From contig CAMUYT010000010.1 in the NCBI GenBank assembly GCA_947164955.1, forward strand, positions 1 through 35,197: 35,197 bases of DNA. The letters run 5' to 3'. The stretch is from an uncultured Bacteroidales bacterium. Lineage in GTDB: Bacteria > Bacteroidota > Bacteroidia > Bacteroidales > F082. A program made the translations under genes and the position numbers. Under the pieces are notes generated by a model, which saw only the letters and a program-made list of their open reading frames with translations, did no database searches and was not told the origin of the DNA. The first letter of the stretch is position 1; the number at the start of each line of letters is the position of its first letter. Positions 1 to 35,197 of the stretch are shown here, one piece after another.

Positions 1-787
1 GCGTCAATTCGGTAGAACCATCGTTCCAGCCCACAAAGGTGAAGCCGCTGTTGGGGGTGGCTGTCAGTGTGGCGGTTTCGCCATAATGGTAGGATCCGCC
101 GCCTGTTACGGTACCGCCATTGCTTGGGTCGGCGTTGACGGTGATGGTGTAGGTGCTGGCCAGGAAGTTGGCCGTGAAGCTGAGGTTGCTGTTCACCGTC
201 ACGGTGCGCGGGTTGCTTGTGATGCCGTCGTTCCAGTGGCTGAAGATGTAGCCCGGGTTGGCGGTGGCCGTCAGGGTAATGGTGGTTCCAGCGGGATAGG
301 CGCCTGTGCCGTCCACGCTGCCAGCGTTGGCAGGTCTGACGTTGGCCGACACGTTATAGTAGGTGGTGCCCACTTCGCTGAAGATGGCTTTGTAGTCGGC
401 GTTGCCTGTCACCGTCACTGGGTGCGGGTTTTGGGTTGAGCCGTCGCTCCAAGCTTGGAACTGGTAGCCGCTGTTGGCGGTGGCTGTCAGCGTGGCCATG
501 TCGCCGTAGTGGTAACTGCCGCCGCCGCTCACCGTGCCGCCTTGTGGCGGGTCGGCCGCAACGGTGATGGTGTAGCTCTGTTGCAAGAAGTGAGCCGTGT
601 AGGTGGCATCGCCGTTGACGGTGATGCTACGCGGGTTGGTCGTGATGCCATCGTTCCAGTGGCTGAAGGTCCAGCCCATGTTAGGTGTGGCAGTGAGATA
701 GGTCGTGGTGCCTTGTGGATAAACGCCTGCACCCTCCACCGTGCCGGCTCCAGCTGGCGACACACTGGTGGTGATGGTATAATAGTT
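1..787 (-). repeat. Alternating InlB-type repeats, 423-bp higher-order period
   Basis: Within the adhesin gene two variants of an InlB-type repeat alternate. Variant A has YTITV.ADP..GGTV.GGGSYHYG; variant B has YY.....V.PA.AG.V.G.G.YP.GTT. Type B units start at 784 and 361 and type A units at 574 and 151, so each recurs after exactly 423 bp (141 codons). The array appears to have grown by duplication of an A+B pair and continues past the left edge. Confidence 0.85.
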
Positions 788-3016
788 TACTGATGGTTCA
801 CCGAAGACCGCAGTATACGAAGCGTTTTCGGTGACGGTGAAGGAATAGGAAGGATTGGTTGACACCTCTGCACCGTTTTTCGTCCATTTCAGGAATTCAT
901 AGCCGCTGGCGGGCGTAGCTGTCAGCGTGCAAGTGACACCGGCGTTGTAGGTGCCGCCACCCGTCACCGTGCCCCAGGCGTTGTTGTTGGCGTTGGCCGT
1001 GATGGTGTATTGGGCGATGGCTTCCTCGACGCGTACGTCCTTGATGTACCAGTTGTGGGCGAAGGTGCCTTCATACTCAAAGCTGAATGAGATATTGTGG
1101 CCAGCGTAAGCCCAAAGTGGGATTTCCACATCCGTCCACGAGCTGGAGAAATTGCCATCGTCCCAAATCATTTCGAGGTAGTTATTGTTTGGATTGGGGA
1201 TGCCCGTGCCGTCGAGCAAGATCCAAACCTTGTTCGACATGTCCGAACCCGATGAGGAGCTCTTGGTCTTAAACCTCAGCACATAGTCCTTGCCGCTTTC
1301 CAAAGTAATGTTGGGCGACACGAGGCAGCCATATTGTTCCACGCCCTGTTGCCCCCACGGATGGTAGGCGCATTGCTCTGAAGTGTTGTACTGCCAGCAC
1401 TTGTTGCCGCCGCTCATGTCGTAGTCGACGACATACCAGCAGGTGCTTTGCAGATTCCAATTGTCGAAATTATATATATAAGGTACGCTTTCTGTATCGC
1501 ATGGACTCCATTCCTCGGTGACGCTCACGTCGTCAATAAGCCATGTGTGGGCATAGGTGCCTGTGTATTTGAAGGCGATGTAGATGGCTTGGCCTTGATA
1601 CCCATTTAGATTGATCTCAACGTCCTTCCATGTGCTTGACGGGGAACTTTGTGTCCACACTTGCGTGAAATCGCTAGTATTGGTGCCTGTGGTTGAAATC
1701 CACACGCCTTCATAACTATAGTCATTTGGGTATAACTCGTAACTCTTAAAGGTCAGCTTAGTGTTGTCTCTGCCAGGTTGCAGGAAGAGTCTGGGACTGA
1801 TGAGCCAGCCTTCCTGGGCTACACCCGAAGGCCCAAACGTGTGTCCTGCACAATAGTCGCCTGTAGCGGGTGTCGATACTCGGTCGCCGACCCTTTGCCA
1901 AAACGACAACTGAGAACCGTTATTGTTGTCTTGGTCAATAGTGGTCCAGCAGGGCCAATCGGTGCTTCCCATCTCGAAGCCTTCGGTGAAAGGGAGGGCG
2001 CGGATTTCGCTGTCGGTGCATTCAGGTTCATCGATGAAGAGGCCCGTGATTCTCTCGCAACTGGAGGGCGAGTAAAGGTAAGAGTCATTTCTCCAAATCC
2101 TACCTGTGCCGCCTTCTTGGCCAGCATAATAAACACCGTTGCTATTGGCCACCACCGAGGTGATATAGCCACTCGAGCTATAGAGTTGGACGCCGTTTTT
2201 ATAAACCTTGTCCTGCCCACAATCTTGGGCCACCACATAAATATTGCCCGCATCATCGATATAGATTTTATGACGGTCATAATCAGAAGACGAACATGTA
2301 TTGAGCGTATACACCTCTTGTGTCGCGCCGTCGGTGATACTGGTTTTCCACACTTTCACCGTGTAATTAATACCAACATCAACGACACCTACGGTCCAAA
2401 CATAACCATAATAGTAGCAAATGTCATAGATTCTTGTGCTAGCAGGGAATTCATGGAACACCTCGGATCCTCTCCAAATCACACCATGATAGTTGGAAGA
2501 GCTCGTGTATTGGTAGCCGCACGAATAAAGATAGTCTTCATAGTGCGTAACGCCGTAGACACCACTCTCATAGTTGCCATCGCCCATCTGGCGGTAAACG
2601 GCTGCGTCGTTGTCTTTCCACATCACGGCTGTTCTCACATTGTTGATGCTCTTACAACCCACTGCGTACAAGCTGTTGTTATAGGACATCCTGTACAAGT
2701 CGTAGATCCTTCGGCCTTCACCTGTCGGTGAATCCAAATAAGTGCTGCCATTCTTCATCACATCGGCATAGTAGGGAAGACTGTTATAATAGACGTTTTT
2801 CACCCAATAAACATCACTGCCATACACATCGACGCCGGTGCTCTCTCCAGCGTAGGAGCTCCCTAATGACGTGTTGTACATTATCGTGCCGTTTTTGTAC
2901 ACAGCAGCCTGTGGGACGCTGTTACTTGTGTAGTAGCCGCAAGACCAAATGTCTTGGGCCACTGTCATGCCGGCGAAAGCCATCACCGACAGGATTGCGA
3001 GTAAAATTTTTTTCAT
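1..3016 (-). CDS. Large secreted adhesin-like protein, 3' end outside window
   Basis: The frame is open from ATG at 3016 to the window edge, giving 1005 codons with no stop. Residues 1-22 are a Sec signal peptide (MKKILLAILSVMAFAGMTVA). Residues about 23-340 carry seven units about 45 residues apart, marked by YKNG, MKNG, MWKD, IWRG, VWKT, YKNG and IWRN, which suggests a beta-propeller. Two cleaved-adhesin/MAM-like jelly-roll domains follow (about 345-503 and 507-664), with GWLISP/GCLVSP and LIDDVSV/YIKDVRV signatures. From about 664 there are at least five InlB-type repeats (GGTVSGGG...LTATPNSGY...W). Such domains mediate surface binding in Bacteroidetes T9SS cargo; the actual ligand is unknown. 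The missing C-terminus could carry a sorting domain. It has its own promoter with a palindrome shared with the adjacent two-component operon. The coding reality is secure; the function is inferred. Confidence 0.88.
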   Translation of the reverse strand, partial: MKKILLAILSVMAFAGMTVAQDIWSCGYYTSNSVPQAAVYKNGTIMYNTSLGSSYAGESTGVDVYGSDVYWVKNVYYNSLPYYADVMKNGSTYLDSPTGEGRRIYDLYRMSYNNSLYAVGCKSINNVRTAVMWKDNDAAVYRQMGDGNYESGVYGVTHYEDYLYSCGYQYTSSSNYHGVIWRGSEVFHEFPASTRIYDICYYYGYVWTVGVVDVGINYTVKVWKTSITDGATQEVYTLNTCSSSDYDRHKIYIDDAGNIYVVAQDCGQDKVYKNGVQLYSSSGYITSVVANSNGVYYAGQEGGTGRIWRNDSYLYSPSSCERITGLFIDEPECTDSEIRALPFTEGFEMGSTDWPCWTTIDQDNNNGSQLSFWQRVGDRVSTPATGDYCAGHTFGPSGVAQEGWLISPRLFLQPGRDNTKLTFKSYELYPNDYSYEGVWISTTGTNTSDFTQVWTQSSPSSTWKDVEINLNGYQGQAIYIAFKYTGTYAHTWLIDDVSVTEEWSPCDTESVPYIYNFDNWNLQSTCWYVVDYDMSGGNKCWQYNTSEQCAYHPWGQQGVEQYGCLVSPNITLESGKDYVLRFKTKSSSSGSDMSNKVWILLDGTGIPNPNNNYLEMIWDDGNFSSSWTDVEIPLWAYAGHNISFSFEYEGTFAHNWYIKDVRVEEAIAQYTITANANNNAWGTVTGGGTYNAGVTCTLTATPASGYEFLKWTKNGAEVSTNPSYSFTVTENASYTAVFGEPSVNYYTITTSVSPAGAGTVEGAGVYPQGTTTYLTATPNMGWTFSHWNDGITTNPRSITVNGDATYTAHFLQQSYTITVAADPPQGGTVSGGGSYHYGDMATLTATANSGYQFQAWSDGSTQNPHPVTVTGNADYKAIFSEVGTTYYNVSANVRPANAGSVDGTGAYPAGTTITLTATANPGYIFSHWNDGITSNPRTVTVNSNLSFTANFLASTYTITVNADPSNGGTVTGGGSYHYGETATLTATPNSGFTFVGWNDGSTELT

Positions 3017-3116
3017 AGATTTGATATTTTAAGTATGTGTTTTAATTAGTAATTGTTCAAGACTAAATTGCATGATCTGCCCTTCACCTGATTAAGGTAA
3101 GGTGTATTTACGGCGG

Positions 3117-3162
3117 TAAAACTACAGGAGATTTTGGGAACGATTGTAAGTAAATTTACTTA
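3117..3162 (-). promoter_or_regulatory. Adhesin promoter with upstream 16-bp palindrome
   Basis: On the minus strand a -7-like box TAGTTTTA (3117-3124; consensus TAnnTTTG, last base off) lies 22 bp downstream of the perfect palindrome TAAGTAAATTTACTTA (3147-3162). The same palindrome, at the same 22-bp distance from a -7 box, precedes the histidine-kinase operon. The palindrome covers the expected -33 region, a usual position for an activator or repressor. A second inverted repeat with the same arms turned inward (TTTAC-4-GTAAA, about 3107-3120) overlaps the -7 box and likely start point. Confidence 0.6.
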
Positions 3163-3166
3163 TTAG

Positions 3167-3200
3167 GGCAAAAAAATCCCTTTTTTTTCATTTTTTTGCC
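3167..3200 (-). terminator. A/U-rich hairpin at end of response-regulator gene
   Basis: An 11-bp perfect inverted repeat (GGCAAAAAAAT at 3167-3177 with ATTTTTTTGCC at 3190-3200; 12-nt loop) spans the response-regulator stop codon. The transcript would end in a U-rich arm, so a weak terminator is plausible, but the stem is mostly A-U. Confidence 0.4.
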
Positions 3201-3817
3201 ACCAAATCGGCGTCGTAGGCATACTTTACCAGGTCGGAAGTGGTCTTGAGGTCGAGCTTTTCGAAGATATGGCTTTTGTGCACTTCCACCGTGCGGCGGC
3301 TCAAGCCAAGGTGGTCGGCGAGCTGCTGGGCCGACAAGCCTTTGGCGCACAGCTGGATGATCTCTATTTCGCGAGCCGACAGGTCGGCTTTAGCCTTGAT
3401 GCGGTATTGCAACGCTTCGGTGTCATCATCGCGCCTGAACAGGGCGTCGAGCTTGGCTTTCATCTCTTCCTGGTCCATGTTCTTGCCCCAATAGTCATCC
3501 ACGATGCCTTGGGTGCGACCGACGACTTTGGGGTTGCTGATCTCGCCCGAAAGCAGGACGATTTTGGCCTTGGGGCTGAAAGCACGCGCACAATCAATCA
3601 CATTGACGCCGTCGCCGTCGGGCAAGAAGTAGTCGAGCAGGATGAGGTCCACCTCATCGCCGTGTTGCTCAAGGAATCTCTTGGCCGATGCGACGTCTTC
3701 GGCTTCGCCGACAACGATGCAGTTCATACCCAAGTAGTTGAGCGACAAGCGGGCGCCTACGCGATAGAGCGGATGGTCGTCGACGATGAGGATGCGTATA
3801 GGCTGTTGTTGGTTCAT
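3188..3817 (-). CDS. NarL/LuxR-family response regulator
   Basis: This 209-residue protein has an N-terminal receiver and a C-terminal LuxR-type helix-turn-helix. In the receiver the acidic pair is D13/D14, the phospho-acceptor is D62 (LILLDYFLPDGDG), the switch Ser is S90 and the conserved Lys is K112. The output domain (about 145-205) has the typical LSAREIEIIQLCAKG and LSRRTVEVHKSHIFEKL motifs. Its ATG overlaps the kinase stop in an ATGA, so the two are translationally coupled and it is the likely partner of that kinase. NarL-type regulators usually bind inverted repeats as dimers, so the flanking palindromes at 3147-3162 and 5701-5716 are candidate sites. Target assignment is inference. 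Confidence 0.93.
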   Translation of the reverse strand: MNQQQPIRILIVDDHPLYRVGARLSLNYLGMNCIVVGEAEDVASAKRFLEQHGDEVDLILLDYFLPDGDGVNVIDCARAFSPKAKIVLLSGEISNPKVVGRTQGIVDDYWGKNMDQEEMKAKLDALFRRDDDTEALQYRIKAKADLSAREIEIIQLCAKGLSAQQLADHLGLSRRTVEVHKSHIFEKLDLKTTSDLVKYAYDADLVAKK

Positions 3818-5652
3818 TTCTTTATGCTTAGTGTTACCGTGGTCCCCACGCCTTCTTCGCTTTCGATGGCCATGGTTCCACCGTTGCGTTCCATCATCTG
3901 CTGGCTGACGAAGAGGCCGATGCCCGTGCCCGACTCGCCGCTGGTGCCTTCGGCCGACGTGGGTATCGCCTTCAGCAACTTGCCTAATTTTTCCTTGCCG
4001 ATGCCTTTGCCGTGGTCGACGACCTTGAGCTGGTAGCGCTCGCCGTCATCCTCGGCCTCCAAGCGGATCTCGCCTTCGGCGAAGGAGTATTTCACCGCAT
4101 TCGAGAGGATATTCTGGAACACCATCTCGATGGTTCTGCGGTCGTCGTTGCCCATCCAATCCTTGGGAATGGCATTGGTGACCTTCAGCCGCTTCTGTCC
4201 GATCTCGAAGGCGAGGCTGCGCGCCACCCTGTCGACCATTTCGCCCAGGTTGAAAGGCTCGGCCTGGCTTACTGTGTCGCCAATCATGCCCTTCACCCAG
4301 CTGATGACGTTAAGGATTTTGGACTGTAGTTCCTTGTTCGACGACCTTAGCACAAACAAGTTCTCCTTCAGGTCTTTGTGTGGCATGTCGTCGATGAACT
4401 TGCAGATGAGGTCGAGGACTTTCCCCTGCCCTTCCACTGGTGTCTTGATGTCGTGCGAGACCACGGAGAACAATCGGTCCTTGGTATGGTTGAGGCGGGT
4501 CAACGTTTCGTTGTGTTTCTTGCGTTGCATGGCGTTGCGGGCCACCACCACGACCAAGACGAGCAGCAAGGCGACCACAAGCAGCGACAAGTAGAGCAAG
4601 CGTCGGCTTTGCCGGGTCTTCTCCTCTTGCAGTTCCAGTTGGTGTTCTTTCTCGGCCATTTGGTATTTCACTTGGTAGTCGCGAATCAAGGCTTGCTGGT
4701 CTTCATTGTAGATGGAGTCTCTCATCTTGTTGCATTCCTCGAGATAGCCGACGGCCCGTTCGGGGTGCGAGGCCCTTGTGGCCAAGAAGGCCCCTTCGAG
4801 GCACTCCATTTGGAACTGGTTGTACTGGTTCTGTTTCGCTATGTCAAGGGCTTGGAGGAAGAGTTGCTCTGAGACCATGTCGTCGCCGCGGTCGTGGGCG
4901 TATTGGCCGTTGAGTATGATGATGAGGGTCTCGAAGTAGAGTTCCTTTTCGCGTTGGGCGATGACGAGTGCGGTGTCGAGTTGGGCATGGGCATCGTCAT
5001 GGCGTCCTGCCGCTTGGTAGGCTTTCGACAAGGCGATGCGGCGGTTGATGAGTTTTTCCTGGTTGTCGCCATATTGTTGCGACAAAGCCATGGCTTGTTC
5101 GGCAAAGTCGATGGCCTCGGCTTGGGTTTTGTCGTGTCGCGGGTCGTCGGCTTCCATCAGTCCGAATTGCATCAGTCGGACCCCCGACAGGTTCTGGTAA
5201 TAGGTGGCCAGACTGAGGTTGGCCATCGTGTCGGTACCCACGTCGCCCAACATCTCGATACACTTCCAATACATCTCCTCCGACTGGTCGTATTCCTCCA
5301 TGTCGAAATAGATCGAGGCGATGTTGTTCATGACGTACCGTTTGTTGACGGTGGCCATCTCGCCCCCAATTTCGTCCATGATCTCGGTGCAAATATTGTA
5401 GTTGCTGATGGCTTCGTCGTATTGCCCCATGCGCATATAGGCTCCAGCGATGGTGTTGTAGCATCCGGCCACGTTGTACATGTCGCCCGCCTGTTCATAG
5501 AGCTCCAGGGCCTGTTCGGTGTAGTCGATCACCTCAACGAAACGGCTCTCGTTGAAGCATTGCAGTATCTTGGCCCTAAGGCTGTCGGCGTCTTGTGCCT
5601 TCAGCCCTATGGCGAGACAGGCAAGGATGATTGTATAAAGCAGTCTTTTCAT
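3814..5652 (-). CDS. TPR-containing sensor histidine kinase
   Basis: I chose ATG at 5652 (612 residues) because it opens directly into a signal sequence (MKRLLYTIILACLAIGLKAQ); a frame-compatible ATG 30 bp upstream only adds a hydrophilic leader. Residues about 25-320 are helical TPR-like repeats, expected in the periplasm, followed by one membrane helix (about 350-371) and a coiled linker. The kinase core has an H-box with phospho-acceptor H400 (SHDIKTP), an N-box (NILSNAVKYS), a G1 box (DHGKGIG) and a G2 box (GTGIGLF). This architecture is common in Bacteroidetes; the ligand is not evident. It forms an ATGA-overlapping operon with the response regulator. A proximal promoter with the shared palindrome and a possible distal promoter lie upstream. 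Confidence 0.93.
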   Translation of the reverse strand: MKRLLYTIILACLAIGLKAQDADSLRAKILQCFNESRFVEVIDYTEQALELYEQAGDMYNVAGCYNTIAGAYMRMGQYDEAISNYNICTEIMDEIGGEMATVNKRYVMNNIASIYFDMEEYDQSEEMYWKCIEMLGDVGTDTMANLSLATYYQNLSGVRLMQFGLMEADDPRHDKTQAEAIDFAEQAMALSQQYGDNQEKLINRRIALSKAYQAAGRHDDAHAQLDTALVIAQREKELYFETLIIILNGQYAHDRGDDMVSEQLFLQALDIAKQNQYNQFQMECLEGAFLATRASHPERAVGYLEECNKMRDSIYNEDQQALIRDYQVKYQMAEKEHQLELQEEKTRQSRRLLYLSLLVVALLLVLVVVVARNAMQRKKHNETLTRLNHTKDRLFSVVSHDIKTPVEGQGKVLDLICKFIDDMPHKDLKENLFVLRSSNKELQSKILNVISWVKGMIGDTVSQAEPFNLGEMVDRVARSLAFEIGQKRLKVTNAIPKDWMGNDDRRTIEMVFQNILSNAVKYSFAEGEIRLEAEDDGERYQLKVVDHGKGIGKEKLGKLLKAIPTSAEGTSGESGTGIGLFVSQQMMERNGGTMAIESEEGVGTTVTLSIKK

Positions 5653-5670
5653 TTCTAGTGGATCAGGTCG

Positions 5671-5716
5671 CAAAATTAGCAATGATTTCTGAGACGGTTA
5701 TAAGTAAATTTACTTA
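5671..5716 (-). promoter_or_regulatory. Kinase-operon promoter with upstream 16-bp palindrome
   Basis: On the minus strand the -7 box TAATTTTG (5671-5678) is a full match to TAnnTTTG and sits 18 bp before the kinase ATG. The perfect palindrome TAAGTAAATTTACTTA (5701-5716) begins 22 bp upstream of it, covering the -33 region. The spacer also resembles that of the adhesin promoter (shared ..aa.cgt..c..aaatc). This suggests autoregulation by the adjacent regulator. Confidence 0.6.
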
Positions 5717-5798
5717 TTGGCTAAACTCTTTTGAGTGTCCTTTCTTTGGATGAATTTATGTAATTATTTTATAATCAAATAATTAAATATTTAATACA

Positions 5799-5818
5799 AT
5801 TAGACGCTTCAAAGATAG
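5799..5818 (-). promoter_or_regulatory. Possible distal promoter, 20-bp block shared with the C10 gene
   Basis: The plus-strand block attagacgcttcaaagatag contains, on the minus strand, the -7 box TATCTTTG (5810-5817) followed by GAAGCGTCTAAT. The identical 20-bp block is at 20438-20457, just before the C10 peptidase gene. Here it would give the kinase operon a second start with a long AT-rich leader. Confidence 0.5.
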
Positions 5819-5895
5819 TAATATTTCGAGATATTTCTGATTAGCTTCGCATAAATTGCAGAACTTTGTGAGGCGCGAGGCGACGATGAGGGCAG

Positions 5896-5923
5896 AAAAA
5901 AAGGCCGCCCCGCGGGGCGGCCT
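5896..5923 (-). terminator. Rho-independent terminator after the Arg-gingipain-like gene
   Basis: A perfect GC-rich palindrome (AGGCCGCCCC-GC-GGGGCGGCCT, 5902-5923) is followed on the minus strand by a run of seven Ts, about 20 bp after the C25 stop codon. Nearly the same terminator follows the other gingipain-like gene. Confidence 0.88.
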
Positions 5924-5941
5924 CGGTGTTTTCAGGCGTCA

Positions 5942-8900
5942 TTACTGCCGCTGATAGACATAGCCGTGGCCGGGTTGTAAGGTTACAACCCCATCCGTCC
6001 AGGTCGTGCCGTCGTAGGTGGACACGTTGCCGTCCTTGTCGGTGATGGTGTCGCCATTGGCAGGCGTGATGCCGAGGCTGCCGAGGGCGGTGGCGATGTC
6101 GGCGGCTTGCGTGCCCGTGTAACCAATCCAATTATGGCCTGAGAAAATGGTCGGGCTGACATTGCCGACAGGGGCGCCGGTGAGCGCCAGCGAACAGGCG
6201 GCACTGGTCTCGATCTTATACATCTTGCCGGGCTCGATGCTGGTGAGCGTACCACTCCAGCTACCGTTGGCATATTCGGCGAAGCCACCGTCCTGCGAGT
6301 TGATGAGGAGGCCCGAAGTGCCAAGGGCGGCCTCGATCTGCTCGAGGGTGACGTTGACGGTGGGTGTCCACCAGTTGGCGCCTTTGATGAGACTGACCGT
6401 TTGGGTAGCGACCTCAGCGAAGTTGGCCACTAAGTTGCGGTCGGCAGTGACGGTGAAAGTGTAGCTGGCATCGGCCAGCACGGCAGCGTCGTTCTCCGTC
6501 CAGTTCACGAAGCCGTAGCCCGTGTTGGGCGTGGCCGTCACGGTGCAGGTCTCGCCTTCGTAATAGGTGGCACTCACCTCCCCTGTCTCGATTTCGCCTT
6601 CCACGATGGTGATGTCGTCGACATAAAGCAGATGTTGGTCATAGCAGTTATAATGGCGAATGGCTATGTAACCCATGCCGCTATAGGCGCTCAAATCAAC
6701 AGTATATTCGTGCCAACTGTTGTCCTCCAATGTCACTTCCAGCTCATAATGCGTGAAGTCGCTAGTGCTAGTGTTGCCCGATTCCGATATCACTACATAG
6801 AAAGTCTCTGCAGGATAGTTGCTCATTCGAGCTGCTGCATAGAAAGTAATGCTGCCGCCCAAACGAACTTGTGGCGAGACAAGATAATTGTCAGGGTAAA
6901 CCGCGCTACCAGAGCCGCCCGATGTGGATGCTGAAATATAGGATTCAGAAAGCATCATTCCAGAAGAAGAATTGTGACATTCTGGAACAATCTGGTTCCC
7001 ATTGGAGTCATAGGCAACGTATTCCGTGTTATGCATCCAATTGTGCGATGATGTGCCATCAGAGCCTTTCAGGGCTGTCCAGCCCTGCCAGCCGTCCTCA
7101 AAGTCATAGGTGAGTTCGTCCCTGTTGCCTCTGCCGCCGAAGGCGACGGTGCCGCCTTCCACGGGGTTGGGGGCGATGGTGACGGTGTATTGCGGGATGG
7201 CGGTGAAGGTGGCCGTGTAGGTGGCGTTCTCTGTCACCGTGAAGGTGTAGGTGGCGTTGGTGCTCACCACGGTGTTGCCTTTCTTCCAGTTGGTGAAGGT
7301 GTAGCCCGTATGGGGTGTGGCCGTAAGGGTGCATTGGTCGCTCAACTCGTATACGCCACCACCACTCACCGTGCCGCCTTCGGCGGGATTGGCCGTGGCG
7401 GTGATGTAGGCTTGGTTCGTATTGCCCACCACCGTGATGGTGCCGAGGTAGGTCACCTTGTTGTAGCCGAACACGCAGAGGGTGAGTTCGTCGCCCGCAG
7501 TGAGCGTACCATTAATATTAATGGTGGCGGTGGTGCCGCTCACGGTGGCTTTGCCCAAGATGTTGTGGTTGGCATCGGTGATGGTGGCCACTGCCCCGTT
7601 GCCGTTGCTGACGGTGACGGTGTAGGACGTGGCGCCCAAGTCAATGCTGCCAGCGTGGGTGACCGTCATGGCTTGCGGGGTCTTGGTGCGGAGCATCAGC
7701 GAGGGGTCGCCGTAGAGGATCCAGGCTTGGTAGGTGCCGACGGCGGATTGATTGGTAGTGCTATAATTGTCAAAAATAGCCATCATACCATTGACCATTG
7801 TTCCACCCAAGGTGCGTTTGATGTTGTTGTTGTAGCTCTCCACGAGGATGTCGACAAACTCGTCTTGTGCCCACATGGGCGGAATCCATGGTTGAGAGAT
7901 GTAAGAGAATGCACCGCCGATGGCACCCGTAGGGTTCGAACCATTAGTGGCATGCATCCAAGTCTCACCAAAGCAATCTCCACTCGAGTAGTCATACTTG
8001 CCCACCAAGCAAGCCACCGAGAAGATAAAAGGCAATTTATTGTCGTTGGTTAGGGCGTTGACATAAGTGTTCGTGTAGTAAGGTGAGTGGGACTGCCATC
8101 CGGTTTCCTGCCCATGGTTGCAGTAATTGATTATGCCCACGCCACTATTGATATGGTTGCTAATGGTAGTGCACGAAGATGAAGGATATCCGCTCACATT
8201 GTAATAATCTTGATAAACAGTGCTATAGCCATAGTTCATCAAATCAGTGCGAAGGTTTTCGATATGTTGGTAATCATCTTCGTTGTTATGGCCGCCACTG
8301 CCTGCCGAGGCGCTGATACCCAAGCCATTTTGGCACCAAGTGGCAGATGTGGTAAGGTCACGTTCGTAAGTGATGATACGGTTGACTTGCGTGGCCACTT
8401 GAGTCGTGCTGCTGGCCGAGAAACGACCGATGAACACGTCGTTGTAGATGTCGCTACCGACAATTTGGCCATAGGCGTTGTCGCCCTTGCCAGCATAGCT
8501 GGAGCCACCACCAGTATAGGTATATCCAGAAATCTGCGCCACATCGCCGACGAGCAGCACGTGGGTCAGGTTGTTGTTGGCGTTGTATTGGTTCTGGATG
8601 TATGTCTTGATGGCCGAGTAGGTGCTTCCTGCCGTGCTGGTGCCCACGATGGTGGTGTTGACGCCACGGGTCTTCTTCCAGTTGACGAAATCGGTCATCG
8701 AGCTGATGAAGTTGTCGTAGCAGATGATGAGCAGGTCGCCTTCCTCATCGAGGGGTGTGTAGCGGCCCATCGCGGCTTCGTAGTTGATGAAGTGGCGTTG
8801 GTAGACGCTCTTGAAGTCGGGGTCCATCTTCACCACGTTGCTGCGGCGGCTCTCGATGGTGTTTTCGCCATGGTCGTCAATCTTGTACATCTCAACGGTC

Positions 8901-9475
8901 ATGTCGTAGTACACGCGGAGCGTCTTGGTGGCGGGGTTGTAGGCGAAGGGATAGACCACCATGTTCTGTCCGCGGAAGTCGCGGATGATGTAAGGGTCGT
9001 AGAGTCCCACGTTGTTGGCGGGATAGAAAGCGTCTTGACTGTAGCAGGCGCCGTAGGTGTAAGGCACGTCGTCGGGGTTCACGGTGCGGGGGAAGTCGCC
9101 CTTCGACGGGGCCACCTCGATGCCTTCGAAGTCGCGGTACCGTGCCTCCACGACGCGGATGCCCATACGGGCCTTGTCGCCGATGAGCACGGGGATGCCA
9201 GTCATGGGCATGTCGGGTTCGCCGGCGTGGGCCGTGCTGACGGCCTTGGGCAGGCTGACGATGTTAGCTTCGCCACGGGGTGTGGTGACACTGGCGGTGT
9301 AGAAGCCAGGCACCTGCACGTTGACTTGGATGCTGTTTTCCGAGCTGCTGATGAGTTGGGTGCGGTAGGTCTCGGGCTGGTCGCCGAGAATGGAGGTCCA
9401 TTGGGGAGCGGCCTGCTGCGCCGAAGCCCAGAGGGCGGCGACGAGCAATAACGACAGAGTAAGATGTTTTTTCAT
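5942..9475 (-). CDS. Arg-gingipain-like C25 cysteine peptidase
   Basis: This is a 1177-residue secreted endopeptidase with a signal peptide (1-19), a propeptide and a catalytic domain. The dyad is visible as H454 (NYCNHGQETGW) and C489 (FSVACLVG). Compared from memory with P. gingivalis RgpB, D401 (EDDYQH) falls at the S1 Asp163 that recognises Arg, and W530 (SQPW) at Trp284; NNIKRTLGGTMVNGM and YGDPSLMLRT are also Rgp-like. An Ig-like domain follows. An InlB-type repeat (about 688-1018) is interrupted by a MAM-like domain (about 785-963). The last 147 residues are the duplicated WNWW/LQPG domain shared with four neighbours, not a canonical T9SS tail. It has its own promoter and terminator. 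Family assignment is firm; Arg specificity is inference. Confidence 0.93.
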   Translation of the reverse strand: MKKHLTLSLLLVAALWASAQQAAPQWTSILGDQPETYRTQLISSSENSIQVNVQVPGFYTASVTTPRGEANIVSLPKAVSTAHAGEPDMPMTGIPVLIGDKARMGIRVVEARYRDFEGIEVAPSKGDFPRTVNPDDVPYTYGACYSQDAFYPANNVGLYDPYIIRDFRGQNMVVYPFAYNPATKTLRVYYDMTVEMYKIDDHGENTIESRRSNVVKMDPDFKSVYQRHFINYEAAMGRYTPLDEEGDLLIICYDNFISSMTDFVNWKKTRGVNTTIVGTSTAGSTYSAIKTYIQNQYNANNNLTHVLLVGDVAQISGYTYTGGGSSYAGKGDNAYGQIVGSDIYNDVFIGRFSASSTTQVATQVNRIITYERDLTTSATWCQNGLGISASAGSGGHNNEDDYQHIENLRTDLMNYGYSTVYQDYYNVSGYPSSSCTTISNHINSGVGIINYCNHGQETGWQSHSPYYTNTYVNALTNDNKLPFIFSVACLVGKYDYSSGDCFGETWMHATNGSNPTGAIGGAFSYISQPWIPPMWAQDEFVDILVESYNNNIKRTLGGTMVNGMMAIFDNYSTTNQSAVGTYQAWILYGDPSLMLRTKTPQAMTVTHAGSIDLGATSYTVTVSNGNGAVATITDANHNILGKATVSGTTATININGTLTAGDELTLCVFGYNKVTYLGTITVVGNTNQAYITATANPAEGGTVSGGGVYELSDQCTLTATPHTGYTFTNWKKGNTVVSTNATYTFTVTENATYTATFTAIPQYTVTIAPNPVEGGTVAFGGRGNRDELTYDFEDGWQGWTALKGSDGTSSHNWMHNTEYVAYDSNGNQIVPECHNSSSGMMLSESYISASTSGGSGSAVYPDNYLVSPQVRLGGSITFYAAARMSNYPAETFYVVISESGNTSTSDFTHYELEVTLEDNSWHEYTVDLSAYSGMGYIAIRHYNCYDQHLLYVDDITIVEGEIETGEVSATYYEGETCTVTATPNTGYGFVNWTENDAAVLADASYTFTVTADRNLVANFAEVATQTVSLIKGANWWTPTVNVTLEQIEAALGTSGLLINSQDGGFAEYANGSWSGTLTSIEPGKMYKIETSAACSLALTGAPVGNVSPTIFSGHNWIGYTGTQAADIATALGSLGITPANGDTITDKDGNVSTYDGTTWTDGVVTLQPGHGYVYQRQ

Positions 9476-9506
9476 ATTTTTGGGATTTTACTTGATTTCG
9501 AGACCA

Positions 9507-9514
9507 CAAAAATA
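9507..9514 (-). promoter_or_regulatory. -7 box for the Arg-gingipain-like gene
   Basis: TATTTTTG on the minus strand matches TAnnTTTG, 31 bp upstream of the ATG. It sits in an A/T-rich stretch. Confidence 0.55.
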
Positions 9515-9593
9515 GGAAAAATAATACAAAAAAAGGGAAAAAATCGCATTTGAAGGGAGGGGGGGCTTGGAATCCCCCTGGCCCCTTGTTACT

Positions 9594-9720
9594 CCCCCTG
9601 CCCCCTCAAAAGGGGGAAAGGGGGAGGGCCTGCCGGACGTGGGGCGCGAGGCGGGGCTTCGAATCCCCCCTGCCCCCCTTAGAAGGGGGAGGCGCGAGGC
9701 GACGCGGCGCGAGGCGGCGA
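9594..9720. repeat. Composite G/C-run intergenic repeat, copy 1
   Basis: Two submodules can be separated. X has CCCCCTGCCCCCT, a short loop, AGGGGGAAAGGGGGAGG, then CCTGCCGGACGTGG. Y has GGCTTCGAATCCCCCC, TTAGAAGGGGGAGG, then several GCGCGAGGCG units. Each submodule can fold into a C-run/G-run hairpin. The order here is X then Y; copy 2 has the reverse order. Confidence 0.75.
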
Positions 9721-9764
9721 CAGGTGGTCTCCTGAGGGGAAACCTAAGCTTATTTTTCCTTCGG

Positions 9765-9860
9765 TTTTTGTCCAAATCTATAGTTTTTAATACACTTTTG
9801 GACGAAAATCATTCAATTTTTGTCCAAATCTATGGTTTTTTACCCACTTTTGGACGGAAA
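9765..9860. repeat. Two tandem 44-bp hairpin units, period 52 bp
   Basis: Copies at 9765-9808 and 9817-9860 each start TTTTTGTCCAAATCTAT and end CACTTTTGGACG.AAA. In each, GTCCAAA pairs with TTTGGAC across a loop of about 20 nt. The copies differ at a few loop positions and are separated by 8 bp. I do not recognise the element. Confidence 0.75.
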
Positions 9861-9964
9861 GTTCTCTCTCTGGATTGCTTCCACCGCGTTCTGCTCGTGG
9901 CAGGCTTGTGCATCCTTGCAAATCTTTGATTCGATGTATTCAATGGCGCGAGGCGAGGACTAGA

Positions 9965-10140
9965 GCGCGAGGCGGGTTTTTGAATCCCCCCGCCCCCTTA
10001 GAAGGGGGAGGCGCGAAGCGACGCGGCGCAAGGCGGGTCTTCGAATCCCCCCGGCCCCCTTAATCCCCCTGCCCCCTTTCAAAGGGGGAAGCAAAGGGGG
10101 GAGGCCTGCCGGACGTGGAGGCGCGAAGCGGCGATGAGGA
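9965..10140. repeat. Composite G/C-run intergenic repeat, copy 2
   Basis: The same submodules as at 9594-9720 are in the order Y then X: GCGCGAGGCGGG, GAATCCCCCCG, TTAGAAGGGGGAGG, then CCCCCTGCCCCCTTTC, AAAGGGGGAAG and GCCTGCCGGACGTGG. It ends in GGCGCGAAGCGGCGATGAGGAC directly beside the terminator. A closely similar end (GGCGCGAGGCGACGATGAGG) also abuts the terminator at 5896. Confidence 0.75.
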
Positions 10141-10141
10141 C

Positions 10142-10169
10142 AAAAAAAGGCCGCCTTGCGGGGCGGCCT
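10142..10169 (-). terminator. Rho-independent terminator after the Lys-gingipain-like gene
   Basis: On the minus strand AGGCCGCCCCGCAAGGCGGCCT forms a strong stem (10148-10169) followed by seven Ts, 21 bp beyond the stop codon. It nearly matches the terminator at 5896-5923. Confidence 0.88.
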
Positions 10170-10190
10170 CGTTGTTTTTTCCGGCATCAA

Positions 10191-13100
10191 TCACTGCTGC
10201 CGGTAGTAGACGTAGCCGTGGCCAGGTTGTAAGGTTACACCACTCGTCCAAGTCGTGCCGTTGTAGGTGGACACGTTGTCGTTCTGGTCGGTGATGGTGT
10301 CGCCGCTGACGGGCGTGATGCCGAGGCTGCCGAGGGCGGTGGCGATGTCGGCGGCTTGTGGGCCCGTGTAGCCGAACCAGTTATGGCCAGGCATGAGGGT
10401 CAGGCTGACACCTGTAGCGGGTGCGCCACTCATGATGAGGCCGACGGGAGCCGTGGTCTCGATCTTATACATCTGTCCGGGGACAATCTCCGTCAGCGTG
10501 CCGCTCCAAGCGTTGTTCTCATAACGCGCAAAGCCACCGTCTTGCGAGTTGATGAGGACGGCATTGCTACCGAGGGCTTCTTCGAGTTGCTCGAGCGTCA
10601 TCGTCGTGGTGGGCGTCCACCAGTTGGAGCCGGCGGACAAAGTAGGATAGACTTCACCATTGAGGCCTACGTTGGAGGTGACGTCGCCCGTAGCGACAGT
10701 CAAGGTCTCGTTGTATTGGCCTTGGCTGAGGTCCCCTTTGAGGCGGACGTAGACGTTAGCAGCGAGAAGGTCTGTGGTCGGGTTGGTGGGGTTGACGGGA
10801 GCTTCTCCCCCACCTTCCACGATGGTGATGTCGTCGACCAACAGCGAGGCTTGGTCTGCATCGGCAGTGTGGCGGATGGCCACATAACCTTGACCTGTGT
10901 ATGCGCTCAAGTCCACAGTCACCATGGTGTAATCTGTAGATGTCACTTGGGTCGCAGGTAGTAATGCGGTAGCAAACTGACCGATCGCATTGGTTCCTGT
11001 CGACAAATGAACAGAATAGTAGTCCGTATAACTGGTGTTCGTAATCTTGATGTAAAAAACCATATTTCCACCAAGTGTAATTTGAGGTGAAATCAGCCAA
11101 TCGTCAACGGCATTGGAGGCATCATAAACGGATCCCACATAATAGTTTCCGCTATTCGTTGTATAAACCGTACCCGAAGAACCGGATGGATTATAGCCGC
11201 TTTGTCCTACGGCCCATGTAGTTGAGCCGTTGTCGTCACTACCTACAGTCCATCCTTGCGTGGTGCCATCCTCGAAGTCGTAGGTCAGCGTTTCGCGGCC
11301 ACTTCTATTGCTTGCCGTAAGGGTCAAAGTAGAACCGAAGGTGCCGTTCTCCGCGTCGCTGATCTCATAATCGGCGGGAGCGGTGACGGTGATGTCGCCC
11401 GACAGGTCGACACCGATGACGGCAAAACTCTGCACCGCCGACGGGCCGTCTCCCTCGGCATAGCCGAACCCGGACACGGCGTTCGGCGACACGGCAAGGC
11501 TCGCGCTCGCACTGCCCACCTGCATCGTGAAGGTCACCTGGTTGTTAGAAGTGACCTGAGTGCCTGAATTGGAAGAGGCGGAGGCGGGATTAAAGTTGGT
11601 GTTATCGTTGTAGATGTACAAAGCGCGGTTAGCACTAGTAGAATAGACATAGAATTTTGGCGAGTTGCTCGAACTGCTCACATAGGAGCCCGTGTTATCG
11701 TCCATGCAGACGAGCAGGTTGCTCTCACCATCATACTCGAAGGGAGTGGCCAAAGTGATGGTAGTCCAACCTGAAGAATTGAAGGTGACGCTGCCACTGA
11801 ACACCTTGTCACTGTTAGAGCAAGTCGCCCAGTCGGTACCACTACTGAAAGCGGTCTTGGAGGTGTGTTTCAGGTAAAGATCAATGTTTCTCGTGGCCGA
11901 CTTGCTATTCGACACCTTGAAAGCCACCTTGGTGATGGTGCCAGCACTTCCGACTTCAGCCGCAGTATAGATTTGTTGCGTCAAGCTGTAGTTGTAGTAT
12001 GCGTAGGTCGGCAGGTATTGGTTAGCACTTGTCCCGCTACCAATGGTTATTTCAGCCTCCTGGGTCATCTTGAAGATGCCGACGACGGTGACGTCGTAGG
12101 CAGGCAGGACAAACTGGTTGTTCGTCACCGCCACGGTGGTGTTCACATCGCCCGTCTTGAACACGAGCCATGTGCTCAAGAAGTAATCGGCATCAGGCGT
12201 AGCCGTCAAAGTGATGGTGGTGCCTGGTGCGCCGCCTGTGGCCGATGCCGCCACCGTTCCATGTTCCACCTCGGCCACAGTAACGGTACAGCCGCTGACG
12301 AAAGTAGCACTCACTGTCACGTCGCTGTCGGGCATGGTGAACTGGTTGTCGGTCACGGCGATGCTGTTGTTGTTGGCATCCCTGACGTCCCATGTCGAGA
12401 AGAAATAACCCGAAGCAGGGGTGGCACTCAGGGTGACGGTCTCGTTCTTGTAGGCTGTGGTCGGGTTGGCGCTGATGCTTCCGTTCTCAACGGGGTTGCA
12501 AGTGATACCATGAGGCATCAGCGCTGTGAAATTAGCCGTATAGGTGGCGTTTTGTGTGACCGTAAAGGTATAAGTCGGGTCGGTGCTCACCACGCTGTTG
12601 TCCATCTTCCAGTTAGCGAAGTCGTAATGGGCGTTCGGGGTTGCCGTCAGTGTGCAGGAGGTGTTCCCGTAATATCGACCAGCGCCGCTCACGGTGCCTC
12701 CATCGGATGGGTTGACTTCAGCGGTGATGGTGTATTGCGTACCGCCCACGATGCTGATGGTGCCGAAATAGGGTTGGTACTGCTGGCGGGTGACGACCAC
12801 ATAGAGCGTGCCAGTGCTGGGGATGGCATTGGTGAAGTTCACGGTGGCCACACCTGATGTGTTGGCTTCGGCCACGCCGTAGATGACCGAGCTGTTGTCG
12901 GTGACGGCGACGTAGGAGCCGGCCACGGCATTCACGGTGATGGAGGTGGTGCCAGGGGTGACTGTGCTGGGTATCGTCACGGTGTTGGCTTCAGGCTTGG
13001 TGATGTAAGGCATCACGGAACCATCGCCGAAGGTGTGGTAGAACTGGAAGTAATAGTGGGCCGAGTTGTTGCAGTCGCCATCGGTGACACCACTTGTGGT

Positions 13101-14936
13101 ATTGCCGTTGGTGACGGCTTGCTGCACGGCGAGGTTACCGACATAGAGCAACGACGATGCCGAGTTCCAGTATTGGTCTTCAAACATGATATCGTAAACA
13201 CCTTTTGAAGAAGCCGACTGAGTCGGGTAGTTGCCTGCCGAGTAGGAATGTGCTCCAACTGCCCAATAAAAGTCCTCATACCAATAGGAATAGGGCGAGC
13301 AGCCAACATAGGCAACGGCACCGGCATTGGGAACACGAATCATAGTTTCCGCAAAACAGGCGTTGGTGCCTATGGCAGAACCAGGTGAATAGGTTGTCGA
13401 GGTATTGTTGAAGTTACCTGTCAGGCAGCAGTTACCCACGCCAAAGAAATACTTGCCCGTGTTGGTAAGCGTGGCCACATGGGCAGCAGTCATTTTAGGC
13501 TGATACCATTCCTGCTTGTCGCCGTGTGCGGTGTAGTTCAGGAAGCACACACCGTTGTTGATGCCATTATAGCAACCGTTGTTCGTTCCAGAATAACCCT
13601 GTGTCGAGCTTGTTGACACTGTGGCACTGATAGTGCCGTTTTCAAAGCCACCATAGGTGGTGTTACTTGACTTGAAGTAATAGTTCGTAGCATAGTTGAT
13701 GGTGGGTTTGGCCACTCTGGCTGTCCAACTCGAATCCCAACCGCCGACAAGGATGACGTTATTCAAGTAGTTGCCACCGTCGGTGAACTCGTATTTTTCG
13801 TAGGTCAGCACCTTGTTGATATAGTTGGTCAGGTGGGTGGTGTTTTCCACCGACATACGGCTGTAGTACATGTCGGGAAAGTAGTTGCTGGTGCTTGAAG
13901 AGAAATTGACGCTTGCATAGCCAAGGTCGGAGGCACATGACTCGTCGACGGTCTTGGTCATGTATTGCGGCACTTGTCCAGTGTCGCCAATCACCAGCAG
14001 ATACGTGTAGGCGTTTCCAGCTGAGACCGATGCGTTGTACTTTGTCTTGATGAACGAGGCGATGGCGGTTGCCGTGGTGCCTGCGTTGTTGGTGCCGGTG
14101 CCTGTATAATAAATGTCTACATAATAACCCTTTTGTAATTTCCATTGCAGCCAGCTCTCAAGGGCAGCATTGCCTTGGAATCCAGAATAGCAGATCACCA
14201 ACATCCTCACGGGCGTGTTGTAGAGGTCGGGATGGTCGGTATAGACGTCCGTTATGGCCCTGTTGTTGAACAGCTGTGCATAGACGTTGTCGAAAGCGGG
14301 GCTATAGGTCTTCACCAACATATCCTCCGTGGCTTGGGTGTCGGCATCGTCGAAGTGGACTTCCACCTCGATGTCGTTGAACACGCGGAGGGTGTTGTTG
14401 ACAGGGTCGTAGCTCACCGGCTCGATGGTCATCTTGCCGAGCTGCACGCCACGCATGGTGCCTTCCACGCTCACCACGGCTTGGGGCGTCGAGCGCAGGC
14501 CACGGGTCTGGTAGGCCGATGCGTTGTAGACGAAAGGCACGTCCTCGGGTCGCTGGTCCTTGCGCAGCGAAGGCTGACGTGGCACCAAGGTGTGGATGCC
14601 GAGGTCTTCGAGGCGGTAGTCCGTCGTGCTGTAACTCGTGATCTCGATGCGCGGCTGTGCGCCGAAGGGCACGGCGATGAGCTGGTTGACGACGGGGATC
14701 TGCGGATCGCCTTCGTTGCCGCCGATGACGGTGTTGGGCATGGAGAGCCACGAGAAGGTGCCGCGTTCGCTGTCGTAGTCCTCCGCCTCGATGGTGGAGA
14801 AGGAGAACGAAGCCTTGAGGCCCGTCATGTCGCTTTTGACGCATTCAGCCTTGTCGGCCGAACGCAGCTGGATCTGTTGTGCCATGGCGCTGAGGCCGAA
14901 GGCAACAAGGATAAGGGTTAAAGACAGTTTTTTCAT
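10191..14936 (-). CDS. Lys-gingipain-like C25 cysteine peptidase
   Basis: This 1581-residue secreted peptidase has a signal peptide (1-19), a propeptide and a catalytic domain with H471 (NYTAHGDKQEW) and C504 (GVGNCCLTGNF). The H-to-C distance of 33 matches P. gingivalis Kgp (H444/C477, from memory). SPYSYWYEDFYW aligns with Kgp SPNSYWGEDYYW, placing D555 at the S1 Asp516 that reads Lys; HTFGDGSVMPY is also Kgp-like. Downstream are an Ig-like domain, three InlB-type repeats (about 731-957), a beta-sandwich domain (about 960-1140), a domain split by a MAM-like insertion (about 1213-1375) and the duplicated WNWW/LQPG C-terminal domain (about 1434-1581). No canonical T9SS tail is visible. It lies 34 bp behind the M14 gene, probably in one operon. 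Lys specificity is inference. Confidence 0.93.
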   Translation of the reverse strand: MKKLSLTLILVAFGLSAMAQQIQLRSADKAECVKSDMTGLKASFSFSTIEAEDYDSERGTFSWLSMPNTVIGGNEGDPQIPVVNQLIAVPFGAQPRIEITSYSTTDYRLEDLGIHTLVPRQPSLRKDQRPEDVPFVYNASAYQTRGLRSTPQAVVSVEGTMRGVQLGKMTIEPVSYDPVNNTLRVFNDIEVEVHFDDADTQATEDMLVKTYSPAFDNVYAQLFNNRAITDVYTDHPDLYNTPVRMLVICYSGFQGNAALESWLQWKLQKGYYVDIYYTGTGTNNAGTTATAIASFIKTKYNASVSAGNAYTYLLVIGDTGQVPQYMTKTVDESCASDLGYASVNFSSSTSNYFPDMYYSRMSVENTTHLTNYINKVLTYEKYEFTDGGNYLNNVILVGGWDSSWTARVAKPTINYATNYYFKSSNTTYGGFENGTISATVSTSSTQGYSGTNNGCYNGINNGVCFLNYTAHGDKQEWYQPKMTAAHVATLTNTGKYFFGVGNCCLTGNFNNTSTTYSPGSAIGTNACFAETMIRVPNAGAVAYVGCSPYSYWYEDFYWAVGAHSYSAGNYPTQSASSKGVYDIMFEDQYWNSASSLLYVGNLAVQQAVTNGNTTSGVTDGDCNNSAHYYFQFYHTFGDGSVMPYITKPEANTVTIPSTVTPGTTSITVNAVAGSYVAVTDNSSVIYGVAEANTSGVATVNFTNAIPSTGTLYVVVTRQQYQPYFGTISIVGGTQYTITAEVNPSDGGTVSGAGRYYGNTSCTLTATPNAHYDFANWKMDNSVVSTDPTYTFTVTQNATYTANFTALMPHGITCNPVENGSISANPTTAYKNETVTLSATPASGYFFSTWDVRDANNNSIAVTDNQFTMPDSDVTVSATFVSGCTVTVAEVEHGTVAASATGGAPGTTITLTATPDADYFLSTWLVFKTGDVNTTVAVTNNQFVLPAYDVTVVGIFKMTQEAEITIGSGTSANQYLPTYAYYNYSLTQQIYTAAEVGSAGTITKVAFKVSNSKSATRNIDLYLKHTSKTAFSSGTDWATCSNSDKVFSGSVTFNSSGWTTITLATPFEYDGESNLLVCMDDNTGSYVSSSSNSPKFYVYSTSANRALYIYNDNTNFNPASASSNSGTQVTSNNQVTFTMQVGSASASLAVSPNAVSGFGYAEGDGPSAVQSFAVIGVDLSGDITVTAPADYEISDAENGTFGSTLTLTASNRSGRETLTYDFEDGTTQGWTVGSDDNGSTTWAVGQSGYNPSGSSGTVYTTNSGNYYVGSVYDASNAVDDWLISPQITLGGNMVFYIKITNTSYTDYYSVHLSTGTNAIGQFATALLPATQVTSTDYTMVTVDLSAYTGQGYVAIRHTADADQASLLVDDITIVEGGGEAPVNPTNPTTDLLAANVYVRLKGDLSQGQYNETLTVATGDVTSNVGLNGEVYPTLSAGSNWWTPTTTMTLEQLEEALGSNAVLINSQDGGFARYENNAWSGTLTEIVPGQMYKIETTAPVGLIMSGAPATGVSLTLMPGHNWFGYTGPQAADIATALGSLGITPVSGDTITDQNDNVSTYNGTTWTSGVTLQPGHGYVYYRQQ

Positions 14937-14970
14937 ATCGTTAGGTGATTGTTTGTTGTTTCATTTAGGA

Positions 14971-17316
14971 TTACTCGCCTGTGTAGCCACTGGGTCTGAA
15001 ATACACGTAGCCGTGGCCGGGTTGCAGATGGGTCAGTTCGCCCTTCCACTGGCCGTCTTCGAAGATGGCGAAGCTCTCATCTTGCGAGTTGATCATGTCG
15101 CCTTCGAGCGGCGTGATGCCGTTGAGAGCGGCACGGATGACGACAGTCCCCGCACCCGTATACCCGAACCAATTGAAGCCTGGTTCGATGGAAAGGCTGA
15201 CCGTGGACGGGCGCATCCCCTCAATCACAAACTCGCAGTCGGCGTTGGTCTTGATTTTGTACATCTTGCCTGGGACGACTTCCTCGACAGCCTCTTCCTG
15301 TCCTTCGATTTGCACCAGGTGATCGCCCAGCGCAGCCGTCAATGCTTCCAGACTCGTCGCAACCGTTGGCGCCCACCAATTCCAGCCTTCAACCAAAACC
15401 ACAGATTGCTCGGCACTGACGGCCGGACAATCGCATTCAGTGAAGAAACTGATGTTGTTTTGCTGGGTTGTGCTTAGGGCAAAGGAGCCGTTGATATAGT
15501 ACAAGTAATAATTCGTAGTTCCTCCTCCCCAACCTCCGCTGGAAACAGTTACATAAGTGCCATTTTCGTTGATATACCATCTAGCGGAAGAGCTGTTATA
15601 TGAATTACTCCATGTAAGAGAGGTGCTATACCAACTACTGGACAATGCAAGGTAATGGCCATTATAGGAAATATAATACTGTCCATTGCTTCCATAGGCA
15701 GTCAGAGTGACTTGAGGGAGTGTAGTGCCTTCTTCTACCGAGAAGCCGTTGATGTTAGGCTCTACAGTGGCCGAAATGCTTGTCACATTTGAGCTGTTCT
15801 GACCTGGCATATAAAGGGTAGTGTCATCGAGATGACCCATGATGTATGTGCCAGCGTCAATGCCAGTCACTGCATTATAGCAATCCGTCTGAACTTCGCA
15901 ATGGCCAAGATTCACGGTGAGATCCACACGCTGTCCGTCTGTTATGGTCACATCAACTGTTTCGGTGCAATAACCGCTCTTCCTAAATTCAAAAGTATAG
16001 CTGCCACCTTTAATGGGTCGGTGGAAATCACCCGCTGAATGCGTAGTGACAAACGAAGTCTCGCTGTCGTGGTTGAGCACAGTCACTTTCACGCCTTCGA
16101 TAGGTTGGCCTGTGTCGGCGTCACGCACCACGCCATGAACGCCATTACGGCATTGCTCCATGAAGGCTAACATACTATTGTGGTTATAGTTCCAATAACT
16201 TGGAAGCAATGAGGCACTGGGAGTTTTGGTGCTGGAGCATTCCACGGTCACCTCGCGGCATTGCCCGTAGGCATTCATGTAGTCCTGCCGGCTACCCGTG
16301 ATGACATACCAAGCAGCACCGTTAGTGACACCATCTTGATAAGTGTCTTTCATATATGAAGAATAAGTCTGACGGGCAATTTGCACATATTCGGTGCAGA
16401 CATATTCGTACCAATCCTTGTCAGCATGGTCGTCGTAAACGGCATCCCAAGGATAGTTCATCACCTCTGCTCCACCGTGATAGTTGGCACTCATGGTGAA
16501 CAGGTTCTCGTCGCCCATGGCCATGGTCCAAACTGTTTCATCCTCATAACTGTTACCATCGGGATGAGCACCTTGGTAGTAATCTTTGTAATTGCGGTTA
16601 AGGTCGACGTTATTACCATTATAGCGCTGGGCACTATTGACAGTATTGTTGCCCCCTTTGTAAGTACCATCGGGGTTGGTCAAAGGCATGATATAGATAT
16701 CAAGGTCGTTCACCAGGTCGACAATACGGCTGTCGGTGCTGGTGCAGAGTTCGTCGATGAGGCGGAGCATGAGGATCATGCCGGTCACCTCGTCGCCATG
16801 CATCGTGGAAGTGTAGAGGAACTTCGGCTTGCCCTCGGGGTTCCCATTGTTGATGCGGACACCTAAGAGTTGGCGATGGTTTGTGGTGGAAAGCGTTCCC
16901 AAGCTGAACAAAGTGCATTCACGGCCTTCAATGGCATTCCCAGGAAAGCTTTGCATCATAGCAACGTATTGATCATAGGTCAGATAGCTGTCCCAATTAT
17001 ACGTGCCTTGTCCATTCCACATGGTGACGTTGGCACGCAGCGAAGGCGGCGTCTGCAACTCGGGCTGGAAGCCCAGGCTGAGCAGTTTGTCGTATTCCCT
17101 TTGGTTGGCGTAGGCGACGACGGTCCGGCCGTCGGTGGCATCGACGGAGCAGACTTGGCTGATCTCGTTGATTACAGTGGGGTCGTCGACGCTGAGGGTG
17201 AAATAATACTCACCGCGGTCGCGCATGAGTTGTTGGAGTTCTCGTTGGCTTTGGGCCATGACGCTGTTGCCGATCCATACGGCGACAAACAAGCAAGCAA
17301 AACGTAAAAGCTTCAT
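14971..17316 (-). CDS. Secreted M14 zinc carboxypeptidase
   Basis: This 781-residue metallocarboxypeptidase has a signal peptide (about 1-21) and a short propeptide. Zinc ligands are visible as H173/E176 (TMHGDEVTG) and H280 (NYHGGAEV), with catalytic E359 (VTVECSS); NPDG and DLNRNY are further M14 motifs. A transthyretin-like CarboxypepD_reg domain (about 392-470) follows, as in the secreted P. gingivalis carboxypeptidase CPG70. After a region of unknown fold (about 475-630) comes the shared duplicated C-terminal domain (about 642-781), ending GYVYFRPSGYTGE. It is probably first in an operon with the Lys-gingipain-like gene; C-terminal Lys/Arg left by the two gingipain-like enzymes would be natural substrates, but that is inference. 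Confidence 0.93.
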   Translation of the reverse strand: MKLLRFACLFVAVWIGNSVMAQSQRELQQLMRDRGEYYFTLSVDDPTVINEISQVCSVDATDGRTVVAYANQREYDKLLSLGFQPELQTPPSLRANVTMWNGQGTYNWDSYLTYDQYVAMMQSFPGNAIEGRECTLFSLGTLSTTNHRQLLGVRINNGNPEGKPKFLYTSTMHGDEVTGMILMLRLIDELCTSTDSRIVDLVNDLDIYIMPLTNPDGTYKGGNNTVNSAQRYNGNNVDLNRNYKDYYQGAHPDGNSYEDETVWTMAMGDENLFTMSANYHGGAEVMNYPWDAVYDDHADKDWYEYVCTEYVQIARQTYSSYMKDTYQDGVTNGAAWYVITGSRQDYMNAYGQCREVTVECSSTKTPSASLLPSYWNYNHNSMLAFMEQCRNGVHGVVRDADTGQPIEGVKVTVLNHDSETSFVTTHSAGDFHRPIKGGSYTFEFRKSGYCTETVDVTITDGQRVDLTVNLGHCEVQTDCYNAVTGIDAGTYIMGHLDDTTLYMPGQNSSNVTSISATVEPNINGFSVEEGTTLPQVTLTAYGSNGQYYISYNGHYLALSSSWYSTSLTWSNSYNSSSARWYINENGTYVTVSSGGWGGGTTNYYLYYINGSFALSTTQQNNISFFTECDCPAVSAEQSVVLVEGWNWWAPTVATSLEALTAALGDHLVQIEGQEEAVEEVVPGKMYKIKTNADCEFVIEGMRPSTVSLSIEPGFNWFGYTGAGTVVIRAALNGITPLEGDMINSQDESFAIFEDGQWKGELTHLQPGHGYVYFRPSGYTGE

Positions 17317-17336
17317 TTTTTGGAATTTTTAACCTG

Positions 17337-17344
17337 CAAATTTA
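17337..17344 (-). promoter_or_regulatory. -7 box for the M14/Lys-gingipain-like operon
   Basis: TAAATTTG on the minus strand matches TAnnTTTG, 20 bp upstream of the carboxypeptidase ATG. The upstream gene ends in a terminator at 17401-17430, so a promoter is expected here. Confidence 0.6.
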
Positions 17345-17400
17345 CTAAAAAATTAGACTCGCAAGACAATTTGCTTCCTATTTTTGGTTTTTCATGGAAC

Positions 17401-17430
17401 AGAAAAGGTTCCCGCGCGGGAACCTTTTCT
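17401..17430. terminator. Perfect 30-bp palindromic terminator after the C10 gene
   Basis: AGAAAAGGTTCCCGC and its exact complement form an uninterrupted 30-bp palindrome starting 10 bp beyond the C10 stop. The A4/T4 flanks give a U-run in either direction, though the minus-strand C10 transcript is its evident client. Confidence 0.85.
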
Positions 17431-17440
17431 CATTGGAATT

Positions 17441-20422
17441 TTATGGTAACACAAGGGTTTTCTCAACTTGGGCGTTCGAGTAGTAGATATAGCCTTGCCC
17501 AGGTTGAAGATGCGTCAGTGTGCCCGTCCAAGCGCCACTTTGATAGACGGCGTTTTGAGTCGGCGAACTGATGGTATCACCCTCGGCAGGGCTAATACCC
17601 AGTTCGGCGAGGCCCACATTCCTTGTTGTGGGGCAACCCAACCAGTTGCTTCCTGGAGCGATGGCCATCTCGACACCGCTGGTGGTAGTGCCTACCATCG
17701 TGGTGGATCGGCCTTGATCCATCCATATCTTGTACATCTGTCCAGGAGCAACGTCAGTCAACGTGCCCTTCCATTGGCCATTTTCATAACGTGCAAAGCC
17801 TAAGTCTTGTGAGTTGATGAGGTTGGCATCGCCGCCAAGCGTCGTCTTGAGTTGAGCAAAGAGGTCGTTGGCCACGACGTTAGGTGCCCACCAATTCCAC
17901 GAAGCCGGCAGGTCTTTCCGTATGGTCACGGCTACTCCATCATTGGCGATGAGTTGTGCGCCATTCTCAATGACGAGATTACCTGGACGGCTGTTGCTCA
18001 AACGAGCGTTGACGGTGAAGCAACTGTTCTCTGTCAGCAACAGTGTGTCTTTTCTACCCATTTCAGTAGCCTCATCGGAACTGGCATTACCCAGCACAAA
18101 CGCTGAGAAATTGGAGTCTTCAGACTCACGGCCAAAATAGTTGGTCCTCACCGTATATTTGTATGCCGCATTGTTACCCAGTCCCGAGTCAATATAGGTC
18201 GTGTCCGTCATGTTTTGCATTATGCATTCCCCATTGCGGTAAAGGTTATAGGTGTAGTCGCCATCGGTAACCGCAGCATAGATAATCCAGGTGCATCCTG
18301 TAGCATGATTCCATGTACTTCCATTAAGAGAATAATAGTCGCCATATTCATTCTCCATGTCAGCCAACAGGAATTGGGTGACATTACTTGAATAATATAC
18401 AATCCACAAATCCTTTGTATAGTCCAAAACCACTGGATTACTGAATGTCAAAGTCTGCCATCCGGCATTGCTCGAATAGGTGCCCGATGCAGTGGCGATT
18501 GCCGACCCTGCTGGGGCATCGTTTGAGGTTCCTTGATAGATTGAGACCTGATAGGTGCCTGCCTCATAGATGTAGGTCTCCACGCTCGTCATGGCCATGC
18601 CTGCATAAAACGACATCTGTGAGACCGGAAAACGGATGGCCCAATAAGCTCCTGTAGTTCCAAGGCTCGAAAGCCAGATGCTGCCATTATAGCCATTCAG
18701 CTGTTCAATTTCATAGGAGCCGCTTTCCAAACCATCCCAAGTGATTGTCGCTTTTTCACCCTCTAAAGTCGCGGTCAAATCGACAAGTGGGCCTTTAAAC
18801 TCCTGGTACAGCGTGGTCACCTCCGAGATTTCCGACAACTCGCCATTGAAATCGACGCCCCTCACGTAAAACGACAAGTCGCCATAAACACTGAGGGTGA
18901 AGGTATATGCCGTCGACGTCAAGCCCGAACCTATCAGCATGTCGTTGCAATACACATTATAGGAAACGGCCAAGTCGGAGGCATCCCATGAGATGCCAAA
19001 CAGGTCCTCGTCGTTTGTCGCGACAAAGTTCTCAGGAGCGGGAAATGAGATGGAAATCTCAGCGACATTCGAGTTCTGCGAGATGCCATTGCTCGAGTTG
19101 ACACACCTCACATAATAGCGGTTCGAGCCGTAAGGAGCTGTGACGTCGGAATAGGATGCTGTTGTGCCTTCATATATCAACACTGAGTTTCTGAAGAGTT
19201 GGTATTTAGACGCTCCCGATACGGTGTTCCAGCTTAAGTTGACGTCGCGTTGTGAGACATCCTGCACCAAAGTGGCGGTAAGCGTAGGGGCACTTAAACT
19301 GCTATAGGTAGGCTGAATGCCAAAAATAGCGGCTTGGCTAGAGTTATAGGTCCCCGATGAGCCCGACCCTGCCCCGCCTGTACCGGGATTCAGGTTGCTG
19401 ACCAAGAAGTAGCCGTCGTACATACCGCTCCAGCCCCAGTTGAAATGGAAGTAGTTGTCGCTGTCGTAGCCGTCGCACACGAAAGCATGACCACCACCCG
19501 TGCCACTACCACTGTAATAGACGGGGCGTCCTGCATTCAAATCGGTTTTCAGCAAATTCAGCCAAGAACTAGAATAACTTTGTTTTGTCTTATAGCTGAT
19601 GGTGCTACTGTTATAGCGGAAGTATGAAGTCAAGGCATCGTCAACGTCGGTAGAATAGGCACCGCTGCCATCAGTGCCATAACTCATCGACACAGAAACG
19701 CCACAATGGTACATCAAGGTGGCCACAGCGGTTTGTTGAGCTTCCGTGCTGTTTTCGTCATAGGTGTTGGTCATATTGGCCCAGTCGTAAGTGGTGTTAC
19801 CGAAGTTGACACTTAGCGTTTGGCTGTTCCAACGATAACTTTTCGAACCATTGCCTTGGATAGGCCAGTTCCAAAACTTCATCACTTGGGCCATGGCGGT
19901 GGCAACGCAACCTGTGTAGGTAGCCGTTCCGCTAACGGTGGGGCACAACTGGTTGTAGGGGTCGTCTTGGTCCCAAAAAGTTTGGATCAATGGCGCGACC
20001 ACCACCGTAGCGCGGGCGCCTCGGTTTCCGCTATAGAGATCATGCCATTGCTGGGCGACTTCGGCGGTGGCTGTAGCTCTGCAGTCGATAGCCGACTGTA
20101 TCTCGTCGCTATAACCCTGCAGCCAAGCACGAACGTTGTCGGGCATCGTAGCAGGATCGAAACTGCCCGTCAGCGAATAGCCCAACACAGGTTGAACACG
20201 GTCGTCGGCCGACATCACAATGAAGCCTGGGTTGGCGTTGTAGATATAAAGGTTGCGGAAGCCAGCGGCCTCTGTGAGGTCGATGAGGCGAGTGGCGTTT
20301 ACGCCATTGTTACTCAAGAAGGTCTTGGCGGCCTTTTGCGCTCGTGCTGTGTCGATGGAATCGGCAAAGGCCATCGCAGGCAGGGAGGCCATCAGCATCA
20401 AAGAGAATAGAACCTTTTTCAT
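17441..20422 (-). CDS. Secreted C10 (streptopain-family) cysteine peptidase
   Basis: This 993-residue protein has a signal peptide (about 1-20) and an inhibitory propeptide typical of C10 enzymes. The catalytic Cys is C172 (YTGCVATAMAQVMKFWNWP) and the His is H312 (GGGHAFVCDGYDSDNYFHFNW), followed by NWGWSG; this matches streptopain, interpain and PrtT. Several fibronectin-III-like modules follow, with a beta-sandwich module (about 600-745) that resembles the one in the Lys-gingipain-like protein. The shared duplicated C-terminal domain is at about 839-993, ending in AQVEKTLVLP, close to the endonuclease ending VQKTLEF. It is a single gene with its own promoter and a perfect palindromic terminator. 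The family is sure; substrates are not visible. Confidence 0.94.
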   Translation of the reverse strand: MKKVLFSLMLMASLPAMAFADSIDTARAQKAAKTFLSNNGVNATRLIDLTEAAGFRNLYIYNANPGFIVMSADDRVQPVLGYSLTGSFDPATMPDNVRAWLQGYSDEIQSAIDCRATATAEVAQQWHDLYSGNRGARATVVVAPLIQTFWDQDDPYNQLCPTVSGTATYTGCVATAMAQVMKFWNWPIQGNGSKSYRWNSQTLSVNFGNTTYDWANMTNTYDENSTEAQQTAVATLMYHCGVSVSMSYGTDGSGAYSTDVDDALTSYFRYNSSTISYKTKQSYSSSWLNLLKTDLNAGRPVYYSGSGTGGGHAFVCDGYDSDNYFHFNWGWSGMYDGYFLVSNLNPGTGGAGSGSSGTYNSSQAAIFGIQPTYSSLSAPTLTATLVQDVSQRDVNLSWNTVSGASKYQLFRNSVLIYEGTTASYSDVTAPYGSNRYYVRCVNSSNGISQNSNVAEISISFPAPENFVATNDEDLFGISWDASDLAVSYNVYCNDMLIGSGLTSTAYTFTLSVYGDLSFYVRGVDFNGELSEISEVTTLYQEFKGPLVDLTATLEGEKATITWDGLESGSYEIEQLNGYNGSIWLSSLGTTGAYWAIRFPVSQMSFYAGMAMTSVETYIYEAGTYQVSIYQGTSNDAPAGSAIATASGTYSSNAGWQTLTFSNPVVLDYTKDLWIVYYSSNVTQFLLADMENEYGDYYSLNGSTWNHATGCTWIIYAAVTDGDYTYNLYRNGECIMQNMTDTTYIDSGLGNNAAYKYTVRTNYFGRESEDSNFSAFVLGNASSDEATEMGRKDTLLLTENSCFTVNARLSNSRPGNLVIENGAQLIANDGVAVTIRKDLPASWNWWAPNVVANDLFAQLKTTLGGDANLINSQDLGFARYENGQWKGTLTDVAPGQMYKIWMDQGRSTTMVGTTTSGVEMAIAPGSNWLGCPTTRNVGLAELGISPAEGDTISSPTQNAVYQSGAWTGTLTHLQPGQGYIYYSNAQVEKTLVLP

Positions 20423-20437
20423 AGAAATAATTTATGT

Positions 20438-20457
20438 ATTAGACGCTTCAAAGATAG
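20438..20457 (-). promoter_or_regulatory. C10 gene promoter, 20-bp block shared with the kinase locus
   Basis: The block contains -7 box TATCTTTG (plus-strand 20449-20456) and the following GAAGCGTCTAAT, which should include the transcription start, about 15 bp before the ATG. The identical 20 bases occur at 5799-5818 upstream of the sensor kinase. Confidence 0.6.
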
Positions 20458-20503
20458 GAAAATTTGTTTTTGGAAAAATGGTTAGGAAAATTTTTGGCTT
20501 TTT

Positions 20504-22249
20504 TCAAAACTCCAGCGTCTTCTGCACTGTGTCCGCAGAGTAATACACATAACCCTTGCCAGGCTGGAGCGTTGTCAGCGTGCCTTGCCATCCCTCTTGG
20601 TAAATGGCGAAGCCTTCGTTTTCGGAGATGATTTTATCACCGCTGGCAGGCGTGATGCCGAGGTCGTCGAGGGCGACGGCTTCGACGGTCGGACAGCCGA
20701 ACCAATTGGCGACGCCAGGATAGATGGCGACACTCACATCGGCAGCGGGCGCGCCGCTGAAGTCCAGTTGCGTGGCATTGTCGGCCCAGATCTTGTACAT
20801 CTGTCCAGGGACAACGTGGGTCGGTGTCGTGCCGTCATGCCCATAGGCCTGCACGGCATCGAAGAGGCCGTCAACGTCCGCTTCAACGGTAGGCGCCCAC
20901 CAGTTCCAGCCGGCAGAAAGGGTGACGGATTGCGTGGCCGTCGGCGTCGTCTTCTTGTAGAGCTGAATGGGTTGTTGGTTGGTATATGTACTTGACTTGA
21001 AATAGCGGAAACGGTTTTGGTTTGAGGCATTGTTGAATCGCAGATGCGCTCCCACCGCTCCGACGATGTCGATGTCGTTGTCGTTAAACGATACCGTGTT
21101 GACATAAGCCATGGTTTGACTTGATTTCAAGCCGTTGTCATCTGTGGTCTGCCCAATGTAATACCCACTGGCACTCCGAATGGAATAGCCGCCGTCAACA
21201 GCGGCAATCGTAAACATAGCCGCATCAACGGTTTCGGTAGCTGCGATGGTGTTGTTTTCGATCGTAACACTGATGGTATTCCCCGTGGCATCGAGCGTGA
21301 TCAAACCACCGTCAAAGGCCAAACTGCCGTTTTCGTATACAATCAAGTATTCCCCGCTCCAGTCGTCGGGCGCGGCGGTGACTTTCACGTAATCGCCCTC
21401 GGCAGGGTCGTCGCCGCCTGGGTCGTCGCCTCCCCCACTCCAGTTCTCGTCCCAAATCATGCGGGCGTATTCGGGATGGTCGATGAAGGGGTTGCGGTTG
21501 TGCTGGTAGTCGGCGTAAATGGCATTGTTACGGTCGATTTCCTTTTGGCTCACGGGGTCTTGTTCGTTCCATTCCATGAGCATGGCGATGGCCCACGGCA
21601 AGAGCTCCGACTTGCTGGTCATGCCGCTGGCGCCCCAACTGCCATCCTCTGAATAATAACGCACGCTCATATACATAAGCGCACGGGCGAAATCGCCCTT
21701 ATAGGCGTCGATAGGCTCGAACACCGTGCCCGTGTAGCCCAAAGAGGTTTTGCAAGGCCCCAACTTCGAGCCATTCCTTGAAGTCCAAGAAGCGGATTGC
21801 ACTTCGCCGTAGGGATAATTGTCACGTTTTTGGTTGACGAAGCCATCGGTAGGGAAAATGTGGTGCAAGTCGGTGCGCGGCGTGGTTTGCTCGTTGAACC
21901 AGCTCTGTGGCCACGAATGCTCACGGTTGTAACAGTCGCCCTCGGTAGTATAGCTCCCACATTGGTTTTGGCCCATCTCAAAGGTATAGGGCGGCGTACC
22001 GCCTGGCACATCGGAATACATGTCCCAGACGATGCCGTTGCCTTTGTTGTCGGTGCTCCAAAAGGCGTTCCATAGATTATAGTATGAGACCGTGGTGTGT
22101 CCCTTGATGATGTCGTGCAAGGCCACCTTCAGTGCGTCGCCGGTCTTGCCGTTGGCAGCGTTGTAGTAGCCGCTCGGGACCTGGGCCATGAGCGGGGCTG
22201 CCATCAGGAGGGCAAACCAAAACAGGATGTATCGTCGGCGTTGCGGCAT
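20504..22249 (-). CDS. Secreted endonuclease I family nuclease
   Basis: This 581-residue protein has a signal peptide (about 1-22, after a basic MPQRRR start). The endonuclease I fold covers about 23-270, with DCYNREHSWPQSWF (H111) and TDLHHIFPTDGFVNQKR (H129/H130, N139), the expected metal-dependent nuclease motifs. A spacer rich in GGDDPGGDDP leads to a domain (about 285-435; VKVTAAPDDWSGEYLIVYE) that recurs in the large T9SS protein at 22671. The shared duplicated C-terminal domain (about 446-581) completes it. It probably degrades extracellular DNA for nutrients or in biofilm; that role is inferred. It has its own -7 box and no clear terminator of its own was seen. Confidence 0.93.
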   Translation of the reverse strand: MPQRRRYILFWFALLMAAPLMAQVPSGYYNAANGKTGDALKVALHDIIKGHTTVSYYNLWNAFWSTDNKGNGIVWDMYSDVPGGTPPYTFEMGQNQCGSYTTEGDCYNREHSWPQSWFNEQTTPRTDLHHIFPTDGFVNQKRDNYPYGEVQSASWTSRNGSKLGPCKTSLGYTGTVFEPIDAYKGDFARALMYMSVRYYSEDGSWGASGMTSKSELLPWAIAMLMEWNEQDPVSQKEIDRNNAIYADYQHNRNPFIDHPEYARMIWDENWSGGGDDPGGDDPAEGDYVKVTAAPDDWSGEYLIVYENGSLAFDGGLITLDATGNTISVTIENNTIAATETVDAAMFTIAAVDGGYSIRSASGYYIGQTTDDNGLKSSQTMAYVNTVSFNDNDIDIVGAVGAHLRFNNASNQNRFRYFKSSTYTNQQPIQLYKKTTPTATQSVTLSAGWNWWAPTVEADVDGLFDAVQAYGHDGTTPTHVVPGQMYKIWADNATQLDFSGAPAADVSVAIYPGVANWFGCPTVEAVALDDLGITPASGDKIISENEGFAIYQEGWQGTLTTLQPGKGYVYYSADTVQKTLEF

Positions 22250-22277
22250 CTATCGTTTCGAGGTGGTTTTCAGCGGA

Positions 22278-22285
22278 CAAAGGTA
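22278..22285 (-). promoter_or_regulatory. -7 box for the endonuclease I gene
   Basis: TACCTTTG on the minus strand matches TAnnTTTG, 28 bp before the ATG and directly after the upstream terminator. Confidence 0.6.
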
Positions 22286-22286
22286 G

Positions 22287-22319
22287 CAAAAAAAAGCCGA
22301 CCGCAGCTGCGGTCGGCTT
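22287..22319 (-). terminator. Rho-independent terminator of the T9SS-cargo operon
   Basis: A perfect palindrome AAGCCGACCGCAG and its complement (22294-22319) is followed on the minus strand by a T-run to 22287. It lies about 57 bp past the 86-residue ORF stop. Confidence 0.88.
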
Positions 22320-22376
22320 GCATAACCGTTTCTTTTGCCGGATAAACTGGCTGATCGGACCCACGAGGGGCTTCGA

Positions 22377-22637
22377 TTATTCCTCTCTGCGTTTCTTGCC
22401 CACGAGGTAGGCGGCGCCGAGGCCCAAGAGCACGGCGATGCCGCTGCCCACGGGAGCGTCTTGGTTCTCAGTCTTGCCATGGATCGGCAGACCAGGAGTG
22501 GCCATGCCACCAGTACGGTCGATGTTCTCCGGAGTCTCAGGCGTGTTGCCGCGTTGGAACAGGCCGCCGTTGGGGTCGGCGAAGGAGGTCATACCCAATC
22601 CGAGGACGATTGCGATTGTCAAAACTAATTTCTTCAT
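22377..22637 (-). CDS. Small exported protein with C-terminal helix and basic tail
   Basis: This 86-residue protein has an N-terminal signal peptide (MKKLVLTIAIVLGLGMTSFA), a short Pro/Gly/Asn-rich middle and a C-terminal DAPVGSG motif, then a hydrophobic helix (IAVLLGLGAAYLV) and GKKRREE. Motif, helix and basic tail together form a tripartite layout like LPXTG or PEP-CTERM sorting signals. I know of no assigned function. It starts 33 bp after the T9SS-cargo stop with no promoter between them, so the two are probably co-transcribed and then terminated at 22287-22319. A role as a membrane-tethered accessory to that cargo is speculation. An ordinary bitopic membrane protein is the alternative. 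Confidence 0.8.
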   Translation of the reverse strand: MKKLVLTIAIVLGLGMTSFADPNGGLFQRGNTPETPENIDRTGGMATPGLPIHGKTENQDAPVGSGIAVLLGLGAAYLVGKKRREE

Positions 22638-22670
22638 CGTATTTTGTTGTTTTGTTATTCGATTATGTTT

Positions 22671-25600
22671 TTACTTCACGATTACTTTTTGCACTTTCAC
22701 GTCATTGCCGTTGATGAGGCGGAGCATATAGACGCCGGCGGGTTGGTTGAGGCTGAGCTCGGCGTTGCCGCTGATGGTCTCGGTGCTGAGCACGCGGCCC
22801 ATCACGTCGACGACTTGCAGGGTGGCCTCACCGAGGTTGCTGACCATCCATTCGCTGCCGTTGAAGAAGGCGAACTGATCTTCGTCCATCTCGTCGACGC
22901 CGTTGTTGGCGTTGAACACGAGGCGGAAGCGGCTGGCGTAGTCGCTGGTCTTGGCTTCGAAGGTGTAGCTTGGGGTTTGGAGCAGATCGATGTCGTTGCC
23001 GGTCATATTATCAATAAGGTGCATGTAACGCATCTCGGTGTTCTCGGCGCTGAAGCTGAGGGTGTAGGTGCCGTTCTCGGAGGCGCGGAAGCTCACGGGC
23101 ATCTCGCCTTCGTTGGCGCTGCGTACCACGGCGTAGTCGTTGTCGGCTTGGGCGAAGTAGATCTTCGTGTTGTTGGGGTTGAGTTGGAACTTAGGCAGTT
23201 GATCACCTTCGCCGAAGCGGACGATGGCGCGGTCGACGACGGTGCCACGGTTGCGGCTGAGGTTCATGACAACCTTGCCAAGATTACCATCCAGAGGAGC
23301 GGTCCATTCGAATTCTTCGCCGTCTTCGGTCGCGATGACGAAGAAGCCTTGCTTAGGCTCAACCGTACTGCTCTCGCTTGCAATGAGCTCACCAATGGTT
23401 GAGTTCATGATGTAGAAGGCATGGCCAGGAGCAATGTTAGAAGTAGCCGAAGGATTGCCTATCAGGTTCCAACCCGCTAAGGTCCCAGTGCTTTGCTTGG
23501 AAAGGACAATAGGAGTTCCGTCGTAAGGCGTGCCCGCAAGGGTGAAGGTATAGGTTGGCGTCTCGGCAGTAGCCTTCTTGGCATAGAGGTAGCCCTTACC
23601 AGGTTCGAGCGTGGTGAAGGGGTGCGAGCCATCTTCCTGCTTATAATTGATCCACTCAAGTTCTTGGCTTTCGTCATAGGAATAGAGGTCGAAGTCACCT
23701 TCGGTTAAGCCAGCGACATCGGCGATATTCACGGTGACGGGCGAAGCGATGAGGTAGTAACCAGCCTTGCTCTCTGCATCGGTGTAACCGTTGATGGTGA
23801 GTTCGTAAATTTCAGGTTCGGGAGTCTCTTCTTCCTTCACATAGAGATAGACAGGATTCTGTGAATCAGAGGCATAGCAGGAGAACAATGTGCTGACACT
23901 ATTGTACTGCATCACATTGCGAGTATAATCTCCTTGCGCAACTATGGAAGCAACACCATCTTGATTAAATGTAATATTCCACTTGCCATTGTTATCTAAT
24001 GCATCTTCGGTTCTCAGATAGTTGCTACTGCTACTTGCAGCATATAGGAAACCTTCTTTCCTAAAGTCATAGATGCAATACAAACTTCCTTCACCCAGAC
24101 TTTCAATGTAGAACTCATAGGCTTCAATTCCTTCTTCAACAGTCGCGGTATTGTCATCAATGCTGATGCCTACAGCCCCGCGGTTATTGTTATTCTGGTC
24201 TCCCATAGCATAAGCATCTTCTTCATCTTTGCCAACGATGATATAAATCCGACCTTCCTCAATGCTGGTTGCCAAGGTATATGTGCCGCCCTCAAACGGA
24301 GCCACATAAGCGGCTTGGCTGACGGTGACGAGGTCGGAGTACACCTCGTTAGCCTCATCATCGAGAGCATAGACCTTGAAGTAAGCGGTGCGGGCTTCGC
24401 CTTCGTTGGCAGCAATTATGTAATCAACAGTCAGAGTAGTCTCATTGATTTCAGCGGAAACCCATTCAGGCTCATCAGTAACAGTGACACCAGTAGCATC
24501 AGTGTACCAATAAATGCTCGCGCCAAGGCTGGTTTCTATTGCGGTATAGGTCACGTTCAGGGTGCCTTCGGTTTCGGCGGCAGTGGCAGTAATTGTGGTC
24601 GATTCAACCGTGATGGCTGGGACAGGAGCCACGTATTTAGCAAGAGCGATATTGCCCAAACCGACATTGCCAGAGGATTTATTAGTATAAATCCACTTGA
24701 TGTAGCGGACGTTTTCGCCCAAGTCGGTAAATTCTTCGTTTTGGGTGCCTGTAATTTCTGTGTAAGTTTCCAAATCTGTGTAAGTCACACCGTCTTCAGA
24801 GGTCTGCACAGTGAAGGTACCGCCGCTGAAGCTATTGTTCTTGATGTCGAAGGTAAGGGTGCCGGGTTGTTCGTTGAAATGAAGGATCAGCCAATCACCT
24901 GTGCCGTCAAATTTTAGTTTGGGTGAGTTGCTATAATCAGATCCAAGACCTTCTTGAGTCAAACCAGCAGTGCTCTCGATATCAGCCACTCCGCCATTGA
25001 ATACGAAAGGAAGCGTGGCATAGTCGGCAACAAAGTGCCCTTGCGTCACAGTGACGATTACATTCTCTGCACCTTCATAAGAAAGGGTAACCGTAGCCGT
25101 ACGGTCAGCAGTGCCTTCATTGGCGGTGCAGGCAAAGGTGACAGCACTTTCGCCCACACCGATATTGCTAATCCAATCGGCAGTCGTTGTGGCATCAAGT
25201 GCAACGCCTGTCACGGGGTTGGTAACCGTATACCCGATTTCGCCTAAAGTGGCATTATATTCCAATGCAAGTGTTTCATCCGCATTGATAATAGGATAGG
25301 TAGGAAGCGTTAATTGAACAAGTTGGCAATTTTGAGCGAACTCATATGTTGAATTATACTTAGTCAAATTGCCACTTACAATAGCTGAAGCCCCAACAAC
25401 AACATTAGCAGCTTCGTCACCCGTGCATCGGTAAGCCTGCAAGAAAATTTCGTCTCCTTCTTCATCAACCATGTTAAAAGTGATATTGCCATATTGCGTG
25501 CTATAAGCCGATACAATTTCCGAAACAATACCCCTGGCATAAACACCTTGAGTACCAGCGTTGGCATCAATGGCGGCGCGGGCATCAGCAACGGTGTAGG

Positions 25601-26411
25601 GGTCTTCCAAAGTGCCAGCGTGGTTCAAAGTGATGATGGTGTATTCAGCAGTGGCAATAGCGCTATTGTCGTAGTCAGTAGCGGTGGCCATGGCCTTGAT
25701 GGTCATATTTGAGCTGACACTGATAGGATTGTTATAAACTGTGCTGTTTGTGGTAGGATCGGTGCCATCGGTGGTGTAGTAAATGGTGGAATTCTCAGTA
25801 GCGCAGTTGATACTCACGGTTTGAGCTTCAGTGTATGTGCCTGCGGCAGGGCTGAAGGTGGGAGTAGCGCAGGTGGTAGTGCTGCCTGCTTCTTTCTTGT
25901 AAAGAAACGCATCTTTTTGAGTTTTTTTATAGCAAGCAAAACGCAAACCAGAACTTGCGCTATTATACTGCAATCTTCTTGTTTCACTATAAGAAGCAGG
26001 AACTATTTCATTAGTAGAAAGAATCCATCTATATTTGTTATCAGCTGGAGCTTGTGTACTAAAATTAAGATTATTGCCATCACTAGTCAAACCAAGATAT
26101 TTAGTAGAAGTAATGTGTTTAATTGAATAATTTTCTCCACTCTGTTCAATTTCAACCTCATAAGCTGTAAAATCACCCGTAACTGAGTTATTTGAAATCG
26201 TAACAGCTGCATATCCGCCATAATTGTTGGTGCCAGATTGTCCAGTGAAGATAACGTTGCTTTCATCAGCGACAATCACATAAGTGCCACTCCAATCGGA
26301 TGGAGCCGTTGTCACCTTAGTGTAGGTGCTTTGTCCCCAAATCCCCATCGGGATAGTGAGACCTACGAGCAGCGCGAGGGCTGCGATAAGTTTTGTAAAT
26401 CTTTTGTTCAT
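22671..26411 (-). CDS. Multidomain surface protein with canonical T9SS sorting domain
   Basis: This 1246-residue protein has a signal peptide (about 1-27). I read the following modules: a domain shared with the endonuclease (about 28-150), a chitobiase-C-terminal-like module (about 155-235; STIYYTTDGTDPT), an OB-fold-like module (about 260-365), a BACON domain (about 375-455), a jelly-roll-like region (about 460-590), a second BACON-like domain (about 590-695) and another copy of the first domain (about 705-850). A LEPGKGYLYAKK/GWNLIGNP module and a type A T9SS sorting domain (about 1165-1246; VDVMGRVLST, PAGVYMLRL, VQKVIVK) end it. No catalytic module is recognised; binding or adhesion is likely. 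It heads an operon with the 86-residue gene. The canonical tail implies the organism has a T9SS. Confidence 0.9.
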   Translation of the reverse strand: MNKRFTKLIAALALLVGLTIPMGIWGQSTYTKVTTAPSDWSGTYVIVADESNVIFTGQSGTNNYGGYAAVTISNNSVTGDFTAYEVEIEQSGENYSIKHITSTKYLGLTSDGNNLNFSTQAPADNKYRWILSTNEIVPASYSETRRLQYNSASSGLRFACYKKTQKDAFLYKKEAGSTTTCATPTFSPAAGTYTEAQTVSINCATENSTIYYTTDGTDPTTNSTVYNNPISVSSNMTIKAMATATDYDNSAIATAEYTIITLNHAGTLEDPYTVADARAAIDANAGTQGVYARGIVSEIVSAYSTQYGNITFNMVDEEGDEIFLQAYRCTGDEAANVVVGASAIVSGNLTKYNSTYEFAQNCQLVQLTLPTYPIINADETLALEYNATLGEIGYTVTNPVTGVALDATTTADWISNIGVGESAVTFACTANEGTADRTATVTLSYEGAENVIVTVTQGHFVADYATLPFVFNGGVADIESTAGLTQEGLGSDYSNSPKLKFDGTGDWLILHFNEQPGTLTFDIKNNSFSGGTFTVQTSEDGVTYTDLETYTEITGTQNEEFTDLGENVRYIKWIYTNKSSGNVGLGNIALAKYVAPVPAITVESTTITATAAETEGTLNVTYTAIETSLGASIYWYTDATGVTVTDEPEWVSAEINETTLTVDYIIAANEGEARTAYFKVYALDDEANEVYSDLVTVSQAAYVAPFEGGTYTLATSIEEGRIYIIVGKDEEDAYAMGDQNNNNRGAVGISIDDNTATVEEGIEAYEFYIESLGEGSLYCIYDFRKEGFLYAASSSSNYLRTEDALDNNGKWNITFNQDGVASIVAQGDYTRNVMQYNSVSTLFSCYASDSQNPVYLYVKEEETPEPEIYELTINGYTDAESKAGYYLIASPVTVNIADVAGLTEGDFDLYSYDESQELEWINYKQEDGSHPFTTLEPGKGYLYAKKATAETPTYTFTLAGTPYDGTPIVLSKQSTGTLAGWNLIGNPSATSNIAPGHAFYIMNSTIGELIASESSTVEPKQGFFVIATEDGEEFEWTAPLDGNLGKVVMNLSRNRGTVVDRAIVRFGEGDQLPKFQLNPNNTKIYFAQADNDYAVVRSANEGEMPVSFRASENGTYTLSFSAENTEMRYMHLIDNMTGNDIDLLQTPSYTFEAKTSDYASRFRLVFNANNGVDEMDEDQFAFFNGSEWMVSNLGEATLQVVDVMGRVLSTETISGNAELSLNQPAGVYMLRLINGNDVKVQKVIVK

Positions 26412-26450
26412 TTTTGTTTGTACTTTTTTATTTTGTTGTTTGTATTTGTT

Positions 26451-26549
26451 GATTTAAAGATTCAAGATTCAAGATTTAAAGATTTAGGGATTGGAATTGA
26501 CGCCATATATTGGGTTCACGGATGCGAAAATTTTGAGGGCGCAAAATTA
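26451..26549 (-). promoter_or_regulatory. Promoter and AT-rich repeated leader of the T9SS-cargo operon
   Basis: The -7 box TAATTTTG (26542-26549, minus strand) lies about 130 bp before the ATG, giving a long leader. The leader has a direct repeat of about 7-8 bp based on AAGATT(C/T) (26456-26487). Similar attcaagatttaaa wording occurs in the leader of the copper operon. Confidence 0.5.
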
Positions 26550-26618
26550 GGCAATTAATTGATACGCACGTAAAAAAAGGAAAATTAATTATTGGGCGAG
26601 AACGAGAAGGGAACGGGG

Positions 26619-26933
26619 CTATTTTAGGCTTTCGTGCATGTTTTGGGCATGGCAGGCATCAACGACGGTCACCGTATCACCGTCGAAAGTATAGGCGAAA
26701 TACCATTTGTCGGTGTTAGCCATGTGATAGCCACTCCATCGAGAGAGGGTGGGGACACGTCTAAGCAAAGACCTCTCAATCTTATAAACGGAGAACACAG
26801 CATTTTGAACATCACGTTTTAGGCTCTCCTTGTCGTATGTATGACGGTACTTTTTCGCCACATTGCTGTAAAACGTGAAGATTTTCCGAGAGGCACGAGG
26901 CTTGATGATATATTTATAATCAGCCGTTTGCAT
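26619..26933 (-). CDS. RelE/ParE-superfamily-like toxin
   Basis: This small basic protein of about 104 residues starts at ATG 26933 (MQTADYKYIIKPRASRKI); an ATG 12 bp upstream in frame is the alternative. The middle (VAKKYRHTYDKESLKRDV..AVFSVYKIERSLLRRVPTLSRW) and the strand-rich C-terminus (WYFAYTFDGDTVTVVDACHAQNM) fit the RelE/ParE pattern of helices followed by a sheet ending in a conserved VVDA-type strand. Such toxins cleave ribosome-associated mRNA or inhibit gyrase. It overlaps the preceding ORF, as expected for an antitoxin-toxin pair. I rate the superfamily likely but not certain. Confidence 0.72.
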   Translation of the reverse strand: MQTADYKYIIKPRASRKIFTFYSNVAKKYRHTYDKESLKRDVQNAVFSVYKIERSLLRRVPTLSRWSGYHMANTDKWYFAYTFDGDTVTVVDACHAQNMHESLK

Positions 26934-27162
26934 AGATATCGTCAATTTCCTCAGAAATCACCAAATACAGCTGTTCTGGTGTCAAGTCTCCTTTAAGAGC
27001 CTGCCTGCGTTCAGCACTGTTACCTGCACCCGATGAACGAACTGGTGGTGTGGAATCGTTTTTCATTTTCCAACCCATTCTTCTCGAAAGCGTCCGTAAA
27101 ATGGACAAATCGGCATGAGGCAGCGAAAGGGTCACGTTTTCCATGGTTGGTGTCGTTTGCAT
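26920..27162 (-). CDS. Putative antitoxin of a type II pair
   Basis: This ORF encodes 80 residues from ATG 27162, or 74 from ATG 27144 (MENVTLSLPHADLSILRTLSRRMGWKM), the start I find more family-like. The N-terminal strand-helix segment suggests a small DNA-binding or dimerisation element. The C-terminus (LTPEQLYLVISEEIDDIYANG) is acidic, as expected of a toxin-binding segment. It precedes and overlaps the toxin ORF by about 14 bp and has its own -7 box, so it would be made first and may autoregulate. Function rests on context. Confidence 0.68.
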   Translation of the reverse strand: MQTTPTMENVTLSLPHADLSILRTLSRRMGWKMKNDSTPPVRSSGAGNSAERRQALKGDLTPEQLYLVISEEIDDIYANG

Positions 27163-27195
27163 TTTTCCTATCTGTTTAACTATTCTTCAATGCGG

Positions 27196-27203
27196 CAAAG
27201 ATA
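27196..27203 (-). promoter_or_regulatory. -7 box for the toxin-antitoxin pair
   Basis: TATCTTTG on the minus strand is a full TAnnTTTG match, 33 bp before the longer antitoxin start. Confidence 0.6.
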
Positions 27204-27265
27204 CACATTAATTTCAACAAGAGTGAAGGAGAAAGGGAAAAGATTTGATCTTTTTTCTGGGATTC

Positions 27266-27706
27266 CTACGCCATCTCACCATACGTGGGCAGATGGTCCA
27301 TGGGCTGCAAGGCCTGGGCGCCCACCTCGTAGCAATAGGCGGTCTCCCCGTTGAAGAGCAGCAAATACTTGGGTCTCAGCGCGGCATGATAGCGCACAGC
27401 CTGGTCGAGGACGACCGAGGTGAGGGCAACACTCGCGGCCTTGCACTCCACCACCATCAGGGGCTGGCCTTCGGCACCAAACACAACGACATCGGCGCGC
27501 TTGTCCATGCCGTTCACCCTCACCGAATACTCCACCGCCACGCGCCCCGCCGGCACCTTGAGATGCTCCACGAGGAGAAACAGCACCTTCTGGCGCACCT
27601 CCTCCTCGGGCGTCAGCGCGACGAAACGACGACGCAGCGGGTCGAAGACCATCGTCCTCCCCTCTCGCTCCTCCGTCTTGAACCATTGTAGCCGACTGGC
27701 TTCCAT
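27266..27706 (-). CDS. Stand-alone HsdR-N-like nuclease-fold protein
   Basis: I start it at ATG 27706 (MEASRLQWFKTEEREGRT), giving 146 residues; the longer frame runs through the promoter. It resembles the N-terminal domain of type I restriction R subunits (HSDR_N_2 type). PD-(D/E)xK elements are visible: KRADVVVFG supplies the Asp and PLMVVECKA the ExK pair, with an upstream Glu in AVEYSVRVNG. There are no helicase or HsdM/HsdS genes nearby, so it is not a complete restriction system. Such orphan domains are common in Bacteroidetes, with no role known to me. A divergent lipoprotein gene shares the 107-bp intergenic region. Confidence 0.82.
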   Translation of the reverse strand: MEASRLQWFKTEEREGRTMVFDPLRRRFVALTPEEEVRQKVLFLLVEHLKVPAGRVAVEYSVRVNGMDKRADVVVFGAEGQPLMVVECKAASVALTSVVLDQAVRYHAALRPKYLLLFNGETAYCYEVGAQALQPMDHLPTYGEMA

Positions 27707-27726
27707 CACATAGCGTTTTTGCGTTG

Positions 27727-27734
27727 CAAAGATA
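27727..27734 (-). promoter_or_regulatory. -7 box for the HsdR-N-like gene
   Basis: TATCTTTG on the minus strand, 20 bp before the chosen ATG. It supports the start at 27706 rather than the upstream ATG. Confidence 0.6.
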
Positions 27735-27788
27735 GGGAGTTTTGTGTGAACTCCATCCCCGCAAAGGAAACCGAACAAAAAAAATGCC

Positions 27789-27796
27789 TATTTTTG
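27789..27796 (+). promoter_or_regulatory. -7 box for the small lipoprotein gene
   Basis: TATTTTTG on the plus strand, 17 bp before the ATG at 27814, divergent from the box at 27727-27734. Confidence 0.55.
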
Positions 27797-27813
27797 CGCC
27801 AAATTCTACCACC

Positions 27814-28179
27814 ATGAAAAGACTCCCCCTCCTCATCGGCATCGCCCTCATGCTCGGCGCCTGCCACCACGACGACAACAGCCTCATCGGCACCTGGACG
27901 GCCGACAAGGTGAACGTGGAGTTCGACGAACAACGCGCCACACCCGAGCTGGTGAAACAAATCGGCGAGATGGAGAAACACAACGTCATCGTCATCAGCG
28001 CCGACTCGTTGCTGACGTTGACCAACGGCGAGGGCGGCACGACAGGACGCCTCCATCTGCTCGGCGACGGCAGCCTACACGTCGACGAACAGCCGTTCGG
28101 ACAATGGAAAGACGGAAAAATCGTCACCCGCACAGGCTCGCCCATCGGCGAGGTGGTGGTGACATATCGAAAGCAGTAG
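27814..28179 (+). CDS. Small lipocalin-like lipoprotein
   Basis: This ORF of 121 residues starts at ATG 27814, where MKRLPLLIGIALMLGAC is a lipoprotein signal with lipobox LGAC (Cys17). An upstream in-frame ATG would put a charged leader before the signal and overlap the promoter. The body (SLIGTWTADKVNVEFDE, RLHLLGDGSLHVDEQPFGQW, EVVVTYRKQ) alternates strands and opens with a GTW motif, as in lipocalin-like DUF families of Bacteroidetes. Outer-membrane anchoring is expected. No ligand or pathway is evident. It converges on the DUF4837 gene across a REP-like element. Confidence 0.82.
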   Translation: MKRLPLLIGIALMLGACHHDDNSLIGTWTADKVNVEFDEQRATPELVKQIGEMEKHNVIVISADSLLTLTNGEGGTTGRLHLLGDGSLHVDEQPFGQWKDGKIVTRTGSPIGEVVVTYRKQ

Positions 28180-28185
28180 GTCTTA

Positions 28186-28263
28186 TCTCTGGATTGCCGC
28201 GCTGCGCTCGCAATGACGGTTACAGATGCCAGTGCCGTCACTGCAAGGCACGAAGCAATCCAG
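28186..28263. repeat. REP-like inverted repeat in a convergent junction
   Basis: Outer arms CTGGATTGC (28189-28197) and GCAATCCAG (28255-28263) are perfect complements, and inner arms AATGACGG/CCGTCACT are near-complements. The text resembles widespread bacterial intergenic repeats of the form GTCATTGCGAGGCACGAAGC. It fills the gap between two converging genes, so it may act as a transcript end or a nucleoid/gyrase site. Confidence 0.7.
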
Positions 28264-28281
28264 GTAAGGGGCCTTCAACTC

Positions 28282-29292
28282 CTATGGCGTTTCCACGAAC
28301 TGCAAACTGTAGAGGATCGACTCCAGCTGCAGCAAGGCATTGCGTTTCTTTTGGTTGGGCTCGTAGTAGAACCCCTCGACGGTGACGAGCTGCCCCGTGC
28401 GACTGTCGGCGAAGGTGTAGGACACGAAGGGGCCGCCCATGAAGTTGTTGACCACCCGCCACATGCCACGCATCTCCTTGGCATAGCCGACAGGGAATTG
28501 CTTCGCCGTGGTCACCAAAGGCGGCACAAACTCGGTCTCGGTGCCCATATAGGAGTCCTCCGACGGACCGGGGATATACTGGCCTTCCATCATGTCGCGC
28601 ATCGCCACAAGACTCTGTGTCTCAAACTGTAAGGTGTCCTTATAAGGGGTTTGGTAGACGACGATGTCGGCACTCGAGCGTTCCTGTTCCTTGCGGATCC
28701 ACATGAAGTTGGGTTCGCTCTTGGCGACATAGAAACCTTGCGGCACGGTCATCGTGAAGCCGAACTTGTCGGCGAGAGCTTTGCCGATGGCCTCGTCCTT
28801 GGTGGGACGAAACACGTTGAGGATACGCTCGCGCTCCACCTTGTCGAACCACTGCTGGTAGACCTCCTTGTGCTTGTCGAAGAGCTCGACCCACGAAGTC
28901 ATATCGGGGGCGCTGATCTTGATGTAACGCTGTGGCGCGGCCCAGAGGTCCTCGGCGGTCTCGGCCACGGCCTTCGTCAGGTTGGGATTGATTTCGACCT
29001 CGATGATGTTCTTGTGTTTCTTGAACATTTCGTTGAAGCCCGCCACGTTGATGTGGGCCACCTCGTTGCGCGACTCCGGCTGGGGCAGGCCATATTGGTA
29101 GTCGAGGAAGAATTGACGGATCGAATCACCGATACGGCCGTTCCATTGTTCGTCGTTTTGGGTGACGACCATAATCTCCGAGGTGCCGCCCACCGAGCGG
29201 TCTTTCTGGGGCGTACGGGCCTTTTCAGAGCAGGCCACCGCCATGCTGGCCAACACGAGCAGCAGCGCCATATTTCTCCAAGCGGTTTTCAT
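28282..29292 (-). CDS. DUF4837 family lipoprotein
   Basis: This 336-residue protein has a lipoprotein signal (MKTAWRNMALLLVLASMAVAC; Cys21). The body carries wording I recognise from DUF4837, a Bacteroidetes family: GGTSEIMVVTQNDEQWNG, FNVMF-like KNIIEVEINP, and VPQGFYVAKSEPNFMWIRKE. Its biochemical role is unknown. It follows the lytic transglycosylase stop by 4 bp, so the two form an operon and a cell-envelope function is plausible. Confidence 0.88.
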   Translation of the reverse strand: MKTAWRNMALLLVLASMAVACSEKARTPQKDRSVGGTSEIMVVTQNDEQWNGRIGDSIRQFFLDYQYGLPQPESRNEVAHINVAGFNEMFKKHKNIIEVEINPNLTKAVAETAEDLWAAPQRYIKISAPDMTSWVELFDKHKEVYQQWFDKVERERILNVFRPTKDEAIGKALADKFGFTMTVPQGFYVAKSEPNFMWIRKEQERSSADIVVYQTPYKDTLQFETQSLVAMRDMMEGQYIPGPSEDSYMGTETEFVPPLVTTAKQFPVGYAKEMRGMWRVVNNFMGGPFVSYTFADSRTGQLVTVEGFYYEPNQKKRNALLQLESILYSLQFVETP

Positions 29293-29296
29293 ATTG

Positions 29297-30826
29297 TCAT
29301 TTTTTGATCTTCAACTTCTGTCCAGCCTGCACGTTGTCGCGCTTCATCCCGTTCCATTTCTTGATGTCCTTGACGGTGCAGTTGTATTTTCTCGCGATCG
29401 AGCTGAGCGTTTCGCCACGTTTCACGGTGTGGGTCCTCACGGTCGCATTGGCTTGTTTGCTGGTATTGGCACTCTTCGAAGACGTCTTGCCCACCTGTGC
29501 CATGGGTGCGCCCGAGCGGTAGATGGTGAGACGCTGCCCGATACGGATGGTCTCGCGCTTGAGGTGGTTCCACGTCTTGATCTTCGACACGGTGACGTGA
29601 TACTTGCGTGCGATGCTGCCCAAGCTCTCGCCTTTCCGCACCACGTGGACGAAGCTGTCGCTCACCTCTTCCACCTTCTCTTCGATGACCTCGCGCTCTT
29701 TCTCGGCCTTGCTCACAAAGTTGTAGATGCTGTCTTCGAGCTGCACGAAACGCAGGCAGTATTTCATGGGCATGCGCAGCGCATAGGGATATTGCTTGGT
29801 GCCCGGCACGATGCGCTTGGTGTATTGCGGGTTGAAGAAGGTAAGGTCTTCCATCGGCACGCCGATGCATTCGTTGATCTGGTCGAAGGCCACGCGGTCG
29901 CGCACCATCACGGTGTCGGTGCCATGGAGCAGCAGTCCTGGGTTGGTGGGATAGAGGTTGTGCTCGGCGGCATAGTTCATCACATAGGTCACGGCGATGA
30001 AGGCAGGCACATAGCCACGCGTCTCGGCGGGGAGATAAGGCCAGATGGCCCAGTAGTTCTTCACGCCACCAGCGCGTATGATGGCCTTGTTGACCGTACC
30101 AGGACCGGAGTTGTAGGCAGCCAGCACGAGGAACCAGTCCTCATAGCGGGCATAGAGGTTCTGCAGGTATTGGCAGGCCGCATCGGTCTCCTTCTCAGGG
30201 TCGAAACGGTCGTCGACGAGGGTCGACACCCGCAAGCCATATTCGGCGCCTGTGCCACGCATGAACTGCCACAAGCCCTTGGCGCCCGCTTTCGAGCCCG
30301 CAGTGGGATTGAGGGCGCTCTCCACCATGGCCAGATACTTCAGCTCAAGGGGGAGGTTGTATTGCGAGAGATACTTCTCAAACATGGGGAAATAGACGTA
30401 AGAAAGCCCCAACATGCGGCTCGACTGTTGCCGGCGACGATTGGCGTAAAGCTCGATGAACGACTTCACGTGGGTGTTGAATGTCAGCGGGATAGTGGTC
30501 TCATACGCCAAGGTCTGGATGCGTTGCATATAGACGCTGTCGTCGTAATAAGGCACCTCGCCTTCCTTGAAGCCATATTTGTTCCAAACATCCTTGTCGA
30601 TGTCGAGATACACATCCTGGAACGTGCTGATGCTACTCACCAGGTCGAGCATCTCCATCACGGTCGACTCTTCCACCACGGCCTTGCCGGAATTCAAGTC
30701 GTTGATTTCCTGTTCGCCGAGCGTCATCTCAAGACTATCGGGGTCTTCCATATCGGGCTCGTTGTATTGGGCAAAGACTTGGGCAAAGGGGAAAAACAAT
30801 AATAATATAAGGTGTAGGTGTTTCAT
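29297..30826 (-). CDS. MltD-like lytic transglycosylase with two LysM domains
   Basis: I start it at ATG 30826 (509 residues), where MKHLHLILLLFFPFAQVFAQ is a signal peptide; an ATG 9 bp upstream is possible. The SLT goose-lysozyme-like domain has catalytic E169 (VESALNPTAGSKAGAKGLWQ), with DAACQYLQNLY and LAAYNSGPG further on. Two C-terminal LysM modules (HVVRKGESLGSIARKYHV and HTVKRGETLSSIARKYNC) bind glycan. The enzyme cleaves the MurNAc-GlcNAc bond of peptidoglycan, forming 1,6-anhydro ends, in the periplasm during wall remodelling. The DUF4837 gene follows after 4 bp. Confidence 0.94.
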   Translation of the reverse strand: MKHLHLILLLFFPFAQVFAQYNEPDMEDPDSLEMTLGEQEINDLNSGKAVVEESTVMEMLDLVSSISTFQDVYLDIDKDVWNKYGFKEGEVPYYDDSVYMQRIQTLAYETTIPLTFNTHVKSFIELYANRRRQQSSRMLGLSYVYFPMFEKYLSQYNLPLELKYLAMVESALNPTAGSKAGAKGLWQFMRGTGAEYGLRVSTLVDDRFDPEKETDAACQYLQNLYARYEDWFLVLAAYNSGPGTVNKAIIRAGGVKNYWAIWPYLPAETRGYVPAFIAVTYVMNYAAEHNLYPTNPGLLLHGTDTVMVRDRVAFDQINECIGVPMEDLTFFNPQYTKRIVPGTKQYPYALRMPMKYCLRFVQLEDSIYNFVSKAEKEREVIEEKVEEVSDSFVHVVRKGESLGSIARKYHVTVSKIKTWNHLKRETIRIGQRLTIYRSGAPMAQVGKTSSKSANTSKQANATVRTHTVKRGETLSSIARKYNCTVKDIKKWNGMKRDNVQAGQKLKIKK

Positions 30827-30877
30827 TATGGCCATATTTTAGGTAAGATAATTGAGATACTTCTCTTCAAGCGAACG

Positions 30878-30885
30878 CAAAATTA
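30878..30885 (-). promoter_or_regulatory. -7 box for the lytic transglycosylase operon
   Basis: TAATTTTG on the minus strand, 51 bp before the chosen ATG, in a region shared with the divergent permease gene. Confidence 0.55.
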
Positions 30886-30918
30886 GCAAAAATCATATAC
30901 AAAAGGCAAAAAAAATCC

Positions 30919-30926
30919 TATTTTTG
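30919..30926 (+). promoter_or_regulatory. -7 box for the AI-2E family permease gene
   Basis: TATTTTTG on the plus strand, 25 bp before the ATG at 30952. Together with the box at 30878-30885 it makes a divergent promoter pair. Confidence 0.55.
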
Positions 30927-30951
30927 TGACTTCAATGAAAAGAAAAAAAGG

Positions 30952-32109
30952 ATGGAAAACGAGCGAAACACCGATAAATTAGCGGGTTATATCATCAAAT
31001 TGGGCAGTTTGGCCATCATCGTGGCGCTGTGTCTCTATTTCAAGAACGTATTGATCTACATCGTCGCGGCTTTCGTGGTCTCCTTGATCGGTCGGCCCGT
31101 GATGAAGCTGTTGCGGAGGATAAAAATCAAGGGGAAATCGGCGCCCGAATGGCTCTTGGCGGTGTTGTCCATCGTGGTCATCATCGGCTTTTTGGCGCTG
31201 ATTGTCACGCAATTGATTCCCATGGTGTCGTCTATCGTGAAAGACGCCTCGGCCTTGCAGACCTCGTCGTATTTCGAGTCGAACCCCATCGACAAGCTCA
31301 ACGAGTGGATCATCGGGCTGTTTCCCAACGTGGGTCCCGACTTCGACATCGCCGCCGTGTTGTTGGGGAAAGTCAAAGAGCTGGTCGACTTCAGCAAGGT
31401 GAGTGGCATTGTGGGTTCGGTGGCCTCCGTGGTGTCGAGTCTCTTCGTTGCCTTGTTCTCGGTGGTGTTCATCTCGTTTTTCTTCCTCAAGGAAGAGGGC
31501 TTGTTTGAGCGCATCATCTGTGCCCTCGTGCCCGACCGCCACGAGTCCAACGTGCGCAAGACGCTCAGCGACATCAAGGAGTTGCTGTCGCGCTATTTCG
31601 TGGGCTTGGTCATCGAGATGCTCGGCGTGGCCGTGGTCGACTTCCTCGGGCTGTGGCTCATCGCCCGCCTTGATGTCAGCTATGCCATCGGCATCGCTTT
31701 CATCGCGGGTCTGCTCAACGTGATTCCTTACGTCGGTCCCCTCATGGGCGAAGCCATCGGCGTCATCTTCGCCGTCGTGCTCAAGCTCGGCACGGGTGCC
31801 GGATTGGACGTCAACCTCTGGATGTTTGCCCTCATCGTCTTGGTCATCATGCTGGCGGCGCAGTTGGTCGACAACTTCATCTACCAGCCGTTGATTTACT
31901 CGACGAGCATCAAGGCCCACCCGCTGGAGATCTTCATCGTGTTGCTCATGGCCGGCCACATCGGCGGCACGGTGGGTATGTTAGTAGCCATTCCGGCCTA
32001 TACCGTGGTGCGCGTCGTCGCCATCCGCTTCTTCTACAAGTACAAGGTCATCCAACGCCTCGTGCCTGATCTGCAGGAGGAGGACAAGATCATTGAGAAT
32101 ATTGACTGA
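30952..32109 (+). CDS. AI-2E/PerM family inner-membrane permease
   Basis: This 385-residue protein has about seven to eight hydrophobic segments, including a paired N-terminal set (LAIIVALCLYFKNVLIYIVAA), a long amphipathic middle (about 100-150) and a conserved C-terminal half (GLLNVIPYVGPLMGEAIG; AAQLVDNFIYQPLIYS). These are signature stretches of the UPF0118/AI-2E transporter family (PerM, TqsA). Family members export small molecules or ions; the substrate here cannot be read from sequence. It is monocistronic and its stop is only 2 bp from that of the convergent copA-like gene, so the transcripts must overlap. Confidence 0.93.
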   Translation: MENERNTDKLAGYIIKLGSLAIIVALCLYFKNVLIYIVAAFVVSLIGRPVMKLLRRIKIKGKSAPEWLLAVLSIVVIIGFLALIVTQLIPMVSSIVKDASALQTSSYFESNPIDKLNEWIIGLFPNVGPDFDIAAVLLGKVKELVDFSKVSGIVGSVASVVSSLFVALFSVVFISFFFLKEEGLFERIICALVPDRHESNVRKTLSDIKELLSRYFVGLVIEMLGVAVVDFLGLWLIARLDVSYAIGIAFIAGLLNVIPYVGPLMGEAIGVIFAVVLKLGTGAGLDVNLWMFALIVLVIMLAAQLVDNFIYQPLIYSTSIKAHPLEIFIVLLMAGHIGGTVGMLVAIPAYTVVRVVAIRFFYKYKVIQRLVPDLQEEDKIIENID

Positions 32110-32111
32110 AT

Positions 32112-34013
32112 TCACTTCGTCCACTTCAGCCGCAGGCTGTTCATCACCACGCTGACACTTGAAAACGCCATCAAGGCGCTGGCCAGCATGGGCGTGATTT
32201 GCCAATGGGCGCCAAACAAGTAGGGCAGGCCCGCCGCCAACGGGATGCAGATGACGTTGTAGATGAAGGCCCAAAAGAGGTTTTGGTGGATCATGCCGAC
32301 CGTCTTCTTCGAGAGACGGATGGCCTCGGGGATACGGCGGAGGTCGGTGCCCATCAGCGTAACTTGCGCCACGTCCATGGCCACATCGGTGCCCTTGCCC
32401 ATGGCGATGCTGACATCGGCAGCAGCCAATGCCTGCGAGTCGTTGATGCCGTCGCCAATCATGGCCACGTGTTTGCCCTCGCTTTGCAGCTGACGCACTA
32501 AGTTCTCCTTGTCTTGCGGCATCACGCGGCTGCGATAGTGCTTGATGCCCGCCTTGTCGGCCCAATATTTGGCGGCTTCTTCCTTGTCGCCACTCATCAT
32601 ATACACGTCGATACCTTCGTTTTGAATTTCTTGCATGGCCTCGCGGGCGTAAGGTTTCAAAGTCTCGCGTTCGTCTAAAGCGAGGTCGTTGGCTTGGGTG
32701 AAGTCCACGTTGAGGTTGGGGAGGGTCAGCGTGCCCGTCTTGTCAATGACGATGGCGTTGACGCGACGGATCTCCTCCAAAGCCGTGGCATCCTTTATTA
32801 ATATGTTCTTCTCCGCCGCCTTGCCGATACCGACCATCAAGGCCGTCGGCGTGGCCAGTCCCAAGGCGCACGGACAAGCGATGACCAGCACCGAGACCGC
32901 CGAAAGGATGGCGTTGGGCAGCATGGCCGAGCCACCAATGGCCCACCAGAGGATGAAAGTCAAAATAGCGATGCCCAACACCGTCGGGACGAAGATACGG
33001 GCAATCTTGTCGGCAGTGCGTTGCACGGGTGCCTTCGAGCCCTGAGCCTGCTGCACCATCTGGATGATGTTGGCCAACATGGTCTTCTCGCCCACAGCCT
33101 CTGCCTTGAAGCGGAACGTGCCTTGCTTGCTGACCGTACCGGCCAACACTTGATCGCCGTGTTGTTTCAACACCGGTATCGGCTCGCCTGAGATCATGCT
33201 CTCGTCGACATGTGCCTCACCGTCGATGATGCTCCCGTCGACGGGGATCCTCTCCCCTGCCCTCACCTCGATGGTGTCGCCTTTCTGCAAGGCCGAGATG
33301 GGCGTATCCGTAATCATGCCGTCGACGACGAGGTGTGCCGTCTTGGGCGTCAGTCCCATCAGCGAACGGATGGCCGAGGCGGTGCCGTTTTTGGCTTTCT
33401 CCTCCAGCATCTTGCCCGTCAGCACGAAGGTGATGATCATCACCGAGGCATCGAAATAGGTGTGGTTTGCGATGCCGCGCGAGCCCCAGAACTGGTCGCC
33501 CCAGAACGTGTTGAACACGCTGAACAGGAACGAGATGCAGGTGCTGAGCGACACCAAGGTGTCCATGTTGGACGTGCCGTGTTTGAGTTGGCGGATTGCC
33601 GAGGCATAGAACTGCCGACCGCACAACACAAGATTGAGCAACGACAGCCCCATCATGATGATGTTGGCCGTCAGCGCAGGCTTGACGGGGATCCAGCCCA
33701 TCGAGATGGCCATGACGAGGAGCGCGAACACCCACGACAAGATGACGCGGTTGCGCAGGCGGGTAAAATTCTTGCGCTCTTCGGCCTGCACGTCGCGGTC
33801 GTCCTCGATGACCATGTCGAAGCCCAAGTCGGCGAGGGCCGCTTTCATCTGCTCGGGCGCGACTTTCTTCTCGTCGAACTCAATCAAGGCGGAACGCGCC
33901 GCGAGATTGACGCTGGCTGAGGCCACGCCATCCATCTTGCGCAACGTGTCCTCCACGCTGGCCGAACAACCGGCGCAACGCATGCCCAATACGGCTATGG
34001 TTTTCTTGACCAT
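32112..34013 (-). CDS. copA: Cu+-type P1B ATPase lacking most of the nucleotide-binding domain
   Basis: This 633-residue ATPase has one N-terminal HMA domain (GMRCAGC; C13, C16), eight expected membrane helices, an actuator loop with SGEP, CPC in the metal channel (near 381-383), DKTGTLT (phospho-Asp D424) and GDGIND (D521). FIYN in TM7 and FSSVSVVMNSLRL in TM8 fit the Cu+ (P1B-1) subgroup. It exports cytosolic Cu+ at ATP cost. Oddity: only 97 residues separate D424 from D521, against about 200 in usual CopA. The SEHPL-type HP motif and the GxG region of the N-domain are absent, while the reading frame is clean. It follows copZ by 3 bp. Function as a pump is therefore uncertain. Confidence 0.9.
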   Translation of the reverse strand: MVKKTIAVLGMRCAGCSASVEDTLRKMDGVASASVNLAARSALIEFDEKKVAPEQMKAALADLGFDMVIEDDRDVQAEERKNFTRLRNRVILSWVFALLVMAISMGWIPVKPALTANIIMMGLSLLNLVLCGRQFYASAIRQLKHGTSNMDTLVSLSTCISFLFSVFNTFWGDQFWGSRGIANHTYFDASVMIITFVLTGKMLEEKAKNGTASAIRSLMGLTPKTAHLVVDGMITDTPISALQKGDTIEVRAGERIPVDGSIIDGEAHVDESMISGEPIPVLKQHGDQVLAGTVSKQGTFRFKAEAVGEKTMLANIIQMVQQAQGSKAPVQRTADKIARIFVPTVLGIAILTFILWWAIGGSAMLPNAILSAVSVLVIACPCALGLATPTALMVGIGKAAEKNILIKDATALEEIRRVNAIVIDKTGTLTLPNLNVDFTQANDLALDERETLKPYAREAMQEIQNEGIDVYMMSGDKEEAAKYWADKAGIKHYRSRVMPQDKENLVRQLQSEGKHVAMIGDGINDSQALAAADVSIAMGKGTDVAMDVAQVTLMGTDLRRIPEAIRLSKKTVGMIHQNLFWAFIYNVICIPLAAGLPYLFGAHWQITPMLASALMAFSSVSVVMNSLRLKWTK

Positions 34014-34016
34014 GGC

Positions 34017-34226
34017 TTATTCCGTCACCTCGAAGCCGAGCTTCTCGACGGCTTCTTGCATTTGGGCAAAGCCCACCTTCGTCTCGTCATATTCGACAGT
34101 GGCGGTCTTGGCCGTCAGGTCAGCCTTGGCGGAAGCAACGCCGTCAAGCGCATTCAAAGCCTTTTCCACATTCGAAACGCAACCCATGCATTTCATTCCG
34201 GTCACATTAAAAGTCTTGGTAGTCAT
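34017..34226 (-). CDS. copZ: CopZ-like copper chaperone (HMA domain)
   Basis: I start it at ATG 34226 (MTTKTFNVTGMKCMGC), giving 69 residues, the usual size of CopZ/Atx1; an ATG 21 bp upstream is in frame. The protein is a single ferredoxin-like HMA domain with the metal-binding GMKCMGC motif (CxxC) and the conserved FEV end. It carries Cu+ to the ATPase HMA domain. It is the promoter-proximal gene of the copZ-copA operon, 3 bp before copA. No adjacent copper-responsive regulator is seen. Confidence 0.92.
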   Translation of the reverse strand: MTTKTFNVTGMKCMGCVSNVEKALNALDGVASAKADLTAKTATVEYDETKVGFAQMQEAVEKLGFEVTE

Positions 34227-34229
34227 AAT

Positions 34230-34300
34230 ATTGGATTGATGATTCAAGATTTAAAATTTAAAATTCAAGATTCTGCCCATTGAAATGGGCTGCAAAATTA
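34230..34300 (-). promoter_or_regulatory. copZ-copA promoter, operator-like hairpin and AT-rich leader
   Basis: The -7 box TAATTTTG (34293-34300, minus strand) is followed at once by the inverted repeat GCCCAT-TTCA-ATGGGC (34275-34290), which lies over the expected transcription start. This position suits a repressor operator or a 5' mRNA hairpin. The rest of the leader (34233-34272) repeats attcaagatttaaa-like wording also seen in the leader of the T9SS-cargo operon. Confidence 0.5.
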
Positions 34301-34326
34301 CACAATTTAGAATAATTACAAATAAA

Positions 34327-34824
34327 TTATCCCATAATTTTCTGGAAGGCCAAGCGCGGGTTGCCGTCGAGCAGGATAATGATGCCGCAATAGTGGTAAC
34401 CGTGCCGTTCCAAGCCCTTGCGCATGATGATGTTGGCCTCATGCGTATCGATGCGAATGTTCGCGACTTGGCTTTCGCAATAGTCCAAAACAGCGTCCAA
34501 GATGCCATGCGAGTCGGGGGTGCTGGCGATGCGGTGGATGACGTGATAGGGCGCGTTGTCGAGCCATTGACCGTCGTAAATCTTGTTGTAAGTCACTTCG
34601 GGGCTGGGCAAAAGCGCGAAAGTGCCGACGATGGTTCCCGTTTCGTCGAGCATGACGTGGCTACCGCCTAACGCTATGTCTTTCTTGAACATATCATCAC
34701 GCGGATAGCCGTCGGGCCATTGGAAAGTGTTGCCATAGCTCCGCATGATTTCGCGGGCTTGGTCGCGGAGGCTGAGGATGACAGGCAGGTCGGCCAAAGT
34801 CGATTTACGGATGGTGTAGCTCAT
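34327..34824 (-). CDS. GNAT family N-acetyltransferase
   Basis: This 165-residue protein has a GNAT pattern: N-terminal IRKSTLADLPVILSLRDQAR, a central strand pair (GSHVMLDETGTIVGTFAL), an IHRIASTPDSHGILDAVLDYC segment in place of the usual acetyl-CoA P-loop helix, then IRIDTHEANIIMRKGLERHGYHYCG, typical of GNAT motif B. The acceptor is unknown. The P-loop (normally Q/RxxGxG/A) reads STPDSHGI, as in a subset of Bacteroidetes members. Its ATG overlaps the stop of the YbaK/EbsC gene (ATGA), so the two are translationally coupled. Confidence 0.88.
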   Translation of the reverse strand: MSYTIRKSTLADLPVILSLRDQAREIMRSYGNTFQWPDGYPRDDMFKKDIALGGSHVMLDETGTIVGTFALLPSPEVTYNKIYDGQWLDNAPYHVIHRIASTPDSHGILDAVLDYCESQVANIRIDTHEANIIMRKGLERHGYHYCGIIILLDGNPRLAFQKIMG

Positions 34825-35197
34825 TTCGGTCCGAATTCAAAGACAGTTAAATCAGCCACTTTCATCTCCACCACCGCAATCAAATCCTGCGGATTCAGTT
34901 TGAATTGTAGCCCTCGCACACCCGCGCTGACATAGATGTAATCAAACAGCTCGCAGGTCTCGTGGATGAAAGTCGGAAATTGTTTCTTCATCCCCACGGG
35001 CGAGCAGCCGCCACGGATATAGCCCGTCAAGGGCAGCAGCTCCTTCATCGGGATGAGGTCGCAACTCTTGTTGCCCGTAGCCTTGGCGGTCTTCTTCAGG
35101 TCGAGTTCGTCGTTGCCTGGGATGACGCACACGAAATGGCCGATCTTGTCGCCTTTCAGCACCAAGGTCTTGAACACCTGGTCGATGTCCTCGCCCA
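34821..35197 (-). CDS. YbaK/EbsC family aminoacyl-tRNA deacylase, 5' end outside window
   Basis: The frame runs off the right edge: codons upstream of the internal GTG at 35177 read GEDIDQVFKTLVLKGD, which matches the interior of YbaK (RVFKTLV), so the GTG is not the start. Visible motifs include FVCVIPGNDELDLKK, GYIRGGCSPVGMKK and FIYVSAG-like YIYVSAGVRG, all typical of Cys-tRNA(Pro) deacylases. The enzyme hydrolyses mischarged Cys-tRNA(Pro). About 125 residues are visible; roughly 30 are missing. It overlaps the GNAT gene by 4 bp. Confidence 0.92.
   Translation of the reverse strand, partial: GEDIDQVFKTLVLKGDKIGHFVCVIPGNDELDLKKTAKATGNKSCDLIPMKELLPLTGYIRGGCSPVGMKKQFPTFIHETCELFDYIYVSAGVRGLQFKLNPQDLIAVVEMKVADLTVFEFGPK

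Follow-up and report, generated by a model that had tools for sequence, protein, structure and literature searches.

The window analysed here, a stretch of 35,197 nucleotides from the genome of an uncultured Bacteroidales bacterium, encodes five unrelated hydrolases that end in the same domain, at the place where the sorting tail of type IX secretion system (T9SS) cargo would be expected. An earlier note on this DNA proposed that this domain, here called D, may be a separate secretion or anchoring signal. The question that the locus raises is whether D is a signal in its own right or serves T9SS cargo in some other way.

Five hydrolases of the window end in one duplicated domain

The genes of the cluster and the terminal D domains that they encode are as follows.

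5942..9475, minus strand: C25 (gingipain-like) protease A, 1177 aa (C25 domain match; signal peptide by eye)
5942..6394, minus strand: D of C25 protease A, terminal, residues 1028–1177 (alignment, profile; by eye without the last beta strand, the end being GYVYQRQ)
10191..14936, minus strand: C25 protease B, 1581 aa (C25 domain match)
10191..10643, minus strand: D of C25 protease B, terminal, residues 1432–1581 (alignment, profile; by eye without the last beta strand)
14971..17316, minus strand: M14 carboxypeptidase, 781 aa (M14 domain match)
14971..15399, minus strand: D of the M14 carboxypeptidase, terminal, residues 640–781 (alignment, profile)
17441..20422, minus strand: C10 protease with an inhibitor I69 prodomain, 993 aa (domain match)
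17441..17929, minus strand: D of the C10 protease, terminal, residues 832–993 (alignment, profile; model pLDDT 97.2, pTM 0.90)
20504..22249, minus strand: endonuclease I, 581 aa (Endonuclease_1 domain match)
20504..20923, minus strand: D of endonuclease I, terminal, residues 443–581 (alignment, profile)

The C25, C25, M14, C10 and Endonuclease_1 domains of the five open reading frames score far above cut-off, and the final 139–162 residues of the five proteins align together, confirming that all five share one duplicated C-terminal domain; the measured length departs from the ∼135–155 residues given in the earlier note. As claimed there, the C25 and C10 tails carry the motif INSQD in their first half and the M14 tail carries it in its second, and the halves of D are indeed homologous (hhalign probability 99.3%, E 3e-20, halves compared over 158 copies). 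No family of Pfam or NCBIfam matches D (∼140–160 aa). The endonuclease has its nearest named relatives in uncultured Bacteroidales, chiefly of ruminant and other herbivore guts.

The gene next to the cluster provides the comparison with a canonical tail.

22671..26411, minus strand: neighbour, 1246 aa, with CHB_HEX_C_1 and BACON domains, a D-like GYLY/GWNLIGNP module (F1) and a T9SS type A tail; E (see below) not detected
22677..22838, minus strand: T9SS type A tail inside the neighbour, the sole one found in the contig (six-frame Por_Secre_tail search, TIGR04183)

No tail model matches any of the five hydrolases, and the neighbour does carry the canonical tail, which scores 25.4 bits with Por_Secre_tail (below the Pfam cut-off of 27) and 37.9 bits with TIGR04183 (cut-off 23). 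Its F1 module, said to be related to D, proved to be so remotely (hhalign 95.6%, E 1e-8, 75 columns). The assembly (2.39 Mb in 229 contigs, 72.8% complete) yields 115 Por_Secre_tail matches, one of them in the window contig, and a T9SS sortase scores above cut-off in all 30 examined genomes of the genus. The count of PorU pairs was 24. In two further proteins of this genome (L010 and L015), the F1 module is followed by D instead of a T9SS tail.

D takes the place of the T9SS tail

A profile built from the five tails and run on the genome itself recovered its sources (E 3.5e-78 to 6.7e-57) and 17 more copies, down to E 4e-22. D is the C-terminal domain in 17 of these 22 copies, with 0–12 residues beyond the match and no tail on any of them; the remaining five continue for 209–225 residues and end in a T9SS tail, and none of the 22 holds a position between these two. 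By eye, the last strand is missing in eight of the 17 terminal copies.

None of the sorting models of types A, B and C matches D, so that no canonical sorting domain claims the residues that the earlier note set apart. The type A models (PF18962 and TIGR04183) match neither the five proteins nor any of 50 D domains, and a profile comparison of D with 149 T9SS tails gave no similarity (hhalign probability 0.4%). For type B (PF13585 and TIGR04131, accession numbers as given in the accessible text of PMC10202324), a search of the 50 D domains against Pfam-A and NCBIfam, assumed to contain both models, gave no match at E ≤ 0.1. The type C (ChiA) model NF033708 matched no D domain; its 23 hits in this genome all score below cut-off, and none lies on contig C10. 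Cohesin and dockerin families likewise matched neither the 50 D domains nor six F1 proteins, five of which are E-first.

Comparison of homologous enzymes showed the two kinds of ending to alternate. Among the best 120 of 8000 scored homologues of endonuclease I, 68 end in D (including P0081 and P0107, which look like fragments), 22 in a T9SS tail, none in both and 30 in neither; several of the 30 listed carry a dockerin-like repeat at the end. Among the best 80 of 372 endonuclease loci in species genomes, 66 are tailed, three end in D, ten have neither and one is cut, and the assemblies RUG382 and RGIG10001 each hold one tailed and one D-ending endonuclease. A search with the M14 tail returned 82 proteins, 81 of them with a C-terminal D (the exception, P0201, has 46 residues beyond D) and none with a T9SS tail; they comprise the enzyme kinds of the window and proteins with PF04371, PF16656 (purple acid phosphatase, N-terminal) and PF01120. 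Consistent with this, the regions fetched hold 60 D-terminal genes, two of which have tails duplicating two others (L238, L237), and 23 D-plus-tail genes, with zero overlap. Overall, D replaces the T9SS tail on homologous enzymes and stands in for it.

The internal form of D is probably the older one

In a class-wide sample, D was found in 21 of 396 genomes, this one included. At the loci read from the other 20 genomes it is internal without exception (27/27), lying 202–287 aa before the stop, and 22 of the 27 score with the tail model. The order sample gave D in 37 of 197 genomes, and of the 29 loci read there, 23 are internal (20 of these 23 scoring with the tail model) and six terminal; one of the six belongs to the home genus, and the other five, found in four further families, have a D of a distant type. 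Within the genus, D occurs in 25 of 30 genomes, and the 28 loci read outside this genome divide into 16 terminal, 10 tailed and two unresolved (26 loci with 15, 9 and 2, respectively, plus L155, tailed, and L156, terminal). The question of the earlier note whether D is always C-terminal therefore has a divided answer: most copies of this genome are terminal, and outside the genus D is found mostly at internal positions. The internal position in class and order loci indicates that D did not start out as a sorting signal.

On a tree of 158 D copies, the terminal state changes seven times, compared with 47 times in shuffles. The main terminal clade holds 69 copies (SH-aLRT 99), all terminal, and covers C25, M14, C10, endonuclease I and other enzymes, the five window domains among them; two smaller terminal groups comprise 12 and 11 rows. 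One row, clu_L168_11, was rejected as terminal, its label being due to the edge of the region (the same gene, as L139, is tailed). The tree indicates that a single main terminal subfamily emerged in this lineage and was then distributed among unrelated enzymes, which is how a tag or module behaves. Together, these distributions indicate that the internal, pre-tail form of D is probably older than the terminal one, and that a D subfamily turned terminal in the home genus.

The company of D is that of T9SS genomes. SprA is present in all 57 D-bearing genomes of the order (37/37) and class (20/20) samples, so that D in genomes without any T9SS, which would have told against a T9SS-linked signal, was not seen there. 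D is also missing from all 10 SprA-negative genomes of the order sample, a result that is weak alone (chance ∼0.12 by our own estimate).

D has a companion domain, E

Internal D is followed by a beta domain of ∼120 residues, E, with the typical motif ELGAFVDGECRGS. At the class loci, E stands after D in 25 of 27 cases and before it in 24 of 27, the usual class-wide arrangement being E-D-E-tail. In 12 genomes of the genus, picked for having or lacking D, E was found in all eight with D (in G020 weakly, at E 3e-10 and 2e-6) and in none of the four without. An hhalign match of E to the T9SS tail was set aside, as it was due to E rows running into the tail.

E also occurs apart from D. The regions read contain 19 E-without-D proteins, 14 of which give a score with the tail model. 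E starts at residue 19–33, directly after the signal peptide, in 17 of the 19; the exceptions are L228_05, at residue 100 (where the start codon was apparently called too early), and L234_04, at residue 576. The eight D-bearing genomes of the genus hold 15 such genes, 14 with a resolved upstream neighbour, and in 12 of these 14 the gene immediately follows a D gene in the same orientation, which is the order of the fused chain. The upstream D genes of these 12 cases are five D-terminal genes, five D-E-tail genes and two that are cut by a contig end; the two genes that break the D-then-E order are C11:30559 of the present genome, located after an E gene, and a gene on contig C57 of G009.

One locus was found in three states. 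In genome G023 it encodes a single 1536-aa chain, D-E-F1-tail. In G011 the same locus encodes a 1276-aa D-terminal protein and, after a gap of 17 nt, a 544-aa E-F1-tail protein, so that the break falls between D and E; the flanks of the two genomes correspond (438-aa gene 98% identical, 198-aa gene 91%, tailed gene 85%). In the present genome (G000, contig C49), the locus encodes an 1116-aa chain without both D and E, and its shared flanks are again similar (198-aa gene 91%, tailed gene 72%). These three states suggest that D and E come, go and part together, that is, that they were gained, lost and separated jointly.

An AlphaFold2 model of the D-E part of the G023 chain, made with 43 natural tandems, gave a pTM of 0.88, with a poorly ordered linker at about residues 161–190. 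The model is of the joined chain (in cis) and was read without PAE; were D and E to move freely, we would expect a pTM of ∼0.5 by our own estimate. The model thus predicts that D and E pack in a fixed placement within one chain.

In relatives, counterparts of the window cluster adjoin E genes. The cluster of G003 (M14 71% identical, the C25 proteases 69% and 84%, all D-terminal) includes a C10-like D-terminal gene that is directly followed, on the same strand, by an E-D-E-tail gene and an E-F1-tail gene, and in G002 an E-F1-tail gene lies ∼1.5 kb from the F1 gene of the cluster. The relatives of those E genes in the present genome (37–47% identical) lie on another contig, C136. In all, four E-first proteins were found in this genome, encoded on contigs C11 and C136. 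E was not found on the window contig, the neighbour at 22671–26411 included, nor in the homologues of that neighbour in G002 (44% identical over 706 residues) and G209 (73% over 604). The placement of these E genes suggests that the window cluster either lost its own E gene or never had one.

Discussion

We tentatively favour, at somewhat less than an even chance, the reading that D and E are the two halves of a docking pair serving T9SS cargo, and that terminal D most likely packs on E in trans. The tight link between D and E argues for docking over a signal that is read directly by the secretion machine. Ancestrally, a single chain would have carried E-D-E blocks just ahead of its T9SS tail. 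Within the home genus, one subfamily of D would then have come to stand at the end of many unrelated hydrolases exported by Sec, and separate proteins, mostly T9SS-tailed, would also have come to begin with E. Sec would bring the hydrolases to the periplasm, and terminal D would pack on the E of another, T9SS-tailed protein: before export, with the enzyme as passenger, or at the surface, with the partner as anchor. Binding in trans, its place and time (periplasm or cell surface), the way across the outer membrane and the window cluster's own partner are what we infer here.

Several points stand against docking. The window cluster is without an adjacent E gene; few D-terminal genes (nine of the 57 with a resolved neighbour, in regions partly chosen for D) directly precede an E-first gene; of the 12 D genes that precede an E-first gene, five carry a tail of their own; and the crossing of the outer membrane by tail-less enzymes is not accounted for by docking alone.

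One alternative, unlikely in our estimate, is that terminal D serves for binding (of glycan, envelope or substrate) or for stability, the enzymes being periplasmic, leaking or carried in vesicles, and that loss of the tail changed their location. Such a module would leave unexplained both the joint gain, loss, split and adjacency of D and E and the zero overlap of D-terminal and tailed forms.

It is unlikely that D at the C-terminus acts in its own right as an alternative export signal of the T9SS, read by the secretion machine or a dedicated shuttle. This would agree with the place of D in the endonuclease I homologues and after F1 in two proteins of this genome, with its restriction to SprA-bearing genomes in the order and class samples, and with its use as a terminal tag across many enzyme families. 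The last residues of studied T9SS tails are essential. In the accessible text of the review PMC10202324, the final residues of known tails receive particular mention. The direct-signal reading is weakened because D is unrelated to these known tails, by the type A profile comparison and by the sorting models of all three types, and because eight of the 17 terminal copies of this genome lack, by eye, the last strand, although the end matters in the tails studied; D is, moreover, internal at all 27 class loci. The proposal of the earlier note, a separate secretion or anchoring signal, thus holds insofar as D stands in for the tail in T9SS genomes, but has to accommodate an old internal domain with a constant companion.

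That terminal D is a trans-acting secretion tag, such that enzymes would fold in the periplasm, dock on the E of a tailed carrier and leave via the T9SS, one carrier serving many, we regard as quite unlikely. Simple tail loss, in which truncation left D terminal without functional meaning, agrees with an older internal D just ahead of E and tail and with the few state changes on the tree, but is very unlikely, given that the 69-row terminal clade persists over many enzymes and genomes, the proteins ending shortly after D, and that the cluster is conserved in other genomes.

Among known systems, the T9SS C-terminal domains of types A, B and C resemble D in position, in kinds of cargo and in the genomes that hold them, and alternate with it on homologous enzymes; in contrast to them, D has no sequence or profile relation that we found, and compared with the type A tail it is about twice as long, duplicated and, in class-wide loci, internal before a type A-like tail. 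In the cellulosome, enzymes bear one half of a docking pair, cohesin-dockerin, and exported proteins the other. D-bearing enzymes and E-bearing exported proteins may work in a similar way, with D-E pairs that may split over two genes; unlike that system, D matches neither the cohesin nor the dockerin model, the scanned E-bearing proteins show at most a T9SS tail, and the D-E pair is known here from sequence and a model in cis. Immunoglobulin-like domains before the T9SS tail, named in a title in the reference list of PMC10202324, are likewise folded domains directly ahead of a cargo tail, whereas D is duplicated and has its own partner, E, and a tail-less terminal subfamily.

The locus that exists both fused and split allows a direct test of the question, and a D-E pair, being small, would be useful for enzyme display on the surfaces of harmless bacteria. 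T9SS cargo is commonly counted by its C-terminal tail, as with TIGR04183 in the accessible text of PMC5831590. If tail-less enzymes do reach the surface by docking, such tail-based counts would leave out some of the proteins that gut Bacteroidales secrete, among them gingipain-like and other proteases.

Ends of the D-bearing proteins

The duplicated domain of about 140–160 residues that closes the five hydrolases of the window (D) does not always reach its last strand. As judged by eye, the final β strand (KTLxF) is missing from 8 of the 17 terminal D copies of the source genome, three of them in the window:

5942–6394, terminal D copy without the KTLxF strand
10191–10643, the same
14971–15399, the same
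elsewhere in the source genome, five further copies, the same

In such copies, the edge of the sheet is possibly left open, and a partner might fill it.

Among the endonuclease I homologues listed, P0052, P0054, P0056, P0063, and others end in a dockerin-like repeat, DVNDDGTITIADVTALVNLILGK, which stands in place of D or of the T9SS tail, as a third alternative end module.

Sortase and regulatory genes

At G000:C3:9521–16275, on another contig of the source genome, lie two adjoining full-length genes for PorU-like sortases (1152 and 991 bits; cut-off, 420). Such a pair is found in 24 of the 30 genomes of the genus, the source genome included; G001, G006, G008, G010, and G014 carry a single full-length copy only, and in G015 the sortase is present as fragments.

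Two further features of the window accompany the hydrolase genes:

2–3016, protein of at least 1005 residues that combines a choice-of-anchor J domain with five InlB B-repeats and is open at the contig edge, beyond which its C terminus (D or tail) falls
3188–5682, LuxR-type response regulator and histidine kinase, immediately downstream of the hydrolase cluster

The kinase resembles FimS (217 bits, below the cut-off of 600), and homologues of it lie near or adjoin genes for D-terminal proteins in three more regions (L162, L172, and L222), two of which also contain the regulator.

Distant type of the domain

Four further families of the order have proteins that likewise end in D, but of a distant type (GWNLVSF...; L044, L046, L047, L051, and L052); its terminal position there is perhaps an independent case.
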